64,000 bases of DNA from Nonomuraea guangzhouensis (GTDB taxonomy: Bacteria; Actinomycetota; Actinomycetes; Streptosporangiales; Streptosporangiaceae), in assembly GCF_019396345.1 (NCBI RefSeq), contig NZ_JAHKRM010000022.1:124001-188000 (forward strand), read 5' to 3'. The translations under genes and the position numbers were made by a program. A model generated the notes under the pieces. It did no database searches. It had not been told where the DNA came from and saw only the letters and a list, made by a program, of their open reading frames with translations. Of this stretch, positions 1-64,000 are shown piece by piece. Each line of letters opens with the position of its first letter. Position 1 is the first letter of the stretch.

Positions 1-76
1 AAGCCGACCACATCAAGCTAACTCGCAATGCGCAGTTTTCTTTTGTCGGCCGTCCGGACGCTCACGTGCTTATTTG

Positions 77-200
77 ATCTTCTTTTACGGCCGGCCCGGT
101 GGGCCCCACCCGCCGTACGGGGCTGGGGCCTGTCCAGGGGCACGCTTCTCCGGTGGAGCGGGTTTCCCGCCGTGACGTGCGTCTTCTTGGCCGGTGGAGT
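77..200 (-). repeat. Copy A of a ~120-bp dispersed structured repeat
   Basis: This stretch aligns by eye with 15224-15345 over its whole length at roughly 70-75% identity. Shared blocks include CCAGGGGCACG and ACGTGCGTCTT. Read on the minus strand it starts about 20 nt past the stop codon of the FAD monooxygenase. The predicted RNA has arms GCACG/CGUGC that enclose a hairpin GCGGG-AAA-CCCGC, followed by a GGCCCCA/UGGGGCC stem. A 3'-UTR or terminator-type element is the simplest reading. No known RNA family was recognised. Positions 1-76 show nothing supportable. Confidence 0.55.
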
Positions 201-215
201 TGTCGCCGCTCTCCG

Positions 216-1388
216 TCAGACTGGGTAGTCCTTCAGCTTGATGGCGTTCGCTGCCTTCGTCGTCATGTTGTTCAGCAGGCCGATGAACGCCTTCGTTGTA
301 AGGATCTTGTGGGCAGCGTCGCGGAGGGTGATTCCTCTGCTTGTCTTCGGGGCGAAGAAGCTGCCTGCGTTGCCGGCCACGCGTTGGCAGGCTTTGGCGT
401 AGGGGCGGATGGCCGTCTCATACGCGGCGAAGGCCGCTTCGTGGTCGGCGTTCGTGGCCAGTTCGCCGGCCAGGACGTAGGAGGCGATCAGCGACATGCC
501 CGCGCCCATGCCGCCCATCGTGGCGCCGTAGCCGGCGTCTCCCACCAGGGCCACTCGGCCCTTGGTGAAGTGGTCCATGTGGACCATGCTGATCGAGTCG
601 AAATAGAAAGTGCTCGACTCGTCGAGTGCCTTCAGGAGAGTCGGCATCTCCCAGCCCATTCCTGCGAAGGCGTTCGCCACGCACTGCTTCTGACGGGCGA
701 CGTCCCTGTAGTGGTAGGTCAGTGGCTTGGAGGCGAAGACGCAGACGACGTTGGCACCTTCCGGGGTGGCGTCCACCAGGGCGCCCCGGCCGGGCTCGCT
801 GTAGAGGACGGCACGGTTCGCGACGCTCGGGTGGTCCGGCGCGGTGTAGAGGGCCACGTAGTAGTCCGAGGACTTGACGTAGTCGTCCTCGGGGCCGAAG
901 GCGAGGCGTCTGACGTTCGAGTGCAGGCCGTCGGCGCCGATCACCAGGTCGTAGGTGCCCTTCCTGCCGCTGTCGAGGGTGATGTCCACGCCGCCCGCGG
1001 TCTCGGTGAGTGTGGCGATCGAGTCGTCGAAGATGTACTCGGCGCGGTCCTTGGTCAGGTTGTACAGCAGGCGGCTCAGGTCGCCCCGGGCGATCTCCAC
1101 CTCGCCGCCGGTGAACGAGGCGGGCAGGGACACCCTTGTTGCGCCGGTGACGTCGATGATGTCCAGGGGGCCGGGGGTGGTCTGCCAGCGGCGGATCTCC
1201 TCCAGGATGCCCATCCGCTTCAGCATGGTCATGTGGGCCTCGCCGCGGAAGTCGACCGCCTGGCCGCCCTCGCGCAGGGCCGGGGCGCGCTCCACGACCG
1301 TGACCCGGTGGCCGGCGCGGGTCAGCCAGTAGGCGAGCGCGGGGCCCGCCAGGCTGGCGCCGGAGATCAGGATGTTCTTGCTGTTCAT
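216..1388 (-). CDS. FAD-dependent aromatic-ring-type monooxygenase
   Basis: Group A flavoprotein monooxygenase of 390 aa, full length for the family. These enzymes use NAD(P)H and O2 to hydroxylate or epoxidise aromatic or polyketide substrates in the cytoplasm. Near the N-terminus a Rossmann dinucleotide-binding segment (ISGASLAGPALAYWL) is followed by an acidic residue after the second strand (VVERAP). The DG motif appears as GADGLHSNVRR near residue 165, and the GD motif that contacts the FAD ribityl chain appears as VALVGDAGYGATMGG near residue 280. The ATG at 1388 was chosen because a GAGGGAG ribosome site lies about 8 nt upstream; the frame extends further upstream without one. It stands alone with no pathway neighbours, so the substrate cannot be read from context. 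The 109 bp upstream hold no gene. Confidence 0.88.
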   Translation of the reverse strand: MNSKNILISGASLAGPALAYWLTRAGHRVTVVERAPALREGGQAVDFRGEAHMTMLKRMGILEEIRRWQTTPGPLDIIDVTGATRVSLPASFTGGEVEIARGDLSRLLYNLTKDRAEYIFDDSIATLTETAGGVDITLDSGRKGTYDLVIGADGLHSNVRRLAFGPEDDYVKSSDYYVALYTAPDHPSVANRAVLYSEPGRGALVDATPEGANVVCVFASKPLTYHYRDVARQKQCVANAFAGMGWEMPTLLKALDESSTFYFDSISMVHMDHFTKGRVALVGDAGYGATMGGMGAGMSLIASYVLAGELATNADHEAAFAAYETAIRPYAKACQRVAGNAGSFFAPKTSRGITLRDAAHKILTTKAFIGLLNNMTTKAANAIKLKDYPV

Positions 1389-1497
1389 GGGGGTGCTCCC
1401 TCGTCGTCGGCTTCCGATGACAGGAAGCCTCGGGGAGGGCGCGCACCGCGCACGCACCGTTCACGCACCGGCCCATTGGTGACCGGTCAGGGCGGTG

Positions 1498-2193
1498 TCA
1501 TCGGGTGATGCGGGCGAGGTTCTGGTCGGCCAGGCCGGCGAGTTCGAACAGGTCGGCGGGCGCCACCTGCTGCCCGACGACGAGCATGCTCATGATGACC
1601 TTGCCGCGCCGGATGACCACCGAGCCGACCTGCGCGGCCCTGCGGCCGCCCGACGCGGTGGTCAGGTAGGCGCGCGACTCGTCGCCCCGCCTGGGCATGT
1701 CCAGCGCGCGCGTGCGGTAGGTCACCCGGGTGCCGTGCACGACGGCCCCGTAGGCGGCGCACTGCGCGGGCAGCGGCGCGGGGAAGGCGGACGCGGGCAT
1801 CGACACCAGCGCCTGGGTGATCGAGCCCCGGTCGGAGGAGAACGCGACCACGGCGGCGGGCGCGCGGCCGACCTCGGGCCTCGCGGCGTCGAGCTGGGCC
1901 GCCCCGGCGCACTCGGGCCGGTCGAGCTTGGCCTGGCGAACGGCGTCGAGCCCCTGCTTGGTGGACTTGAGCGAGCCGAACGCCCCGATCTCCGGCCCGT
2001 ACGCCAGGCTCATGCCCTTGGGGGTGGGCAGCAGGCCGGCCCGGAGCCTGGCCGCGCCGGGCGCGGGCCGGGACGGGGACGGAGCGGCCGACGGGGGCGC
2101 GGACGGCATCGGGGGTGCCTCCACGACCTCATCGGCGGCACATCCCGACATGACCATCATGCTCAGACAAAGGATGGAAAAGGCCTTAAGCAT
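1498..2193 (-). CDS. Predicted lipoprotein, unknown function
   Basis: Protein of 231 aa with an export signal and a lipobox MSGC, predicting lipidation at Cys18 and anchoring on the outer face of the membrane. A Pro/Ala/Ser-rich linker (about residues 28-45) follows, then a globular alpha/beta domain of about 180 aa with a conserved-looking Cys near residue 75 and another near 144. The domain ends in a strand-rich segment (VIRRGKVIMSMLVVG). The overall build resembles actinomycete lipoproteins annotated only as sensor-domain or hypothetical. An AGGTGGAG ribosome site sits just upstream of the ATG. It is a single gene located downstream of, and in the same direction as, the flotillin operon (76 bp gap). 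No specific role can be assigned. Confidence 0.8.
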   Translation of the reverse strand: MLKAFSILCLSMMVMSGCAADEVVEAPPMPSAPPSAAPSPSRPAPGAARLRAGLLPTPKGMSLAYGPEIGAFGSLKSTKQGLDAVRQAKLDRPECAGAAQLDAARPEVGRAPAAVVAFSSDRGSITQALVSMPASAFPAPLPAQCAAYGAVVHGTRVTYRTRALDMPRRGDESRAYLTTASGGRRAAQVGSVVIRRGKVIMSMLVVGQQVAPADLFELAGLADQNLARITR

Positions 2194-2268
2194 GAATTCT
2201 CCACCTCACTCAAGCGACTTACCATAAAACGCTAGAGGAAGTGCGGACTAACGAGCTGAGTAACGGCG

Positions 2269-3630
2269 CTATTCGCGGAATTCAGGGGTTTCGCGAACGA
2301 CCTCGGAGTTTGCTCCATTGGGTGTGGGTGGCGCGGGTACGGCTTGCTCCGCTGCGGGCCGGTTGAGCAGCGTCCTGGCCAGGCCCAGACCGGCGCCGCC
2401 GAGCGTGAGCGCCTTGGCCAGCATCTCCTCCACGCCCTGAGCGCCGTTGAGCACCACCATGTGCTCGACGTTGCCGAACGCCTTGGCGCCCGCCTCGACC
2501 ACCTCGGGCCAGCGCTCGGCGAGCTGCTGGGCGACGACCGCCTCCTGGTTGCTGGCCAGCGCTTCGGCGCGGGCCTTGATGGCGTCGGCCTGCGCCAGGC
2601 CCTTGGCCCGCGCCGCGTCCGCCTCGGCCATGCCACGCAGCCTGGTCGCCTCTGCCTCGGCCTCTCCGCGCAGCCGGATGCTCTCCGCCTCGGCCTGAGC
2701 CCGCGACACGGCGGCGCGGCGGTCCGCGTCGGCGAGCGTGACCTGCTCGTAGGCCCGCGCGTCGGCCGGTCTGCGCACCTCTCCTTCCAGGCGCTTCTCC
2801 GCGAGCTGCGCCTCCAGCTCGGCGGCCGTCGTCTGCTGGACCACGACCTCCTGGCGCGCGGTGGCGTCGGCGAGCGGCCCGGCCTGCTTCGCCTTGGCCG
2901 CGGCCCGATCCATCTCCGCCTGGTAGCCGGCCTGCTGGATCTTGGCCTCACGGATCGCGGCCGACTTCTTGATCTGGGCCTCCTGCTCGGCGGCGTTGGC
3001 CTCCTGGTCGCGCTGCGCCTCGGCGGTCCTGGCCAGCGCCGACACGGCGGCGGCGTGCGGGCGGCCGAGGTTGATGATGTAGCCGGTGGCGTCCTCGATC
3101 TCCTGGACCTGCATCGAGTCGACGATCAGGCCGAGCTTGCTCATCTCGTCGGAGGAGGAGGTGCGGATCTCGTTGGTGAGCGCGTCGCGGTTGATGATCA
3201 GGTCCTCGACCGTGAGGTTGCCGATGATCGAGCGGAGGTGGCCGGAGAAGAGCTGGTGTGTCTTGTCGTCCACGGTCTTCTGCTGATCGAGGAAGCGCCG
3301 CGCCGCGTTGGCGATGGAGGCGAAGTCGTCGCCCACCTTGTAGATGACGACCCCGCGTACGTGTACGGGGATGCCCTGCTTGGTCACGCAGTTGACTTCG
3401 AGCGCGGAGACCCGGCTGTCGAGCGAGATGCGGCGCGCGGTCTGGAACCCGGGGACGACCAGCGCGCCCTTACCCGTGACGATCTTGAAGCCGAGTGTCT
3501 CCCTGCCCCGCGCGCCTAAGCCGGAGATGATGATCGCCTCATTGGGCTCGGCGACGCGCCAGATCAGTTTGAAGGCGACGATGGCGACGAGGACCAGAGC
3601 GGCGACGATGCCGGTGGGGATCAAGTCCAT
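2269..3630 (-). CDS. Flotillin-like SPFH protein (copy 2)
   Basis: Flotillin family member of 453 aa. Residues about 5-25 form one N-terminal membrane segment, an SPFH/band-7 domain spans about 28-200, and a long Ala/Glu/Arg-rich coiled coil with repeated AEA and RLRGEAEAE motifs spans about 200-370. A C-terminal region with VVLNGAQGVEEML follows. Flotillins oligomerise through the coiled coil and organise membrane microdomains. The gene lies 69 bp after the upstream paralogue in the same direction, and its C-terminal ~70 residues are almost identical to that copy, so it is a tandem duplicate. It lacks a run of about 35 coiled-coil residues present in the other copy. Confidence 0.88.
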   Translation of the reverse strand: MDLIPTGIVAALVLVAIVAFKLIWRVAEPNEAIIISGLGARGRETLGFKIVTGKGALVVPGFQTARRISLDSRVSALEVNCVTKQGIPVHVRGVVIYKVGDDFASIANAARRFLDQQKTVDDKTHQLFSGHLRSIIGNLTVEDLIINRDALTNEIRTSSSDEMSKLGLIVDSMQVQEIEDATGYIINLGRPHAAAVSALARTAEAQRDQEANAAEQEAQIKKSAAIREAKIQQAGYQAEMDRAAAKAKQAGPLADATARQEVVVQQTTAAELEAQLAEKRLEGEVRRPADARAYEQVTLADADRRAAVSRAQAEAESIRLRGEAEAEATRLRGMAEADAARAKGLAQADAIKARAEALASNQEAVVAQQLAERWPEVVEAGAKAFGNVEHMVVLNGAQGVEEMLAKALTLGGAGLGLARTLLNRPAAEQAVPAPPTPNGANSEVVRETPEFRE

Positions 3631-3699
3631 GGCTACTCCCAGGAAGAAGTCACTGCCGACCAGACTTCCCGGCTCACCTTTTTGCGATGGTACGCCGGG

Positions 3700-5166
3700 T
3701 TATTCGGTTTTTCCAGAAGATTCCGAGCCGTTCGGGGCCGCGCCGTTGAGCAGCGCCCGGGCCAGGCCGAGCCCGGTGCCGCCGAGGGTGAGCGCCTTGG
3801 CGAGCATCTCCTCGACGCCTTGGGCGCCGTTGAGCACGACCATGTGGTCGACGTTGCCGAACGCCTTGGCGCCCGCCTCGACCACCTCGGGCCAGCGCTC
3901 GGCGAGTTGCTGGGCGATGACCGCCTCCTGGTTCTCCTTCAACGCCTGCGCCCGCGCGCTGATGGCGTTCGCCTCCGCCAGGCCCTTGGCCTGCGCGGCC
4001 TCCGCCTCGGCGAGCCCGAGCGCCTTCGCCGCCTCGGCCTGGGCGAGCCCGCGTGCCTTGGCGGCCTGGGCCTCGGCCTCTCCGGCGACCTTGGTGGCCG
4101 CGCCCGCCGCCTCGCCGCGCAGCCGTACGGACTCGGCGTCCGCCGCGGCGGCCTGCTTGACCTGGGAGGCCTGCGCGACGGCGCGCAGCTCGGTCTCCTT
4201 GGCCTCCGCCTCGGCCTGGGCGATGCGGGCGTCGCGCTCGGCCTGGGAGAGCGTGACGGTCTCGTAGGCCTTGGCGTCGGCGGGCTTGCGTACCTGCGAC
4301 TGCAGCCGCTGCTCCGACAGTTGCGCCTCCAGCTCGGCGGCCCTCGTCTCCTGGACGACGACCTCCTGCCTGGCGGTCGCCTCGGACAGGGGGCCCGCCT
4401 GCCTGGCCTTGGCCGCCGCCTGGTCGATCTCGGCCTGGTAGCCGGCCTGCTGGATCTTGGATTCGCGTACGGCGGCCGCCTTGCGCGCGGCGGCGACCTG
4501 CTCGGCCTCGGTGGCCTCCTGGTCGCGCTGGGCCTCGGCGATGCGGGCCACGGAGGCGACCTTGGCGGCGTGCGGCTTGCCCAGGTTGACGATGTAGCCG
4601 GTCTCGTCGTCGATCTCCTGGATCTGCAGCGAGTCGACGATCAGGCCCAGCTTGCTCATCTCGTCGGCGGCCGACGCCCTGGTCTCGCTGGTCAGCCGCT
4701 CCCTGTTGAGGATCAGGTCCTCGACGGTCAGGTTGCCGATGATCGAGCGCAGGTGGCCGGTGAACAGCTCGTGGATCGCGCCGGTCATGAAGTCCTGCTG
4801 GTCGAGGAAGCGCCGGGCGGCGTTGGCGATCGAGGACAGGTCGTCGCCCACCTTGTAGATCACCACGCCGCGGATGTGCACGGGGATGCCCTGCTGCGTG
4901 ACACAGGAGACCTGGAGATTGGCCGCTCTGGTGTCCAGGCGCAGCCTCCTGGCCGTCTGGAAGCCGGGCAGCACGGCCGTACCCTTACCGGTAATGATCT
5001 TGAAGCCGAGGCTGTCAGGGCCCTCGCCGCGCCTGCGCGCGGCCAGACCGGAGATGATCAGGGCCTCGTTGGGCTCGGCGACCCGCCAGACGGCCTTGAA
5101 GAGCAGAATCAGCACGATGACGGCGGCGAGGATGCCACCGCCGAGGACGAAGAGCTCGGGGGACAT
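3700..5166 (-). CDS. Flotillin-like SPFH protein (copy 1)
   Basis: Flotillin family member of 488 aa, with an N-terminal membrane segment (about residues 5-27), an SPFH domain (about 30-205) and a coiled coil (about 205-400) unusually rich in alternating Ala and Glu (AEAEAKE, ARGLAQAEAAKALG). The C-terminal segment includes AFGNVDHMVVLNGAQG. It should scaffold membrane microdomains with its paralogue, probably as hetero-oligomers. It begins 10 bp after the stop of the small NfeD-like gene, matching the widespread NfeD-flotillin pairing. A GGGAGGC-type ribosome site precedes the ATG. The two flotillin copies diverge most in the N-terminal domain and least at the C-terminus. Confidence 0.9.
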   Translation of the reverse strand: MSPELFVLGGGILAAVIVLILLFKAVWRVAEPNEALIISGLAARRRGEGPDSLGFKIITGKGTAVLPGFQTARRLRLDTRAANLQVSCVTQQGIPVHIRGVVIYKVGDDLSSIANAARRFLDQQDFMTGAIHELFTGHLRSIIGNLTVEDLILNRERLTSETRASAADEMSKLGLIVDSLQIQEIDDETGYIVNLGKPHAAKVASVARIAEAQRDQEATEAEQVAAARKAAAVRESKIQQAGYQAEIDQAAAKARQAGPLSEATARQEVVVQETRAAELEAQLSEQRLQSQVRKPADAKAYETVTLSQAERDARIAQAEAEAKETELRAVAQASQVKQAAAADAESVRLRGEAAGAATKVAGEAEAQAAKARGLAQAEAAKALGLAEAEAAQAKGLAEANAISARAQALKENQEAVIAQQLAERWPEVVEAGAKAFGNVDHMVVLNGAQGVEEMLAKALTLGGTGLGLARALLNGAAPNGSESSGKTE

Positions 5167-5176
5167 CGGAGCCTCC

Positions 5177-5377
5177 CTATACGAGTGCCCGGGCGACGTA
5201 GACCGTCCGCGGCGGGAAGTAATCCACCACGATCACGATCGTTCCGACGGGGAACTCCTCATCAGGCACGGTCGGATGAGCGTAGAAAGCCTCGACGCCA
5301 CCCCTGACCGGCACCATGACCTCGCCGACGAGACCAGGGCCGATCTTGCCTGTGACCCTGCCCTGCTTGCCGACCAC
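5177..5377 (-). CDS. Short NfeD-like OB-fold protein
   Basis: Protein of 66 aa, consistent with an isolated soluble OB-fold domain of the NfeD C-terminal type: KQGRVTGKIGPGLVGEVMVPVRGG, then a strand-rich tail ending VIVVDYFPPRTVYVARAL. NfeD proteins are the usual genetic partners of flotillins, and the gene lies directly upstream of both flotillin genes, so it is probably the operon leader and a binding partner. It lacks the membrane and protease parts of full-length NfeD. The GTG start at 5377 is supported by a GGGGAG site 4 nt upstream. Family assignment is by motif and context only. The 131-bp region between this gene and 5509 is the divergent promoter region. Confidence 0.7.
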   Translation of the reverse strand: MVGKQGRVTGKIGPGLVGEVMVPVRGGVEAFYAHPTVPDEEFPVGTIVIVVDYFPPRTVYVARALV

Positions 5378-5508
5378 CGGACTCCCCCCGTCGTGATATT
5401 TCGGACGCTACTCCAAACAGGCATTCGCGGTAATAGGTCACGCAAAATGTTTCTCCAAGCACTGCGCGGGAGGACGCGGCTTTTACCCGGAGTCGTGATG
5501 ATCAGCGC

Positions 5509-7467
5509 ATGAGTGACATGAACTCGCACTCGGCGCGTGACCTCGGGATGAACCGGCCTATTACCCGCCGCGACTTCTTGGACGGCGTCGCCGTGGTGGC
5601 AGGGACGATGGCCCTGGGCGCATCGGCGGGCTGCGGCGCGCCGCGGCCGGGCGGATCGGCCGTCATCGGGTCCCAGGCGCTGCTCGTCCCCCAGGACGTG
5701 GGCTCTCCGGCGAGCCTCACCGGCCTCCGGGGCGGCACGCCGGAGGCGCTCAGCGTCCCGCACGCGCTCCGCGACGGCCGCTTCTGGGAGCACGCGGGCT
5801 CCCCCGTGCCCACGGGCGAGCACTACGACCTGGTGGTGGTCGGCGGGGGCATCAGCGGGGTGAGCGCGGCCTTCGAGTGGCGCCGGCAGAGCCCGGAGGC
5901 CCGCATCCTGATCCTGGACAACCACGACGAGATCGGCGGGCACGCGCGGCGCAACGAGTTCCGTCCCGCCGGGCGCGACGGGGTGCTGGTCGGCTGCGGC
6001 GGCTCGCGCTCGATCCGGCTGCCCTCGGTGTGGACGCCCGAGGGCAAGGAGCTGCTCGACCTGCTCGGCGTCAAGCTGGAGAAGCTGGGCGGCTACCTAG
6101 ACGAGCACCTGTACGCCGGCCTCGGGATGCACCGCAGCGTGATGTGCGACCGGGAGACGTTCCGGGCGGACCATCTCGTCCGTCTCACCCCGGGCGTGGA
6201 GCCCAGGCAGTGGGTCCAGCGGCTGCCGGTCGCCGAGCAGGCCAAGAAGGACCTCGTCATGCTGCACGAGAACCCGCCGGACTGGTTCCCCGGGCTGTCG
6301 CCGGAGCGGAAGGAGGAGCGGCTGGCGGAGGTGACCTACTCGGACTTCCTGCTGCGGGTCTGCCGGGTGCACCCCGACGTCGAGCTGTTCTTCCGGACCA
6401 TGCCGAGCGTCGCATGGGGATACGGCACGCAGGCGTTCGGCGCGATCGACGCCTGGGGCAGCGACTATCCGGGGTTCGGCGGTCTGGGGCTGGACGCCGG
6501 CAAGCCGTCGCGGTTCAGCTCGCCCAGCCTGAAGAAGGAGTGGAAGGTCGCCGACCGGAACGTCTACCACTTCCCTGAGGGCAACCAGGCGCTGGTCCGC
6601 ATGATGCTGGGCCGGATGATCCCCGGCTTCGCCGGCTCCACCACCATGGACGGCATCACCACCGCCGCCTTCGACTACGGCCGGCTCGACCTGCCCGCGA
6701 ACCGGGTCCGCTTCCGGCTGTCGAGCCCCGTCGTCTTCGCGCGCAACAACGGCTCACCCGACACCGCGACCACCGCGACCGTCGGCTACTTCGACGGCCA
6801 CCGGGTCAGCACGGTCCACGCCGGAGCGGTCGTCCTGGCCTGCTGGAACATGGTCATCCCCTACCTCGTCCCCGAGCTGCCCGAGAACCAGAAGCAGGCG
6901 CTGCGCGACGCGGTCAAGATGCCGGTGCTGGACGCCGCGGTACAGCTGCGCGGCTGGGAGGCGTGGCGGCGCCTCGGCATCGACCGCACCCGCTGGACGG
7001 GCGCCTACTGGTGCCTGTCGGAGCTCGACCACCCGGTCGGCCTGCCCGGCTACCAGCACCCGAAGGACCCGGGCGAGCCGATCAGCGTGCGCATGCTGGC
7101 CGCGCCGTGCCAGTCGGAGCTGGGTCCTGGGCCGGGCGCCGCCGTGGGCCGGCAGGAGCTGCTCAGCACGCCCTACAGCCGGCTGGAGTACTCCATCCGC
7201 GACCAGCTCGCCCGGCTGCTCGGCCCCGGTGGCTTCGACCCGGCCACGGACGTCGAGGCGATCACGGTCAACCGCTGGGGCCACGGGTACTCCCCGGAGT
7301 ACTGCCGCCCGTGGCACTCCTTCTATCCCGACGGCCCGTTCCCCGCCGACACCGCGCGCCGGCGCTTCGGCAGGATCGCGATCGCCAACTGCGACTCCGT
7401 GCCGGCCGCCCGCGCCGACGCGGCCATCTCCGCCGCCCATCTGGCCGTCGCGGAGCTGCGGACCTGA
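5509..7467 (+). CDS. Tat-exported FAD oxidoreductase, spermidine dehydrogenase-like
   Basis: Flavoprotein of 652 aa. The N-terminus carries a twin-arginine signal (ITRRDFLDGV) followed by a hydrophobic stretch ending ASAGC, which may also be a lipobox, so the protein should be folded before export and may be membrane-anchored. The FAD Rossmann motif is VVVGGGISGVSAAFEW (about residues 107-122), followed by ILDNHDEIGGHARRNEF, the pattern seen in the SpdH spermidine dehydrogenase family. The C-terminus (SVPAARADAAISAAH) is the usual second FAD contact. SpdH oxidises spermidine; the true amine substrate here is unproven. The extra residues before the twin arginine are typical of the family, so the upstream ATG was kept. 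It converges on the SDR gene with one base between the stop codons. Confidence 0.8.
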   Translation: MSDMNSHSARDLGMNRPITRRDFLDGVAVVAGTMALGASAGCGAPRPGGSAVIGSQALLVPQDVGSPASLTGLRGGTPEALSVPHALRDGRFWEHAGSPVPTGEHYDLVVVGGGISGVSAAFEWRRQSPEARILILDNHDEIGGHARRNEFRPAGRDGVLVGCGGSRSIRLPSVWTPEGKELLDLLGVKLEKLGGYLDEHLYAGLGMHRSVMCDRETFRADHLVRLTPGVEPRQWVQRLPVAEQAKKDLVMLHENPPDWFPGLSPERKEERLAEVTYSDFLLRVCRVHPDVELFFRTMPSVAWGYGTQAFGAIDAWGSDYPGFGGLGLDAGKPSRFSSPSLKKEWKVADRNVYHFPEGNQALVRMMLGRMIPGFAGSTTMDGITTAAFDYGRLDLPANRVRFRLSSPVVFARNNGSPDTATTATVGYFDGHRVSTVHAGAVVLACWNMVIPYLVPELPENQKQALRDAVKMPVLDAAVQLRGWEAWRRLGIDRTRWTGAYWCLSELDHPVGLPGYQHPKDPGEPISVRMLAAPCQSELGPGPGAAVGRQELLSTPYSRLEYSIRDQLARLLGPGGFDPATDVEAITVNRWGHGYSPEYCRPWHSFYPDGPFPADTARRRFGRIAIANCDSVPAARADAAISAAHLAVAELRT

Positions 7468-7468
7468 G

Positions 7469-8254
7469 TTACCGATCCAGCGTGTCGAGGCTGGCCTGCC
7501 AGAGCCGCTCCGCCAGGCCGGGGTCGGACATCGTGTCCGGGACCCGCTCCGGGGCCTGCTTCGCGAAGTAGCGCCCGGCCCGCTTCTCGCCGTCGGCGTG
7601 CGTCGCCAGGTGCACCAGCGTGCGCGCGCCGTACTCGGGCGGCTTGGCGTATCCGGGCACCGCCAGGAACATCCGCATGATCCACGTCTCCGCCGCGAAC
7701 CCGCTGCGGATCACACCCGGATGGAAACAGGTGGCCGCCACCCCGCGGGCCGCCAGCGCGACGGTGAACAGGGCATTCGCCTGTTTCGTATCGCCGTACT
7801 GGAGCCAGCCGTTCCATCGTCGCTGCTCACGCGACAGGTCGGCCGGATCGATCCGGCCGCTTCTGCCTGCCCGCGAAGAAGTGGTGACTACCCTGTCAAC
7901 CAGATCTGTTAGAGAATGGGTCAGCAGAAAGGGGGCCAGATGGTTGACCTGAATCATCAGTTCGTGACCGTCCACCGTAATCTGGCGCCGCGGACTCATC
8001 ACGCCCGCGTTGTTGGCCAGCACGGCAATGCGTCCATAACGTTCACGCAGCACCGACGCAAGCCTACGAACGTCGTCAAGCGATGTGTAATCGCAGGTCA
8101 AAACATCGGCTTCGGATCCGCTCAGCCCGTCGGCCACGGCTTTGAGCCGAGACTCGTCCCGGCCGACGAGCACCACCCGGTGTCCCCGTCGTGACAGCTC
8201 GCCCGCCGCCGCGGCGCCGATGCCGGCACTTGCCCCAGTAATCACGCTAATCAA
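7469..8254 (-). CDS. Short-chain dehydrogenase/reductase (retinol-dehydrogenase-like)
   Basis: Classical-type SDR of 261 aa. The NAD(P) motif TGASAGIG lies at residues 6-13, an Arg after the second strand (VGRDESRL) favours NADP(H), NNAG follows strand four, and the catalytic Tyr/Lys pair is YGDTK. The long C-terminal part and the TTSSRAG segment resemble retinol dehydrogenase/WW-domain-oxidoreductase-like members. The substrate is unknown. A TTG start is chosen at 8254 because GGGGGAGG lies 6-7 nt upstream and no ATG is available at the fold's start. It is transcribed away from the conservon kinase gene; the 111-bp intergenic region must carry both promoters. Confidence 0.85.
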   Translation of the reverse strand: MISVITGASAGIGAAAAGELSRRGHRVVLVGRDESRLKAVADGLSGSEADVLTCDYTSLDDVRRLASVLRERYGRIAVLANNAGVMSPRRQITVDGHELMIQVNHLAPFLLTHSLTDLVDRVVTTSSRAGRSGRIDPADLSREQRRWNGWLQYGDTKQANALFTVALAARGVAATCFHPGVIRSGFAAETWIMRMFLAVPGYAKPPEYGARTLVHLATHADGEKRAGRYFAKQAPERVPDTMSDPGLAERLWQASLDTLDR

Positions 8255-8365
8255 CGCGTTCCTCCCCCTGCGCCGGAAGCATAATCGGTGCTAGTCTCCT
8301 GTGCGATCTTCCGGAGGTGTGTTTACACAGAGTGTGGAAATGCCCCTCGACTCCGAGGTTGGGAC

Positions 8366-10507
8366 ATGGGCTCGCAAAACCGGTCAATTCGGTTCAAGAT
8401 CTTCTTATTACTGTTGCTACCCCTCCTGTCTCTGAGTGCGCTCTGGGGCTTTGCCCTCAATCTCACCGTGGGTGACGGTCAAGCCCTCCTAAGAGCCAAC
8501 ACGCTTTATCAGACTATTGGTGTCACCTCCACCGACCTGGGCTTACAGCTCCAAGCCGAGCGGGCCCAATCGGCCGTGGCGGTCACCACCCGTCAACTCA
8601 CCCAAGAGCTCGGAGCGCAGCGCGCCGGCACCGACAAGTCCGTCGCCCGCTTCCAGAAGTCCGCTGTCGAGGCGGGCGACGCGATCCTGCCCGACCTGCG
8701 CGGCTCCCTCGACACCCTCAACGGCGAGCTCAACCGGCTCGGCTCCATCCGCGCCGACATCGACGGCGGCAACAGCTCCCGGCTGACGAGCCTCAACGAG
8801 TACAACCGGGTCCTCGACGCCATCTTCCGGCTCTATGACCACCTCATCTCGCTGCCCGATCTGCAGATCTTCCAGCAGGCGTCGTCGCTGCAGGCCATGG
8901 GCAACGCCCGGGAGATCATCGCCAGGGAGCACGCGCTCGTCAGCGGCGCGCTCATCGACCACCGGGTGACCGAGCCGGAGCTCACCGAGTTCACCGAATA
9001 CGTCGCGACCCGCAAGTTCCTCGCCGCCCGTGGCCAGGCCGGGCTCGACACGGCGCTCCGCAAGCCGTACGAGCAGATCTTCGCCGGCGAGGCGTTCAGG
9101 GACTTCACGGCGATGGAGACGCGCATCATCGCGACCGGCGCCCCGCCCGCCGACGCCGCGGCTTGGAACGCGACCGTGGACCGGCTCACGGTGCAGCTCG
9201 ACCGGCTGGGCGTGTCGTCCTCCGAGGTGCTGAGCGGGCGCGCGCTCGACGCGGCCGGCGCGACCATGGTGAAGATCGGCAGCGCGGGCGGTCTCGGGCT
9301 GATCGCCGTGCTCGCCTCCATCATCATCTCCGTACGCTTCGGCCGCCGCCTCGCCGGCGAGCTGGCCGCGCTCAGGTCCGCGGCCGTGGAGCTGTCCGAC
9401 GAGCGGCTGCCCGGCCTCGTCGACCGGTTGAGCCGGGGCGAAGAGGTGAACGTCAAGGAGGAGGCCAAACCGCTCAAGGTCAGCGGTGCCGCCGAGATCG
9501 TGGACGTGGCCAAGGCGTTCGGCTCCGTGCAGCGCACCGCCGTACGGGCCGCCGTGAGCCAGGCCGCGATGCGGCGCGGCATCGGCCAGGTGTTCCTCAA
9601 CCTGGCCAGGCGCAAGCAGGGCCTGCTGCACCGCCAGCTGGCGCTGCTCGACGGCATGCAGCGCCGTACGCACGACCCGGACCGCCTGGAGGAGCTCTTC
9701 CGCCTCGACCACCTGACGACGCGCATGCGGCGCCACGCGGAGAGCCTGATCATCCTGTCCGGCGCCGCCCCCGGCCGAGCCTGGCGCAAGCCGGTGCCCG
9801 TGGTCGACATCGTCAGGGCGGCCATCGCCGAGGTCGAGGACTACACCAGGGTCACCGTCGAGACCATGCCCGGCAGCGCGCTCGACGGCGCCACCGCCGC
9901 CGACCTCACCCACCTGGTCGCCGAGCTGGTCGAGAACGCCACCATCTACTCGCCGCCCACCACCACCGTGGTGGTCCGCGGCGACCTGGTGAGCAACGGC
10001 TACGCGATCGAGGTGGAGGACCGGGGCCTCGGGCTGTCGGCCGGCGAGTACGCCGCGTTCAACGCGCTGCTGGCCAACCCGCCGGAGTTCGACCTGGCCG
10101 ACAGCGACAGGCTGGGCCTGTTCGTGGTGGCCAGGCTGGCCGAACGGCATGGCATCCAGGTGCTGATGCGCCGTTCGCCGTTCGGTGGCACCACCGCGAT
10201 CGTGCTGGTGCCGCGGAGCCTGGTCAACGACCAGGCCGCACTGACGGCAGGCAGCGATGAGACGCCCGCGCTGCCCAGCCGTACGAAGAAGAAGGCGCTC
10301 GCAGTGGTGAACGGCACGCACGCCGGGCTGCCAAGGCGAGTGAAACAGGCCAACCTGGCACCCCAGCTCAAGGCGGACGAGCCGCCGGAGCCGGATCCGG
10401 AAGAGAAGACAGAACGCTCTCCCGATGAGGTACGGGACCTGTTCTCCGCCTTCCAGCGGGGAACCCAACGCGCCCGAGAAGAAGCGAATGAAGAGGGGGA
10501 GGCATGA
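8366..10507 (+). CDS. cvnA: Conservon sensor kinase CvnA (NIT-domain histidine kinase)
   Basis: Sensor of 713 aa. After a membrane segment (about residues 10-35), an extracellular helical nitrate/nitrite-sensing-type domain runs to about 305, followed by a second membrane segment (GGLGLIAVLASIIISV). The cytoplasmic part has the variant dimerisation region with DHLTTRMRRHAE and an ATPase domain with N-box LVENATIYSPP, DRGLGL and GGTTAIVLVP. The C-terminal tail carries LPRRVKQANL and a SPDEVRDLFSAFQRG block that recurs in the second kinase at 12210-14405. CvnA proteins act with CvnB, C and D as a membrane-associated signalling complex. The start at 8366 has GAGG 7 nt upstream. The stop overlaps the next start (ATGA). 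Confidence 0.92.
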   Translation: MGSQNRSIRFKIFLLLLLPLLSLSALWGFALNLTVGDGQALLRANTLYQTIGVTSTDLGLQLQAERAQSAVAVTTRQLTQELGAQRAGTDKSVARFQKSAVEAGDAILPDLRGSLDTLNGELNRLGSIRADIDGGNSSRLTSLNEYNRVLDAIFRLYDHLISLPDLQIFQQASSLQAMGNAREIIAREHALVSGALIDHRVTEPELTEFTEYVATRKFLAARGQAGLDTALRKPYEQIFAGEAFRDFTAMETRIIATGAPPADAAAWNATVDRLTVQLDRLGVSSSEVLSGRALDAAGATMVKIGSAGGLGLIAVLASIIISVRFGRRLAGELAALRSAAVELSDERLPGLVDRLSRGEEVNVKEEAKPLKVSGAAEIVDVAKAFGSVQRTAVRAAVSQAAMRRGIGQVFLNLARRKQGLLHRQLALLDGMQRRTHDPDRLEELFRLDHLTTRMRRHAESLIILSGAAPGRAWRKPVPVVDIVRAAIAEVEDYTRVTVETMPGSALDGATAADLTHLVAELVENATIYSPPTTTVVVRGDLVSNGYAIEVEDRGLGLSAGEYAAFNALLANPPEFDLADSDRLGLFVVARLAERHGIQVLMRRSPFGGTTAIVLVPRSLVNDQAALTAGSDETPALPSRTKKKALAVVNGTHAGLPRRVKQANLAPQLKADEPPEPDPEEKTERSPDEVRDLFSAFQRGTQRAREEANEEGEA

Positions 10508-10911
10508 GTGTGCCGACGACCAACACCGGTGAGCTGAACTGGCTCCTTGACGACCTGACGACCAGGGTCGCAGCCGTCAGGCAGGCGGTCATCCTGTCGA
10601 CCGACGGCCTGGCGGTCGGCTACTCCAAAGGGCTGACCCGCGAGGACGCGGAGCATATGTCGGCCGTGGCCGCCGGGTTCCAGAGCCTGGCCCGCGGCAC
10701 GGGACGGCATTTCGGCGGTGGCGACGTCCGCCAGACCATCGTCGAGATGGAGTCGGCGTTCCTCTTCGTGACGGCGGCCGGGCAGGGCACCTGTCTGGCC
10801 GTGCTGGCCGACGCCAACGTGGACGTCGGGCACATCGCGTACGAGATGGCGATGCTCGTCAAGCGGGTGGGCCAGCACATATCCACCAACCCCAGGGCGA
10901 CATCGTCATGA
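10504..10911 (+). CDS. cvnB: Roadblock/LC7 protein CvnB
   Basis: Roadblock/LC7-domain protein of 135 aa, the normal size for CvnB. The fold pattern is visible: helix LNWLLDDLTTRVAAVRQAVILSTDGLAVG, then EDAEHMSAVAAGFQSLARG, and a strand segment VEMESAFLFVTAAGQGTCLAVLAD. Roadblock proteins act as scaffolds or GTPase-activating partners of small GTPases, here the CvnD protein encoded two genes downstream. It overlaps the kinase stop by four bases and its own stop overlaps the CvnC start in the same way, so the operon is translationally coupled. Confidence 0.93.
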   Translation: MSVPTTNTGELNWLLDDLTTRVAAVRQAVILSTDGLAVGYSKGLTREDAEHMSAVAAGFQSLARGTGRHFGGGDVRQTIVEMESAFLFVTAAGQGTCLAVLADANVDVGHIAYEMAMLVKRVGQHISTNPRATSS

Positions 10912-11273
10912 AGGAACCCCCGCGGTGGCTTGACGAGGACGCGGGGCCGATCGTCCGGCCCTACGCCCTCATACGCGGGCGCACCAGAACCTCCGGAGAG
11001 GTGTTCGACCTCATCGCGAGTGTCTCGGTCGTCGGCGACCCGGCGCACCACGACCTCGAACCCGAGCAACAACTCATCCTGCGGGCCGCACGTAACCCGA
11101 TCTCGGTGGCCGACGTGGCCGTCGAACTCGACCTGCCCGTAGGCGTCGTCCGAGTACTGCTCGGCGACCTGCGTGACCACGGCCTCATCTCGGTGACGTC
11201 GCCCTCAGAGACAGGCCCGCGCCCGAATGAGCGCATTCTCAAGGAAGTGATCAATGGACTCCGTGCTCTCTGA
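10908..11273 (+). CDS. cvnC: DUF742 protein CvnC
   Basis: DUF742 protein of 121 aa. The N-terminal part (WLDEDAGPIVRPYALIRGRT) is the family signature. The remainder is a winged-helix-like domain (SVADVAVELDLPVGVVRVLLGDLRDHGLI), ending in NERILKEVINGLRAL. Its exact activity is unknown; in conservons it is part of the complex with CvnA, B and D. The start overlaps the cvnB stop by 4 bp and its 3' end overlaps the cvnD start by 20 bp. A paralogue with the same N- and C-terminal signatures is encoded just beyond the operon on the other strand (11833-12213). Confidence 0.93.
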   Translation: MKEPPRWLDEDAGPIVRPYALIRGRTRTSGEVFDLIASVSVVGDPAHHDLEPEQQLILRAARNPISVADVAVELDLPVGVVRVLLGDLRDHGLISVTSPSETGPRPNERILKEVINGLRAL

Positions 11274-11826
11274 GGACCCCGTCGCGCTGAAGATTCTCAT
11301 CGCCGGGGGGTTCGGCGTGGGCAAGACCACGCTGGTCGGATCGATCAGTGAGATCAGGCCGCTACGCACGGAGGAGGTGCTCTCCGATCGCGGTGTCGGC
11401 GTCGACGATCTCGACGGTGTGGAGGCCAAGACCACCACCACCGTCGCGATGGACTTCGGCCGCATCACGATCCGCGAGGGGCTGGTCGTGTACCTGTTCG
11501 GCACCCCCGGTCAGGAACGGTTCTGGTTCATGTGGGACGAGCTGTCCTACGGCGCGCTCGGGGCCGTCGTGATCGCCGACACCCGCCGGCTGACCGACTG
11601 CTTCCCGTCCGTCGACTACTTCGAGCAGCGCGGCACCCCGTTCGTGGTGGCCGTCAACTGCTTCGACGGCGCCGACCGGCACAGCGTGGACGACGTGCGG
11701 ATCGCGCTCGACCTGGACGAGGACGTGCCCGTGCTGCTCTGTGACGTACGGCGGCGCACCTCGGCCAAGGAGGTCATGGTCACGCTGGTCGAGCACTCGC
11801 TGCGGACGCTGACGTCGGCGAACTAG
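11254..11826 (+). CDS. cvnD: Conservon small GTPase CvnD
   Basis: GTP-binding protein of 190 aa. The P-loop is GGFGVGKTT (about residues 14-22), a switch-region Thr lies in VEAKTTTTVAMDFG, the G3-like motif is FGTPGQERFWFMW, and the base-specificity strand is AVNCFDG in place of the usual NKxD, as is common in this family. It should cycle between GTP and GDP under control of the CvnB roadblock protein. It is the last gene of the operon. Its stop lies 6 bp from the stop of the convergent DUF742 gene, with no recognisable terminator between them. Confidence 0.92.
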   Translation: MDSVLSEDPVALKILIAGGFGVGKTTLVGSISEIRPLRTEEVLSDRGVGVDDLDGVEAKTTTTVAMDFGRITIREGLVVYLFGTPGQERFWFMWDELSYGALGAVVIADTRRLTDCFPSVDYFEQRGTPFVVAVNCFDGADRHSVDDVRIALDLDEDVPVLLCDVRRRTSAKEVMVTLVEHSLRTLTSAN

Positions 11827-11832
11827 CAGCGG

Positions 11833-12213
11833 CTAGAGCGCCCGCAGACCGTCGATCACTTCCCTGAGCAGGCTCTCCGTAGGGGTCGTGGCCTTGGAGA
11901 GCGGCGGACGGACCGACACCAGGCCGTAGTCGAGCAGATCTCCGAGCAGGACCCTGGCCACCCCCACGGGCAGGTCCAGCTCGGCGGCGATCTCGGCGAC
12001 CGGCCTGGTCTGCCCGGTGACGCAGTCGACCAAGCGGCGGTGCCGGGCGCTCAGATCCGCCTTGGCCGGCGGCGGCTGACCGGTCGCCATCACGGTCGCC
12101 AGCAGGTCGAGTTCCGCGGGCGAGGAGGGCTTGGTGCGCCCCCTGGTCACCGCGTACGGCCGCACGACAGGTCCGGCCTCCTCGTCAACCCACTCGTCGG
12201 GCTCACGGGTCAC
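11833..12213 (-). CDS. Second DUF742 protein (CvnC-like)
   Basis: DUF742 protein of 126 aa, a paralogue of the CvnC at 10908-11273: it shares WVDEEAGPVVRPYAVTRGRT at the N-terminus, the winged-helix segment VAEIAAELDLPVGVARVLLGDLLDYGLV and the ending LLREVIDGLRAL. The GTG start overlaps the stop of the upstream kinase by 4 bp, so the pair is coupled. Unlike the facing operon there is no roadblock gene between kinase and DUF742 and no GTPase after it, so this is an incomplete conservon that may borrow CvnB and CvnD from its neighbour. Confidence 0.9.
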   Translation of the reverse strand: MTREPDEWVDEEAGPVVRPYAVTRGRTKPSSPAELDLLATVMATGQPPPAKADLSARHRRLVDCVTGQTRPVAEIAAELDLPVGVARVLLGDLLDYGLVSVRPPLSKATTPTESLLREVIDGLRAL

Positions 12214-14405
12214 GATTGGGATCCCCCATCCTGATCGCTGTCCTGCCGCCCGCGCTGCCAGCCGGACTGGAGTGAGGAGAGCAAGGCTCTGGCCTCCTCC
12301 GGCGAGCGGCCCGCGGACGAGCGTACTTCCGCCTGCTCAGGGGGCGCCTCCTTGAGCCGCTGCGACAGGTTGGCCTGCCGTACCCGGCGGGGCAGCTGCG
12401 ATTCCTGGGAGCGCTCAGGGCCCGGCTTGGTCGTCCGCTGCCGGCGCGGGAGCTGGCCGGGGGCCGTCGTGTCCTCGGGCGTCCTGACCACGGAGACGGA
12501 CACCGACTCCAGCTCGGGTGTCCGCACCGGCGTCGGGAGGGCCTGAATCAGCCCTGTGGGCACCAGGACGATCGCGGTGGTTCCGCCGTAGGGGGAGGGC
12601 TTGAGCGTGACCGTGATGCCGTGTCTGGCGGCCAGCATGCCGACCACCGCGAAGCCGAGCCGCTCGGTGTGCGACGCCTCGAACTCGGGCGGGCTCGCCA
12701 GTTGCTCGTTGACCGCCTGCCGGGCTTCGGCGGGCATGCCCAGGCCGCGGTCCTCGACCTCGACGGCGAAGCCCCTGCCGACCAGCTCGCCGCGGACCGA
12801 GACCTCGTTGCCCGGCGAGGAGAAGGCGGCGGCGTTCTCGATCAGCTCCGCGAACAGGTGCATGAGGTCGGCCACGGCCGCGCCGGAGACCCCGCACTCC
12901 GGCATCGGGTAGACGCGGACCCGGGTGTACTCCTCGACCTGCGCGGCGGCGCCGCTCAGCACGTCCTCGACCGGGATGACGCCGCGCCACCTGCGTCCGG
13001 CCGAGCCGCCGGAGAGGAGCACCAGGCCCTCGGCGTGGCGGCGCATGCGGGTCGTCAGGTGGTCGATCTTGAACAGCCGCGACAGCGCCTCGGGGTCCTC
13101 GGTCTCGCGCTGCATCTCGTCCAGCAGCTTGAGCTGGCGTTGCAGCAGCGACTGGCTGCGCCGGGCCAGGTTACGCAGCGCCTCGGAGACGCCCTGGCGC
13201 AACTTGGCCTGCTCGACGGCCGCGTCCACGGCGGTGTACTGGACGCTGTCGAACGCGTTCGCGAGGTCGTCGATCTCGCTCGTCGCGCCGTCGCACATCT
13301 TGATGGGCGGCACTTCGGCCTGGATGTCGACGCTCTGCCCCTGCCGCAGCTTCGTCACGACGCCGGGCAGCCTGATCTCGGCCAGGTCGAGGGCCGTACG
13401 GCGGAGCGCCGCCAGCTCACGGCTGATCCGCCGGCCCACCCGGACCGAGATGAAGATGGAGAAGGCGACCGCGATGAGGCCGAGGACGCCCGCCACGCCG
13501 GCCTGCACGATGATGCTGATGCCCGCCGGCTCCATCCGGGCCAGGAACCGGTCCCCGTTGTCCCAGATGACCTGCGTGTAGTCCTTCAGCACGGGGTCCG
13601 CCATGCCGCGCCAGACCGCCGGATCGACCGGCCGGCCCGAGACGTAGCCGTCCAGCGTGCGCTCCATCGCGGCCCAGCGCACGGAGTTGCTGAGCTTCTC
13701 GAACGGGACGCGCAGCTCGGTGTCGAGGTTGGCCATCGCCTTGGGGAACAGGTAGGTCCGCGTGCCGTCGATCCTGGCGAGCATGTGCATGTCGGCCATG
13801 GACGGCTTGCCGTTCGCCGCGACGATCAACGCGCGCTCGCGGTCCAGCAGCTCGCGTACCTCACTGGCGGCGATCAGGCCCTGCGCCTGCTGAGCCAGCC
13901 GGACGTCGGTGGCGAGGGTCAGCGACGGATACATGCGGTGGATCGAGTCGGAGATCGACGAGTACTCGGTGACCAGCCCACCGGGGCTCAGCCTGCGGTT
14001 GTCGACCTGCTTCCTGATCTCGGGCAGGCGCTCGACGGTCGCGAAGACCTCCTTCAGCCGCCCCTGCATCTCAGGGGTGAGGGCGGCCTGCGTCTTCTCC
14101 GTCAGTCCGTTGTCGCTGAGCCGCTTCTTGACCTCGTCGACCTTGGCGCGCGTGGTGCTCAGCGCGGCCGGGTCGGTGACGTTGCCGGAGATCACCTCGG
14201 CGGAGGCGAGGCGCTCCTGCTCGAGGGTGTAGACCAGGAAGTCGGCGTGATTGATGACGCCGTTCCAGATCGTGTCGACCTTCAGGAGGTTCAGAGCCTC
14301 ACCGGAGGTGGTGCTCGCGGCGAAGCCCCAGAGTCCGACCAGGGATACCAGTGGGAGAACCAGCAGCGTCGAGATCTTGAATCTGATGGATCTGCCAGAT
14401 GCCAT
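12210..14405 (-). CDS. Second NIT-domain sensor kinase (CvnA-like)
   Basis: Sensor kinase of 731 aa, with an N-terminal membrane segment (about residues 10-30), an extracellular helical sensing domain, a second membrane segment near residues 315-335 (VAGVLGLIAVAFSIFISV), and cytoplasmic dimerisation (DHLTTRMRRHAEGLVLLSGG) and ATPase parts (FAELIENAAAFSSP, DRGLGM, GGTTAIVLVP). The C-terminal tail has LPRRVRQANLSQRLKE and SPEEARALLSSLQSG, matching the facing CvnA. The extracellular domain is clearly diverged from that CvnA, so the two kinases probably sense different cues. The ATG at 14405 has GGGAGCGGG just upstream. The frame extends 15 codons further upstream without a site. Confidence 0.9.
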   Translation of the reverse strand: MASGRSIRFKISTLLVLPLVSLVGLWGFAASTTSGEALNLLKVDTIWNGVINHADFLVYTLEQERLASAEVISGNVTDPAALSTTRAKVDEVKKRLSDNGLTEKTQAALTPEMQGRLKEVFATVERLPEIRKQVDNRRLSPGGLVTEYSSISDSIHRMYPSLTLATDVRLAQQAQGLIAASEVRELLDRERALIVAANGKPSMADMHMLARIDGTRTYLFPKAMANLDTELRVPFEKLSNSVRWAAMERTLDGYVSGRPVDPAVWRGMADPVLKDYTQVIWDNGDRFLARMEPAGISIIVQAGVAGVLGLIAVAFSIFISVRVGRRISRELAALRRTALDLAEIRLPGVVTKLRQGQSVDIQAEVPPIKMCDGATSEIDDLANAFDSVQYTAVDAAVEQAKLRQGVSEALRNLARRSQSLLQRQLKLLDEMQRETEDPEALSRLFKIDHLTTRMRRHAEGLVLLSGGSAGRRWRGVIPVEDVLSGAAAQVEEYTRVRVYPMPECGVSGAAVADLMHLFAELIENAAAFSSPGNEVSVRGELVGRGFAVEVEDRGLGMPAEARQAVNEQLASPPEFEASHTERLGFAVVGMLAARHGITVTLKPSPYGGTTAIVLVPTGLIQALPTPVRTPELESVSVSVVRTPEDTTAPGQLPRRQRTTKPGPERSQESQLPRRVRQANLSQRLKEAPPEQAEVRSSAGRSPEEARALLSSLQSGWQRGRQDSDQDGGSQS

Positions 14406-14462
14406 GACGCCCGCTCCCGGATAGAAGATCGCGGGAGACAATAGCACCAATTGCGGCGGTTT

Positions 14463-15137
14463 TTAAGATCGACTAGCCACAAACTTCGGATATGTCCGGA
14501 AATTCACAGGTTGCTCGGCAATTGCTCGGCCCCACGCGAGCCGCACCAACCACGCCGCGAGCACCGCGAGCACCGCCACCTCCGCGCCCAGCAGTAACCG
14601 CTCCACCAGCCCGATCATCACCCGCTCGCCGGGCAGGGCCACATAGGTGATCGCCAGCACCCCGAGCCCGCCCGCCAGGGCCAGCCACTCGACGGTCCGC
14701 GCGACCGGCTGCCACGCTTCGTGGGCGGCCAGCCGGGGCACCAGCAGGGCCGCCGCGGCGGGCAGGCTGACGAACGCGGCCACCGACACGTAGCGGTGGA
14801 TCTGCGCGGTCAGGGTCAGGTCGTGGCCGATCGGCGTGGTCGGGATGACCGCGGCGACGATCAGCGCCCCCGACCACACCTGCAGCAGCCGCTCCGGTAG
14901 CCCCCGCACCGGTGCGTGCGCCGCTTTCAGCGCCTTCAGCAGAATGAGCGAACCGAGGCCCAGCACCACCATCGCCGCTTCCGTGACGCCCCCGCGGTCG
15001 GACACGGCGTATTCGCTGACGGTCACGTTGAGGGGGTTCAGGTCCGGGTCGGGCACCAGCTGCCCGACCACGATCCCGACCACCGCGAACACGATCGACC
15101 CGCAGGCGATGATGGGATAGAGCCTCTTTGCGGTCAT
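14463..15137 (-). CDS. DUF998 family membrane protein
   Basis: Integral membrane protein of 224 aa with about six hydrophobic segments: 7-24 (PIIACGSIVFAVVGIVVG), 47-66, 82-100, 112-132, 146-165 and 185-205. DUF998 members share the short loop after the first segment (here LNPLNVTVSEYAVSDRGG) with a conserved Ser/Glu/Tyr, which is present. Biochemical function is unknown. The ATG at 15137 was preferred over the longer frame because the first membrane segment begins there and codons upstream read into a non-coding-like stretch. It lies 57 bp upstream of the kinase start in the same direction. The 213 bp before it contain repeat copy B. Confidence 0.75.
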   Translation of the reverse strand: MTAKRLYPIIACGSIVFAVVGIVVGQLVPDPDLNPLNVTVSEYAVSDRGGVTEAAMVVLGLGSLILLKALKAAHAPVRGLPERLLQVWSGALIVAAVIPTTPIGHDLTLTAQIHRYVSVAAFVSLPAAAALLVPRLAAHEAWQPVARTVEWLALAGGLGVLAITYVALPGERVMIGLVERLLLGAEVAVLAVLAAWLVRLAWGRAIAEQPVNFRTYPKFVASRS

Positions 15138-15223
15138 GTCCCTACTTTCCCGCCCACCGCGCTTGCCCCACATCCGGCGCCGCCCCTGACCCGACCCTGA
15201 GGTGATCTCGGGGTTTTTAAGGG

Positions 15224-15345
15224 TCCTTTTTGTTACGGCAGGCACGGGAGGGCCCATCCGCCGACCGGGGTCGGTGGCCTTCCAGGGGCACGGTCCTCCG
15301 CCTCACCGGCCGAGCGCCGTTACGTGCGTCTTGTTGGCCGGGTTC
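15224..15345 (-). repeat. Copy B of the ~120-bp dispersed structured repeat
   Basis: Second copy of the element at 77-200, again on the minus strand and again beginning about 12 nt after a stop codon, this time of the 62-aa gene at 15352-15540. The closing arms GCACG/CGUGC and the GGCC/GGCC pairing are kept although intervening bases differ. One inner stem, CCGAC/GUCGG, occurs only here. It ends in a U/A-rich run on either strand, so it may end transcription. Confidence 0.55.
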
Positions 15346-15351
15346 TTCGGT

Positions 15352-15540
15352 TCACAAGCCCGAAGGGTCTCTGCCTACGCTGATCTCCTCGGCGATTCTG
15401 CGGAGTTCGGCCAGGTCGAGGCCGGGGGCCTTGGGCAACTGGCGCATCAAAGCGTCCATCACCACTGGCACTGGCTGGCCGGCCAGGCGGCCGGCGATTC
15501 CGTGGACAGCCCTGAAGAGTGCCTCATCCGTGTCGTGCAT
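15352..15540 (-). CDS. Small hypothetical protein, 62 aa
   Basis: Short ORF with an ATG and a good AAGGGAGAG ribosome site about 7 nt upstream, which is the main support. The peptide is soluble and mostly helical (DEALFRAVHGIAGRLAG, VVMDALMRQLPKAPG, LAELRRIAEEISVG) and has no signal or cysteine. It lies 59 bp downstream of the MarR regulator in the same direction. No family recognised. Confidence 0.55.
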   Translation of the reverse strand: MHDTDEALFRAVHGIAGRLAGQPVPVVMDALMRQLPKAPGLDLAELRRIAEEISVGRDPSGL

Positions 15541-15599
15541 CCGCTCTCCCTTGTTCGAGGTCCGGGAGAACGGTACGGCGTCTCGGAGACAGTTTCGCG

Positions 15600-16049
15600 C
15601 TACTGCTCCAGCGTGTTCCGGAGCGTGGCGCAGATCTCGGTGAGATGTCCCAGCTGCTCGGGGGTGAGGACGTCGAACAGGCTCCGTCGTACCTCCTCCA
15701 CGTGGCCGGGCGCGGCGGCGGCCAGCGCGGCGAACCCCTCAGGGGTGAGCACGGCGTAGTTGCCCCGGCGGTCGGAGTCGCAGCGCCGGCGCCGCACCCA
15801 GCCGCGCTCCTCCAGCCGGGCGACCGCGTGCGAGAGCCGGCTCTGCGAGCTCTGCGCCCTGGTGGCCAGCTCGCTCATCCGCATCGAGCGCTCGGGCGCC
15901 TCTGACAGAGCTACCAAGATCATGTAGTACGTGTGCGGCATGCCCGCGTCACGCTGGAGCTGGCGGTCGAGCGCCTCGTTCACCAACTGGGTCGCGGCCA
16001 GGAAGTCACGCCAGGTGCGCTGCTCGTCGTCGTCCAGCCATCGGGTCAT
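15600..16049 (-). CDS. MarR-family transcriptional regulator
   Basis: MarR-type winged-helix regulator of 149 aa. The N-terminal dimerisation helices (residues 8-40) lead to the HTH (MRMSELATRAQSSQSRLSHAVARLEERGW) and the wing with an Arg/Asp-rich turn (RRRCDSDRRGNYAVLT), followed by long C-terminal helices. It is divergent from a VOC-family gene; regulators of this type commonly control the neighbouring dioxygenase/detoxification gene. On the minus strand a TAAAAT box (16061-16056) lies 6 nt before the ATG, so the message could be leaderless. Confidence 0.9.
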   Translation of the reverse strand: MTRWLDDDEQRTWRDFLAATQLVNEALDRQLQRDAGMPHTYYMILVALSEAPERSMRMSELATRAQSSQSRLSHAVARLEERGWVRRRRCDSDRRGNYAVLTPEGFAALAAAAPGHVEEVRRSLFDVLTPEQLGHLTEICATLRNTLEQ

Positions 16050-16110
16050 GCGGCCATTTTACTTGAACTCTCATATACTTATCGGTAGCCACCGCCGAAA
16101 GGGGTTCACC

Positions 16111-16620
16111 ATGCCGGTCCAACGGCTCAACCACGCGGTCCTGTACGTACGCGACGTCGAACGCAGCGTCACCTTCTACCGGGAGGCACTCGGCTTCGAG
16201 ACCGTCATGGGCATGCCCGGCGCCGCCTTCCTGCAGGCCCCCGGCTCGTCCAACGACCACGACCTGGGACTGTTCCAGATCGGCGCGCAGGCGGGCCCGT
16301 CCACGGCCGGCCGGTCCGCCGTCGGCCTCTACCACCTGGCCTGGGAGGTCGACACGCTCGACGAGCTGGAGCGCATCGCGGCCAAGCTGAGCGAGCTCGG
16401 CGCGCTGGTGGGGGCCTCCGACCACGCCACGACCAAGGCGCTGTACGCGCACGACCCCGACGGGCTGGAGTTCGAGGTCTCGTGGCTGGTGCCCGCCGCG
16501 CTCCTCACCGAGGAGGTGCTCGCCGCGCGCACCGGCATCCGGCCGCTCGACATCGCGGCCGACAAGGAGAGGTACGGCGGGCAGACGCGCGGCGGGGTGG
16601 GCGTCTCCATCCCCGCCTGA
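16111..16620 (+). CDS. VOC-family (glyoxalase/dioxygenase-fold) protein
   Basis: Vicinal-oxygen-chelate protein of 169 aa built from two beta-alpha-beta-beta-beta modules. Module one opens with LNHAVLYVRDVERSVTFYREALGFE, giving a first metal-ligand His at residue 6; module two has LYHLAWEVDTLDELERI and DPDGLEFEVSW, giving His and Glu ligands. This is the geometry of extradiol dioxygenases, glyoxalases and fosfomycin-type resistance proteins; which chemistry applies is not clear. The ATG at 16111 is chosen because the fold starts there and GAAAGG lies 9-10 nt upstream. It is transcribed divergently from the MarR gene with 61 bp between starts. Confidence 0.88.
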   Translation: MPVQRLNHAVLYVRDVERSVTFYREALGFETVMGMPGAAFLQAPGSSNDHDLGLFQIGAQAGPSTAGRSAVGLYHLAWEVDTLDELERIAAKLSELGALVGASDHATTKALYAHDPDGLEFEVSWLVPAALLTEEVLAARTGIRPLDIAADKERYGGQTRGGVGVSIPA

Positions 16621-16690
16621 CTGTCTGGCGTCGCATTTCTGGCTGGATGTACCGTGGCCTTATCCCACTCCCGCGCCTTGGAGAAGGGCC

Positions 16691-16933
16691 ATGCCGAGCG
16701 ATCCTGACCATGTTCTCGACGCCATCGACGGCGTCGTCGACGAATGGGAGACGCTGAGTGCCGACGCGATGCGCTGGGCGCCGCCCGAGAGCAAGACCGA
16801 AGATCTGCTCCACGAGGTGACCGAGATCTTCGGTCCGCTGGCGAACGCGCTTACCCAGGCGTTCCGCCCGCTGGGCGACGCCGTGACCCGCGCGCTCGAC
16901 CACCTGATCGACGACGACGACGAGGAGAGCTGA
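16691..16933 (+). CDS. Small acidic hypothetical protein, 80 aa
   Basis: Short acidic protein with a strongly acidic tail (LIDDDDEES) and amphipathic helices (HVLDAIDGVVDEWETL, LANALTQAFRPLGDAVTRALDHL). A GGAGAAGG ribosome site 6-8 nt before the ATG and codon use like its neighbours support it as a real gene. No family recognised; there is no signal peptide or membrane segment. It lies 70 bp after the VOC gene. The ~100 bp after its stop contain a GGCGAGTTAGG-like tandem duplication (about 16997-17030). Confidence 0.6.
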   Translation: MPSDPDHVLDAIDGVVDEWETLSADAMRWAPPESKTEDLLHEVTEIFGPLANALTQAFRPLGDAVTRALDHLIDDDDEES

Positions 16934-17031
16934 CGATGACTCCCGCACCGGCCCGGCGGGCTTTACCCACCGCTCGGCTCCCTCGTCGGACGGGCCAGGC
17001 GAGTTAGGCGGGTCCGGCGAGTTAGGGCGGG

Positions 17032-17607
17032 TCAGGCGGCCGCGAGGCGCATGGGGCGCAGGGCTCCGGTGAGCTTGGCGAGCTCGGCCAGCATGGCGTC
17101 GGCGGCGCCGGTCATCACGTCGTTGGGCTTGACCGTGCCGTTCTCGACGAACTGCGGGTAGAACGCCAGGTTGACGGCCTCGACCACCGGGATCATCTTC
17201 AGCGAGCTGACCACCTGGCGCAGGCCGTTGACCGCGCGGGTGCCGCCGGACAGACCGCCATAGCTCACGAAGCCCGCCGCCTTGTGCTGCCACTCCTGGT
17301 GCAGGTAGTCGAGGGCGTTCTTGAGCACGGCGTTGAAGCTGTGGTTGTACTCGGGCGTCACGAAGACATAGGCGTCGCCGCGCTCCACGATGGCGCTCCA
17401 CTCCTTGGTGTGCGCGTGCTCGTACTGCTTGAGCCTGGGGTGGTTCGGCTCGTCCAGCAACGGCAGGCCGACCTCGGCCAGGTCGACCAGCTCGACGTCG
17501 AAGTCACCCCCGGCCACGGCCCGCTCGTAGAACCACTCACCGATCGCCCGGCCGGCGCGGCCTGGGCGGGTGCTGGCGATGATCACTTGCAGTACGGGCT
17601 TGGACAT
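17032..17607 (-). CDS. NADPH-dependent FMN reductase family protein
   Basis: Flavodoxin-like reductase of 191 aa. The phosphate-binding loop STRPGRAGRAIGEW (about residues 11-24) and the flavin-contact segment TPEYNHSFNAVLKNALDYL (about residues 82-100) are the family signature, followed by GFVSYGGLSGGTRAVN. Members reduce FMN, quinones, azo dyes or chromate with NAD(P)H. A strong AGGAG site precedes the ATG. It faces an HxlR regulator divergently, an arrangement seen for electrophile- or quinone-responsive reductases, and the 77-bp intergenic region carries inverted repeats that could be the shared operator. Confidence 0.9.
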   Translation of the reverse strand: MSKPVLQVIIASTRPGRAGRAIGEWFYERAVAGGDFDVELVDLAEVGLPLLDEPNHPRLKQYEHAHTKEWSAIVERGDAYVFVTPEYNHSFNAVLKNALDYLHQEWQHKAAGFVSYGGLSGGTRAVNGLRQVVSSLKMIPVVEAVNLAFYPQFVENGTVKPNDVMTGAADAMLAELAKLTGALRPMRLAAA

Positions 17608-17637
17608 GTCCTGCTCCTCGGTCTCGAAGGTCTAGCA

Positions 17638-17680
17638 ACTCAACATTATTGAGTAACTACACATTCCTTAGCAAGTTGAG
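17638..17680. promoter_or_regulatory. Candidate HxlR operator
   Basis: The AT-rich intergenic region holds an inverted repeat ACTCA-7-TGAGT (17638-17642 and 17650-17654), and CTCAAC (17639-17644) is matched by GTTGAG at 17675-17680. HxlR dimers bind such spaced half-sites. Its location between the two divergent genes suggests joint control; no binding evidence exists. Confidence 0.45.
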
Positions 17681-17684
17681 CGGT

Positions 17685-18035
17685 ATGATCTGCCGTGTGA
17701 GCCTCCACTCGGTATGCACCCGGTTTCACATCGCCCTGGAGCTGATCGGGGCGCGGTGGTCGGGCGCCCTGCTGCACATGATCTTCAAAGGCAAGCACCG
17801 CTACGCCGAGCTCAAAGCGGCCATCCCCGGACTGAACGACACGATGCTCGCCCGGCGCCTGCGGGAGCTGGAGGCGGCCGGGCTCATCGAGCGGCGGGTG
17901 CTCGACACGTCGCCGGTCAGGGTCGAATACCACCTGACGGAGATGGGCGAGGAGCTGCGCCCCGTCCTGGACGAGCTGGTCGTCTGGGCGCACAAGTGGA
18001 TCCCGCTCCCGGAGGACAAGGCCGAGGCCTCCTGA
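17685..18035 (+). CDS. HxlR-family transcriptional regulator
   Basis: Winged-helix regulator of 116 aa. The typical HxlR opening is present: CRVSLHSVCTRFHIALELIGARWSG, with Cys residues at positions 3 and 10 that could sense electrophiles, then LHMIFKGKHRYAELKAAIPGLNDTMLARRLRELEAAGLIERRV and a C-terminal dimerisation helix. The ATG at 17685 was preferred to the in-frame ATG 36 nt upstream because the latter lies inside the inverted-repeat operator. It probably controls the divergent FMN reductase and itself. It ends 7 bp from the convergent gene at 18043. Confidence 0.88.
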   Translation: MICRVSLHSVCTRFHIALELIGARWSGALLHMIFKGKHRYAELKAAIPGLNDTMLARRLRELEAAGLIERRVLDTSPVRVEYHLTEMGEELRPVLDELVVWAHKWIPLPEDKAEAS

Positions 18036-18042
18036 GCCTTCG

Positions 18043-19149
18043 TCAGGCGGCGCCCAGATGCTCGGCGACGGCCCCGGTGACCGGAATGACCGTGGGCAGC
18101 GGCCGGGCGGTGAAATGCGCGGGCTTGTGGGTGCGGAGCAGCAGTTCGCCGCTGCGTTCCCACTGGAAGCCGCGCTTGTTCAGCAGCCCGGCGAAGACCG
18201 CTCCGGCCTTCTCGGGATCGCGTTCGGCCAGCCGCCGGATCGGCACCGGCGAAACGTCGTCGCCCCGGAGATAGGCGCTGACCAGCTCGCGATAGGACCG
18301 CTTGGCGATCAGGCCGGGGTCCAGGAAGACCTCCTCCAGCATGCCGAAGTCGGCGTAGCAGCCGAGCCCGGCCACCTCGTCGAAGATCAGCGCCACCGTC
18401 TCGGCCCCGGTCATCTGCTCGGGCAGGTCCTGCCCGGCCGGTGGGGCGCCGCCCAGCCGGCCCGACTGGTAGGCCAGGTAGCCGCGCATGCGGTCGGCCA
18501 GCTCGGCGCCCCGCAGCACGACCAGGTCGCTCCCGAAGTGGCCGATGAAGCACTGGCGCTGCTCGCGCTGCAGCTCCCTGGCCTGGGTCAGCAGCACCGG
18601 GTTGCGGAACACCCAGCCGGGATGCTCCAGCGCGATGTGCGCGGCCGTCGACAGGAGCGTCTCGCGCGCGGCGGCCAGGTGCACCGCCGGGGTGCCGCTG
18701 ATCAGCCAGTCGAGCCCGAGCGGCACCAGCCTGCCCACGACGTACATGCCGGGCCGCAGCTCTCCGAACGCCGCCTCGCCCAGATTGGAGAAGGCCCGGT
18801 AGGCCAGTTCGTCCACGAGGTTGAACAGCAGCACGGTCGCCCCGTCGACCACCCGCACCTCGTACACACCCTCGACCACGTCCTTCCATCTCGACAGCAG
18901 CTCGACGTCGGACCTTGACAGGTCGGGCCGCTCGCGCAGGAACCGGTCGATGACCGTGTCACCGCCGGTCAGCGGGTGCTGGTGGGCGAAGTAGTCGATC
19001 GGCAGGAAGGCCGCGGCCTCGTCGGCGGGCGGGCCGTCGGCGTAGAACCGGTCGAGCACCGCGCCCAGCTCGCGCCCGAACCGGCCGGAGGTGGCAAAGT
19101 GGATCAGCTCGGCCTTGAGCTCAACGGCGCGCGCAAGCATGGTCATCAT
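18043..19149 (-). CDS. Conserved-looking hypothetical protein, 368 aa
   Basis: Soluble protein of about 368 aa with no signal or membrane segment and no family I recognise. It reads like a genuine alpha/beta protein: an N-terminal helical region (residues 5-120) leads to ELLSRWKDVVEGVYEVRVVDGATVLLFNLVDELAYRAF. A central segment ARELQREQRQCFIGHFGSDLVVLRG follows, and the C-terminal part contains EKAGAVFAGLLNKRGFQWE. The start is one of three near-adjacent ATGs after AAGGAG (spacing 2, 5 or 11 nt); the second (19146) has the best spacing. The frame stays open far upstream, but that part is antisense to the CoA-transferase gene and reads as low-complexity shadow. It is divergent from the CaiB gene with 96 bp between. 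Confidence 0.7.
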   Translation of the reverse strand: MMTMLARAVELKAELIHFATSGRFGRELGAVLDRFYADGPPADEAAAFLPIDYFAHQHPLTGGDTVIDRFLRERPDLSRSDVELLSRWKDVVEGVYEVRVVDGATVLLFNLVDELAYRAFSNLGEAAFGELRPGMYVVGRLVPLGLDWLISGTPAVHLAAARETLLSTAAHIALEHPGWVFRNPVLLTQARELQREQRQCFIGHFGSDLVVLRGAELADRMRGYLAYQSGRLGGAPPAGQDLPEQMTGAETVALIFDEVAGLGCYADFGMLEEVFLDPGLIAKRSYRELVSAYLRGDDVSPVPIRRLAERDPEKAGAVFAGLLNKRGFQWERSGELLLRTHKPAHFTARPLPTVIPVTGAVAEHLGAA

Positions 19150-19245
19150 CACTCCTTGTGTCCGAACAGACACTAACCGTCCCTGCCATGGTCGAGACGG
19201 CTCTTCCGCGACTTGGGGCCACCACCTGCCACTAACCTGCCTTCT

Positions 19246-20436
19246 GTGAACGATGCGGCGCCCCTGGCGGGTCTGCGGGTCATCGAGCTGTCGAGCTACA
19301 TCGCCTCGCCGCTCGGCGGGATGACCCTGGCCCAGCTCGGTGCCGACGTGATCCGGGTCGATCAGCTCGGCGGCGGCCCCGACCTGGGCCGCTGGCCGCT
19401 GGCCCCGTCCGGCCGCAGCCTCTACTGGGCCGGCCTGAACAAGGGCAAGCGATCCGTCACCGCCGACCTCCGCTCCCCCGCCGGCCGCGAACTCGTCGCC
19501 GCGTTGATCACGACCGCCGGCATCGTGCTCACCAACGCCGCGCCGCGCCCCGGCCTGACCTACGACGACCTGCGCGAGCGGCGACCCGACCTCGTGTACG
19601 CCCGGCTGCTCGGCCACCGCGACGGCCGCACCGCCGTGGACTACACGGTCAACGCCTCCCTGGGCTTCCCCGCCATCACCGGCCCTGAGGACCACGACGG
19701 GCCGGTCAACCACGCGCTGCCGGCGTGGGACGTCGCCTGCGGGCTCTACCTCGCCGTCGGGCTGCTCGCCGCCGAACGGCACCGCCTGGTCACCGGCCAC
19801 GGGCAGCGGCTGGAGGTGGCGCTGCACGACGTGGCGCTGGCCACCGCGGGCAACCTCGGCTACCTGGCCGAGGCCCAGCTCTGCGCCACCCCTCGCCCGC
19901 GACTGGGCAACCACGTCTTCGGCGACTTCGGCCGCGACTTCGCCACCGCCGACGGGCGGCGGGTCATGGTGCTGGTCCTCACCACGAGACACTGGCGCGA
20001 CCTGGTGGCGGCGAGCGGCCTGGCGGAGGTGATGGCCGCGCTGGAACGCGCCCTGGGCGCCGACTTCCTGCGCGAAGCCGACCGGTACACCTACCGGGAG
20101 ACGCTGGGCGGCGTGCTGTCGCCATGGTTCGCCGGGCGTACCGTCGCCTCGCTCGACGGGGCTCTGGGGTCCGTGCTGTGGGCCGAATACCGGGACTTCG
20201 GCGAGCTGGTCCAGGACGGCACGCTGCGCGACAGCCCGCTGATGGGCGAGCTCGCCCAGCCCGGCATCGGGCCGCACCTCGCGCCCGGACCGCCCCTGGT
20301 CTTCGGCGGGCATCAGCTCCCGCCGCGTCCCGCGCCCGAGTTGGGGCAGCATACGGACGAGGTGCTCGGCGAACTGCTGTCGATGTCCACGACCGAGGTG
20401 GCCCGGCTGCGCGCTCAAGGGGTGGTGGGGGAATGA
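19246..20436 (+). CDS. CaiB/BaiF (family III) CoA-transferase
   Basis: Family III CoA-transferase of about 396 aa, close to the usual length. Signature parts are visible: LAGLRVIELSSYIASPLGGMTLAQLGADVIRVD at the N-terminus, GLNKGKRSVTADLRSPAGRELV, and the active-site aspartate region PAWDVACGLYLAVGLLAAE near residue 165. These enzymes move CoA between carboxylic acids through an aspartyl-CoA intermediate. The stop overlaps the start of a MaoC-like hydratase (ATGA), so the two enzymes are made together and probably act on the same acyl-CoA. A GTG at 19246 fits the protein start; no good ribosome site is seen, and an in-frame upstream ATG at 19213 is possible. Confidence 0.88.
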   Translation: MNDAAPLAGLRVIELSSYIASPLGGMTLAQLGADVIRVDQLGGGPDLGRWPLAPSGRSLYWAGLNKGKRSVTADLRSPAGRELVAALITTAGIVLTNAAPRPGLTYDDLRERRPDLVYARLLGHRDGRTAVDYTVNASLGFPAITGPEDHDGPVNHALPAWDVACGLYLAVGLLAAERHRLVTGHGQRLEVALHDVALATAGNLGYLAEAQLCATPRPRLGNHVFGDFGRDFATADGRRVMVLVLTTRHWRDLVAASGLAEVMAALERALGADFLREADRYTYRETLGGVLSPWFAGRTVASLDGALGSVLWAEYRDFGELVQDGTLRDSPLMGELAQPGIGPHLAPGPPLVFGGHQLPPRPAPELGQHTDEVLGELLSMSTTEVARLRAQGVVGE

Positions 20437-21281
20437 CGCTCTCGGATTACCTACGCGACTGGCGGCCTGGCATCGTGACCAGCGAAGACGTCATCTCGCC
20501 CGGCCCGGCGGCGGCTCTGGCCGCGGTGCTCGACGCGCCGCCTTCCGGTGAGCCGCTGCCGTTGCCGTGGCAGTGGCTGTACTTCCTGGAGTGGCCCGCG
20601 CAGGCTCGGCTGGGCATCGACGGGCATCCGGCCGAGGGGCACTTCCTGCCGCCGATTCCGCATCGGCGGCGGATGTTCGCGGGTGGGCGGATGCGGGCGC
20701 GGCGGGGGCTGGAGATGGGGCGGCCCGCCGTACGGACCGCTGAGCTGACGGCCGTCACGCCGAAGGAGGGGCGGTCGGGGGAGATGTTGTTCGTGACGGT
20801 GCGCTACGAGTACCGGCAGGGTGGGGAGCTGCGACTGGTCGACGAACAGGACCTGGTCTACCGCTCAGACCCTCCATCGCAGGGGGCCGCCGCTGCCGCT
20901 GCCGCCCCGTCGTCGTCGGCGGCGGTCGCCGGTGCTGATGACAATGCCGGGTGGCGGCTTTCGGTGACCGCCACTCCGCCGCTGCTGTTCCGCTTCAGCG
21001 CGCTCACCGCCAACGCCCACCGCATCCACTACGACCTGCCCTACTGCACGGACGTCGAGCACTACCCCGGCCTTGTCGTACACGGCCCGCTGCTCGCCGT
21101 CCTCATGGCCGAGCTGCCCCGCCGGTACGCCCCGGGCCGCCGAGTCACCGGTCTGACGTACCGCCTGCGCCGCCCCGTCTTCGCGGGCGAGCCGATCGTC
21201 ATCACCGGCTCGCCGGAGTCGGGACAACTGACCGTCCAGGACGCGGACGGCCGGCTGAGAGCCGAGGCACACTTCACCTGA
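20433..21281 (+). CDS. MaoC-like / FAS1-type acyl-CoA hydratase (mesaconyl-C4-CoA hydratase-like)
   Basis: Protein of 282 aa with two hot-dog-fold halves. The N-terminal half has WQWLYFLEWPAQARLGIDGHPAEGHFLPPIPHRRRMFAGGR, as in the FAS1-like dehydratase/HTD2 group. The C-terminal half has the hydratase signature FRFSALTANAHRIHYD followed by HYPGLVVHGPLLA, with the catalytic Asp-His type residues at DLPYCTD-adjacent positions. An Ala/Ser linker (QGAAAAAAAPSSSAA) joins them. Mesaconyl-C4-CoA hydratases and relatives pair with CaiB CoA-transferases, exactly as here, although the substrate is not shown by sequence. Start coupled to the CaiB stop. It ends 4 bp from the convergent SDR stop. Confidence 0.8.
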   Translation: MTLSDYLRDWRPGIVTSEDVISPGPAAALAAVLDAPPSGEPLPLPWQWLYFLEWPAQARLGIDGHPAEGHFLPPIPHRRRMFAGGRMRARRGLEMGRPAVRTAELTAVTPKEGRSGEMLFVTVRYEYRQGGELRLVDEQDLVYRSDPPSQGAAAAAAAPSSSAAVAGADDNAGWRLSVTATPPLLFRFSALTANAHRIHYDLPYCTDVEHYPGLVVHGPLLAVLMAELPRRYAPGRRVTGLTYRLRRPVFAGEPIVITGSPESGQLTVQDADGRLRAEAHFT

Positions 21282-21285
21282 CCCT

Positions 21286-22077
21286 TCACACCGTTTTGAG
21301 CCACCCGCCATCGACGAAGTACGTGCTGCCCACCGAATAACCGGCCCGGTCCGAGCACAGGAAGACGACGAAGTCCGCGACCTCCTCCGGAGTGGCGAAC
21401 CGCTTGATCGGCGCGTGCTCCCGCGCGACCTCGTCGAGGTGCCCCTGCCAGTCGCCGCCGCTGTCGGCGGTCAGCTGCTTGGCGGTCTTCACCCAGTCGG
21501 GAGTGAGGACGAGGCCGGGGTTGACGCAGTTCACCCGGATGTTGTGGTCGATGACCTCCGTCGAGAGCGTCTTGGAGAACATCATCAACGCGGCCTTGGT
21601 CACGTTGTAGATCGGCTCGTACCAGAGCGGCTGTACGGCGCAGATCGACGCGTTGTGCAGGATGACCCCGCCACCGCGCCGCCGCATGCCGGGCACGAGC
21701 CCGCGGGCCAGCCGGACCGCCGCCATGACGTGCAGGTCCCAGTACGCCTGCCACTTCTCGTCCGGGGCCTCGAGAATGGTCTCGTTGGACCCGGCTCCGG
21801 CGTTGTTGATCAGGATGTCCGCGCCCCCGAAGCCCTCCTCAGCCGCCACGATCAGCGCCGTGGTGCCTTCCGCCGTCGCCACGTCGCACGCGACGGGCAG
21901 CACCCGTACACCGTGGGCTTCGACGATGCCGCGTGCCTCCTCCTCCAGCCGGTCGGCGGCACGGGCCGCGAGCACGAGATGCGCGCCCTCGGCGGCGAGC
22001 CCCCGCGCCACGGCCAGGCCGATCCCGGAGCTGCCACCGGTGATGACGGCGACCTTGTCCCTCAACCCGAGTTCCAC
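21286..22077 (-). CDS. SDR-family oxidoreductase
   Basis: Classical SDR of 263 aa. Visible: cofactor loop TGGSSGIGLAVARGLA (residues 14-29), Arg after strand two (LAARAADRLEEE), ACDVA, NNAGAG, a catalytic Ser in NASICA, YNVTK as the Tyr/Lys pair, and the C-terminal PEEVADFVVFLCSDRAGYSVGSTYFVDGGW typical of 3-oxoacyl-reductase-like members. The GTG start has AGGAGG with 5-nt spacing. It is transcribed toward the CaiB/hydratase pair, not with it, but the three together could serve one acyl-CoA or hydroxy-acid pathway; that link is inference. Confidence 0.9.
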   Translation of the reverse strand: MELGLRDKVAVITGGSSGIGLAVARGLAAEGAHLVLAARAADRLEEEARGIVEAHGVRVLPVACDVATAEGTTALIVAAEEGFGGADILINNAGAGSNETILEAPDEKWQAYWDLHVMAAVRLARGLVPGMRRRGGGVILHNASICAVQPLWYEPIYNVTKAALMMFSKTLSTEVIDHNIRVNCVNPGLVLTPDWVKTAKQLTADSGGDWQGHLDEVAREHAPIKRFATPEEVADFVVFLCSDRAGYSVGSTYFVDGGWLKTV

Positions 22078-22153
22078 GAATCCTCCTCACATGCCCCCTC
22101 CATCATCGGGCACCATGGATCTTTCTCCCGGTGCGACACAGGAGGGGTTCGGC

Positions 22154-22609
22154 ATGACGCCACAAACACGGCGGGTCGCCGCGTACGGGGTGTGCATACG
22201 GAACGGTCAGGTCCTGCTGGCGCGGTGGATCTCCGCTGATGGCGCGGAGTGGGGATGGACCATGCCCGGCGGCGGATTGGAGCACGGCGAGGACCCTCTT
22301 GACGCGATGGTGCGGGAGGTACGGGAGGAGACCGGCTACGAGGTGGTCGCCGAGCGGCTCCTGGGGATCGATTCGCGGCGGCGTTCACTGACCGGGCCCG
22401 AGGGCCGCATCGACTTCCAATCGCTGCGGATCGTGTACGCGGCGCGGATCGTCAGCGGTGAGCTGCGCCACGAGGTCGGCGGGACGACGGACCAGGCCGC
22501 CTGGTTCGACCTGGACGCGGTAGCCGGCCTGCCCCGGGTCGACCTGATCGACGCCGCCCTGGAACTCCACCGCGACACGCCCCCGACGGGACGCATCGCC
22601 CAGACATAG
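22154..22609 (+). CDS. Nudix hydrolase
   Basis: Nudix protein of 151 aa. The Nudix box is complete: GGGLEHGEDPLDAMVREVREETGYEV (split here as GGGLEHGE, then REVREETGYE), giving the metal-binding Glu residues. Beta-strands before it (VAAYGVCIRNGQVLLARW) and after it fit the fold. Substrate (nucleoside diphosphate derivative, damaged nucleotide or other) is not predictable. The ATG at 22154 has GGAGGGG 6 nt upstream; a farther ATG at 22115 lacks a site. It is divergent from the SDR and ends 6 bp from the convergent TPR-protein gene. Confidence 0.88.
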   Translation: MTPQTRRVAAYGVCIRNGQVLLARWISADGAEWGWTMPGGGLEHGEDPLDAMVREVREETGYEVVAERLLGIDSRRRSLTGPEGRIDFQSLRIVYAARIVSGELRHEVGGTTDQAAWFDLDAVAGLPRVDLIDAALELHRDTPPTGRIAQT

Positions 22610-22615
22610 GCGGCT

Positions 22616-23743
22616 TCAGCGGCCGTTCCGGTGCTCCCACTTGTGCGTCTCCGGATTCCACCGGAGCGCGCCGCGCGGGCCGCTGAGATCGACGTCGCGC
22701 AGCGCGGCCAGCGCCTCGTCCGTCGCGTCGGTACGCATGTGCAGGCGCAGGTGGGATTGGGGATCGCTGACCACGATCAACGTACTCTCGGCGGGTTCGC
22801 GCCCCCTGCCGAGCCGGCGCGCGAGCTTGCGCAGCTTGCCGCGGACCCCGTCGTAGGTGTCCTCGGCCATGCGGCCGATCAGCGCCTCCACGAACGGGAC
22901 CAGCGCGGACGCCGTCACGACAGTGGTGACGACCGTCACCCACTCCCCCGCTTCGGGGACAACCGGTCTGGCCCGCCGGATCCTGTCCCGCAGCGCGGCC
23001 GCCTCGCCGGAATCGCCGTGGCGTTCGAGGAACGCCGCGAGCCGCTCGCTGTCCCCGTTCCCCTCCAGCACCGACCGGGCTTCGGCCACGCGGCCCCGCC
23101 GCTCAAGGAAGTCGGCCAGTGCCCGGTCGGATCCGGCCTCACGGTAGAGCCGCTCCGCGCCCGCCAGGTCGCCCTCGCGCTCCTGCCGCTCGGCGTAGTG
23201 CACCGCCGCCAATGCGGAGCCGAGATCGTACGCGTCCCGCATCCAGCGATCGGCCACCTCCTGCGGCCCCTCCTCCTCCGCCAGCGATTCGGCGAGCTGG
23301 TAGACCTCACCGCCCGGGTCATCGGACAGCAGACAGAGCTCCAACGCTTCGTCGTCGGCGCCGCGCATCGCCAGCAGGAGGACGAGCCTCGGACTCAGCG
23401 ACCAGTCGAACCCGTCTTCGGTGGCGCGGCGCAGCCAGATCTCCGCCTCGGGCCGCCGCCGCTGCTCGTCGTAGAGGCGCGCGAGCAGCGAAACCGCCGT
23501 ACGGTCCCCCGCCTCGGCGGCACGCAGGTAGAGCTGCTCCTGTTCGGCCGGATCCTGGCGGCCACGCCACGCGCCGAGCCTGCGCATGGCCTCGGTGGAA
23601 CCCGCCGCCACCGCCCGCCGCACCCACGCGTCACCCTCCTCGGCCCGCGGCCCGTGCCGCAAGGCGAGCCACAGACCGATCATCGCCCCCGGGTCGCCGG
23701 CTTCGGCTCGTGCGTGCAACGTCTCTTCGTCGGCTGACTCCAT
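22616..23743 (-). CDS. TPR/Sel1-like repeat protein with C-terminal membrane-proximal domain
   Basis: Protein of 375 aa. Residues about 5-250 are helical repeats with Sel1/TPR-like spacing (ARAEAGDPGAMIGLWLALRHG, LRAAEAGDRTAVSLLARLYDE, ERLYREAGSDRALADFLERRG). A hydrophobic segment (WVTVVTTVVTASALVPFVEALIG, about residues 270-292) may enter the membrane. The last ~85 residues form a small basic then alpha/beta domain (STLIVVSDPQ, TDEALAALRDVDLSGP, WNPETHKWEHR) that I do not recognise. Repeat-plus-effector layouts of this kind occur in signalling and conflict proteins, but no catalytic motif is visible. The ATG at 23743 lacks a strong ribosome site; the frame extends 25 codons upstream. Confidence 0.7.
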   Translation of the reverse strand: MESADEETLHARAEAGDPGAMIGLWLALRHGPRAEEGDAWVRRAVAAGSTEAMRRLGAWRGRQDPAEQEQLYLRAAEAGDRTAVSLLARLYDEQRRRPEAEIWLRRATEDGFDWSLSPRLVLLLAMRGADDEALELCLLSDDPGGEVYQLAESLAEEEGPQEVADRWMRDAYDLGSALAAVHYAERQEREGDLAGAERLYREAGSDRALADFLERRGRVAEARSVLEGNGDSERLAAFLERHGDSGEAAALRDRIRRARPVVPEAGEWVTVVTTVVTASALVPFVEALIGRMAEDTYDGVRGKLRKLARRLGRGREPAESTLIVVSDPQSHLRLHMRTDATDEALAALRDVDLSGPRGALRWNPETHKWEHRNGR

Positions 23744-23768
23744 AGATCCATCATGGTCGTCCGAACGC

Positions 23769-23774
23769 TTGACA
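23769..23774 (+). promoter_or_regulatory. Candidate -35 box for the 23806 gene
   Basis: A perfect TTGACA lies 32 nt before the ATG of the membrane-protein gene. No good -10 hexamer is seen at 16-18 nt, so it is only suggestive. Confidence 0.25.
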
Positions 23775-23805
23775 GTCGCCACGGTCCAGCCGAAAGAATC
23801 ATGAG

Positions 23806-24660
23806 ATGCGGCGGACATTATGCAAGGCCGCCCTGGTCGGGGCCACGATCGGCGTGTCGGTTAATCTCGTCGGGGACTATTGGCCGCACGAGCCAGCCGA
23901 TGACTTCGCCGGTTTCGTGGCGATGGCGCTTTCCCCTTTCCCGCTCGGACTACTGCTCGGCTGGGCGACCAAACTGCCGTACTGGCCCCTCGTGGGAGTG
24001 CTCGCGCCGTTCACCATGTACGGCCTCACCATGATCGAGCTCCCATTCAGCTGGGGGATACCCGAGGGGAACCTGTTTCGCCTGCTCACCTTCGCCGTCC
24101 CTGCCATGATCGGGTTTCTCCTCACGGCATGGCTGTGCGCCCTGGAAAGTTGGGCGGTGGGTGCCGCCATAGCCGGCACGCTCGTTCTCGCCTGCTGGGC
24201 CGCGCCACTAGTGGCCGGGGCGATAAGCGCATCGGAACGGACGAGAGACTTCAAGAACTCTGGGGTGCCGCTGGTCGCGCCCGTCATCCCGAACTATCGG
24301 CTCGCTTCCGTGGATGAGTGGAGCCTGCCCGAGATGGTCAGCCTCACTTACTATCCGACGGCCGCGGACAACGACGGCCCGGCGATCGCGGCCTATATCC
24401 GGCGGGCCACGGACGCCACCCCGAAGGCCGCATGCGCGAATCCGATTCCGAACTCTGGCTGGAAGACGGTCACGCCATGTAAGGAGATATCACCCGGCGT
24501 CTGGAGGACGCGCCTGGAGAACGAGTCCACCCTCCTGTTCGCCAGGCATGGCGACGCCTTGGTGCAGGTGGCCGCCAATGACACACCCGAGTCGGCCTTG
24601 CTCGCCATACTGCCGACGTTCCGCCCCATCACCGCGGAGGAACTGGCCGCACTCGGGTAA
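23806..24660 (+). CDS. Membrane protein with extracellular domain, unknown
   Basis: Protein of 284 aa. The first ~145 residues contain four or five hydrophobic segments (about 9-24, 37-54, 60-78, 92-112, 116-141). The rest is a soluble domain of about 140 aa, probably outside the cell. It includes VDEWSLPEMVSLTYYPTAADND and a cysteine pair (AACANPIPNSGWKTVTPCKE) that could form a disulphide. No family recognised. It is divergent from the TPR/Sel1 gene (62 bp between starts) and ends 3 bp from the convergent P450 stop. Confidence 0.65.
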   Translation: MRRTLCKAALVGATIGVSVNLVGDYWPHEPADDFAGFVAMALSPFPLGLLLGWATKLPYWPLVGVLAPFTMYGLTMIELPFSWGIPEGNLFRLLTFAVPAMIGFLLTAWLCALESWAVGAAIAGTLVLACWAAPLVAGAISASERTRDFKNSGVPLVAPVIPNYRLASVDEWSLPEMVSLTYYPTAADNDGPAIAAYIRRATDATPKAACANPIPNSGWKTVTPCKEISPGVWRTRLENESTLLFARHGDALVQVAANDTPESALLAILPTFRPITAEELAALG

Positions 24661-24663
24661 GGC

Positions 24664-25902
24664 TCACCAGGCGAGGAAGAGTGCCTCGGGAGAGTAGTGG
24701 ATGAGGGTGGGGGCCATGGTCACGTCGGTGCGGGCCAGGCGCAGGCCGGGGAGTTCGCGGATCAGGATTTCCAGGGTTATCCGCACCTGCTCCTTGGCGA
24801 GGTGCGAGCCCGGGCAGCCGTGCGGGCCGTGGCCGAAGGACAGGTGGCGGTAGGCGGGGCGGCTGATGTCGAACTCGTCCGGACGCGCGCTGGCGTCCGC
24901 GTCCCGGCCGGCCGAGGCGAAGGAGATGAAGACCACGTCGTTCGGGTGCAGCTCGGTCTCGCTCAGTGTCACGTCGGTGGTGACCGTACGCCGGAAGCCC
25001 TGGATCGGCGCCTCGAACCGGGCCGCCTCCTCGATGGCCGCGGGGATGAGCCGCGGCTGCTCGCACAGCAGCGCCCACTGGCGGGGGTCGCGTAGCAGGT
25101 GCAGCATGACCGTGCCGAGCAGGGCGGTCGTGGTCAGGTGGCCGGCCAGGAGCAGGTTCTGGACGTTGGACACGATCTCTCTGCGCTGGTCGAGCGTGAG
25201 GTCCTCGGATCCGGGTGCCAGGCCGCGGACCATCTCCGTGACCAGGTCGTCACGCGGATCCTTCCTGCGCGCGCGGACGTAGCCGTCGAGCAGGTGCTGC
25301 AGGGCCACGATCTCTTTCGCCGCCTCGACCTGCCCCGCCTCCGTCAGCTCGGTGAACACCAGGCTCTCCGCTTGCTGCCCGCCCCGGATCGCGCCGGGGA
25401 CGTCGGCGGGGTCCAGGCCGAGCAGGTGGCCGATCACGTCGGCGGGCAGCGGCCTGGCGTACGCGTCCATCCACTCGACCTGGCCGTCCCCGGCGAAGGA
25501 GCCGATGAGCGCTTCGGCCCGTTCGGTGACGAACGGGAGCGCGGCGGCGACCCTGGCCGGGGACAGTCCTCTGATGAGGGGACGGCGCAGGCGCCGGTGC
25601 GCGTCACCGTCGGCGCCGAGCACCGCCTGCATTCCGCCGAGCCCCTTGACCAGTTCCGAGAGCGCGGCCTTGCTGGGCAGGTAGTCGGGCCGCAGCGCAC
25701 CGGCCGAGGAGAACTGCTCGGGCTTGCTCAGCACCTCGCGTACGTCTTCGCGCCTGCTCACCAGCCAGGCGTCCAGCTCGGGGACGAAGGTAAGCCCACG
25801 AGTCCGGCGAGCCTCGGCATAAAGAGGGTACGGATCGCGATAAAAGGCCTGTGGGTTCACGTGCCTATGATCGCCGGTGAGATACCTCCCGAACAGGTCC
25901 AA
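24664..25902 (-). CDS. Cytochrome P450
   Basis: Soluble bacterial P450 of 412 aa, the normal length. The haem loop FGHGPHGCPGSHLAKEQV gives the Cys thiolate ligand. The I-helix oxygen-activation motif is LLLAGHLTTTALLG, and the K-helix ExxR is EAAR within AIEEAARFEAPIQGF. Substrate unknown. It follows an MFS exporter by 9 bp and is the third gene of a padR-MFS-P450 operon, so it may modify a toxic or self-made compound that the pump exports. The TTG start at 25902 has no clear ribosome site and may rely on coupling to the upstream stop; GTG within GNHVNPQ-type residues (about residue 15) is an alternative. Confidence 0.92.
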   Translation of the reverse strand: MDLFGRYLTGDHRHVNPQAFYRDPYPLYAEARRTRGLTFVPELDAWLVSRREDVREVLSKPEQFSSAGALRPDYLPSKAALSELVKGLGGMQAVLGADGDAHRRLRRPLIRGLSPARVAAALPFVTERAEALIGSFAGDGQVEWMDAYARPLPADVIGHLLGLDPADVPGAIRGGQQAESLVFTELTEAGQVEAAKEIVALQHLLDGYVRARRKDPRDDLVTEMVRGLAPGSEDLTLDQRREIVSNVQNLLLAGHLTTTALLGTVMLHLLRDPRQWALLCEQPRLIPAAIEEAARFEAPIQGFRRTVTTDVTLSETELHPNDVVFISFASAGRDADASARPDEFDISRPAYRHLSFGHGPHGCPGSHLAKEQVRITLEILIRELPGLRLARTDVTMAPTLIHYSPEALFLAW

Positions 25903-25911
25903 ACAGCAGCG

Positions 25912-27369
25912 TCATGCGACAGCCCTCTTGGGCAACGTGAACCCGAGTGCGAAGGCGAGGACCGCGAAGCCGGCGCTGACTCCCATGGCGTAGGTGGCGC
26001 CGTGGGAGAAGGCGATGGCGGCGGCATCGGGACCGCGGGTGGTGAAGTCGAGGTTTCCGAACAGGACGCTGCCGGTCACCGCGATGCCGACCGCGCTACC
26101 GATCCGCTGGACGGTGCCGATAACCCCGCTCGCGGCTCCCGCTTCGGCCCGATCCACGGTCGCGACGATGAAGTCGGCATTGGGCGCGATGAACATTCCG
26201 CTGCCGACGCCGCCGAGGAGGAGCGGGATCGTCAGGTACCACCCGTGGAGGCTGGTGGGAGCGACGGTCACCAGGACGAGCCAGATGGCGATGATGCCGA
26301 CGGCGACGAGTCCGAGGCCGACGAGGAGAACGGTACGGCCGAATCGGCTGGCAAGCTGGTCGCTCTGGGAGGCACCGATGATGCTCCCGACGGCGAAGGG
26401 CAGCACGACGAGGCCCGACTGCAGGGCGGACGCGCCGAGTCCTGCCTGCCAGAGCAGGGCGACGCTGAAGAAGATGCTGGTGAACGCCGCGAAGTAGACG
26501 AAGGCCAGGACGACCCCGCCGGTGAAGGAGGCATGTACGAACAGGTGCGGCGGGACGAGGGGCCTGCCTCCGAGGCGGGCGACCCGGCGCTCCCAGAACG
26601 CGAACCCGACGATCAGCGCGACACCGCCGGCCATCGAGAGATAGGTCCACTCCGGCCAGCCCTGGTCCTGGCCTTGGATGAGCGGCACCAGCAGGGCGAC
26701 GAGGCCGCCGGCGATGAGCACAAGTCCGATCCAGTCGGCCCCCGCGTCCCGGCTTCCCTCGGCCCGCGAAGGCAGCAGCCAGAAGGCGGCGGCGACGGCG
26801 ACGACACCGATCGGAAGATTGACCTCGAACACCCAACGCCACCCGTCATCGGCTCCGAACGCCTCGATGATGAGGCCGCCGGTGAGAGGGCCGAGGGCGG
26901 TGGAGAACCCGATCGTCGCCCCCATGATCGCGAACGCCTTGCCGCGCAGCCGCCCCGGGAACATCAGCTGGATGAGGGCTGTGACGGGCGTGAAGAAGAT
27001 GCCTCCGGCAAGGCCCTGGACGACGCGGAGAGCGATGAGCTGCACGTCGTTCTGCGCCAGGCCACAGGCCAGGCTCGCGACGGTGAACAAGGCCAGCCCT
27101 GCGATAAAAACCCATTTATGGCCGTACCGATCGCCGACCCGGCCGGCGGGGATGAGCGCCAGGCCGTACGCGAGCGCATAGCCGGAGATCACCCACGACA
27201 ACGTCGATTCCGAGGCGCCGAGGCTGGTGCGGATCGTCGGGATGGAGACGTTGACGATGGTGGTGTCCAGGAGCGCCATGAACACGCCCGCCAAGAGGAT
27301 CACCAAGGCGAACCAAGTGGCGCGGGAAACGGTTGCCGGTGGCGCAGCCGGCGCACTCTGCTGATTCAT
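25912..27369 (-). CDS. MFS multidrug exporter, DHA2 (14-TM) family
   Basis: Major-facilitator transporter of 485 aa with about 14 hydrophobic segments. It opens with a cytoplasmic tail and the DHA2 pattern GVFMALLDTTIVNVSIPTI, then LSWVISGYALAYGLALIPAGRVGDRYGHK (motif A), and the antiporter segment GFSTALGPLTGGLI (motif C). It should couple proton influx to export of a lipophilic or amphiphilic compound. The ATG overlaps the stop of the PadR repressor gene by four bases; the palindrome before padR probably governs the whole unit. Confidence 0.92.
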   Translation of the reverse strand: MNQQSAPAAPPATVSRATWFALVILLAGVFMALLDTTIVNVSIPTIRTSLGASESTLSWVISGYALAYGLALIPAGRVGDRYGHKWVFIAGLALFTVASLACGLAQNDVQLIALRVVQGLAGGIFFTPVTALIQLMFPGRLRGKAFAIMGATIGFSTALGPLTGGLIIEAFGADDGWRWVFEVNLPIGVVAVAAAFWLLPSRAEGSRDAGADWIGLVLIAGGLVALLVPLIQGQDQGWPEWTYLSMAGGVALIVGFAFWERRVARLGGRPLVPPHLFVHASFTGGVVLAFVYFAAFTSIFFSVALLWQAGLGASALQSGLVVLPFAVGSIIGASQSDQLASRFGRTVLLVGLGLVAVGIIAIWLVLVTVAPTSLHGWYLTIPLLLGGVGSGMFIAPNADFIVATVDRAEAGAASGVIGTVQRIGSAVGIAVTGSVLFGNLDFTTRGPDAAAIAFSHGATYAMGVSAGFAVLAFALGFTLPKRAVA

Positions 27370-27932
27370 GATGTCCCTTTCCGGGCCTGCTCATCGGCGA
27401 TCAACTCAGGAAGGAGAGACGCCAGCTCCTGATGCCAGGCGATCTCCGCTCGCAATCGGTAGGACCCGTGCTTCATCGACAGCTTTTCGGCGAATGTCAG
27501 ATGGGAAGCGATCGCCTGAGCGTGCGCTTCATGGTCGGCGAGCCTCGCCTCCAGAGAGCCGATCCGCGCCGCGATCACGACGGGCAGATCCTCCAGGCGA
27601 TCCGGATCGAGCCGGGTCAAGGCCAGGTCGAACGGGTCGGGTTTGACGACGATCTCGCGCAACGCGTTCATCCGAAGGGTCGAGAGAGTCCTCGAACCGT
27701 TCTGGGTGATCCCCCAGACCTGACGCTGCGGGTATGCCCCCTTCCGCTCGACCCGTAGCTCCTCGATCAGTCCCTCGGCCGCGAGGCGCTTGATCGCGCC
27801 GTACAGCCCGCCGACGGTGATGTCCGTCCACAGGTCGATGTGCTCCTCCTCGGCGAGGAGCCGCAGTTGGTGTCCGTGCATGGGGCCGCGTTGAGTCAGC
27901 GCCCCAAGAATGAAGATCCGAATGGAAGACAC
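27366..27932 (-). CDS. PadR-family transcriptional repressor
   Basis: PadR protein of 188 aa. The winged helix is LGALTQRGPMHGHQLRLLAEEEHIDLWTDITVGGLYGAIKRLAAEGLIEEL, and the C-terminal helical part (about residues 90-180) mediates dimerisation, making it the longer PadR-s1-like type. It is first in an operon with the DHA2 pump and P450. The GTG start at 27932 lies only 4 bp from a 20-bp palindrome, so self-repression released by a pump substrate is the expected logic; the ligand is unknown. Confidence 0.92.
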   Translation of the reverse strand: MSSIRIFILGALTQRGPMHGHQLRLLAEEEHIDLWTDITVGGLYGAIKRLAAEGLIEELRVERKGAYPQRQVWGITQNGSRTLSTLRMNALREIVVKPDPFDLALTRLDPDRLEDLPVVIAARIGSLEARLADHEAHAQAIASHLTFAEKLSMKHGSYRLRAEIAWHQELASLLPELIADEQARKGTS

Positions 27933-27935
27933 GCG

Positions 27936-27955
27936 ACTACTCTTGCATGAGTAGT
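27936..27955. promoter_or_regulatory. PadR operator palindrome
   Basis: Perfect inverted repeat ACTACTC-6-GAGTAGT, arms 27936-27942 and 27949-27955, immediately upstream of the padR GTG. It overlaps the place where the -10 region of a leaderless or short-leader transcript must lie. Size and position fit a repressor site; binding is inferred. Confidence 0.65.
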
Positions 27956-27975
27956 AGACCTCCGCAAACCACCTC

Positions 27976-28098
27976 TCACTCCATGTTGGTGTGCCTGTCG
28001 CGCATCGCCTCGCGGGTGCCGCCGGTCAACGTCCCGATCTTCAGCACCATCACCTCGAACAGCACGAAAGCCGCGATGGCGGCGCGCGAGGCGCCCAC
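27976..28098 (-). pseudogene. Short membrane-protein tail, possible gene remnant
   Basis: A 40-codon open stretch from a GTG with the look of real coding sequence: a hydrophobic segment (ASRAAIAAFVLFEVMVLKIG) followed by a polar tail TLTGGTREAMRDRHTNME. An in-frame stop blocks it just upstream and no ribosome site is seen. It could be the broken C-terminus of a membrane protein or a tiny membrane peptide. The flank toward 28102 carries another fragment on the opposite strand. Confidence 0.3.
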
Positions 28099-28101
28099 CG
28101 G

Positions 28102-28284
28102 TCCGCGTCACGTGAGAAGCGCGTCTGGCGGTGGCTGCGCACCCTCGCCGACGTGGACGAGGAGGTGCTCGACCACTTCCCGGAAGAACGCGCCCGCTAC
28201 ACCCGGCTGGGTGCGATCGTGCTCAACACGGGCCTCCTCGCGGGGCTTTCGATGCTGGCGGCCTTGACGAAGTTCGTCGACGCA
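28102..28284 (+). pseudogene. Truncated DUF4407-like N-terminal fragment
   Basis: About 61 codons read like the start of a DUF4407 membrane protein: WRWLRTLADVDEEVLDHFPEERARYTRLG followed by one hydrophobic helix (AIVLNTGLLAGLSMLAALTKFV). After that the frame loses coding character and runs into the antisense of the DUF2871 gene, with none of the remaining membrane segments or long coiled region of full-length members (several hundred aa). No start with a ribosome site is obvious. A decayed remnant is the best reading. The rest of 27956-28358 contains no other recognisable gene. Confidence 0.5.
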
Positions 28285-28358
28285 ACCGCGCCACCACGGC
28301 GTAGCCCCCGGGATACGATCTCGCAGATCGCCGATCAAGCTGCGGGCGACCGGCCTGT

Positions 28359-28790
28359 TCATTCAGGCCCGTCGTGGATCGCGTCGTTCTTGGCGGGGAT
28401 CCGCTTGCCGAGGTTGATGAAGAAGAGGACCAAGCCCACGGTCAGCACGATGTGCCCCAGTCCGGCGATGCCGGAGATCGCCGCACTGGTCTCGGCGCCG
28501 AGGACCGTCTGGGTGCCGTGGATGAGCATCATGAGGACGGTCAACCCGAGACCCGCGTTGTAAACCCAGAAGGACCAGTTGAAGAGCCTGCTGGCCGACA
28601 AGGTGAACAGCTTCTCCAACGCCAGCACGACAAGGAAGAAGAGCATGCCGAGCGCCAGCAGGTGCGTGTGCACGACTCCGAGCTGGCTGTCGCCCGTGAA
28701 GTCGTTCAACTTGGTGAGCTCGCGATAGTACAGACCGCTGATCACGCCGAGGATCATGTAGATGTGTGCCGCGTTATAGAGCTTTTTCAT
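28359..28790 (-). CDS. DUF2871 family membrane protein
   Basis: Four-helix membrane protein of 143 aa: segments about 7-24 (AHIYMILGVISGLYYRE), 41-62 (VVHTHLLALGMLFFLVVLAL), 77-98 and 112-132. Conserved-looking histidines sit near the first helix and in VVHTHLL, the pattern of the DUF2871 family, whose role is unknown. The ATG at 28790 has AAAGG about 10 nt upstream. It is the last gene of a DUF4267-cupin-DUF2871 operon. Confidence 0.75.
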   Translation of the reverse strand: MKKLYNAAHIYMILGVISGLYYRELTKLNDFTGDSQLGVVHTHLLALGMLFFLVVLALEKLFTLSASRLFNWSFWVYNAGLGLTVLMMLIHGTQTVLGAETSAAISGIAGLGHIVLTVGLVLFFINLGKRIPAKNDAIHDGPE

Positions 28791-28815
28791 GATTTGCAAC
28801 CTTTGGGGGAGGTGA

Positions 28816-29310
28816 TCAGGACCTGGCGTCGTTCCAGGTCGCACTGTTGAGGAAGTAGGTGTCATAGAGCTCCTGCACCTCGAGCAGGCTCTCCGGCGGC
28901 ACCTTGCCGTAGGCGATGCGCTCCAGGTGGCGGAAATACTCGAACCGTTCGACGCCCGGGGTGATCACGATGAGGATGTCGGCGTCCTCCCCCGGTGCGG
29001 CGGCGAAGGCGTGTGCGAGACCGGGCGGCACGACCACGAGGTCGCCGCGCTCGGCAGTGACGACCTGCTCGCCGGAGAGCAGTTGGGCGGTGCCGTCCAG
29101 CACGTAGAACAGTTCGGCGGAGCCGGCGTGGTGGTGCGGTTTGGCGCCGTCCGCGCCGTTCACGAGCGTGACCCGCTGGGTGGAGAGCGCGCCGCCGGTC
29201 GAGCTGCTGTCGGCCAGCAGCCGGATGGTGGTGGGGGCCTGGCCGATCACTTCGGCCTCCGCGGAGCGGACGATGACGGACTTGTCGAAGTCCGGCATGA
29301 TCAGCGACAT
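28816..29310 (-). CDS. Cupin-domain protein
   Basis: Single-domain cupin of 164 aa. Cupin motif 1 is AKPHHHAGSAELFYVLDG, giving His, His and Glu metal ligands, and motif 2 lies in GDLVVVPPGLAHAF with a final His. The C-terminal 45 residues are helical (YFRHLERIAYGKVPPESLLEVQELYDTYF). Could be an oxygenase, isomerase or binding protein. Located between DUF4267 and DUF2871 genes, 18 and 25 bp apart, in one operon. Either MSLIMP or the ATG four residues later may be the start. Confidence 0.85.
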   Translation of the reverse strand: MSLIMPDFDKSVIVRSAEAEVIGQAPTTIRLLADSSSTGGALSTQRVTLVNGADGAKPHHHAGSAELFYVLDGTAQLLSGEQVVTAERGDLVVVPPGLAHAFAAAPGEDADILIVITPGVERFEYFRHLERIAYGKVPPESLLEVQELYDTYFLNSATWNDARS

Positions 29311-29328
29311 CTCAGTGACTCCTTCGGT

Positions 29329-29700
29329 TCAGACCAGGAAGAGCAGGGCGGCGCAGATGAGGACGGCCACGGCCGTGGCGAAGTGGATGCCGTACGCCAC
29401 CGCCTTGGTGCCGCCGTTGCGCAGGACGATGACGACGTCGGAGAGGGGGATGATGGCGACCACCAGCATGAACCAGGCCTCGGCGCGGGCACCCACGAAG
29501 AAGAGCAGGGCCAGGCCGATGAGGCCGTAGACGGCGTCGCGCTGACCCTTGATGGTCAGGTAGGTGGTGCCCCCGTCTTTCTTGGCGGGGACGCCGTAGC
29601 CGGCGGCGGCGGCCTGCGGCGCCAGCAGGAACCGCATGCCGATGAAGAGGATGAGCAGGTCGAGCAGGACGGCGAGTCCATAGGCAAGGGGGGTGAGCAC
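29329..29700 (-). CDS. DUF4267 family membrane protein
   Basis: Small membrane protein of 123 aa with four hydrophobic helices. The family pattern is clear: AAAAGYGVPAKKDGGTTYLTIKGQRDAVYGL between helices one and two. Function unknown; DUF4267 genes often sit beside TetR regulators. The GTG start has GGAG with 7-nt spacing. It is first in the operon and is preceded by two inverted repeats 50 bp apart, but no regulator gene is adjacent. Confidence 0.8.
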   Translation of the reverse strand: MLTPLAYGLAVLLDLLILFIGMRFLLAPQAAAAGYGVPAKKDGGTTYLTIKGQRDAVYGLIGLALLFFVGARAEAWFMLVVAIIPLSDVVIVLRNGGTKAVAYGIHFATAVAVLICAALLFLV

Positions 29701-29715
29701 TATTTACTCCTGTTT

Positions 29716-29778
29716 CTAGCGCCGCTAGTTGCAGGAGTGACGCTAACATAGCCGCGACAGAAGCGCTAGCGGTGCTAG
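29716..29778. promoter_or_regulatory. Paired CTAGCG operators upstream of the DUF4267 operon
   Basis: Two closely related palindromes: CTAGCG-C-CGCTAG at 29716-29728 and CTAGC-GGT-GCTAG at 29766-29778. Their starts are exactly 50 bp apart, about five helical turns. Spacing and symmetry fit a TetR-type dimer binding cooperatively over the promoter. The matching repressor gene is not next to them. The remaining bases to 29878 hold no gene. Confidence 0.55.
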
Positions 29779-29878
29779 AGTTGCGGTCGTATCGAGCACG
29801 ATCGGTTACGCCCCCAGCATCGAATGCGCTCTCCCTCCGGAACAACGACAGATCCGACAACGCACTATCAACCGCGGC

Positions 29879-30841
29879 TTAACAATCCAGAGAGCTCCAG
29901 ACACAACGGAAGCCGATGTGGCTCATACCGGTGTCGATCATCTGCGGCCGGCGAGCGGCGGGCCGGTACCGCAGGCAGTAGGTGTCGGCGCACAGGTACG
30001 ACCCGCCCTTGATCACCTTGCGCGGGATACGGAACTGGGGCTGAGCCGGGTCGTAGCTCGATTCGACAGCACCGCAGCAGCCCGCGTCAGGATGCCGTTC
30101 GGCCCACCAGTCGCAGGTCCATTCCCAGACGTTGCCCGCCATGTCGAACAACCCATAACCGTTCTCCGGAAAGGACCCGACCGGTGCGGTCCCCGACCAA
30201 CCGGACTCCCCCGTCGAGCGCCATGGGAAGTCGGCTCCGTCCCAGGTGTTGGCCATGATGCGACCACCCGGGCGGGGCTCGTCGCCCCAGGTGAACGGGG
30301 CACCGTCGAGGCCGCCGCGTGCGGCGTACTCCCACTGCGCCTCGGTGGGCAGCGCGGCGCCGACCCACCTCGCGTAGGCGGCGGCGTCCTCGTACGCGAC
30401 ATGGACCACCGGATGGTCGAGGCGGTCGTCGACGCTCGACCCGCTCCCCTCCGGAGAGCACCAGCACGCGCCCGGCGTCCACCTCCACCACAGACTGAGC
30501 TGCCGGAGGTCGACCGGGCCGCGCGCCGGTACGAACACCATCGACCCGGGCACCAGGTTCTCCGGTGGCGCGCCAGGGAAATCGGCCGGGTCCAGCGGCC
30601 GCTCGGCCACGGTGACATAGCCGGTCGCCGCCACGAACGCGGCGAAACGGCGGTTGGTGACGGCGACCGGATCGATGGCGAAGCCGTCGACCCGCACGCT
30701 GTGGGCCGGCGCCTCCTCGCGATAGTGGTCGTCGGAGCCCATTGTGAAGACCCCGCCGCTCAGGTGGATCGAGCCGCCGGCCCCGTGAGGGAGCCCCGCG
30801 AGCCCGAACGTGCGGGTCAGCCGCGTCCCGCGGCCGCTCAT
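29879..30841 (-). CDS. Formylglycine-generating enzyme (sulfatase maturase)
   Basis: FGE/SUMF1-type oxidase of 320 aa. It converts the active-site Cys of type I sulfatases to formylglycine using O2 and Cu(I). The domain begins HLSGGVFTMGSDDHYREEAPAHSVRVDGFAIDPVAVTN and contains LPTEAQWEYAARGG and YGLFDMAGNVWEWTCDWW. The Cu(I)-binding cysteine pair is present at C284 and C289 (SYLCADTYCLRYRPAAR), so this is an FGE and not one of the non-catalytic family relatives. Its ATG overlaps the sulfatase stop (ATGA): translation is coupled to its own substrate. No signal peptide, so maturation should be cytoplasmic. Confidence 0.95.
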   Translation of the reverse strand: MSGRGTRLTRTFGLAGLPHGAGGSIHLSGGVFTMGSDDHYREEAPAHSVRVDGFAIDPVAVTNRRFAAFVAATGYVTVAERPLDPADFPGAPPENLVPGSMVFVPARGPVDLRQLSLWWRWTPGACWCSPEGSGSSVDDRLDHPVVHVAYEDAAAYARWVGAALPTEAQWEYAARGGLDGAPFTWGDEPRPGGRIMANTWDGADFPWRSTGESGWSGTAPVGSFPENGYGLFDMAGNVWEWTCDWWAERHPDAGCCGAVESSYDPAQPQFRIPRKVIKGGSYLCADTYCLRYRPAARRPQMIDTGMSHIGFRCVWSSLDC

Positions 30842-32337
30842 GCGCTGGGCATCCCGGCGCGCAGCTTCTCCATCACCTGGTCGATGCCGAAGCTCGCCGG
30901 CGCCTGGCGCTGCGGGAAGTCGGCGAACGTGGAGAGCAGCCGGGCGATGTACGCCTGTGCCGGGACCAGCAGCCACGCATGGTCCAGCACCCAGTCGTAG
31001 TAGGTGTTGGAGGTGATGTCGGCGCGCTCGTAAGGGTCGGTGCGCAGGTTGAATATCTTCGGAACCCGCAGCTCGGTGTACGGCTCGGCCCACACGCGCA
31101 GCGTTCCGGGGGCGCGCTGCTCCAGGAACACCAGTTTCCAGTGGTGAAACCGCAGCGAGGTGAGGTCGCCGTCGTCGGAGACGTAGAAGAAGTGCTCGCG
31201 CGGGCTCTCGCTCACCTCACCGGTGAGGTAGGGGAGCTGGTTGTGGCCGTCCAGATGCACCCGGAAGACCGTGCCACCGAGCTCCGCTCCCGCCTTGAGC
31301 CGATCGGCGATGTCCGGCACGCCGGCCGCGGCCAGCAGGGTGACGAACCAGTCGTTGTGGCTGACGATGCCGTTGAGCACGGTGCCCGCCGGGATCCTGC
31401 CTGGCCACCGCACCACGCCGGGGACGCGGTAGGCGCCCTCCCAGTTCGAGTTCTTCTCGTTGCGGAACGGCGTCATGGCGCCGTCGGGCCAGGTGTTCAT
31501 GTGCGGGCCGTTGTCGGTGGAGTACACGACGATCGTGTTCTCAGCGATGCCGAGCTCGTCGAGTACGTCGAGCAGGGCCCCGACGATGTCGTCGTGGTCG
31601 AGCATCGTGTCGTGGTACTCCGACTGCCATCGCCCCGCACGGCCTCTGCTCTCCGGCTTGCAGTGCGTACGGAAGTGCATGTGGGTGGAGTTGAACCACA
31701 CGAAGAACGGGGTGCCGGCCTTGTTCTGGCGGCGGATGAAGTCGATCGCCGCGTCACGGAACTCCTCGTCGCAGGTCTCCATCCGCTTCTTGGTGAGCGG
31801 CCCGGTGTCCTCGATGCGCTGGGTGCCGTCCTCGCCGGCCCACGAGCGGATCACCCCGCGCGGCCCGAACCGCTCCCTGAACCCGGGGAACTCCTCCTCG
31901 GTCGGGTAGTCGGGCTGCTCGGGCTCCTCCTCGGCGTTGAGGTGATAGAGGTTGCCGAAGAACTCGTCGAACCCGTGCGCCGTGGGCAGATACTCGTCGC
32001 GGTCGCCGAGATGGTTCTTGCCGAACTGGCCGGTCGCGTACCCCTGAGCCTTCAACGCGGTGGCGATCGTCGGGTCCTCGGCGCGCAGCCCGATCTCGGC
32101 GCCGGGCATGCCCACCTTGGTCAGACCTGTCCGGTAGGGGTTCTGGCCGGTGATGAACGCGGCTCTGCCCGCCGTACAGCTCTGCTCGCCGTAGCAGTCG
32201 GTGAACCGCACACCCTCGTCGGCGATCCGGTCGATGTTGGGGGTGCGGTAACCCATCAGCCCATCGGTGTAGCAGCTGAGGTTCGAGATCCCGATGTCAT
32301 CTCCCCACATGACCAGGATGTTCGGTCGCTCCGACAT
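30838..32337 (-). CDS. Type I arylsulfatase (CxAxR formylglycine motif)
   Basis: Sulfatase of 499 aa that hydrolyses sulfate esters. N-terminal metal site RPNILVMWGDDIG (Asp13, Asp14). The modification motif is CTAGR at residues 54-58 (YGEQSCTAGRAAFITG), a CxAxR variant of the usual CxPxR; Cys54 should become formylglycine. Later metal ligands lie in STDNGPHMNTWPDG, and LTKVGMPGAE and GKNHLGD supply further active-site residues. It has no signal peptide, so the enzyme is probably cytoplasmic. The ATG at 32337 has GGGGGA 6 nt upstream. It is followed by its maturase gene and preceded by a SulP transporter. Confidence 0.93.
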   Translation of the reverse strand: MSERPNILVMWGDDIGISNLSCYTDGLMGYRTPNIDRIADEGVRFTDCYGEQSCTAGRAAFITGQNPYRTGLTKVGMPGAEIGLRAEDPTIATALKAQGYATGQFGKNHLGDRDEYLPTAHGFDEFFGNLYHLNAEEEPEQPDYPTEEEFPGFRERFGPRGVIRSWAGEDGTQRIEDTGPLTKKRMETCDEEFRDAAIDFIRRQNKAGTPFFVWFNSTHMHFRTHCKPESRGRAGRWQSEYHDTMLDHDDIVGALLDVLDELGIAENTIVVYSTDNGPHMNTWPDGAMTPFRNEKNSNWEGAYRVPGVVRWPGRIPAGTVLNGIVSHNDWFVTLLAAAGVPDIADRLKAGAELGGTVFRVHLDGHNQLPYLTGEVSESPREHFFYVSDDGDLTSLRFHHWKLVFLEQRAPGTLRVWAEPYTELRVPKIFNLRTDPYERADITSNTYYDWVLDHAWLLVPAQAYIARLLSTFADFPQRQAPASFGIDQVMEKLRAGMPSA

Positions 32338-32450
32338 GCATTCCCCCAGCCGCGACACACGAGCTCCGTTTCACCAGCATCGCCCGCCGGCCGACAGCTC
32401 CGGGTCATTGAGCTGCCAAGATTCGAGTCCGGCGCGGCCAAAGTGCTGTT

Positions 32451-34124
32451 TTATGACTCCCGCATGGCGGTGAAGGCCTCCCGTACACCGGGAAAGACCG
32501 GCAGCCGCCGGGTGGCGCCGTCATGGTAGGGATTGGCCCGCAGGACCGCCAGAACGGGCCCGCGGACGCGGGCCAGCGCGATCCGGCAACCGAGTGCGTC
32601 CAGGTCGGCCGTGAGCTGGGCCATGGTGTCGGCAGCGGTGGCGTCCACGTAGAACACCGCCTCCGCGTCAAGGATCACGCATCGTGGACGCGGCTCCAGG
32701 GCGGTCACCAGGGCCAGGACCCGCTGCCGGATCCGCCCGGCGTTGGCGAAGAACAGCGGTGCGTCGACACGGTAGATGAGGATGTCCGGGTGGGGCGACG
32801 CACCGTCGGTGATCTCCTGGGGCGGACGGTCGTCGTCAACGATGGCGAGCAGGGTGTCGTGCGGACGGGCGGCACGGCCGATCAACTGGCTCGCTGAGAG
32901 GATCACCGCGATCAGCAGGCCACGCAGCACGCCGAGGCCCAGCACACCGGCCACGGCCACGAGCGCGATCACGCTCTCCGCACGCCAGCCACGCCACAGC
33001 CGCAGCAAGCCGGTCACGTCGATGAGCTTGGGCGCCCCCACCATAATGATGGCCGCCAGCACCGCCATCGGCAGCAGCGCGACCAACGGCCCCCCGGTGA
33101 ACAGCACGAACACGACGATGCCCGCGGTAATGAGCTGAAACAGCTGGGAATGCGCGCCGGCCCCGCGGACGGACATGGTGCTGCTGGTGCTGGCCATCGG
33201 CGCGAACCCGCTCAGCAGGCCCGCGGCCAGGCTCGCCGCGCCCAGAGCGGTGGTCTCCCGGTCAAGGGAGATGCCACCGGTTCCCCCATGACGAACGGCG
33301 CTGACCGTCTCGACCGAGGCGATCAACGCCATACCCGCCGCAGGCAGCAGCATCGCCCACAGGTCTGCCAGGCTCACCCGAGGCAAGGCGAGCTCGGGCA
33401 GGCCACCGACCGCCGGACCGATCACCGCCACGCCCCGACCGGTCAGCCCCGCCGCCGCCGAGATCGCGATCGCCAGCAGGCAGACCACCAGCCCGGCGGG
33501 CAGGCGGGGCAGGCAACGCCTGAGCACGACGAGCGCGGCCAGCGCGCCCAAGCCCATCAGCGCGGTCAGCGGCCTGACCTGCTCCAGGTGGGTGAGGACA
33601 TGCCAGAGCTTGAGCAGCGGATCGGAACCAGGCGTCGCGATGCCCAGCAGCGGTCCCACCTGCCCGGCGAGCATCCCGATACCCACACCGGCCAGGTAGC
33701 CGAGCATCACCGGCATGGACAGGAACTCGGCGGCGCCCTGCAACGGCAGTACGGCCGCCAGCAAGCAGCAGACGCCCATCAGGAGTGCCAGAGCCGACGC
33801 CAGCGCCACCGCCCGCTCATCGTCGCCGCCCGCCTGCTCCCGCACCACGGCGAAGGTCAGCAGCGCCAGTGCCGACGAGGGCCCCACCACCACGAACCTC
33901 GTAGCGGTGAACAGGGCGAACACCGTCGCGGCGCCCAGGGCGGTATAGAGCCCGGTGGTCGGCGGCAGCCCGGCCAGGGCGCCGTACGCCAGTGCTTGCG
34001 GCAGCGAGGTCACCGCGGCGACGAAGGCGGCCATGGCATCCGCGCGCACCCAGCGGGCCGAATAGTGGCGCAACTGCCCGATGAGCGGCACCACGTTCAC
34101 AGCCCGAATCCGACGCGCGTCCAT
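32451..34124 (-). CDS. SulP-family anion transporter with STAS domain
   Basis: Transporter of about 557 aa. The membrane domain (about residues 1-420) has roughly 12-14 helices and the SulP signature AAVTSLPQALAYGALAGLPPTTGLYTALGA. The C-terminal STAS domain spans about 445-550 (RCVILDAEAVFYVDATAADTMAQL), with an Asp where regulated anti-sigma antagonists carry Ser. SulP proteins import sulfate, bicarbonate or other anions. Directly upstream of a sulfatase and its maturase, sulfate or sulfate-ester uptake is a reasonable guess. The gap to the sulfatase is 113 bp, so separate transcription is possible. The start at 34124 has only a weak ribosome site. Confidence 0.9.
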   Translation of the reverse strand: MDARRIRAVNVVPLIGQLRHYSARWVRADAMAAFVAAVTSLPQALAYGALAGLPPTTGLYTALGAATVFALFTATRFVVVGPSSALALLTFAVVREQAGGDDERAVALASALALLMGVCCLLAAVLPLQGAAEFLSMPVMLGYLAGVGIGMLAGQVGPLLGIATPGSDPLLKLWHVLTHLEQVRPLTALMGLGALAALVVLRRCLPRLPAGLVVCLLAIAISAAAGLTGRGVAVIGPAVGGLPELALPRVSLADLWAMLLPAAGMALIASVETVSAVRHGGTGGISLDRETTALGAASLAAGLLSGFAPMASTSSTMSVRGAGAHSQLFQLITAGIVVFVLFTGGPLVALLPMAVLAAIIMVGAPKLIDVTGLLRLWRGWRAESVIALVAVAGVLGLGVLRGLLIAVILSASQLIGRAARPHDTLLAIVDDDRPPQEITDGASPHPDILIYRVDAPLFFANAGRIRQRVLALVTALEPRPRCVILDAEAVFYVDATAADTMAQLTADLDALGCRIALARVRGPVLAVLRANPYHDGATRRLPVFPGVREAFTAMRES

Positions 34125-34221
34125 CCGATCATCATGCGATCGGTTCCGGCCGCGGCTCCCCGGACACGCCTGGCCGCCGTCGTAAACCCTCGCCCACGTC
34201 AGGTCACCGGCACCCGCGTCT

Positions 34222-35322
34222 TCAGCCGGCGGACGTGACAATCCGTACGCGGTCGCTGTCGTCGTCGGAGAGGAACGACGCCAGCGCCTGCCCCTGCTCG
34301 GCCACGGCGGTGCGGTCAGCTCGCGAGAAAAGGCGCAGCGGGGTGACCATCACAGTGCCCGCCTCGACGGTCCAGGTCGCGGAGACCCGGCCGTCGACCA
34401 GGACGACGCGGGCGCCGGCGACCGACAGGTTGCGGTGGGCGTCGTCGATGATCCGGCCGCGGTCGTGGTAACCGAGAAGCGCGTTGTCGAACGCCGGCAG
34501 GAACCGTACCGGAGCGGGTGTGTCGGGGTCGGGGCGCGGCGCGTCGGGGAGGTCCAGCAGTTCCCGGCCTCGCTCGTCGCGGAAGCTGACCAGCTCCTCG
34601 CGTATCGCGGCCACCGCGGCCGGCAGCCCGGCCAGGCCGCTCCAGGCGCGCAGGTCGGCTGAGGCGGCCGGGCCGAACGCGGCAAGGTAGCGCCGTACCA
34701 GCGCTTCACCGACCGGATCGGAGCCGTTCGGGGACGGCGGGTCGATCTCGCGCCCCAGCCAGGAGGAGAGCGGGACGTTGCGTACTCCCCCCCTCGTACG
34801 CCACAGCCCGCGCGGCGGCTGCTGCACCATCGGGATCAGGGCGGCGATCAGCATTTCACCCAGTGCCCGCGGTCCCGGCGCCGGCCAGCGATCGGCCAGC
34901 GCCCGCGCGAGCTCGGCCATCGAGCGGGGCTCGTTGTCGGCCATCACCGCCCGGCCCGCCGCCGCGAGCTCGTCGAGATCCACCCCGTCGAGCTCGCGGC
35001 GGTAGGTCCCGAGCACCCGTTGGCGCAGCATGGCGTCGTGGCGGGCCCGCCAGGCCAGGACGTCGTCGGCGGCGAGCAGGTGGACGGTGCGGCGCATGAG
35101 GTGGGTCCGCACCACGTTCCGCCGGATCAGCAGGTCCGAGAGCACCGCCGGGTCGAACGCGCGCAGCCGCGACCAGAGCCCGACGAACGGTTCCTGCGGT
35201 TCCTGCGCCTGCAGGCCACACAGGTGCGCGACGGCGTCGAGGACCGGCACATCGGCGTGCTCGAGCAGTAACTGCCGGGCGAGTGTCGCGCGGTTGAGCG
35301 CCCGGGTGTCGAGAACGGTCAT
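34222..35322 (-). CDS. Winged-helix AlkZ-like DNA-binding / glycosylase family protein
   Basis: Protein of 366 aa of the HTH_42/AlkZ family (tandem winged helices). The catalytic-loop motif seen in the family as QxQ or QxD appears as CGLQAQEPQEPF near residue 37. Other family marks are VVRTHLMRRTVHLLAADD and the C-terminal PAPVRFLPAFDNALLGYHDR with a final winged-helix strand set. AlkZ and YcaQ homologues excise alkylated or cross-linked bases and some protect antibiotic producers from their own DNA-damaging compounds. No biosynthetic cluster is seen beside it, so a general repair role is equally possible. It ends before, and is transcribed with, the DinB gene (4 bp gap). Confidence 0.82.
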   Translation of the reverse strand: MTVLDTRALNRATLARQLLLEHADVPVLDAVAHLCGLQAQEPQEPFVGLWSRLRAFDPAVLSDLLIRRNVVRTHLMRRTVHLLAADDVLAWRARHDAMLRQRVLGTYRRELDGVDLDELAAAGRAVMADNEPRSMAELARALADRWPAPGPRALGEMLIAALIPMVQQPPRGLWRTRGGVRNVPLSSWLGREIDPPSPNGSDPVGEALVRRYLAAFGPAASADLRAWSGLAGLPAAVAAIREELVSFRDERGRELLDLPDAPRPDPDTPAPVRFLPAFDNALLGYHDRGRIIDDAHRNLSVAGARVVLVDGRVSATWTVEAGTVMVTPLRLFSRADRTAVAEQGQALASFLSDDDSDRVRIVTSAG

Positions 35323-35326
35323 CGGT

Positions 35327-35905
35327 TCAGGTGGACTTCTGCCCGTCGAGCGTCTCGCGCAGGATGTCGGCGTGCCCGGCGTGCTGGGAGGTCTCGGCGA
35401 TGACGTGCATCAGCACCCGGCGTACGCTGCGCACCGCGCCCGGCTCGTGCCAGGGCGCCGCCGGCAGCGGGTGCGCCGCCGACAGGTCGGGGACGGCGGC
35501 GACGATCTCCGCGCTGCGGGCGGCGACCTGCTCGTACCGGGCGAGGATCCCGGCCAGCGTGTCACCGGGCAGCATCTGGAACTCCGCCTGGTGGTCGATC
35601 GCCCACTGCGGGAACTCGCGTGCGGTGCCGCTCGCGAAGTCGGCCCAGGTGACACCGTCGGGCAGGTCGTAGGACATCGCCGACGGGCCCTCGACCACGA
35701 AGCGCAGCCACTGCTCCTCCATGGACGCGACGTGCTTGACCAGCCCGCCCAGGCACAGCTCGCTGACCGTAGGACGCTCCCCGAGTTGCTCGTCGCTGAG
35801 CCCGCGGACGGCGTTGGTCAGGGCGGATCGCGCGTCCGCGAGCTGGGCGAGCAGCTCGCTTCGCTCGGCGTCGAGCGTTGCGGGGGACGGGGTGGGAGTG
35901 GTCAT
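35327..35905 (-). CDS. DinB/DUF664-family metal-dependent protein
   Basis: Four-helix-bundle DinB-superfamily protein of 192 aa. The three metal-binding histidines are visible: H58 (GGLVKHVASMEEQW) and H175/H178 (ETSQHAGHADILRE). In actinomycetes this superfamily includes mycothiol-dependent enzymes; the specific thiol-transfer substrate is unknown. The ATG at 35905 has AAGGGG about 9 nt upstream and was preferred to an upstream GTG. It precedes the AlkZ-like gene by 4 bp and is divergent from a WYL regulator. Confidence 0.88.
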   Translation of the reverse strand: MTTPTPSPATLDAERSELLAQLADARSALTNAVRGLSDEQLGERPTVSELCLGGLVKHVASMEEQWLRFVVEGPSAMSYDLPDGVTWADFASGTAREFPQWAIDHQAEFQMLPGDTLAGILARYEQVAARSAEIVAAVPDLSAAHPLPAAPWHEPGAVRSVRRVLMHVIAETSQHAGHADILRETLDGQKST

Positions 35906-35962
35906 GGCGTTCGGCCCCTTCGCGTTGTCGTCGTTGACTGGCACACGACAACAGTCGCAGGT

Positions 35963-35987
35963 GAAGAGGACAGGGTGTGGCCTCTTC
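35963..35987. promoter_or_regulatory. Inverted repeat between dinB-like and WYL genes
   Basis: Perfect arms GAAGAGG (35963-35969) and CCTCTTC (35981-35987) lie in the 101-bp divergent promoter region, 20 bp before the WYL start codon. It is a candidate operator for the WYL regulator. Confidence 0.4.
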
Positions 35988-36006
35988 TCAGGGCAATATA
36001 GGCAGC

Positions 36007-36999
36007 ATGCCGAAGACTTCAGCGCGACTGCTGTCGTTGCTCTCGCTGCTCCAGACGCGCCGGGACTGGCCGGGGGCGCTGCTGGCCGAACGGCTGGACA
36101 TCAGCCCGCGCACCGTACGCCGTGATGTCGACCGCCTGCGCGACCTCGGCTATCCCATCGTGGCCTTCAAAGGGCCCGACGGTGGATACCGGCTCGAGGC
36201 CGGCTCGGAGCTGCCCCCGCTGCTGTTCGACGACGAGCAGGCCATCGCGCTGGCCATCGCGCTCCAGATCGCCACCACCACGGGTGCCGACATCGCGGAA
36301 GCCGCGGCCCGCGCGCTGAACACCGTCCGGCAGGTCATGCCCGCCCGGCTGCGCCACCGGATCGACACCCTCCAGGTCATCGCCGTCGAGCGGCCCGGGA
36401 TGCGACCGGACCCCCAGGTCGAGGGCGGCGTGCTCATGGCACTCAGCGCGGCCGTCCATGCCCGCGAGGTGCTGCGCTTCGACTACACCCCCGTACCTCT
36501 ACCAGGAGCGGAGAACAACGGCGTGCGGACCCCGCGCCGGGTGGAGCCCCATCACCTCGTCACCTGGGGCGGGCGCTGGTATCTCGTCGCCTGGGACCTC
36601 GATCGCGAGGACTGGCGCACCTTCCGTGCCGATCGGATCGCCCCGCGCACCCCGACGGGGCCCCGCTTCACCCCGCGCGAGCTGCCCGGAGGTGACGTGG
36701 CCACCTTCGTGGTCAGCAAGTTCTGGAACTCCGACCGCGCCGGCGACTGGCCCTGCCGCGGCGAGGTGATCCTCGACCTACCCGCCGCCGCCGTGTCCCC
36801 CTACACCCGCGACGGAATCGTCGAGGAACTCGGCCCGAACCGCTGCCGGCTCGTCCTGAACTCGTGGTCCTGGCTCGGCCTGGCCGCCGCCATCGGCAGG
36901 TTCGACGCCGACATCGAGGTCGTCGGCCCGGCCGAGCTCAAGGACGCCTTCGCGCGCCTGGCCCGCCGCTACACCAACGCCACAGTCGAAAGTCGGTAG
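36007..36999 (+). CDS. WYL-domain transcriptional regulator
   Basis: Regulator of 330 aa. The N-terminal HTH_11-type winged helix is LLSLLSLLQTRRDWPGALLAERLDISPRTVRRDVDRLRDLGYPI; the WYL domain around residues 145-225 contains EPHHLVTWGGRWYLVAWDLDREDWRTFRADRI (WYL core RWYLVAWD). A C-terminal extension (WCX type) follows. WYL proteins sense nucleic-acid or other ligands and often control DNA-damage or defence genes. It is divergent from the DinB/AlkZ-like pair, which it may regulate. The ATG at 36007 is only just after AATATAGG, so a short leader is likely. Confidence 0.9.
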   Translation: MPKTSARLLSLLSLLQTRRDWPGALLAERLDISPRTVRRDVDRLRDLGYPIVAFKGPDGGYRLEAGSELPPLLFDDEQAIALAIALQIATTTGADIAEAAARALNTVRQVMPARLRHRIDTLQVIAVERPGMRPDPQVEGGVLMALSAAVHAREVLRFDYTPVPLPGAENNGVRTPRRVEPHHLVTWGGRWYLVAWDLDREDWRTFRADRIAPRTPTGPRFTPRELPGGDVATFVVSKFWNSDRAGDWPCRGEVILDLPAAAVSPYTRDGIVEELGPNRCRLVLNSWSWLGLAAAIGRFDADIEVVGPAELKDAFARLARRYTNATVESR

Positions 37000-37003
37000 C
37001 GGA

Positions 37004-37555
37004 TCACGGTGTCCAGGCCGGATCCCGGCCGATGACGCCGAGCAGCCGGTCGAACGCCGAGGCGTCGTCCGGCACCGCCACCGGCGGCCCGAAGGCGCCG
37101 CGCTGCCTGCCCATCTCCACCATCTGGCCGGTGAAGTCCAGCGCCCGCGCGACGCCCTCGGGCTCCGGCTCGTACCGCTGACCGGTGGCCCTGGCCAGGT
37201 CCCAGCCGTGCACGACCATGTCGACCAGGTACATGTGGGCCAGCGTGGTCATCGGCAGGCCCATGGCAGGGCTGGTCCCGTCCCATGCCTCACCCCGCGA
37301 CCAGGCGGCGAGCGTGCCCTCCGCCCGCTCGGGAAAGTCGCCCACGTAAGGTTCCTGCTCGACCCACGGTCCCTTACGGCCCAGTGACTCGAACAGCTCC
37401 GCCACCCACTCCAGGTGGTTGATCAGCTCTTTGACGTCGAACTTCGCGCATGGCGTAGGCGACCCGAACTGGTCCTGCCGCACCGCGCGCACCAATCCAG
37501 AGGTGCGTTCGGTGGCGCGCGTCATCAGCGGCATCATGTCGTCCATGGCAGACAT
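37004..37555 (-). CDS. TIGR03086-type maleylpyruvate isomerase N-domain-like protein
   Basis: DinB-superfamily helical-bundle protein of 183 aa, TIGR03086 type. The family marks are SPTPCAKFDVKELINHLEWVAELF with the first metal His, and VDMVVHGWDLARATGQ with the second. Members are mycothiol-linked metal proteins of unknown substrate. The ATG at 37555 overlaps the ATG of the divergent AraC gene; internal ATG codons at residues 4, 7 and 8 are plausible true starts. It ends 4 bp from the convergent WYL stop. Confidence 0.85.
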   Translation of the reverse strand: MSAMDDMMPLMTRATERTSGLVRAVRQDQFGSPTPCAKFDVKELINHLEWVAELFESLGRKGPWVEQEPYVGDFPERAEGTLAAWSRGEAWDGTSPAMGLPMTTLAHMYLVDMVVHGWDLARATGQRYEPEPEGVARALDFTGQMVEMGRQRGAFGPPVAVPDDASAFDRLLGVIGRDPAWTP

Positions 37556-38372
37556 GGTGCCCCGCGCCTCTCAGGCGCGGCTTGTAGAAACGCGACAGCG
37601 CGGCTGGGTCGACCCGTACGCGGGGCTCAACGCCTTCAATTTCGCGCGCCATGCGCCATCCCCCGAAATTTCGGCGTACGTGGAGCATTTCTGGGTCGTG
37701 ACCTGGACCGACCTCGCCGAGCCGTACGAACAGCGCATCGTCTCCCACCCCACCGTGAACATGACCATCGCCCAGGACTTCCACCGGATCGCCGGAGTGA
37801 TCAAGGGCGGGTTCTCCTACACGATGCGGGGTAGCGGCCGCGTGCTCGGCACGCGCTTCCGCCCCGGCGGCTTCCGGCCGCTCCTCGGCGGCCCGGTCTC
37901 CGAGCTGACCGACCGCTTCGTGGAGATCGGCGAAATGTACGGCACAGCAGGCGCGACCATGGTCGAGCAGGTCCTGGCCGAACCCGACCCCCGGGCCGCC
38001 ATCGGGCTCATCGAGAGGTTCCTGCTGAGCCTGGCGCCGGAGCAGGATCCGCTGGTCGAGGAGGTCGCGGCGCTGGTGGCGATGGCGGAGGGCGACGTGT
38101 CCATGACCAGGGTCGACGAGCTGGCCACCCTGTCGGGACGGTCTGTGCGGTCGCTGCAGCGGCTGTTCCGGGACTATGTCGGCATCGGCCCCAAGTGGGT
38201 GATCCGCCGGTTCCGGCTGCACGAGGCCGCGGAGCGGGTCTCCCAGGGCTTCGACCTCGCCAGGCTGGCCGCCGAACTCGGCTACACCGATCAGGCCCAC
38301 CTGACCCGCGACTTCACCGCCGCGGTCGGCATGCCACCCGCGGCCTACGCCCGGCGCAGCAGCCAGACCTGA
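37554..38372 (+). CDS. AraC-family regulator
   Basis: Protein of about 272 aa. Its N-terminal ~150 residues form a ligand/effector domain with the pattern VEHFWVVTWTDL and RIVSHPTVNMTIAQDF and a GTRFRPGGFRPLL segment (DUF6597-like). The C-terminal AraC domain has two HTH motifs: VDELATLSGRSVRSLQRLFRDYVGIGPKWVIRRFRLHEA and LARLAAELGYTDQAHLTRDFTAAVGMPPAAYA. The start is uncertain: the ATG at 37554 lacks a ribosome site and shares bases with the divergent gene's start. It ends 8 bp from the convergent MFS gene. Confidence 0.88.
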   Translation: MVPRASQARLVETRQRGWVDPYAGLNAFNFARHAPSPEISAYVEHFWVVTWTDLAEPYEQRIVSHPTVNMTIAQDFHRIAGVIKGGFSYTMRGSGRVLGTRFRPGGFRPLLGGPVSELTDRFVEIGEMYGTAGATMVEQVLAEPDPRAAIGLIERFLLSLAPEQDPLVEEVAALVAMAEGDVSMTRVDELATLSGRSVRSLQRLFRDYVGIGPKWVIRRFRLHEAAERVSQGFDLARLAAELGYTDQAHLTRDFTAAVGMPPAAYARRSSQT

Positions 38373-38380
38373 CCCACGCG

Positions 38381-39916
38381 TCACACCGGATGCGTCGGCT
38401 GGGTCCCCTCGCCCTCGCCGGCGCTGTCCGCTCGGGCGGGCAGGAGCAGGGCGGTGATGACCACGACCACGGACAGCACCGCGCCGATGATGAAGGCCAG
38501 CCGCATGCCGTCGAGGGCGGCGAGCGTCTCCGTGACTCCTTCGGATTTCAGGGCTTCGGCCCGCGCGCTCATCACGGTGATCACAAGCGCGGTGCCGAAG
38601 GCCGCGGCGACCTGCTGCAGCGTGCTCAGGATCGAACTGCCGTGGGAGTAGAGCCGCGGAGGGACCGCTCCGAGCCCAAGCGTGAACACCGGGGTGAAGG
38701 TCGCGGCCAGACTCGCCATCAGCAGCGCGTGCAGACCGAGCAGTTGCCAGAACGGCATGGTCATCGAGACCTGGGTGAAGCCGGTGAGCGCGAGCATGAT
38801 CCCGATCGCGCCGGGAATGACCAGAACCCGGCCGCCGAACTGGTCGAACAGACGGCCGACGGTCGGACCGAGCAGCCCCATCGCGAGGCCGCCCGGCATC
38901 ACGAGGAGCCCGGTCTGCAGGGCGGTGAGCTCGCGGATGTTCTGCAGGTACAGCGGCAACAAGATCATCGAGCCGAGCATCGCCATGAAGGCCACCGACA
39001 TCATGATCAGCGCGACCGTGTAGGTGCGGTGGCGCAGGGTCCGCAGGTCCAGCAGCGGCACGCCGTGCTTCTGCAACGACAGTTGGCGGACGACGAAGAC
39101 GGCGATGGCGACCAGACCGACCACCACGATCGTGGCGGCGACCCGGACGTCACCGCCCTCGAACCGGCTGAGCCCATAGACCAGGCCACCGAAACCGACG
39201 GCCGCGGTCACCACGCTCAACCAGTCGATGGTGCTGAACTCGGGCTCTCCGACGTTCTTGAGCTGCTTCAGGCCGCGCCATGTGATCAGGGCGGCGATGG
39301 GGAGCACCACGGCGAACAGCAGGCGCCAGGACCCGAACTGAAGGATCACCCCTGAGACCGTCGGTCCCATGGCGGGCGCGACCGAGATGGCCAGGGTGAC
39401 GTTGCCCATCACCCGGCCCCGGTCCTCCTCGGGCACCACCTGCATCAGCGTGGTCATCAGCAGCGGCATCATCACCGCCGTCCCGGACGCCTGGATGATG
39501 CGGGCACCCAGCAGCACCTCGAACGACGGCGCGACCGCGGCCAACGCCGTGCCGAGCAGGAACAAGCCCATAGCGGTGGTGTAGGCGTTACGGGTGGACA
39601 CCCGCTGCAGGAACCATCCGGTGATCGGGATGACAGCGGCCATGGTCAACATGAAGGCGGTCGAGAGCCACTGCGCCGTCTGCTCGGTTATGTGCAGCGC
39701 GCCCATCAGCCGCGGGATCGCGTTGATCATGATCGTCTCGTTGAGGATGACCACGAAGGTGGCGAGCACCAGCAGCCGGATCACGGCCGGGGTGCGACCT
39801 GGAACGGCGGCCGCGGGCTTGGCGGGTGAGTCGAGCTGAGGGCTGGAGGACACGGTACCTCGATCGGGGGTCGTCGTCGGACATGATGTGGTCATGGCTG
39901 GCGAAGTTGTGGTCAT
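38381..39916 (-). CDS. MFS multidrug exporter, DHA2 (14-TM) family
   Basis: Second DHA2 transporter in the window, about 511 aa with 14 hydrophobic segments after a ~45-aa polar N-terminus. Marks: VILNETIMINAIPRLMGALHITEQTAQWLSTAFMLTMA, LGARIIQASGTAVMMPLLMT, ISVAPAMGPTVSGVI (motif C). It should act as a proton-coupled drug or surfactant exporter of the EmrB/LmrB type. No repressor is adjacent on its 5' side; the convergent AraC gene may control it. The start is uncertain (ATGs at 39916 and 39895, no clear ribosome site). Confidence 0.9.
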   Translation of the reverse strand: MTTTSPAMTTSCPTTTPDRGTVSSSPQLDSPAKPAAAVPGRTPAVIRLLVLATFVVILNETIMINAIPRLMGALHITEQTAQWLSTAFMLTMAAVIPITGWFLQRVSTRNAYTTAMGLFLLGTALAAVAPSFEVLLGARIIQASGTAVMMPLLMTTLMQVVPEEDRGRVMGNVTLAISVAPAMGPTVSGVILQFGSWRLLFAVVLPIAALITWRGLKQLKNVGEPEFSTIDWLSVVTAAVGFGGLVYGLSRFEGGDVRVAATIVVVGLVAIAVFVVRQLSLQKHGVPLLDLRTLRHRTYTVALIMMSVAFMAMLGSMILLPLYLQNIRELTALQTGLLVMPGGLAMGLLGPTVGRLFDQFGGRVLVIPGAIGIMLALTGFTQVSMTMPFWQLLGLHALLMASLAATFTPVFTLGLGAVPPRLYSHGSSILSTLQQVAAAFGTALVITVMSARAEALKSEGVTETLAALDGMRLAFIIGAVLSVVVVITALLLPARADSAGEGEGTQPTHPV

Positions 39917-40260
39917 GCAAAGTCTGACCGGCACCACCGACAAAACTCATCGCCCCACCCCAGCATTCCGGCTAGTGATACGAAATGTCACCCGGTTTTC
40001 CCCGTGAACGGTGCTCTCCAGATCACGCGGAGGAGCGCCGGACAGCTCTATGACCTGGGCGAACAAGCCCCTCTCGGGGGACGCCTGCTCCCACCGGAGC
40101 CGCGCATGACCGCGATCCTGGCCTCGGCGCTGGATCGCACCTGGAGGGACGTCCCCGATCCGGCGCGTGGCGAAACCGGGCGTGGCCACCGCCGAAGACC
40201 CCCGCAGCCGTTGTGAGGTCGGATATCGGCCCGGCTCGGTGGTCTGGAAGGCTCGTGGGC
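39917..40260. other. 344-bp region without a recognised gene
   Basis: Divergent promoter region between the MFS exporter and the ECF41 sigma factor. Short open frames on both strands here (for example 40004-40216) have no ribosome site, no recognisable domain and arginine-rich composition, so they are not called. A TGTCAC sequence occurs near 39985, but without a CGTC at ECF41 spacing. Confidence 0.4.
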
Positions 40261-41163
40261 ATGCCAGTTGACGCGGTCGAGGAGTTCGAGCGGCACCGCT
40301 CGAAGCTGTTCGGGTTGGCGTATCGGATGCTGGGTTCGGCCGAGGAGGCCGAGGACGTGATCCAGGACGCCTTCCTTCGCTGGCACCACGCGGTGGCTGT
40401 CGAGTCGCCGTGGGCGTGGCTGACCAAGGTGACGACCAACCTGTGCGTGAACCGGTTGACGTCGGCGCGTGCTCTTCGGGAAAGCTATGTCGGTTCGTGG
40501 CTGCCCGAGCCGGTGCTCACCGCAGACGGCGCCCTGGGGCCGCTGGACAGTGCCGAGCAGCGGGACTTCGTCTCGCTGGCCTTCCTGGTGCTGCTGGAAC
40601 GGCTCAACCCCATGGAGCGCGCGGTGTTCGTGCTACGTGAGGCCTTCGACTACAGCCATCGACAGGTGGCCGAGGTCATCGATTCCTCCGAGGCGAACTC
40701 CCGGCAGCTGTACCGGCGCGCTCGCCGGCGGCTCGCCGACAACCCTGGGAGCGCCGAGCGCCGGGGGGACCGCGCCTACCGCCGCGACCTGGTGGAGGGT
40801 TTCCTGGCGGCAGCGCAGGAGGGGGACCTGCCGAGGTTGGAAATGTTGCTGGCCGAGGACGTGACCGTGTGGGTGGACGGTGGCGGCAGGATCAGCGCCG
40901 CCAGGCGGCCTGTCTCCGGCGCCAACAAGGTGGCGCGCTACCTCGTAGGAGCGCTGAACACCATCGGTCAGCAGGTGCGGCTGCTGCCCGCGGAGCTCAA
41001 CGGCGCTCCTGGCCTGCTGGCCTTCGCCGGTGAGGAGTTGATCGGCGCGCTGGTGCCGGAGATGACGAACGGCCTGATCAGCGAGCTTCGTATCATCGCC
41101 AACCCCGACAAGCTGCGGTTGTCACGTTCGGCAGGTCTGTCCGGTTCTTTATGGGTGACCTGA
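40261..41163 (+). CDS. ECF41-type RNA polymerase sigma factor (SigJ-like)
   Basis: ECF sigma factor of 300 aa with a C-terminal SnoaL/NTF2-like extension, the ECF41 architecture. Region 2 reads FERHRSKLFGLAYRMLGSAEEAEDVIQDAFLRWHH; region 4 is FVLREAFDYSHRQVAEVIDSSEANSRQLYRRARRRL. The linker has the group's WLPEP motif (YVGSWLPEPVL) and the extension ends near the NPDKL motif (IIANPDKLRLS). In this group the extension replaces an anti-sigma factor and tunes activity. ECF41 genes typically neighbour a carboxymuconolactone decarboxylase, oxidoreductase or epimerase; the next gene is such an NAD(P)-binding protein. The ATG at 40261 has GGAAGG about 9 nt upstream. Confidence 0.93.
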   Translation: MPVDAVEEFERHRSKLFGLAYRMLGSAEEAEDVIQDAFLRWHHAVAVESPWAWLTKVTTNLCVNRLTSARALRESYVGSWLPEPVLTADGALGPLDSAEQRDFVSLAFLVLLERLNPMERAVFVLREAFDYSHRQVAEVIDSSEANSRQLYRRARRRLADNPGSAERRGDRAYRRDLVEGFLAAAQEGDLPRLEMLLAEDVTVWVDGGGRISAARRPVSGANKVARYLVGALNTIGQQVRLLPAELNGAPGLLAFAGEELIGALVPEMTNGLISELRIIANPDKLRLSRSAGLSGSLWVT

Positions 41164-41220
41164 CAGCCGCGTGAGGCCGAAGCACACTTGGCCGCACGCT
41201 CTCCGCGGGGGTTGCCACCC

Positions 41221-41964
41221 ATGACGAACCCGATCCTGGTGACGGGCGGTACCGGCCGGCTCGGCCGTGCGCTCGTTCCACGACTTCTGTCCGCCGGCCA
41301 TGCCGTACGCGTGCTGAGCCGCAAGCCGTCGTCCGACGAGATGACGTGCCGCGGTGACCTGATCACCGGCGAAGGGCTGGAGGCGGCGGTCGCCGGTGCC
41401 GGCACGATCATCCACTGCGCGACCGCCAACGGCCGTGCGGATGAAGACGCCACCCGCAACCTCGTCCGGGCGGCGATGCGAACCGGTCGTCCACACCTGA
41501 TCTACGTGTCCATCGTCGGCGTCGATCGAGTGGATATTTCCTACTATCGGGCGAAACTGAGGTGTGAGCGGCTGTTAGCAGAGTCCGGGCTGCCGTTGAC
41601 CATCCAGCGCACGACCCAGTTCCACGAGCTCATCGTCTGGATGTGCACGGTCCAGCGGTGGATGCCGGCGATCGTGATGCCTGCCGGGGTCAGCTTCCAG
41701 CCCGTCGACACCGGCGAGGTGGCCGCCCGCCTGGCCGACCTGGCCGGTACGGCGCCGGCGGGCCGGGCGCCGGACATGGGTGGACCTGAGGTGCGCGCCG
41801 CGGCCGACCTGGCCCGCGCCTACATCCGCGCGCACTCCAGCCGCCGGCCGGTGGTGTCAGTGCCGCTGCCTGGCGCCGCTATCCGCGGCCTTCGAGAAGG
41901 GGGACACCTGGCTCCCGGCCAGGCAGTCGGACGGATCACCTTCGAACAGTTCCTCGCCGCATGA
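41221..41964 (+). CDS. NAD(P)-binding atypical SDR (NmrA/epimerase-like), ECF41 partner
   Basis: Atypical SDR of 247 aa with the NmrA-like nucleotide loop LVTGGTGRLGRALVPRLLSAGHAVRVLSRKP (cofactor loop TGGTGRLG), YVSIVGVDRVDISYYRAKLRCERLLAESGLP (Tyr/Lys pair YYRAK) and RTTQFHELIVW. It begins 57 bp after the ECF41 gene and fits the COE partner class (oxidoreductase/epimerase) expected for that sigma group, so it is probably the sigma factor's target. The substrate is unknown. Its stop overlaps the start of a small membrane protein (ATGA). Confidence 0.85.
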   Translation: MTNPILVTGGTGRLGRALVPRLLSAGHAVRVLSRKPSSDEMTCRGDLITGEGLEAAVAGAGTIIHCATANGRADEDATRNLVRAAMRTGRPHLIYVSIVGVDRVDISYYRAKLRCERLLAESGLPLTIQRTTQFHELIVWMCTVQRWMPAIVMPAGVSFQPVDTGEVAARLADLAGTAPAGRAPDMGGPEVRAAADLARAYIRAHSSRRPVVSVPLPGAAIRGLREGGHLAPGQAVGRITFEQFLAA

Positions 41965-42359
41965 GCACGCGTACGTGGCTCCGTGCAGGCCTGGTCTTCC
42001 TCGGCGCCGTACAGTTCGGCGTGGGGTGCTGGGCGTTGTTGCTGCCCCGCTCGTTCTTCGCCATCCCGTGGGTGGGGATGCGCATGCCGTACAACGCGCA
42101 TCTGATGATGGATTACGGCGCGATGAGCCTGGCCACGTCGGTGGCGCTGGGCGTGAGCGTGTTCATCGTACGGCGGAGCATGGTCCGTACGGCGCTTGCC
42201 GTGTACCTGATGTTCGCCGTGCCGCACCTGGCGATCCACCTGCGGCTGCTGCACCATCTGACGCCCGGAGAGCGCGTGCCGTTGCTGGTCGCGCTTTCGG
42301 TGGCGGTCATGATCCCGCTGGTGCTGTGGGCGCTCACCTCCAGGCTCGAAGAGACATGA
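41961..42359 (+). CDS. Small four-helix membrane protein
   Basis: Membrane protein of 132 aa with about four hydrophobic segments (residues 7-27, 48-68, 76-95, 105-124) and no recognised family. Start overlaps the stop of the SDR gene, so the two are coupled and probably belong to the ECF41 regulon. A strong terminator hairpin lies 19 bp downstream. Confidence 0.7.
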   Translation: MSTRTWLRAGLVFLGAVQFGVGCWALLLPRSFFAIPWVGMRMPYNAHLMMDYGAMSLATSVALGVSVFIVRRSMVRTALAVYLMFAVPHLAIHLRLLHHLTPGERVPLLVALSVAVMIPLVLWALTSRLEET

Positions 42360-42377
42360 ATCCAGCGTCAGGAAGGT

Positions 42378-42412
42378 AAGGGCTCGCGTGCTGTTTCAGC
42401 GTGCGAGCCCTT
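42378..42412. terminator. Bidirectional terminator hairpin
   Basis: Arms AAGGGCTCGC (42378-42387) and GCGAGCCCTT (42403-42412) pair perfectly, and an inner GCTG/CAGC extends the stem around a TTT loop. It lies between the convergent membrane-protein gene and the small secreted protein gene. Confidence 0.85.
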
Positions 42413-42430
42413 CGTGGTGACCGGAGTGAC

Positions 42431-42676
42431 TCAGTACCAGATGTAGACGCCGTAGGTCTGGAACGGGTGCCAGGTGCCGTCGAGCTCGCATTTCACGCGG
42501 TCCGCGGGCCAGCCGCCATAGGTGACCAGAATGTATGCGTGGCAGGTCACGAAATCGCTGGAGGTGTGAACGCGGTGCCACGATGAGGCGTGGGCCGGAA
42601 GGGCTCCGGCCAGGAGCGCGCCGCTGACGACGGCGGCGCCCAGGCCCGCGGTGAGAGCTCTTTTGATTGCCTTCAC
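42431..42676 (-). CDS. Small secreted protein, 81 aa
   Basis: Short exported protein: basic start (MKAIKRALTAG), hydrophobic core, and a likely signal-peptidase site after AHA near residue 30. The mature part of about 51 residues is aromatic and has two cysteines (FVTCHAYILV and RVKCELDGTW) that could form one disulphide. The GTG start has AGAGGAAAC upstream. No family recognised. It follows the ricin-lectin gene by 108 bp in the same direction. Confidence 0.75.
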   Translation of the reverse strand: MKAIKRALTAGLGAAVVSGALLAGALPAHASSWHRVHTSSDFVTCHAYILVTYGGWPADRVKCELDGTWHPFQTYGVYIWY

Positions 42677-42784
42677 GCTGGTGTTTCCTCTCTGATGTCC
42701 GAGCGGGAACCCTCCCGCCCGGTGATGGTCGTTGAAGTGCCGATGGGTGGGGGTGCGCGTCCGGCGGCCGGGGAGGCCCGTGTT

Positions 42785-43294
42785 CTACATGGCGTCCTTG
42801 ACCCTGATCTGGCCGTTGTCGATGACGAACCGCTGGTTGGCGTGATCCATGCAGCGCCACAGGCGGACCTTGTCGCCGTTGTTGCGGGTGTTGCCGACGT
42901 CCAGGCACACGGGTTCACCGGCGGCCAAGGTGTCCTGGAGGATGATCTTTCCTCGCCTGACGACCCACTTCTGGTTGGCGTGGTCCAGGCACTGCCACAG
43001 GCGGACCCGGGCGTCGTTGGCGCGGGTGTTGCCGGCGTCCAGGCATACCTCCCGGGCGGTGCCGACGGTGTCTTCGACCTTGATTTCGCCGTCTTCGACG
43101 ACGAACCGCTGGTTGGGGTGATCTATGCAGCGCCACAGCCGGATCTCGGTACCGTCGGCGCGGTCGTTGGTGGCGTCGATGCACACCGGGAATACGGCGT
43201 GGTGCTGGGCAACGGCCGCGGCGGGCAGAGCGGTGAGCGCGCTCACGGCGGTGACGACGGCGGCGCCGGCCAGCAGACGGCGGGCGAGCAGCAT
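42785..43294 (-). CDS. Secreted ricin-type beta-trefoil lectin
   Basis: Exported lectin of 169 aa. A signal peptide of about 28 residues (LPAAAVA end) precedes three ~42-residue trefoil repeats, each with a CxDxxxxRxxxxxxRLWxC pattern and a QxW-type end (NQRFV, NQKWV, NQRFV). A single complete trefoil suggests binding of galactose-type or related sugars outside the cell without an attached enzyme. It is probably an accessory carbohydrate-binding or agglutinin protein. Adjacent genes also encode secreted proteins. Confidence 0.9.
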   Translation of the reverse strand: MLLARRLLAGAAVVTAVSALTALPAAAVAQHHAVFPVCIDATNDRADGTEIRLWRCIDHPNQRFVVEDGEIKVEDTVGTAREVCLDAGNTRANDARVRLWQCLDHANQKWVVRRGKIILQDTLAAGEPVCLDVGNTRNNGDKVRLWRCMDHANQRFVIDNGQIRVKDAM

Positions 43295-43645
43295 GGTGCC
43301 TCCTGGAAGAAGATCACTTCGACGCGAGAAGCCTCCCGTAACCGAAAGTCAAAGATCAACTACTCTCCGTACGTGTTCGGCCATTTCTGGCCGGAGGGCA
43401 TACGGGTATCACCGTGGCGGCCATGCTCCGACTGCCACCCGGCATGATTACTTATCGAACGTAATCGACTACCTAGCGTAGCGATCGTTTCGAGGTCGGA
43501 GGATCATGCGTCTCCCCCCACGGCATGCACCACTCGCCGCCACCACCACCGCCGTCTCCCACGCCGAAAAAGCGCACGCCCCCACCGCCGGGCCACCACC
43601 CGACACCGTGACCGCCTCGCGACCGGAACCGGAAGGAGCCAGGAC
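43295..43645. other. Divergent promoter region with possible 47-codon upstream ORF
   Basis: This 351-bp stretch separates the lectin and the SGNH hydrolase. Its AT-richer part (about 43340-43490) probably carries both promoters. An ATG at 43506 opens 47 codons (MRLPPRHAPLAATTTAVSHA, then a Pro/Ala-rich tail) that end in TGA overlapping the hydrolase ATG. It could be a coupled leader peptide or a decayed signal sequence. No ribosome site is clear. Confidence 0.35.
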
Positions 43646-44401
43646 ATGAGTCAGCCGGCGGCGGCCGACGTCATCAAGGTGATGATCGTGGGAGATTCGA
43701 TCAGTCACGGCAGCAGCGGTGACTGGACATGGCGCTACCGGCTCTACAAGCACCTCCGCCACCATGGGGTCAACCTGGACCTGGTCGGGCCGAAAAACGA
43801 CCTGGACGCCATCACCACGGCCCAGACCGGCGACGGTGACCGGAGCTACGCCGATCCCGACTTCGACACCGACCACGACGCGCAGTGGGGACGGCCCTAC
43901 TGCGTGGAGATGAACGAGATCTCCGCCAAGGTCGCCGAGCACCGCCCGAACTACCTGCTGGTGCTGCTCGGCATCAACGACCTGTTCTGGTACGACCATG
44001 GGGCGGAGCAGAACGAGGCGAACCTACGCACCTTCATCGGCAACGCCCGCACCGGCAACCCGGCGCTGCGCCTGGTGCTCGGCACCCTGCTGGACACCCA
44101 CAAGGCCACGCACGACCCCCTCTTCAACGCCCGGGTCTCCGACTTCAACCGGCGGCTGATCCTGGTCGCCAACGACCTGCAGACCCAGCGGTCCCCCATC
44201 GTCATCGCCGCCACCCACGCCGAATTCGTCGCCTCCGCCCACACCTGGGACGGCACCCATCCCAACGCCCAAGGCGAACTACGGATCGCCGCCGCCTTCG
44301 CCGACACTCTGGCCGGCCAGTTCAAGATCGGCGCCCCCTACCCCCGGCCGTTCCAAACCGTCACCGAGATCCTCCCCACCGCCAAGACCGTCACCTCCTG
44401 A
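43646..44401 (+). CDS. SGNH/GDSL-family hydrolase
   Basis: Hydrolase of 251 aa. Block I is VMIVGDSISHGSSGDW (nucleophile Ser in GDSI), block III VLLGINDLFW (Asn), and block V WDGTHPNAQGE (Asp and His), completing the catalytic set of SGNH esterases and lipases. No signal peptide is present in this reading frame from the ATG with AAGGAG 7 nt upstream. Close relatives are often secreted and fused to ricin-lectin domains; here the lectin is a separate divergent gene. The substrate (acetyl ester, lipid or polysaccharide ester) is not known. Confidence 0.9.
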   Translation: MSQPAAADVIKVMIVGDSISHGSSGDWTWRYRLYKHLRHHGVNLDLVGPKNDLDAITTAQTGDGDRSYADPDFDTDHDAQWGRPYCVEMNEISAKVAEHRPNYLLVLLGINDLFWYDHGAEQNEANLRTFIGNARTGNPALRLVLGTLLDTHKATHDPLFNARVSDFNRRLILVANDLQTQRSPIVIAATHAEFVASAHTWDGTHPNAQGELRIAAAFADTLAGQFKIGAPYPRPFQTVTEILPTAKTVTS

Positions 44402-44447
44402 CGCGCCCGAACCAGCGCCGGCAGGCACCACGAGACGAGCCGGGTAA

Positions 44448-44469
44448 CACCGGCGCCGTCCGGCCGGTG
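44448..44469. terminator. Possible weak hairpin after the SGNH hydrolase gene
   Basis: Arms CACCGGC (44448-44454) and GCCGGTG (44463-44469) form a 7-bp stem in the 166-bp gap before the next gene. No T-run follows, so termination is uncertain. Confidence 0.35.
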
Positions 44470-44567
44470 CAGCGCCCGCCGTGGTCACGCCGCACCAGGT
44501 TTCGTCGACCACCGCGGTGCTCGCCGACGAGATCACTGTCCGGGTCGCTCTCTAACAGGAGGAACCC

Positions 44568-45128
44568 ATGCCACGCACTCTCGCCACCCTCGGCGCCCTT
44601 GCTGCCGCCACCTTGCTCACCCCGACCATCCCCGCCTCGGCCCACGCGGCCACCAACATGGAGATCGTCAACGGCTTCACCCGGACCGTGAAAGAGTCGG
44701 CCGGAATCCCCGTGACTTGCCCGCCCAATGAGGTCCTGCTGGGCCGATCACACTCCGCGGACTGGAACGGCAACACCACGTACTACTGCGGCCGTATCTA
44801 CATCGACAGGCAGCCAGCCCAGGTGAGCGCCCCGATCTGGAGCGATGAGCAGCGGGAAAGCAGCTCGCACTTCGAGGCGCCGGCCGACCACGCTCTGGTC
44901 GGCCGTCAACACTCCGGCAACGAGAACGGCCCCACGAGGTACGCGCACGCCTCGCTGACCGTAGGAGGGCAAACCGTGAAACTGGCTTCGTACCGATGGA
45001 CCCCGGGCCAGAGGGAGAGCCGCAGCTACTCCAAGGCGGGCGAAGACGAGGTCATGACCGGCCGCGAGCACTTCGGGGACGAGAACGCCCAAACTCAGTA
45101 TCAGTACGCCAGGATCTCTGACAGATAG
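44568..45128 (+). CDS. Secreted protein with three internal repeats
   Basis: Exported protein of 186 aa. The signal peptide ends near SAHA (residue 27). The mature part contains three ~48-residue repeats, each with a (V/A)LxGRxHxxxxN core: VLLGRSHSADWNGNTTYYCG, ALVGRQHSGNENGPTRYAHA and VMTGREHFGDENAQTQYQYA. Each is preceded by a WxxxQRESxS-type segment (WSDEQRESSS, WTPGQRESRS). Two cysteines (VTCPP, YYCG) lie in repeat one. A three-fold beta structure is likely, possibly sugar or cell-surface binding, but no family is recognised. AGGAGG precedes the ATG. Confidence 0.75.
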   Translation: MPRTLATLGALAAATLLTPTIPASAHAATNMEIVNGFTRTVKESAGIPVTCPPNEVLLGRSHSADWNGNTTYYCGRIYIDRQPAQVSAPIWSDEQRESSSHFEAPADHALVGRQHSGNENGPTRYAHASLTVGGQTVKLASYRWTPGQRESRSYSKAGEDEVMTGREHFGDENAQTQYQYARISDR

Positions 45129-45214
45129 CACAGCACCCCGGCCGTTCATACGCGACATCTGGACGCGGAAAGCCCTCCAGGATGATCCCGGAGCGCCTTT
45201 GAGCAGGTAGCGGC

Positions 45215-48022
45215 TCACAAAGGCAGACCGGCCGATCGGGTGATGTGCTCATGGACCATGGAACCCCAGCCCGCCAGCCCCGTGAGTCTCGCCCTGACCC
45301 GCTGGGCGTCGGCGTGGTCGAGCTCCTCGAAAATGTGCAGCGCGTCGCCCCAGATGAGCCGGGCGGTCTCACCTTCGCCCAGCTTCTGGTGACTGTCACC
45401 CAGCCGGGTGAGCGTTCCCGCCACGCTGCACAGATCGCCCTCGTTCCGGAACAGCACCAGGCTCTGCCGGTAGCAGTCGATGGCCTGGCCGTGCTGCTCG
45501 AGATGATGATGGATGTGGCCCAGGCTGTCCCAGGTCGCCGCCTGGCCGTGCAGGTCGCCTGTCAGGTACTGCAGGTCGAGCGCCTGCCAGCAGTAGGCGA
45601 GGGCCTTGGGATGTTCGCCGAGCAGGGTGTAGTGCCAGCCGACCGCGTTGAGCGCCCGCGCCTGCCCGGCCTGGTGGTCGATCCGCTGGTAGAGCTCGAG
45701 CGCCTGCTTGGCGTGGCTGAGCGCCTCCCGGTAGCGTTCCTGCCGTTCGAGCACTCCCGACATGTTCCCGTGCGTGTGCGCGGCGCCGGTGAGGTCGCCC
45801 AGGTCGCCGTAGAGCCGGAGCGCCGACTGGAAATGTCCGAGGGCGTCGTCATAGCGGCTCAGCTTGGTGAGGGCCCAGCCGAGGTTCCGGTAGGCGTGCG
45901 CCTGTCCGATTTCGTCGCCGGTACGGTGGGCGGCCTCCAGGCCCAGTTCCTGGAGCCCGACCTGCTCACGCCATCGACCCTGCCGATCCAGGAAATCATT
46001 CAAGAACCATGCGAGCTGCCATAAATGCGTGTCGAACCCTGAGTGCGCGGCGAGGGAGACGGCCGCCATCAGGACCGGATGCTCGGTCTTGAACCATTCC
46101 ACGGCCTGCTCGTGGTCGGTCGCCGCCGACAGGACGACTCCGGGCTGGGGCGGCGTCAGGAGCAGCGGGCTCTGATGGACGTTGAGCAGCCGGGCCGAGT
46201 GGTCCGCGGTGTGCACATAGTGGTCGAGCAGCCGGTGGAGAGCGGCCTGCCGTTCGGACTCGACCTCGTGGGCGCTCGCGAGCTCGGCGGCGTAGGCACG
46301 CAGCAGGTCGTGGAAGGCGTAGCGGCCGTGAGCGTGCTGGGTGATCAGGTGCGTACGCGTCAGCTCGGCCAGCAAGGGACGCGTCTGGGCCAGGGACATG
46401 CCCACGAGGCTGGCCGCGGCCGGCGCGGTGATCTCTGGGCCGGGGTGGGAGCCGAGCAGCCGGAACAACCGCGCGGTGTCGGCGGTGAGCGCGTGGTAGG
46501 ACCACGAGAACACGGTACGGATCTGCGTCATCGGTTCGCCGCCGTCGAAAACGTCCAGGAAGGCGTCGTCGAGTTCGGCGACCAGAACGGACAGCGATAC
46601 GTCGGGGTTGCTCGCCGCCCGTGACGCTACGATCGCGATGGCCAGGGGAAGCCGCGCGCACCGCCTGATGATCTCCTCCGCCGCGTCGGCCTCGTCGACC
46701 ACCCGGTTCGCGCCCAGGCGCTTGGCCATCAGCTTGCGGGCGTCCGAGACGGGCAGCAGCTTGAGTGGCAGCGGGTGGGCGCCTTCCATCGCCATGAGGC
46801 CGGACAGCTGGCTGCGGCTGGTCACCAGGACCAGGCAGCCCGGCGAATCCGGCAGGAGCGGACGTACCTGCTCGGAGTCACGGGCATTGTCGAGCACGAT
46901 CAGGACCCGGCGCCCGGCGAGCATGCTCCGGTAGAGGCCGGTCTGGGCGGCCAGGCCGGCCGGCACCCGTTGGGGTGGCACACCCAGCGCCTCCAGGAGG
47001 CTCCGCATCGCCTCGGCGGGACTCATCGGCGACCCGGTCGGGTCGAACCCCCGCAGGTTGAGGTACAGCTGGCCGTCCGGGAAACGTTTACTGACATGGT
47101 GCGCCCAGTGCACCGCCAAGGCGGTTTTCCCCACTCCGGCCGCTCCCGACAACACGGTGACGACGACCGCGGTGGGCTGCTCGTCGGCGGCGCCCAGGAG
47201 CGCGTCGAGCCGCTCCAGCTCGGTGGCGCGTCCGACGAATCCGTAGACGTCCAGCGGCAGCAGGGCGGGCGACAACGAAGCGGGCTCGGGCGAGGCGTTC
47301 AGAACTTGCCGGTGCACCTCGCGGAGGTCTTCGCCCGGCTCGATGCCCAGCTCCTCGATCAGTACGCGCCGGACTTCCTGGTAGACCCGCAGGGCCTCGG
47401 CCCGCTGGCCGGAGGCGTTCAGCGCCAGCATGAGCTGGCCGTGGAACCGTTCACGCAACGGGTGGCTGGCGACGAGGAAGCGCAGCTCGCCGACGAGCGA
47501 GGCGTGCCGGCCCAGCGCGAGCTCGGCGTCGATGCACTCCTCCATCATCTGGCACCAGATGTCCTCCCACACCCGGACGTAGTGCGCCCGCAGCACCTCG
47601 GAGTCGATGCCGGTCATCGGCTCGCCCCGCCACAGCGCGAGCGCGTCCCGGAGCAACGCGGACTGCCCCTGCTGATCCGTGCTCGCGGCGGCCTGCGCGG
47701 CTCGCTCCCGCAGGCGCTGGACCTGTGCCGTGTCCACCTCGCACCTGTCCACGTCCAGCAGGTAACCACCCGGCTTGGTGAGCAGGACCTGCGAGGTCGC
47801 GAGGAGCTTGCGCAGGCGCATGACATGGCTGTGCACGGTCTCGCGTGCCGTCAGGGGCGGCTCGCCGTCCCATAGGCAGTCCACCAGATGTTCGACCGGG
47901 ACGACCTCGCCGAGGCGGAGCGTGAGCGCCGCGAGGATGATGCGTTGTTTGGCGGACGTGACCGGTATCAGCATGTCCTGGTCGTCACGGATCTCCAGTG
48001 GGCCCAGCAGTTTGATCTTCAC
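45215..48022 (-). CDS. AfsR/SARP-type regulator: HTH, BTAD, NB-ARC, TPR
   Basis: Large regulator of about 935 aa. Order: OmpR-type DNA-binding domain (residues 1-95, KIKLLGPLEI to LLDVD), BTAD helical domain (about 96-245), NB-ARC ATPase (about 260-560) with Walker A GAAGVGKTALAVHW and a Walker B-like RRVLIVLDNA, then a long tetratricopeptide array (about 640-900; AYRNLGWALTKLSRYDDALGHF and similar). Such STAND-type activators switch on secondary metabolism or other gene sets when ATP and a ligand bind. The GTG at 48022 is chosen because family members start with the V-x-LLGPLEV pattern and AAAGGTGG lies upstream; an ATG 16 codons earlier is possible. No antibiotic cluster adjoins; secreted-protein genes flank it. 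Confidence 0.92.
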   Translation of the reverse strand: MKIKLLGPLEIRDDQDMLIPVTSAKQRIILAALTLRLGEVVPVEHLVDCLWDGEPPLTARETVHSHVMRLRKLLATSQVLLTKPGGYLLDVDRCEVDTAQVQRLRERAAQAAASTDQQGQSALLRDALALWRGEPMTGIDSEVLRAHYVRVWEDIWCQMMEECIDAELALGRHASLVGELRFLVASHPLRERFHGQLMLALNASGQRAEALRVYQEVRRVLIEELGIEPGEDLREVHRQVLNASPEPASLSPALLPLDVYGFVGRATELERLDALLGAADEQPTAVVVTVLSGAAGVGKTALAVHWAHHVSKRFPDGQLYLNLRGFDPTGSPMSPAEAMRSLLEALGVPPQRVPAGLAAQTGLYRSMLAGRRVLIVLDNARDSEQVRPLLPDSPGCLVLVTSRSQLSGLMAMEGAHPLPLKLLPVSDARKLMAKRLGANRVVDEADAAEEIIRRCARLPLAIAIVASRAASNPDVSLSVLVAELDDAFLDVFDGGEPMTQIRTVFSWSYHALTADTARLFRLLGSHPGPEITAPAAASLVGMSLAQTRPLLAELTRTHLITQHAHGRYAFHDLLRAYAAELASAHEVESERQAALHRLLDHYVHTADHSARLLNVHQSPLLLTPPQPGVVLSAATDHEQAVEWFKTEHPVLMAAVSLAAHSGFDTHLWQLAWFLNDFLDRQGRWREQVGLQELGLEAAHRTGDEIGQAHAYRNLGWALTKLSRYDDALGHFQSALRLYGDLGDLTGAAHTHGNMSGVLERQERYREALSHAKQALELYQRIDHQAGQARALNAVGWHYTLLGEHPKALAYCWQALDLQYLTGDLHGQAATWDSLGHIHHHLEQHGQAIDCYRQSLVLFRNEGDLCSVAGTLTRLGDSHQKLGEGETARLIWGDALHIFEELDHADAQRVRARLTGLAGWGSMVHEHITRSAGLPL

Positions 48023-48259
48023 CGACTGCCCCACCTTTCTGGTGTCATCGAGCTGCCAGCCGGATGCCATAAGCGCATGGCATAATGCTGCATTTTTGCG
48101 GATCAATAACACAATGATCAGCCAAACCGGACACGTCAACGGGGTTGGTCAATCAGTGCCACGATTCCTGACAACCGGTGCCAGCGAGCTGCCATCCGCC
48201 TGCCAGGCGGCGTCGAGACGATCTCGTTACCAACGAGTAGCGTCTGTGAGGAGCCAAGC

Positions 48260-49906
48260 TTGCGCAGGTTCACCTTAGCCACCGCGGTGGCGGCGGTATT
48301 GCTTCCCCTGCTCGCCGCGCCACCCGCCGCCGCCGACACTGTCGGGGACGCGCCGACGGTCCCCGTCCAGGGGATCGGCCCCGGCCTCTACTTCCCCGAC
48401 TCCCACACCTACGAGCTCCACGAATCGGACGTGGCGGCGGGCGCGATCGGCCGGCGTCACAACGTGACCGTCATGGACAGTGGCCTGGCCAAGCCGGAGA
48501 CCGCCCCCGCCTCACGCCCCGAGCTGGGCGTCTTCGGGCCCGGCTGGCAGGCCGAGTTCCTCGGCGGCACGATCGCCCGGAAACTGGAGATCCAGAACGG
48601 CGCCGTCGTCGTCACCGAACTGGACGGCAGCACCTCGACCCGCTACGCGCTGACCAGCAGCGTCTCCTTCCCCTCGGGCGGCGGCATCCAGAAGTACGAG
48701 GACCCGAACGGCTCCAAGGTCACGGAGACCACCAAGTGGGACGAGGCGGCCGGAGCGCTGCGTACCACGGTCGTGGAGACCATCGCGTCGAACCTGGCCA
48801 CGGCGGACGAGGGCGACGACGTCTTCGTCAACGCCGCCGGCACCCCGTTCACCGCGGCCGAGCTCAGCCCCACCTACACCTGGAACAGACTGGGCACACT
48901 CACGGGCGACAACTGGCGTGTCACCGGTTTCGGGACCAGCGCGTACGGCACGAGCCTGCTGACCTACGACTCCGCCGGACGGATCAGCACCATCAAGGAA
49001 CCGGCCGTCGACGAGAAGCCGGAAGAGACGGTGACGCTCCACTACGCGACCACCACCACGGCCACCGCCGGCTCGTACGGCGACTACGCCGGCCAGGTCA
49101 AGGAGATCACCCTCGTCTCCGGCTCCGACGCGCCGAAGACCGTGGCCAGATTCGACTACAGCCTGTCGGGCTGGCTCCGTTCCACGAGTGACCCCAGCAG
49201 CGGCACCCCGGCGGAGACGTACGCCTACGACACGGCCGGCCGCCTGGACCACCTGAACTCGCTCGAACTGGGCAACTGGGACCTGTCCTTCCCGGCGAAC
49301 AGCGCCTCCCCCACCGTGGCCTCGACCGAGCTCGACCGTCCGAGCGCCACCGACCCCCTGGCCGGTGCTACGGGAGTCGGCGATCCCAACGCCGTCGAAC
49401 CGCCCGCGTCCGACTTCACCGACCCCGCCGACATCGACGGGACGATGTCCTCCCCCACCAAGTGCGCCACCGTCGAGAACTGGTTGTGGTACACGAAGAA
49501 GGGCTGTTCGGCCTGGGCCGCGCACTACGGCTGGCACAACCCGCAGTTCAAGAACACCCCCACCGGATTCCAGGTGGTCGGCATCAACCACGACCACTGC
49601 ACGAGCTCGCCGGACAAGCCCCGGTACCTGTTCTGGAAGTTCGACTTCCGGGTGCCCTGTGACATGCACGACTACGGCTACGGCCTGATCGGCAACACGT
49701 ACAAGGGCTACAAGTGGTACATCGACCGGAACAAGAAGTCCAAGGTGGACAACCTGTTCTTCACCACGCTCGTCAAGAAGACCTGCCCCGCGTACTCGAA
49801 GGCCTCGCGTGTCGGCTGCCTCCAGCTGGCCGCCATCTATCGGGTCGGGGTGCTGGCCGGTAAGCCGAAGAAGGGTGCGGACGCCACTCGGGGTTCGCGC
49901 CCATAG
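48260..49906 (+). CDS. Secreted RHS/YD-repeat protein with C-terminal phospholipase A2 domain
   Basis: Exported protein of 548 aa. The signal peptide ends near AAADT (about residue 26). Residues about 30-345 are beta-rich with RHS-type YD repeats (LLTYDSAGRISTIKEP near 232, YAYDTAGRLDHLNS near 320). A Ser/Pro/Asp linker leads to a C-terminal prokaryotic PLA2 domain (about 400-548) with a catalytic His-Asp pair at H470-D471 in VPCDMHDYGYG and several cysteines (CATVENW, CSAWAAHYGW, CTSSPDKP, C467) for disulphides. PLA2 cleaves the sn-2 ester of phospholipids. An RHS-like front and toxic back resemble a polymorphic-toxin layout, but no immunity gene follows. TTG start supported by GAGGAG 8 nt upstream. 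Confidence 0.88.
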   Translation: MRRFTLATAVAAVLLPLLAAPPAAADTVGDAPTVPVQGIGPGLYFPDSHTYELHESDVAAGAIGRRHNVTVMDSGLAKPETAPASRPELGVFGPGWQAEFLGGTIARKLEIQNGAVVVTELDGSTSTRYALTSSVSFPSGGGIQKYEDPNGSKVTETTKWDEAAGALRTTVVETIASNLATADEGDDVFVNAAGTPFTAAELSPTYTWNRLGTLTGDNWRVTGFGTSAYGTSLLTYDSAGRISTIKEPAVDEKPEETVTLHYATTTTATAGSYGDYAGQVKEITLVSGSDAPKTVARFDYSLSGWLRSTSDPSSGTPAETYAYDTAGRLDHLNSLELGNWDLSFPANSASPTVASTELDRPSATDPLAGATGVGDPNAVEPPASDFTDPADIDGTMSSPTKCATVENWLWYTKKGCSAWAAHYGWHNPQFKNTPTGFQVVGINHDHCTSSPDKPRYLFWKFDFRVPCDMHDYGYGLIGNTYKGYKWYIDRNKKSKVDNLFFTTLVKKTCPAYSKASRVGCLQLAAIYRVGVLAGKPKKGADATRGSRP

Positions 49907-49921
49907 AAGCACCTGACCTAT

Positions 49922-49951
49922 GACCGGATGGCGGGCGGCCGCCATCCGGTC
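49922..49951. terminator. Bidirectional terminator, 13-bp perfect stem
   Basis: GACCGGATGGCGG (49922-49934), loop GCGG, CCGCCATCCGGTC (49939-49951). It lies between the convergent PLA2 gene and rbsC and should end transcription from both sides. Confidence 0.92.
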
Positions 49952-49957
49952 CCTTGG

Positions 49958-50959
49958 TCAGGAGGGGACCGTCGCCGGTGCGGTGAGTGCCTGCGCGGGT
50001 TGGGTGACGGCCAGCTTGCGGGCCAGGCGCAGCCGGTACGCGTCCAGCACCACGGCGACCAGGATCACCAGCCCGGTGATGATCTGCCGTTCGAAGTCGG
50101 AGACACCCATGAGCAGCAGCCCGTTGGTGAGCACGCCGAGCAGACATGCCCCGAGGAACGTACCGACCATGGAGCCGCGCCCGCCCAGCAGGCTGGCTCC
50201 GCCGATGACCACGGCGGCGATCGCGTTGAGCTCGTAGCCCTGGCCCAGGATAGGGCTGGCGATGTTGAGCCTGGCCATGTACAGGATGGCCGCGATGCCC
50301 ACGGCGAATCCGGCGATCATGAAGGCGGCGATCTTGATGCGGGAGGTCTTGTGGCCGGACAGGCGGACGGCTTCCTCGTTGTTGCCGGTGGCGTAGATCA
50401 GCCGCCCGAAGACGGTGCGCGACAGCACGAACCAGCCGACCCCTGCCAGCAGCAGCGCCACCCAGAACACCGCGGGGATGCCCAGGAGCGTGAGGGTGCC
50501 GAAGTCGTTGAGCGCGGCGGGCAGGTTGTAGATGGTGGCCGCGTTGGTGTAGCGCTCGGCGCCACCGCGCGCGATGTTGAGCATGGCCAGGGTGACGATG
50601 AACGACGGCACCCGCCACTGTTCTGACACGAACCCGTTGACCCAGCCGACCACGCCGCCGACGAGCACGCTCACCAGGATCGCGCCGACCAGCACCACGG
50701 CGGAGCCGGATCCGGCCATCATGGTGCCCGACACGACCGCGCACAGCGCCATCGCCGAGCCGACCGACAGGTCGATGCCGCCGACCAGGATCACGAACGT
50801 CATGCCCACGGCGAGCACGGTGTTCAGGGTGATCTGGGTCATGATGTTGCGCAGGTTCTGCTCGGTCGCGAAGTTCGGCGCGGCGATGACGAAGAAGCCC
50901 GCGAGCAGCACCAGGGCGACGCCGATGCCGGCCTCGCCGAGCACGAGCCTTTTGATCAC
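49958..50959 (-). CDS. rbsC: Ribose-type ABC transporter permease
   Basis: Permease of 333 aa with about ten membrane segments. Family marks: QITLNTVLAVGMTFVILVGGIDLSVGSAMAL in the first half and AVVIGGASLLGGRGSMVGTFLGACLLGVLTNGLLLMGV, the segment that contacts the ATPase. It forms the channel for a pentose with two copies of RbsA as motor. The ATG overlaps the rbsA stop by 4 bp. It is the last gene of the operon and is followed by a strong terminator hairpin within 6 bp of its stop. Confidence 0.93.
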   Translation of the reverse strand: MIKRLVLGEAGIGVALVLLAGFFVIAAPNFATEQNLRNIMTQITLNTVLAVGMTFVILVGGIDLSVGSAMALCAVVSGTMMAGSGSAVVLVGAILVSVLVGGVVGWVNGFVSEQWRVPSFIVTLAMLNIARGGAERYTNAATIYNLPAALNDFGTLTLLGIPAVFWVALLLAGVGWFVLSRTVFGRLIYATGNNEEAVRLSGHKTSRIKIAAFMIAGFAVGIAAILYMARLNIASPILGQGYELNAIAAVVIGGASLLGGRGSMVGTFLGACLLGVLTNGLLLMGVSDFERQIITGLVILVAVVLDAYRLRLARKLAVTQPAQALTAPATVPS

Positions 50960-52443
50960 TGTGTTTCACCGTTCTTGAGGTAGCCCGAGTAGGCCAGCGT
51001 GAGGATGTGCTCGGCGTCGAAGTCCGCCCGGGCGACCTCGCCGGCGATCTTGCCGCGGGAGAAGACCAGGACGCGGTCGCAGATGCCCATCAGCTCCGGC
51101 AGGTCCGAGGAGACGACGAGCAGGGCCTTGCCTTCCGCGGCCAGACCGAGCAGCAGCTCGTGGATCTCGTACTTGGCGCCGACGTCGATGCCGCGGGTGG
51201 GCTCGTCCACGATCAGGATGTCGGATCCGGCGTTGAGCCACTTGGCCAGCACGACCTTCTGCTGGTTGCCGCCCGACAGGGTGCGCACGTGCTGGTCGAC
51301 GCCCGCGGAACGCAGGTGCAGGCGCCGCCCGAGGCCCTCGGCGAGCGAGCGTTCCTGGCCGAAGCGCACCAGGAATCCGCGCAGCTTGGCGAGCGTGACG
51401 TTGGCGCTGATCGGCAGGTCGAGGACCAGGCCCTGCGACTTGCGGTCCTCGGTGAGCAGGCTGATGCCGTGCCGTACCGCGTCCTGAGGGTGCCGGATGC
51501 GCACCTTCTTGCCGTACAGCTCGATATTTTCCGACAAGGCGGGGTCGGCGCCGAAGATCGCGCGCATCGCCTCGGTACGGCCGGAGCCGACCAGCCCGGC
51601 GAGGCCCACGACCTCGCCGCGCCGTACCGAGAACGAGAGCGGCCCTTCGAAGCCCGCGACCTTGAGATCGCGCACCTTCAGCGCCACCTCGCCCAGCGCC
51701 GTCGGTGGCTTGGCCGGGTACTCCTGCGCCAGGTCGCGCCCCACCATCAACCTGACCAGGTCGGGCGCGGTCACGCCGGCCATCTCGCGGGTCTCGATGC
51801 TGCGCCCGTTGCGCAGCACGGTGACCCGGTCGGCCAGCTCCAGCACCTCCTGCAGGTGGTGGGAGATGTAGACGATGGCCACCCCGCGCTCGCGCAACGT
51901 CCGCAGGATGCCGAACAGGCGTCCCGCCTCGCGCGAGGTGAGCGTGGCGGTCGGCTCGTCCATGATCAGCAGTCTGCAGTCGGTGGAGATCGCCTTCGCG
52001 ATCTCCACCAGCTGCATCTGTGCGATGCCGAGCCGCTCGACCAGGGTGTCGGGCGAGACGTCCAGCCCGATCTCGGCCAGCAGCCGCTCGGCGTCCGCGC
52101 GCAGCCGCTTCCTGTCGACGACGCCCGCGGTGCGCGGCAGCGCGCGCAGGAACAGGTTCTCCGCCACGGTGAGGTACGGCAGCAGCGCCAGCTCCTGGTG
52201 GACCACCGAGATCCCGGCGGCCAGACCGTCGGCCGCACTGGCAGGGGTGTACGGCGCGCCGTCGAAGGTCATCGTGCCGCTGTCCGGCGCGTGGATCCCG
52301 GCCAGGGCCTTGACCAGCGTGGACTTGCCCGCGCCGTTCTCCCCCACGAGGGCGTGGATCTCGCCCGCGCGGATGTCAAGGTCGACCCCGTCGAGCGCCA
52401 TCACACCAGGGAAGCGCTTGACGAGGCCGGTGACGGTCATCAT
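50956..52443 (-). CDS. rbsA: Ribose-type ABC transporter ATPase (tandem ATP-binding domains)
   Basis: Tandem ATPase of 495 aa. The first domain has Walker A GENGAGKSTL (about residues 35-44), signature region IAQMQLVEIAKAI and Walker B LLIMDEPTATL. The second has the degenerate loop GLVGSGRTEAMR usual for this family, signature LSGGNQQKVVLAKWL and LIVDEPTRGIDVG. It powers uptake of the sugar delivered by RbsB through RbsC. Its first ATG overlaps the rbsB stop (ATGA); a second ATG follows at once. The long open frame upstream is antisense-like shadow of rbsB. Confidence 0.95.
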   Translation of the reverse strand: MMTVTGLVKRFPGVMALDGVDLDIRAGEIHALVGENGAGKSTLVKALAGIHAPDSGTMTFDGAPYTPASAADGLAAGISVVHQELALLPYLTVAENLFLRALPRTAGVVDRKRLRADAERLLAEIGLDVSPDTLVERLGIAQMQLVEIAKAISTDCRLLIMDEPTATLTSREAGRLFGILRTLRERGVAIVYISHHLQEVLELADRVTVLRNGRSIETREMAGVTAPDLVRLMVGRDLAQEYPAKPPTALGEVALKVRDLKVAGFEGPLSFSVRRGEVVGLAGLVGSGRTEAMRAIFGADPALSENIELYGKKVRIRHPQDAVRHGISLLTEDRKSQGLVLDLPISANVTLAKLRGFLVRFGQERSLAEGLGRRLHLRSAGVDQHVRTLSGGNQQKVVLAKWLNAGSDILIVDEPTRGIDVGAKYEIHELLLGLAAEGKALLVVSSDLPELMGICDRVLVFSRGKIAGEVARADFDAEHILTLAYSGYLKNGETQ

Positions 52444-53408
52444 CCGACGTTGTCCTTGGTGATGAGCTTGATCTCGGTCTTCTGCCAGCCGCTGAAGTTC
52501 TCGCCGGCGATCATCTTCATGGCGTAGTCGATGCCGTTGGAGGCCTGCTGCGCCCCGTACTGGTCCAGGGTGGACACGACGCTGCCGTCCTTGACGTACT
52601 GGGCGATGGCCGGGATGTTGTCGAACGCGGCGACCTTGATCTGGCCCTTCTTGCCCTGCTCCTCGATCGCCTTCAGCGCACCGAGCGCCATGTTGTCGTT
52701 GCCGGCCAGCACGCCCTTGATGTTCGGGTGCCCGGTGAGCATGTTGCCGAAGACGGTGTGCGCCTCGTCGGTCTCCCAGTGCGCGGTCTTGGAGTCGACG
52801 AGCTTGAGCCCGCCCGCCTTGATCGCGTCCTCGAAGCCGGCCTTGCGCTGGGCGGCGTTGGCCGCGCCGGGGTTGCCCTCCAGGATGACGACCTCGGCGT
52901 CCTTGCCGAGGGCCTTGACCAGCTCCATGCCCGACTGCTTGGCACCCTCGCGGTTGTCGGGGCCGACGAAGGGCACCTTGTCGCCGATGCCGGCGGCCTT
53001 CATCGCGCCCTCGTCGAGCTGGACGTCGATGTTGACGACCTTCACGCCCGCGTCGACGGCGCGCTTGATCGGCGCGACCAGCGCGCGCGAGTCGGCGGGG
53101 GCGATCACGACCGCCTTGGCCTGCTGGGTGACGCACTTCTCGACGGCGGCGACCTGGTTGTCGATGTCGGTCTCGTTCTGGATGCCGACCACGCTGAGCG
53201 TGAGGTCGCCGCGCTTGGCGGCGTGCTCCTCGGCGCCCTTCTGCATCTGCTGGAAGAACTCGTTGGCCAGCGACTTCATCACCAGGCAGACGCCCGGCTT
53301 CTCACCGGGCTTGGCGGCGGTGGCGGGCGCGGCGGTGGTGCCGCCCTCCTTGCCGCAGGCGGTCAGCGCGAGGGCCAGACCGGCCACGACGACGATCTTC
53401 TTGTTCAT
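52440..53408 (-). CDS. rbsB: Ribose-type ABC transporter substrate-binding lipoprotein
   Basis: Periplasmic-binding-type lipoprotein of 322 aa. The signal ends at lipobox LTAC, with lipidation at Cys18. The mature protein shows the sugar-binding fold of the RbsB/peripla_BP_4 family: VCLVMKSLANEFFQQMQKGAEEHA, AVVIAPADSRALV, VLAGNDNMALGALKAI and ITKDNVG at the end. AAGGAG lies about 9 nt before the ATG. In the operon it directly precedes rbsA. Confidence 0.94.
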   Translation of the reverse strand: MNKKIVVVAGLALALTACGKEGGTTAAPATAAKPGEKPGVCLVMKSLANEFFQQMQKGAEEHAAKRGDLTLSVVGIQNETDIDNQVAAVEKCVTQQAKAVVIAPADSRALVAPIKRAVDAGVKVVNIDVQLDEGAMKAAGIGDKVPFVGPDNREGAKQSGMELVKALGKDAEVVILEGNPGAANAAQRKAGFEDAIKAGGLKLVDSKTAHWETDEAHTVFGNMLTGHPNIKGVLAGNDNMALGALKAIEEQGKKGQIKVAAFDNIPAIAQYVKDGSVVSTLDQYGAQQASNGIDYAMKMIAGENFSGWQKTEIKLITKDNVG

Positions 53409-53422
53409 GTGGTGTTTCTCCT

Positions 53423-53794
53423 TCAGAAGGGAACGCCCGCTTGGAGGACGACGTTCGCGTACGGCGTCGCCTCGCCGGTCCGCACGACTGCGCGGGCCCG
53501 GCCGGTGAGCTCTTTGAGACGGGTGTGAGGAATGCGTTCTGTTCTTGTCAGTACGCCGTCGAGGAAGCCGGGCGGCGACTCCTCGGCGACGTAGGCGGTC
53601 TCGACGACGAGCTCGCCGAGCACCGCTTCCAGTACGGGCAGGAAGGCAGGCTCGCCCCTGCGCCAGACGAGGTCGACCGTCTCGACGCCGGGCGGGACGG
53701 GCAGGCCGGGGTCGGCCACCACGATGAGGTCGGTGTGTCCCGCCGCGGACAGGATGTGCAGCAGGCGGGGATGCCAGAGGCCGTCATGACGCAT
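53423..53794 (-). CDS. rbsD: D-ribose pyranase
   Basis: RbsD/FucU-type mutarotase of 123 aa. It interconverts pyranose and furanose forms so that ribokinase receives its substrate. The catalytic His lies in LLHILSAAGHTDLIVVADPGLPVP (His near residue 20), followed by ETAYVAEES and the C-terminal TGEATPYANVVLQAGVPF with the conserved Tyr/Asn. Overlaps the rbsK stop by 11 bp and precedes rbsB by 14 bp. Confidence 0.93.
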   Translation of the reverse strand: MRHDGLWHPRLLHILSAAGHTDLIVVADPGLPVPPGVETVDLVWRRGEPAFLPVLEAVLGELVVETAYVAEESPPGFLDGVLTRTERIPHTRLKELTGRARAVVRTGEATPYANVVLQAGVPF

Positions 53795-54668
53795 GGGCGA
53801 ACAGCCTTTCCACCTGGTCGCCGGTGGGCATGGCGGTCTGGGCCCCGTGGCCGGTGGTGGCCAGCGCGCCGGCCGCGCAGGCCCGCCGTACCGCCTGGGC
53901 GAGGGGCAGGCCGGCCGCGTGGGCGAGCGCGAGTTGCGCGCAGAAGGTGTCCCCCGCGCCGACCGCGTCCACCGCGTGCACCGGGAAGGAGGGCACCTGG
54001 CAGACGCCGGAGGCGTCCTGGCCGCGCGCCCCGTGCTCGCCCAGCGTCACCACCGCGGCGCGCGGCCCGAGCGCGAGCAGCGCGGCGGGGTCGGTGCCGC
54101 CGCCGCACAGGGCGGCGGCCTCACCCTCGTTGACGATCAGTAGGTCCACCTGGGTGAGCAGCTCTTCAAGACCCTGCGTGTACGGCGCGGCGTTGAGGAT
54201 CACCGGCACGCCGTGGGCCCTGGCCTGCCGGGCGGCGGCGAGGCAGGCGGCCACCGGGATCTCCAGCTGCAGCAGGAGCGCGTCGGCGCCGGTGAGGTCG
54301 AGGTCGGTGAGGCGGAGCAGGCCGTTGGCGCCACTGGCGACAGTGATCATGTTCTCGCCGCCGTCCTCGACGACGATCATCGCCAGCCCGGTGGCGGCGG
54401 GCACCTGCCGTACGCCTGAGACGTCCACGCCCTCGCGCGCCACGGCGGCGAGCAGCTCGCCGCCCAGCGCGTCGTCGCCGACCTGGCCCACCAGGCGAAC
54501 CCGCGCGCCCAGCCGGGCGGCGGCCACCGCCTGGTTGGCGCCCTTGCCTCCGGCGGCCCGCACCGCGGCGGCGCCCGCGACCGTCTCGCCCCGGCCGGGC
54601 AGGCGCGTCACCGGGACCGTGAGATCCATGTTGAGGCTGCCGACGACGACCAGCTCCAGCTCACGCAT
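53784..54668 (-). CDS. rbsK: Ribokinase
   Basis: PfkB-family ribokinase of 294 aa. N-terminal sugar-binding VVGSLNMDLTVPVTRLPGRGETV and GGKGANQAVAAARLG, then LILN..LEELL-type segments, and the C-terminal anion hole/catalytic Asp in VDAVGAGDTFCAQLALA. It phosphorylates ribose at O5 with ATP. The ATG at 54668 overlaps the regulator stop by 8 bp; the frame extends 11 codons further without support. Confidence 0.94.
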   Translation of the reverse strand: MRELELVVVGSLNMDLTVPVTRLPGRGETVAGAAAVRAAGGKGANQAVAAARLGARVRLVGQVGDDALGGELLAAVAREGVDVSGVRQVPAATGLAMIVVEDGGENMITVASGANGLLRLTDLDLTGADALLLQLEIPVAACLAAARQARAHGVPVILNAAPYTQGLEELLTQVDLLIVNEGEAAALCGGGTDPAALLALGPRAAVVTLGEHGARGQDASGVCQVPSFPVHAVDAVGAGDTFCAQLALAHAAGLPLAQAVRRACAAGALATTGHGAQTAMPTGDQVERLFAHAS

Positions 54669-55686
54669 CGTCGACCCCGCCGACCGGGTCGGGGCAGCCA
54701 CAGGAGCCGCGCCTGATCAGCGTGGCGGACAGGACGACACGCTCGCCTCCCGACGCGTCACCGATCTGTGCCGCCAGCAGCTCCACCGCGCGCCTGCCCA
54801 GTACCTCGATCGGCTGGCGCATGGTGGTGAGCGCGGGCACGGTGTAGGAGGAGGCGGCGATGCCGTCGAACGAGCAGAGCGCGACGTCGCCGGGCACGCT
54901 CAGCCCCAGCTCGGCGGCGGCGCGTATGACGCCGATCGCCTGCTCGTCGCTGGTCACGAAGAGCGCGGTGGGCCGGCCCTCCTGTGACAGGAGCTGGTGG
55001 CCGCCGAGGTAGCCGTGCCGCCGCCCGAACGGGCCGTGGACCAGCGGCATCGAAGCCGGGTCGAGGCCCGCTTCGGTCAGCGCCCGCGACCAGCCGGCGA
55101 CACGGTCGACGGTCGGATGGATGTTCTTCGGCCCCGCCACGCAGCCGATACGCCGCTGACCGTGCGCGAGCAGGTGGCCGGTCGCCTCGTACGCGCCGCC
55201 CTCGTTGTCGAGAAGCAGGTGGCTTGCCGGGGTTTCGTCGAGCTCGCGGTCGAGCACGATGCACGGCACCTTGGAAGCGGCGAGCTGGGACCGCCAGGCG
55301 TGCGGGCCGTGGGCAGGAATCAGGATCAACCCATCCACCTGGCGGTCGATCAGGGTCCGCACGTAGGCGGCCTCGCGATCGTCGTCGTCCATCGCGTTGC
55401 CGAGCAGCAGCGTCAGGCCGTGCTCGAAGGCGACGTCCTCGATCTCGCGGGCCAGCTCGGCGAAGAAGGGGTTGGCGTTGTCGGGGACGACAAGCCCGAT
55501 CGTGTGCGTACGGCTGGTGCGCAACGAGCGTGCGACGACGTTCGGCCGGTAGCCGAGCTCGTCGATCGCGCGCAGCACCCGTTCGCGGGTGTGCGGCGCG
55601 ACATTTCTCGGCCCGTTGTTGAGCACGTAGCTGACGACGGCGTCTGAGGTGCCGGCCAGCCGCGCCACATCGCGGCGTGTGACCAC
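54661..55686 (-). CDS. rbsR: LacI-family ribose repressor
   Basis: LacI/PurR-type regulator of 341 aa. The HTH is TRRDVARLAGTSDAVVSYVLNNGPRNVAPHTRERVLRAIDELGYRPN with hinge VVARSLRTSRT; the ligand domain has the periplasmic-binding fold (IGLVVPDNANPFFAELAREIE, FVTSDEQAIGVIRAAAELG, FDGIAAS). It is the first gene of the rbs operon, so it represses itself with the transport and kinase genes. The GTG start lies 9 bp inside a long inverted repeat that probably holds its operator. Confidence 0.92.
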   Translation of the reverse strand: MVTRRDVARLAGTSDAVVSYVLNNGPRNVAPHTRERVLRAIDELGYRPNVVARSLRTSRTHTIGLVVPDNANPFFAELAREIEDVAFEHGLTLLLGNAMDDDDREAAYVRTLIDRQVDGLILIPAHGPHAWRSQLAASKVPCIVLDRELDETPASHLLLDNEGGAYEATGHLLAHGQRRIGCVAGPKNIHPTVDRVAGWSRALTEAGLDPASMPLVHGPFGRRHGYLGGHQLLSQEGRPTALFVTSDEQAIGVIRAAAELGLSVPGDVALCSFDGIAASSYTVPALTTMRQPIEVLGRRAVELLAAQIGDASGGERVVLSATLIRRGSCGCPDPVGGVDDA

Positions 55687-55695
55687 TACGCAAAT

Positions 55696-55760
55696 CCCAT
55701 CTACTCGTGTTGCTGCAGTATTCGGTCAGGACTTCCGCAGTAGCAACACGAGTTGATGGG
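55696..55760. promoter_or_regulatory. Long inverted repeat before rbsR, likely operator region
   Basis: Arms of 19 bp with one mismatch: CCCATCTACTCGTGTTGCT (55696-55714) and AGCAACACGAGTTGATGGG (55742-55760), separated by 27 bp. Two oppositely oriented copies of one site at this distance could allow two RbsR dimers to bind or loop. It could instead fold as an RNA hairpin if transcribed. Confidence 0.6.
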
Positions 55761-56114
55761 ACGTTATGAAGGTGTTATCGCAGGGTTTCAGGACGATCAC
55801 GAAGAGTGGCCTGAGGTTGTGCGCCGCCTGCCGATGTCGCACATCGCATCCTGTCCCGTACGGCAGCGCGCGGAGTCCGCGCAGGTCAGGCGGTTTCGGG
55901 GCCTGCGGGGTGGGCGCGGGGCTCCGTGATCGCGGGTCACGTCGGGCCACGCTCACCGCTCTCGTTACGGTCGGCACCGGGCAGGAACCGTGCCGCCTTG
56001 AACGTCTGTTATCCGGCGACCGTGGGGGCGCTGCTCCAGGACCCGTACGGGATCACCGTCGGCGCGCGTGAAAAGCAGATGCCGGCGGCGGGATAGATCG
56101 CTACCCTCCCGGGG
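55761..56114. other. 354-bp region with only doubtful short ORFs
   Basis: No gene is supported. A 101-codon frame from 55766 is Arg-rich and lacks family features. A better-looking 56-codon frame from a GTG (55926-56096) ends in CYPATVGALLQDPYGITVGA and AREKQMPAAG, which reads like real C-terminal coding sequence, possibly a decayed gene tail. No ribosome site supports either. Confidence 0.35.
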
Positions 56115-56663
56115 GTGGAGCTTCGAGAAGAGCGGCCGGGCGACGCGGGCGCCGTGCGTCACGTCCATCTGCGAGCCTTCGGCGACCACGGCGGAATGGT
56201 GGCCGACCTGGTCGACACCCTGCGCCACGGCATCCGCTCCAGTGGAGGGTGCGCGCTCGTGGCCGAGGTCGCCGGACAGGTCGTCGGGCATGTCATGTTC
56301 ACCCGCAGCCTGCTCGACGCCCCGCGGCGGCTGATCGACGTACAGGTGCTCAGCCCGCTGGGCGTGCTGCCCGAGCACCACCGGCAGGGCATCGGCTCGG
56401 CCCTGGTCCGCGCCGGGCTCGCGACTCTCGCCGAAGGAGAGAGCCCCCTCGTCTTCCTGGAAGGCGACCCCGGCTACTACTCCCGCTTCGGGTTCGCCCC
56501 GGGGGCTGAGCTGGGCTTCCGCAAGCCGTCCCTGCGCATACCCGACGCCGCGTTCCAGGTGATCAGGCTTCCGGCGTACGAGCCGTGGATGACGGGGACG
56601 CTGGTCTACTCCGAGCCGTTCTGGCGTCACGACGCCGTCGGGCTCCGCGACCTCGACGCCTGA
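56115..56663 (+). CDS. GNAT-family N-acetyltransferase
   Basis: Acetyltransferase of 182 aa. The acetyl-CoA pyrophosphate loop is VLPEHHRQGIGSALVRAGL (motif A, near residues 85-103), preceded by strand LSPLGV and followed by FLEGDPGYYSRFGF with the motif-B tyrosine. This is the YhbS-like branch. The acceptor is unknown. The GTG start lies about 19 bp after the end of the doubtful short ORF. It is a single gene. Confidence 0.88.
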   Translation: MELREERPGDAGAVRHVHLRAFGDHGGMVADLVDTLRHGIRSSGGCALVAEVAGQVVGHVMFTRSLLDAPRRLIDVQVLSPLGVLPEHHRQGIGSALVRAGLATLAEGESPLVFLEGDPGYYSRFGFAPGAELGFRKPSLRIPDAAFQVIRLPAYEPWMTGTLVYSEPFWRHDAVGLRDLDA

Positions 56664-56881
56664 CGACGCACCTCCACGACCGGCCTTTCAGACATCATCG
56701 CTCTCCCGATTCGACGGCGAGATCAGCGGCCATCCTGGACTAAATATCGCATATCAAGTTATTTCAGGCTATAACTCCGTCCGCGATCTTTATTCGAACC
56801 GCAGCAACCATTGCACCTTTGTGACCTATTCGCTGTCGGGCGCCGACTCCAAGTGCTATCAAGGATCCTTGGAGGCCAATG
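56664..56881 (+). promoter_or_regulatory. AT-rich promoter region of the Tco/CHAT cassette
   Basis: This 218-bp stretch is clearly richer in A and T than the flanks. It holds an inverted repeat AGTTAT-8-ATAACT (56757-56762 and 56771-56776) overlapping a TATAAC box that could be the -10 element. GGAGG at 56871-56875 is the ribosome site for the first gene. Confidence 0.4.
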
Positions 56882-57211
56882 ATGGAGCGACTCGTCGAGT
56901 TTCAGTTGGACGGCGGAGAGAAGCTACTCGTGGAAGTCCACGACCTGCCCGCATCCGATGGTTCAGCAAAACGCGGATGGGGCTCACGTCCCACGGCACA
57001 AGAGGCTGATCGCAGTTTCGAGCAAGCCGTCGAGCGCATAAGCCCAGCCGCCCAAACCATGATAAATCGCCTCCGACTCCTCCCGGACGCGCCCGATGAG
57101 ATCAACGTCGAGTTCGGACTGGGACTGAGCGCGGAGGCCGGCGCCTTCATCGCGAAGACGAGCGGTTCGGCCAATTTCAAGATCTCGTTGACTTGGCATC
57201 GAAGTGAATAA
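56882..57211 (+). CDS. CU044_2847 family (trypsin-co-occurring domain) protein
   Basis: Protein of 109 aa recognised by its C-terminal family pattern INVEFGLGLSAEAGAFIAKTSGSANFKISLTWHR and by the N-terminal strand LVEFQLDGGEKLLVEVHDL. It is soluble and small, with a helix (SFEQAVERISPAAQTMINRL) in the middle. Members are found as genomic partners of trypsin-like or CHAT proteases and other effectors in conflict-type systems; the molecular role is unknown, perhaps an adaptor or inhibitor. The second of two adjacent ATGs has GGAGG at 6-nt spacing. It overlaps the CHAT gene by 8 bp, so the two are coupled. Base composition is lower in GC than neighbouring genes. Confidence 0.85.
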   Translation: MERLVEFQLDGGEKLLVEVHDLPASDGSAKRGWGSRPTAQEADRSFEQAVERISPAAQTMINRLRLLPDAPDEINVEFGLGLSAEAGAFIAKTSGSANFKISLTWHRSE

Positions 57212-58670
57212 GAACACCTACAAGAATTTCGACATCCTCATCGAACGATACGGCGACTCCTACCGCGCCAGAGTGCTGGACTCACCCAGCGGTCAGGGCG
57301 CCGCACATATTTTTCGACTTCCCTTCACCGACGAACAGCTGGAGATACTACTTCTCAGAATAGGACGTCGCCGCGGAATGCGCGGGGCCCCGCCCTCATC
57401 AAACGTAGCCGCAATCGAATTCGGTGGCAGCCTCTACTCCGCGGTTTTCCAGGAGCAGGTCCGAGCACACCTCCTCATGAGCCTGCAGAGCACAGAAGAA
57501 GAGCAGTCCGGGTTGCGCATCAGGATACGCCTGTCAAACTGTCCGGAGCTTGCCGATCTCCCTTGGGAGTATCTGTACGACTCCGAGCGACGCCGCTTCA
57601 TCTGCTTGTCGACAAGAACTCCCATGGTGCGATTTCTGGAGCTTCCCGAGCCTAGTCGTGTTCTCTCGGTCACCGGGCCGCTCAGGATGCTCGTGGTCAT
57701 CTCCAATCCGAACGAACCTGACTTCGACGAACTCGATGTAGAACGAGAGTGGGCAAATCTTGAGGAGGCATTGAGCGCCGTCGTGGAGTCAGGCCACGTC
57801 GAAATCGATCGACTCGATCCGCCAACCCTCAGCCGCTTGGATGCCCAGCTACGCCACCGCGACTACCATATTCTCCATTTCATTGGACATGGCCGGTTCA
57901 GCCCGCAGGTCGGCTACGGCGAGCTTCTCTTCGAAGATGACAGTCATCGTGGCCTGCCGGTGGGAGCAGCCCAGCTGGCCACCCTCCTCCACGACCACGG
58001 CTCTCTCCGCCTTGCCCTGCTCAACGCCTGTGAAGGCGCTCGCACGGGCCATGTCGACCCTCTGGCAGGCGTAGCCCAGACGCTCGTACAACAACGTATC
58101 CCAGCGGTAGTGGCCATGCAGTTCGAGATCAGCGACCACGCGGCGATCGCCTTCTCCAAGGTTTTCTACGAGATGCTCGCCGTTGGCGATCCCATTGATA
58201 CGTGCATCGCCCATGCTCGACGAGCTATATACGCGATTCCCAATCCCGTGGAATGGGCAACACCTGTTCTGTATCTTCGCGCGGGCGACGGTCAGGTCTT
58301 CGACGTATCTTCCGCTCCAGAGCGGATACATTCCGATGCCCCACCTCGCAAAGCACCAGCGGCAGAGAGCCCTTGGCGTGCCACCGTATCCACGGAGAAG
58401 CGAAGTTCGATGGTACGGGCTACGATCATCAACGTGACGCTGACGAGCGAGTCACACATCATTGTGGTCAGGTGGGGCTGGTCAGACAGTCTTGAGGTTG
58501 ATGGTCGCATCATCACAAAATCCATGAACGATCTGAATGGCGACCATACGTTCGTGCTGACCGATGGCGATCGAAGATTGGCTGCGGAGCTGACTATCAA
58601 GTCGAAGGGGATGCGATACATTGTCCAATCCCTGGTAATCGATGGCCAAAGCCTGTCCTGGTCGGATTGA
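57204..58670 (+). CDS. CHAT-domain (caspase-like) protease
   Basis: Protein of 488 aa. Residues about 70-370 form a CHAT domain: LADLPWEYLYD (residues 117-126), VVISNPNEPDFDELDVEREW, the catalytic His region HILHFIGHGRF (H229) and catalytic Cys region LALLNACEGAR (C276), with the terminal VEWATPVLYLRAGDGQVF. Both catalytic residues are intact. The N-terminal ~70 residues and the C-terminal ~90 (VRATIINVTLTSESHIIVVRWG, EVDGRII, TFVLTDGDRRLAAELTI) are beta-rich with no recognised domain; they may sense or bind partners. GTG start within the preceding gene. Codons such as ATA, AGA and CTT are commoner here than in neighbours, suggesting transfer. Confidence 0.93.
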   Translation: MNKNTYKNFDILIERYGDSYRARVLDSPSGQGAAHIFRLPFTDEQLEILLLRIGRRRGMRGAPPSSNVAAIEFGGSLYSAVFQEQVRAHLLMSLQSTEEEQSGLRIRIRLSNCPELADLPWEYLYDSERRRFICLSTRTPMVRFLELPEPSRVLSVTGPLRMLVVISNPNEPDFDELDVEREWANLEEALSAVVESGHVEIDRLDPPTLSRLDAQLRHRDYHILHFIGHGRFSPQVGYGELLFEDDSHRGLPVGAAQLATLLHDHGSLRLALLNACEGARTGHVDPLAGVAQTLVQQRIPAVVAMQFEISDHAAIAFSKVFYEMLAVGDPIDTCIAHARRAIYAIPNPVEWATPVLYLRAGDGQVFDVSSAPERIHSDAPPRKAPAAESPWRATVSTEKRSSMVRATIINVTLTSESHIIVVRWGWSDSLEVDGRIITKSMNDLNGDHTFVLTDGDRRLAAELTIKSKGMRYIVQSLVIDGQSLSWSD

Positions 58671-58815
58671 GGGGCGTGCCTTGAGGCATAGGTGAGGGAC
58701 CAGAGTGCAACCCGTGGCGCCTGGGATGTCCGCCTCCGAACCACTTGAAGGTGGGAGAAGGAGGAGAACTAGACTTGGTCTTGTCCCCCCTGCCGATGGG
58801 TTATGGGGAGGGGGC

Positions 58816-59781
58816 ATGGCCTTTCTGGCCGCCGGCTGGCTGTGGTCGTTCGCGGTCCTGGCCGTCGTCCTGGCGGGCTACATCGCCGTCCAGTTCCGGC
58901 GGCCCCGGCATATGGCGCGCTTCACCGACCCGAGGTTGCTCGATCTGCTCGCGCCCTGCCGTCCTGGCTGGTCACGGCATGTCACGGCGGCCGTGTTCGT
59001 CGTGCTGATGGCTCTGCTCATCGTGGCCGCGGCGCGCCCGGCCGCCTCCGTTCAGGTTCCCCGCGAGCGGGCCACGATCATCGTGGCCATCGACGTGTCC
59101 CTGTCGATGATCGCCACTGACATTCCGCCATCCCGGTTGGCGGCCGCCAAGAGCTCGGCCAAGTCGTTCATCACGAGCCTGCCCGAACGGTTCAACGTCG
59201 CCCTGATCTCCTTCGCCCGATCCGCGGCGGTGGTGGTGGCGCCCACCCTCGACCGCACGGCGGCCATCCGGGCGATCGACGCGCTGAAACCCGCCCCCGG
59301 AACCGCCATCAGCGAAGCGGTCTTCTCCGGCCTGGAGGCGATCCGCTCCTTCGACCAGAATGCGGCGAGCGATCCACCACCGGCCGCCATCGTGCTGCTG
59401 TCCGACGGCGACAACACCTCCGGCCGGGTCGTGCCCGATGCGACCAAGGCCGCCGCCGCGGCCAGAGTGCCGGTCTCCACCATCGCCTTCGGCACGCCCG
59501 ACGGCACCGTCGAGATCGACGGCCGCCGCCTTGAGGTCCCGCCCAACGAGGAAGCCCTGCGCACCCTGGCCGAAGGCACCGCCGGACACGCCTACAACGC
59601 CCGTACGGCCAGCTCGCTGGATGAGGTGTACGAGCGCATCGGCACCTCGCTCGGCACCATGACCAAACAGCAGGAGGTGGGCTACCAGGTGCTGCGCTGG
59701 GCCCTGCTCCCCACCTTCGCACTGGCCGCCCTGGCGCTGCTGACTCCGATCAAACTGGCCAGGGCCCGCCCTGCCCGGTGA
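58816..59781 (+). CDS. VWA-domain membrane protein (BatA-like)
   Basis: Protein of 321 aa with two N-terminal membrane helices (about 5-24 and 56-73), a von Willebrand A domain (about 85-285) and a C-terminal membrane helix ([16 protein letters not shown]). The metal-ion site DxSxS is intact at D93, S95 and S97 (AIDVSLSM), with later residues in TAISEAV and [10 protein letters not shown]. Such BatA/YfbK-type proteins usually sit beside MoxR ATPase and DUF58 genes; neither is present. GGGGAGGGGG precedes the ATG. Context: just after the CHAT cassette (145 bp) and overlapping the upstream frame of arsR. Confidence 0.85.
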
Positions 59782-59822
59782 CAGCAACGGACCTTTACGA
59801 AAGGGTTCTCCTCCGTCACTCC

Positions 59823-59838
59823 ATCGACTATCGTCGAT
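59823..59838. promoter_or_regulatory. ArsR operator before arsR1
   Basis: Perfect inverted repeat ATCGAC-TATC-GTCGAT ends 5 bp before the ArsR start at 59844, the position expected for self-repression of an arsRM operon. Confidence 0.55.
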
Positions 59839-59843
59839 TATCG

Positions 59844-60179
59844 ATGGATGAGCACATGGGGCCTTTGGCGCGAGCCGCGGCAGAGGAGTACGCGAGTTGG
59901 TTCAAGGCGCTGGCCGACGCCACTCGGATCCAGATCGTGTCGTTGCTGGCCCGGCGCCGGACGCCGATGAGCGTGGGCGAGATCGTGGCCGTCTCCGGTG
60001 TGGGTCAGTCCACCGTGTCGCACCACCTGAAGATCTTGGCGGAGGTGCGCTTCGTACTGGTGGAGAAGCAGGGCACCTCCAGCCTGTACCGGATCAACGA
60101 AGCCTGCGTGAGTTGCTTCCCGACCGCCGCCGACGTGGTCATGGGCAACCCCGTTCCGGCCGCGCCTACCTGTGAGTAA
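59844..60179 (+). CDS. ArsR/SmtB-family arsenite-type repressor
   Basis: Metalloregulator of 111 aa. The winged helix reads FKALADATRIQIVSLLARRRTPMSVGEIVAVSGVGQSTVSHHLKILAEVRFVLVEKQGTSSLYRI. A C-terminal cysteine pair, ACVSCFPTAADVVMG, is the likely As(III) site and is typical of ArsR paired with ArsM. The ATG at 59844 was preferred to the upstream frame, which overlaps the VWA gene, because the operator palindrome lies directly before it. It is followed 11 bp later by the arsM fusion gene. Confidence 0.88.
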   Translation: MDEHMGPLARAAAEEYASWFKALADATRIQIVSLLARRRTPMSVGEIVAVSGVGQSTVSHHLKILAEVRFVLVEKQGTSSLYRINEACVSCFPTAADVVMGNPVPAAPTCE

Positions 60180-60190
60180 AGGAGACCGCC

Positions 60191-61420
60191 ATGGCGCACG
60201 ACGAGATCGTGGACCACTACTCCCAGTTGGCCAGGGCCGCGGCCGCCGGCCGGGTCATCACGGACTGCGGTCCGGACGCCTTCGAGAAGGGGTGCTTCGG
60301 CGCCGCCGGATACGACGACATCAGCGCGCTGCCCGAGGCGGCGGTACGGGCCAGCCTGGGGTGCGGAAACCCGGTCGCCGTGGCCGAGTTGCGCGCCGGT
60401 GAATCCGTCCTGGACCTGGGCTCGGGCGGCGGCATCGACGTGCTGCTATCAGCCCGCCGGGTCGGCCCGCAAGGGAAGGCGTACGGACTGGACGCCAGCC
60501 CCGACATGCTCGCGCTGGCCCGCCGTAACGCCGAGCAGGCAGGAGCGCACAACGTGGAGTTCCTGCGCGGCGCCATAGAGGCGATCCCGCTGCCGGATCA
60601 TGCGGTCGACGCCGTCATCTCCAACTGCGTGATCAACCTGTCCGACGACAAGGCCGCTGTGCTGGCCGAGGCATTCCGGGTGCTCCGGCCGGGCGGCCGG
60701 TTCGGGGTGAGCGACGTGATCATCGACAACGCCCTCGACCCCGTCCGGTGCGCAGCGGTGGAGCAGCGGATCGGCTGCGTGGCCGGCGCCCTGACGGTGG
60801 ATGAGTACCGGCGACTGCTGGCTCGGGCGGGCTTCGTCGGCACCCGCATCACGCTGAGCGCCGATCACAGCGACGGCGTGCATTCGGCCATCGTGCAAGC
60901 CGTCAAGCCTGCCAGCGGGCCTGGACTGGAGATTCGGCCGATGCGTGAGGCGGACGCTGGACAGGTGATGGCCATCTATCAGGCCGGGCTGGACACCGGA
61001 CAGGCCAGCTTCGAGACCATCGCGCCGAACTGGGAAGGTTTCACCACCGGCAAGATGCCACACCTGCGTTATGTGGCCGCCGACACCGAGACGGGCGAGA
61101 TCGTTGGCTGGGTGGCGGCCTCGGCGGTCTCGGCCAGGCCGGTGTACACGGGCGTCGTGGAGCACAGCGTGTACGTTCACCCGGGCTGCCAGGCGCACGG
61201 TATCGGCCGGGCGCTGCTGACGGCGTTCATCGCGGCCAGTGAGGACGCTGGGGTGTGGACCATTCAGTCTGGGATCTTCCCGGAGAACGCCGCCAGTCTG
61301 TCGCTGCACCAGGGGCTGGGCTTCCGTGTAGTCGGCACCCGCGAGCGTGTCGGCCGTCATCACGGCATCTGGCGCGATGTGCTCATGGTGGAGCGGCGGA
61401 GCACGGTGGCGGGTTGCTGA
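60191..61420 (+). CDS. arsM: Fusion of arsenite S-adenosylmethionine methyltransferase and ArsN-type N-acetyltransferase
   Basis: Two-domain protein of 409 aa. Residues 1-240 are ArsM: SAM motif VLDLGSGGGIDVLLSARRVG (73-92), cysteines C26, C35, C146 (ISNCVINL) and C196 (RIGCVAGAL), the last two matching the arsenite-binding pair of ArsM enzymes. ArsM methylates As(III). Residues about 246-409 are a GNAT domain close to ArsN1/phosphinothricin acetyltransferases (LEIRPMREADAGQVMAIYQ, YVHPGCQAHGIGRALLTAF, GIFPENAASLSLHQGLGFR), which acetylate arsinothricin or glufosinate amines. The fused form would handle both inorganic arsenic and amino-acid arsenicals. RBS AAAGGAGACC. Coupled with the upstream ArsR. 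Confidence 0.93.
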   Translation: MAHDEIVDHYSQLARAAAAGRVITDCGPDAFEKGCFGAAGYDDISALPEAAVRASLGCGNPVAVAELRAGESVLDLGSGGGIDVLLSARRVGPQGKAYGLDASPDMLALARRNAEQAGAHNVEFLRGAIEAIPLPDHAVDAVISNCVINLSDDKAAVLAEAFRVLRPGGRFGVSDVIIDNALDPVRCAAVEQRIGCVAGALTVDEYRRLLARAGFVGTRITLSADHSDGVHSAIVQAVKPASGPGLEIRPMREADAGQVMAIYQAGLDTGQASFETIAPNWEGFTTGKMPHLRYVAADTETGEIVGWVAASAVSARPVYTGVVEHSVYVHPGCQAHGIGRALLTAFIAASEDAGVWTIQSGIFPENAASLSLHQGLGFRVVGTRERVGRHHGIWRDVLMVERRSTVAGC

Positions 61421-61546
61421 GGTGCGACCCGGCTGCCAGCGCGGCGAGGTCGCACAGGGGAACCCGGCCAACGCCGTCAACAAGGCCGTGACCTCGCCGT
61501 TCACCTCAGGTTCAGCATGGCGTGGCCGAGCTGATATCCATAGACG

Positions 61547-61556
61547 TCAATATTGA
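61547..61556. promoter_or_regulatory. ArsR operator before arsR2
   Basis: Palindrome TCAATATTGA, extended imperfectly by flanking C and G, covers the start region of the second ArsR. The message is probably leaderless, with the repressor site at the promoter. Confidence 0.5.
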
Positions 61557-61909
61557 TGCCCATGGATGCGTTGAAGATGCTGGACTGTTGCTCGCCGCTC
61601 GCGCGCGAGCCGCTCGGCGAGAATCAGGCGTCGGGGCTGGCGCGGGCGTTCAAGGCGCTGGGAGATCCGGTACGCCTACGCATCGTGTCGATCGTGGCCA
61701 GCCACCAAGGCGGCGAAGCGTGCGTATGTGACTTGACGGCGAGTTTCGACCTGTCCCAGCCGACGATCAGCCACCATCTCAAGGTGCTCAAGGACGTTGG
61801 CCTGCTGACCAGTGAGCGGCGGGCTTCCTGGGTGTACTACCGGGTCGTGCCTGAACGGCTCGCCGAGTTGTCGGCGCTGCTGGCGGCGCCCGCCGAGGTG
61901 ACCCGGTGA
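61556..61909 (+). CDS. ArsR-family arsenite repressor, second copy
   Basis: Metalloregulator of about 117 aa. HTH: FKALGDPVRLRIVSIVASHQGGEACVCDLTASFDLSQPTISHHLKVLKDVGLL. The EACVCDL motif is the classic two-cysteine As(III) site at the start of the recognition helix region, and an N-terminal CC pair (LDCCSPL) may add a third ligand. It resembles typical E. coli-type ArsR more than the first copy does. Starts at 61553 (TTG), 61556 or 61562 (ATG) are possible; none has a ribosome site, so a leaderless transcript is likely. Its stop overlaps the aquaporin start (GTGA). Confidence 0.9.
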   Translation: MPMDALKMLDCCSPLAREPLGENQASGLARAFKALGDPVRLRIVSIVASHQGGEACVCDLTASFDLSQPTISHHLKVLKDVGLLTSERRASWVYYRVVPERLAELSALLAAPAEVTR

Positions 61910-62619
61910 AGCGCAGCCTACTGGCCGAGTTTCTCGGCACCGCGTTGCTGGTGACCGTGGTGGTGGGGTCGGGCATCATGGCCCAGACGCTGTCCCCGCG
62001 CGACGTGGGCCTGCAACTGCTGGAGAACTCCACCGCCACCGTCTTCGGCCTGGCCGTGCTCATCGTCGTGCTGGGGCCGGTCTCCGGCGCGCATTTCAAC
62101 CCGGTGGTGTCGCTGGCCGACTGGTGGCAGGGACGACGTACCGGAGTCGGCCTGTCGATGGGCGAGCTCGGCGGCTACGTCGCCGCCCAGGTGCTCGGCG
62201 GGATCGGCGGTGCGGTGCTGGCCAACGCGATGTTCGACAAGTCCGCGATCACCTGGTCGAGCACGCCACGATCGAGTGCGCACCTGTGGCTGGGGGAAGT
62301 CGTGGCGACCGCCGGCCTGGTGCTGGTGATCTTCTGCCTGACCAGGTCGGGCCGTACGGCCGTGGCGCCCCTGGCGGTGGGCGGCTATATCGGTGCGGCT
62401 TACTGGTTCACCTCCTCCACCAGCTTCGCCAACCCGGCCGTCACCATCGGACGGGCCTTCTCCGACACCTTCGCCGGCATCGCTCCCGCCTCGGTGCCCG
62501 GCTTCATCGCCGCCCAACTGGTCGGTGGCGTGATCGGTCTGGTGCTGGTTCACGGCCTGTTCGGCCGCCCTGCGGCGGGAACGGCCGAGCCGGTCATCCC
62601 GCATCCGGACGTCCGCTGA
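61906..62619 (+). CDS. Aquaporin/MIP channel, AqpS-like
   Basis: MIP-family channel of 237 aa with six membrane helices and two half-helices. The first pore motif is NPV (AHFNPVVSLADWW) and the second NPA (SFANPAVTIGRAF). Ars-linked aquaporins such as Sinorhizobium AqpS let arsenite made by ArsC leave the cell down its gradient, replacing ArsB or Acr3 pumps. The gene is coupled to arsR2 and followed by two arsenate-reductase-type genes, matching that scheme. The GTG overlaps the arsR2 stop. Confidence 0.92.
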   Translation: MKRSLLAEFLGTALLVTVVVGSGIMAQTLSPRDVGLQLLENSTATVFGLAVLIVVLGPVSGAHFNPVVSLADWWQGRRTGVGLSMGELGGYVAAQVLGGIGGAVLANAMFDKSAITWSSTPRSSAHLWLGEVVATAGLVLVIFCLTRSGRTAVAPLAVGGYIGAAYWFTSSTSFANPAVTIGRAFSDTFAGIAPASVPGFIAAQLVGGVIGLVLVHGLFGRPAAGTAEPVIPHPDVR

Positions 62620-62631
62620 CGGTCGACGGGC

Positions 62632-62660
62632 TTGACTGCGGTAATTAGATCAGCAATTAT
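62632..62660 (+). promoter_or_regulatory. Promoter of the ArsR-ArsC fusion gene
   Basis: A -35 box TTGACT (62632-62637) and -10 box AATTAT (62655-62660) are separated by 17 nt. The expected start of transcription falls on the ATG at 62668, implying a leaderless message. CAATTATTG (62654-62662) overlaps the -10 as a possible repressor site. Confidence 0.6.
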
Positions 62661-62667
62661 TGACTCA

Positions 62668-63348
62668 ATGAATGCTGACTGGTTTTCCTCGGTGGAGGCG
62701 CGAGCGCGGGTGCACGCCGCGCTCGGCGACCCCGGCCGCCTGGCCATCGTGGACCGGCTGCTGCTGGGCGACGCCTCCCCAGGCGAGCTCGGCCAGGCGC
62801 TCGGCCTGCCCACCAACCTGCTGGCCCACCACGTCAAGCTGCTGCAGGAGGCGGGCGTGGTCGAACGCCGCCGATCCGAAGGCGACCGCAGGCGCACCTA
62901 CCTGCGCCTGGTCCCGCGATCCCTGTCCGGCCTGCTGCCGGCCGCGGCCCGGCCCGCTCCGCGCATCGTGTTCGTCTGCACCCACAACTCCGCCCGCTCC
63001 CAACTGGCCGCCGCCCTGTGGAGCCGTACCAGCGCCGTGCCCGCAACCTCAGCTGGCACCCAGCCTGCGGCACACGTCCATCCACAGGCGGTTGCCGTGG
63101 CCCGCCGGCACGGCCTCGACCTGCAGCGGGCCGAAACCCGCCACATCGAGCGGACAGCGCATCCCGACGACCTGGTGGTGGCCGTCTGCGACGCCGCCCA
63201 CGAGCAACTCGCCGACATCGACCGGCTGCACTGGTCCATCCCCGACCCGGTCCGCACCGGCAGCGACGAGGCGTTCGAACGCGCCTACACCGATATCGCC
63301 GACCGCGTCCAACGGCTGGCGCCCGCCGTGCACCTCCCGCAGGAGTGA
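62668..63348 (+). CDS. Fusion of ArsR-type HTH and ArsC-type low-MW phosphatase/arsenate reductase
   Basis: Two-domain protein of 226 aa. Residues 8-85 are an ArsR-like winged helix (ALGDPGRLAIVDRLLLGDASPGELGQALGLPTNLLAHHVKLLQEAGVV) without a clear cysteine metal site. Residues 98-220 are a low-molecular-weight phosphatase/ArsC domain with the CX5R loop at C104-R110 (VFVCTHNSARSQ) and the general-acid segment IPDPVRTG. One gene thus joins a DNA-binding and an arsenate-reductase-like part. The ATG at 62668 fits the promoter; the frame's upstream extension would cross it. It precedes a second ArsC by 3 bp. Confidence 0.88.
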   Translation: MNADWFSSVEARARVHAALGDPGRLAIVDRLLLGDASPGELGQALGLPTNLLAHHVKLLQEAGVVERRRSEGDRRRTYLRLVPRSLSGLLPAAARPAPRIVFVCTHNSARSQLAAALWSRTSAVPATSAGTQPAAHVHPQAVAVARRHGLDLQRAETRHIERTAHPDDLVVAVCDAAHEQLADIDRLHWSIPDPVRTGSDEAFERAYTDIADRVQRLAPAVHLPQE

Positions 63349-63351
63349 GCC

Positions 63352-64000
63352 ATGTCCCAGACCTACCGCCACCCGGACCTGTCCATCGACCAGCAGCACG
63401 CCCTGCTCACCGCCGCCCGCCGCCTGGCCGAGGAATTCACCGGCACCTTCGGCACCGAGACCATCGAACGGTTCCTGCACACCAGCTACGACCAGTTCGC
63501 CCTGCACGGCAAGATCCCCGACTTCCTGCCGCTGCTCGCCGAGCGCTTCGCCCGCCAGCGCCTGCACGCCTTGGCCCGGGTGGAGGGCCACGGCGACGGG
63601 CGGCCCGTCGTGCTGTTCCTGTGCGTGCACAACGCCGGACGCTCCCAGATGGCCATGGGCTTTTTCCAGCACCTGGCCGCAGACCGCGGGGTGGCCTGGT
63701 CCGGCGGCTCGGAGTTCGCCAGCGAGATCAACCCTGCGGCGGTGGCGTCCATGGCTGAGCGGGGCATCGACATCTCCCGCGAGTTCCCCAAGCCGTGGAC
63801 GGAGGAGATCGTCCGCGCCGCCGACGTCGTCGTCACGATGGGCTGCGGCGACGCCTGCCCCGTCTACCCGGGCAGGCGCTACCTGAACTGGGAACTCGAC
63901 GACCCCGCAGGCAAGAGTGTGGAGGACGTGCGGCCCATCCGCGACGAGATCGAACGCCGCGTCCGCCATCTGCTCGACGACCTCGAAATCCCGGCAGCCT
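63352..64000 (+). CDS. arsC: Arsenate reductase ArsC (3' end beyond window)
   Basis: Partial protein, 216 codons visible with no stop before the window edge. Residues 10-75 form a three-helix N-terminal domain found in some actinomycete ArsC proteins. The LMW-phosphatase fold begins at about 85 with nucleophile loop C91-R97 (FLCVHNAGRSQMAMG), followed by VVVTMGCGDACPVYPGRRYLNWELDDPAGK. C165 and C169 in that loop are candidates for the thiol relay of thioredoxin-linked enzymes. It should reduce arsenate to arsenite, which the aquaporin releases. AGGAG precedes the ATG. The island continues to the right. Confidence 0.93.
   Translation, partial: MSQTYRHPDLSIDQQHALLTAARRLAEEFTGTFGTETIERFLHTSYDQFALHGKIPDFLPLLAERFARQRLHALARVEGHGDGRPVVLFLCVHNAGRSQMAMGFFQHLAADRGVAWSGGSEFASEINPAAVASMAERGIDISREFPKPWTEEIVRAADVVVTMGCGDACPVYPGRRYLNWELDDPAGKSVEDVRPIRDEIERRVRHLLDDLEIPAA

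Follow-up and report, generated by a model that had tools for sequence, protein, structure and literature searches.

EACC1-caspase systems, as set out by Kaur et al. 2020, are prevalent in actinobacteria, and up to 50 alternative domains occupy their tail position (PMC7159879). Trypco adapters have already been noted near genes of caspase-like peptidases (PMC10907252). FAIM, the Fas apoptotic inhibitory molecule 1 of animals, has been described as a protein without homologous sequences that arose in choanoflagellates (PMC8712662), and among the matches listed we found no account of a bacterial FAIM domain in the open-licence literature. Here we analyze a 64,000-nt stretch (C43:124001-188000, hereafter the window) of a 13.7-Mb genome assembled in 127 contigs, which, to judge by its named relatives, is probably actinobacterial. 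The window contains a real low-GC two-gene unit with a possible bacterial FAIM domain; four relatives do not have the unit at this position. Its features, and the corresponding tails of related proteins, are listed in Table 1.

Table 1. Features of the Trypco1-CHAT unit in the window and tails behind the CHAT unit in relatives.
Feature	Window position or locus	Strand	Remark
AT-rich leader, 53.7% GC	56664..56881	+	ribosome-binding-like GGAGG at 56871-56875; sigma-70-like promoter search empty
Trypco1 / CU044_2847 family protein, 109 aa	56882..57211	+	alternative ATG at 56879; profile matches
488-aa CHAT protease bearing a C-terminal module	57204..58670	+	GTG start
CHAT/separase-type unit, residues 5-370, N-terminal beta-rich part included	57216..58313	+	aligned structure model
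His229, presumed catalytic dyad	57888..57890	+	invariant in 23/23 rows
Cys276, presumed catalytic dyad	58029..58031	+	invariant in 23/23 rows
Linker (residues 373-386) joining protease to module, low confidence	58320..58361	+	pLDDT <50
FAIM-like beta module, residues 391-488; part aligned with FAIM-NTD, 400-488	58374..58667	+	
TPR tail	L010		
WD40 tail	L015, L288		
Beta-propeller tail	L039		
NB-ARC/AAA + TPR tail	L286		
CBM9 tail	L040, L199		
Short end without Pfam family	L016, L021		L016 scanned; L021 similar in appearance
Long NTPase-like ends	many of the remaining relatives		by eye
Near-absent tail, 2-17 residues	L012, L013, L014, L018		
Protein cut by contig end	L011		

The original prediction of two coupled genes, one for a Trypco1 (CU044_2847) protein and one for a CHAT protease, was borne out. 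In the Pfam scan the first protein matched Trypco1 (PF19493, 96.5 bits, cut-off 24.6) and no other family above cut-off, and in NCBIfam it matched NF041216 (74.7 bits, cut-off 23). It has, by eye, no long hydrophobic stretch and matches no PADLOC model. The only domain found by Pfam in the 488-aa protein was CHAT (PF12770, 109.4 bits, cut-off 24), with no SAVED, TPR, VMAP or NTPase domain. The end of the Trypco1 gene, at its stop, and the GTG start of the CHAT gene overlap by 8 nt. Two starts are available to the Trypco1 gene, of which the downstream ATG has the GGAGG 6 nt upstream. Its own genome holds one Trypco1 match, that of the window, and seven CHAT matches. Two of the CHAT genes adjoin each other at G000:C73:444863-447463, with no second Trypco1 anywhere in the genome.

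A GC scan showed that the cassette differs from its flanks in base use, as had been claimed, with 57.9% GC compared to 68.9% for the whole window. It is the lowest of 620 segments of 2007 bp, the lowest segment not overlapping it (n=580) having 64.1%. Codon use, gauged as GC3 alone, likewise sets the pair apart: the two genes are the lowest of the 61 predicted within the window. In the 124 kb from the window start to the contig end, seven further genes have GC3 below that of the pair. The postulated AT-rich promoter stood only as to its AT-richness, since no sigma-70-like site was found in 56500-58900, where 0.7 were expected. An Rfam scan of 55500-60500 gave no match. The window holds one tRNA, at 37034-37130.

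The left flank of the cassette was found in four (G141, G164, G171 and G174) of the 11 relatives searched, at 82-97% identity. The last shared pieces are 82-95% identical and stop at 55.92, 55.83, 55.89 and 55.78 kb, respectively, after which other sequence follows. The cassette is absent behind the flank in all four, and thus lies in a stretch that these relatives lack at that place. Similarity of the flanking GNAT gene ends at 56669 in G141, G164 and G171, at other loci; one G141 locus holds only the last 95 bases of this gene (window 56575-56669, 98% identical), with other sequence before them. A vWA gene follows the cassette at 58705, and a 93% copy of it lies at another G141 locus. No right-hand border of the insertion was found in the 68 kb of the contig that begin at 55.9 kb. 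When these were compared with the 20-40 kb following the flank in the four relatives (thresholds >75% identity and 150 bases), no more than two short matches emerged, at ~75.7-76.2 and ~98.2-98.8 kb counted from the start of the window, so that the cassette likely sits in an island. The genes after the vWA gene, up to 64000, are probably arsenic genes; from reading we take the part of 58705-64000 behind the vWA gene to encode ArsR regulators, an aquaglyceroporin and an arsenite methyltransferase that ends in a GNAT domain. Beyond the right end of the window, at a distance of some 37-42 kb, genes of low GC3 (0.54-0.62) at L275:5416-10202 encode a DNA methyltransferase similar to that of PD-Lambda-5_B (2.4e-74) and then a HerA-like protein, followed by a frame that is presumably a transposase; this is possibly a second defence locus. 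Another low-GC3 gene of the same contig, at L274:2842-5855, encodes TPR repeats (PADLOC TPR, 1.2e-22) and, by eye, an NTPase-like start, with a small gene just upstream.

In the predicted structure, residues 5-370 of the CHAT protein align as a single unit with separase and with TPR-CHAT. Of the two beta-rich ends that had been left unassigned, the N-terminal one therefore lies within this unit, and the C-terminal one alone is a separate module. The His and Cys residues reported as intact are invariant in an alignment of the window protein with 22 of 35 relative stretches; we presume that they form the catalytic dyad, a role carried over from the CHAT family. PADLOC matched the protease to SAVED_CHAT (1.5e-20) and BovA (1.8e-6), the SAVED_CHAT model covering residues 159-372 only. 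The sequence after the CHAT unit differs among relatives, as Table 1 shows. At the L040 locus of Intrasporangium calvum (5962-8259, 8272-10221 and 11049-13088), which is without Trypco1, two CHAT paralogues flank a Peptidase_C14 caspase gene, and the one paralogue scanned bears the CBM9 tail. The CHAT-CBM9 protein at L199:839-3385 shares 44% identity with the CHAT protein of the window across 74% of the latter; its source, MT836801.1, is an unverified record named Bacteriophage sp. from a human faecal sample.

The C-terminal module of the window protein belongs to no Pfam family, and its probable FAIM-like character had been missed by the original prediction; we suspected it from sequence ahead of the structure model. 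Modelled alone from three rows, the tail reached pLDDT 79.2 and pTM 0.64, the five models spanning 55.4-79.2; in the full-length model it is at low confidence. With both aligners the first PDB match of the tail model was human FAIM-NTD, with middling Z and E. When residues 400-488 were scored globally against FAIM-NTD in register, z was 4.6-4.8 and none of 3000 shuffles scored as high; with the register free z was 3.86 and 3 of 3000 shuffles reached the score. None of 57,907 real segments (24,451 taken from the remaining genes on the contig, 33,456 from CHAT relatives; step 1, register free) scored as high. Local sequence tests between tail and FAIM were weak, and Pfam FAIM1 (PF06905) gave no match up to E 10 to the tail, nor any across the genome.

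Apart from the single copy in the window protein, the module was found only in L169, whose CHAT protein ends in two tandem repeats of it. A profile of these repeats recovers the window tail with E 6e-6 among 5001 sequences. The repeats themselves did not match FAIM in the global test, which says little, because the sister domains FAIM-NTD and FAIM-CTD are not significant in the same test either (z 0.4-1.4). In a tree of 36 CHAT units L169 falls inside a supported set without the window, and the module must therefore have been exchanged or else lost repeatedly, between which the tree by itself gives no verdict. A tail search of 342 genomes of the order yielded E <0.001 in one, the window's own; 20 further genomes at E 0.0011-0.088 were taken as chance. 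Profile A1, run against 394 genomes of the class, found only the window and G569, both members of the profile. No match to the tail was obtained in plasmids, none of 98 pattern matches in viral contigs proved to be a relative, and a viral structure library gave nothing below E 0.001. Other candidates were discarded: TssD, the sole Pfam match up to E 10, lies below its cut-off (E 0.086); phmmer matches in PDB were weak, the best being an antibody chain (E 0.082); and in PDB profile A1 retrieved only repeats of designed or low-scoring chains, the top two without any significant single stretch. These comparisons support, and stop short of proving, the FAIM-like identity of the tail. We regard the tail as probably FAIM-like and are less sure of its true homology to FAIM.

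Trypco1 adjoins CHAT at seven loci, namely the window, L011, L039, L169, L177, L173 and L200. The gene order is reversed in L200, with a 4-nt overlap, and in L169 the CHAT gene starts 16 nt after the Trypco1 gene. In L173 trypsin and CHAT lie within one ORF (746-5008, minus strand) that also encodes an AAA-type NTPase and TPR and stands directly behind Trypco1 (4986-5339, minus strand); it is possibly a bridge between Trypco1-trypsin and Trypco1-CHAT. Trypco1 was named after its trypsin partners, and its overlap with CHAT here and its place beside a trypsin-CHAT fusion suggest that it serves proteases of different classes as an adaptor. The claim that such proteins recur beside effector proteases was upheld in that both families are adjacent at six other loci; the neighbourhood survey narrows it. 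Among 80 Trypco1 loci, which were hand-picked and are not a random sample (60 among the matches listed, 16 from the own genus and 44 along the list, plus 20 of 28 non-window matches), the partner is trypsin at 50, CHAT alone at two, trypsin-CHAT at one and neither at 27. The trypsin profile was built on six proteins with Pfam Trypsin_2 matches, and some of the compared regions stop at contig ends. Conversely, when wider regions surrounding 20 CHAT relatives from the order were examined, Trypco1 was present in one. In the 36-unit CHAT tree the Trypco1-linked CHATs require five changes, a number as low in 41 of 500 shuffles, and by this measure they do not clearly cluster. The Trypco1-CHAT pair thus recurs, yet it is no fixed lineage, since trypsin is the usual partner, CHAT is rare and the tree demands five changes. 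At L167:5301-6179 a 293-aa frame adjoining Trypco1, Pfam-negative up to E 0.001, is either a further partner or no gene; the frame downstream of Trypco1 in L106 is an MFS transporter.

We tentatively favour a three-part switch on two coupled genes, in which the tail recognises, Trypco1 couples and CHAT cleaves. The FAIM-like beta tail would be the exchangeable recognition part, Trypco1 the adaptor coupling recognition to the protease, and CHAT a caspase/separase-type cysteine protease acting once released. The CHAT site would be freed when the tail binds a partner, or when tail and protease lose a contact that they keep at rest. The freed CHAT might then cleave proteins of the host, or else its own linker; the cell would be stopped or killed, as in abortive infection. 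The compact defence module of adaptor plus protease proposed originally thus keeps its parts, intact dyad, low GC and recurrence; its defence role is one that we infer, PADLOC having matched the protease only.

The tail might instead be a deployed effector and not a sensor, the FAIM-like domain being set free when CHAT cuts the linker. Kaur et al. 2020 propose auto-proteolysis and effectors for the variable ends of EACC1-caspase systems (PMC7159879), whose layout, with the protease in front and the variable end behind, is seen here too, and the low-confidence linker would suit such a cut. A lone binding domain would, by reasoning, make a poor toxin, however, and the nearest relatives' tails are largely binding scaffolds or NTPases; we think this reading unlikely. 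Very unlikely, in our estimate, is that the tail serves as a built-in brake keeping CHAT shut, parallel to the anti-apoptotic role behind the name of FAIM. The fusion of a putatively FAIM-like fold and sequence to a caspase-like protease would agree with a brake, but relatives bear other tails at the same place or, in L012, L013, L014 and L018, none of note, so that a specific brake is not needed. In addition, recent work credits FAIM in animals with activity against aggregation, and an effect on aggregated protein in a thioflavin assay is reported for it (PMC8712662).

A pair without a defence role, whose protease serves housekeeping or development in the manner of HetF or separase, would be in keeping with the separase fold of the CHAT unit and with HetF as the sole NCBIfam match of the protease (82.3 bits, far under the cut-off of 1200). 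Its patchy distribution argues otherwise: elsewhere in the order the best matches reach 47-49% identity and stop at residues 380-383, the tail scores E <0.001 in one of 342 genomes of the order, the window's own, and the cassette is missing behind the left flank in all four relatives that share it. Its low GC points the same way, and we consider such a pair improbable indeed. The tail could, finally, be an unrelated small beta sandwich resembling FAIM by chance. Middling structural scores, the negative Pfam profile, weak local tests and the few register-free shuffles that reach its score speak for this; chance likeness seems to us somewhat unlikely.

Should the tail prove to be a genuine FAIM domain, this enigmatic protein of animals would have relatives in bacteria, where it is already joined to a caspase-like protease, and a question about how death regulators arose would become testable on a 98-residue domain. 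The likeness, if confirmed, would tie an animal cell-death inhibitor to a bacterial death regulator. A wider scenario, in which bacterial relatives of FAIM sit in cis on a caspase/separase-type protease in a Trypco1 death switch, animal FAIM descends from a bacterial suicide module and the link of FAIM with cell death or aggregated protein is ancient, we consider rather unlikely.

Compared with animal FAIM, the tail is similar to FAIM-NTD in the global sequence test and possibly in its predicted fold, and L169 has two copies; it differs in its negative Pfam profile, its single copy in the window and its fusion to a protease. In contrast to SAVED-CHAT and TPR-CHAT (Craspase/Csx29) of type III CRISPR, the window protein has no SAVED or TPR domain. 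Neither a Trypco1-CHAT overlap pair nor a FAIM-like tail appears in the part of the account of DGR-associated conflict loci compared here (PMC10907252). As in the pairs of Trypco1 and trypsin that belong to VMAP and STAND systems (PMC7159879), Trypco1 immediately precedes a peptidase-headed multidomain protein, but the peptidase here is CHAT, and Pfam finds no VMAP or NTPase domain. VMAP ternary systems further have genes for a MoxR ATPase and an effector vWA protein in the operon; with regard to these, the Pfam scan recorded the vWA gene at 58705. The passages of that work on Trypco link it to trypsin, and FAIM occurs 0 times in its main text. The EACC1-caspase two-gene system of the same paper (PMC7159879) has a membrane-spanning EACC1 as its 5′ gene, whereas here the 5′ gene is Trypco1 by Pfam, with no long hydrophobic stretch by eye. 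Like that system, the window unit combines a constant 5′ gene with a 3′ gene encoding a caspase-superfamily protease and one of many tails, and the caspase-like head with a variable tail, a feature of EACC1-caspase systems, is present here.
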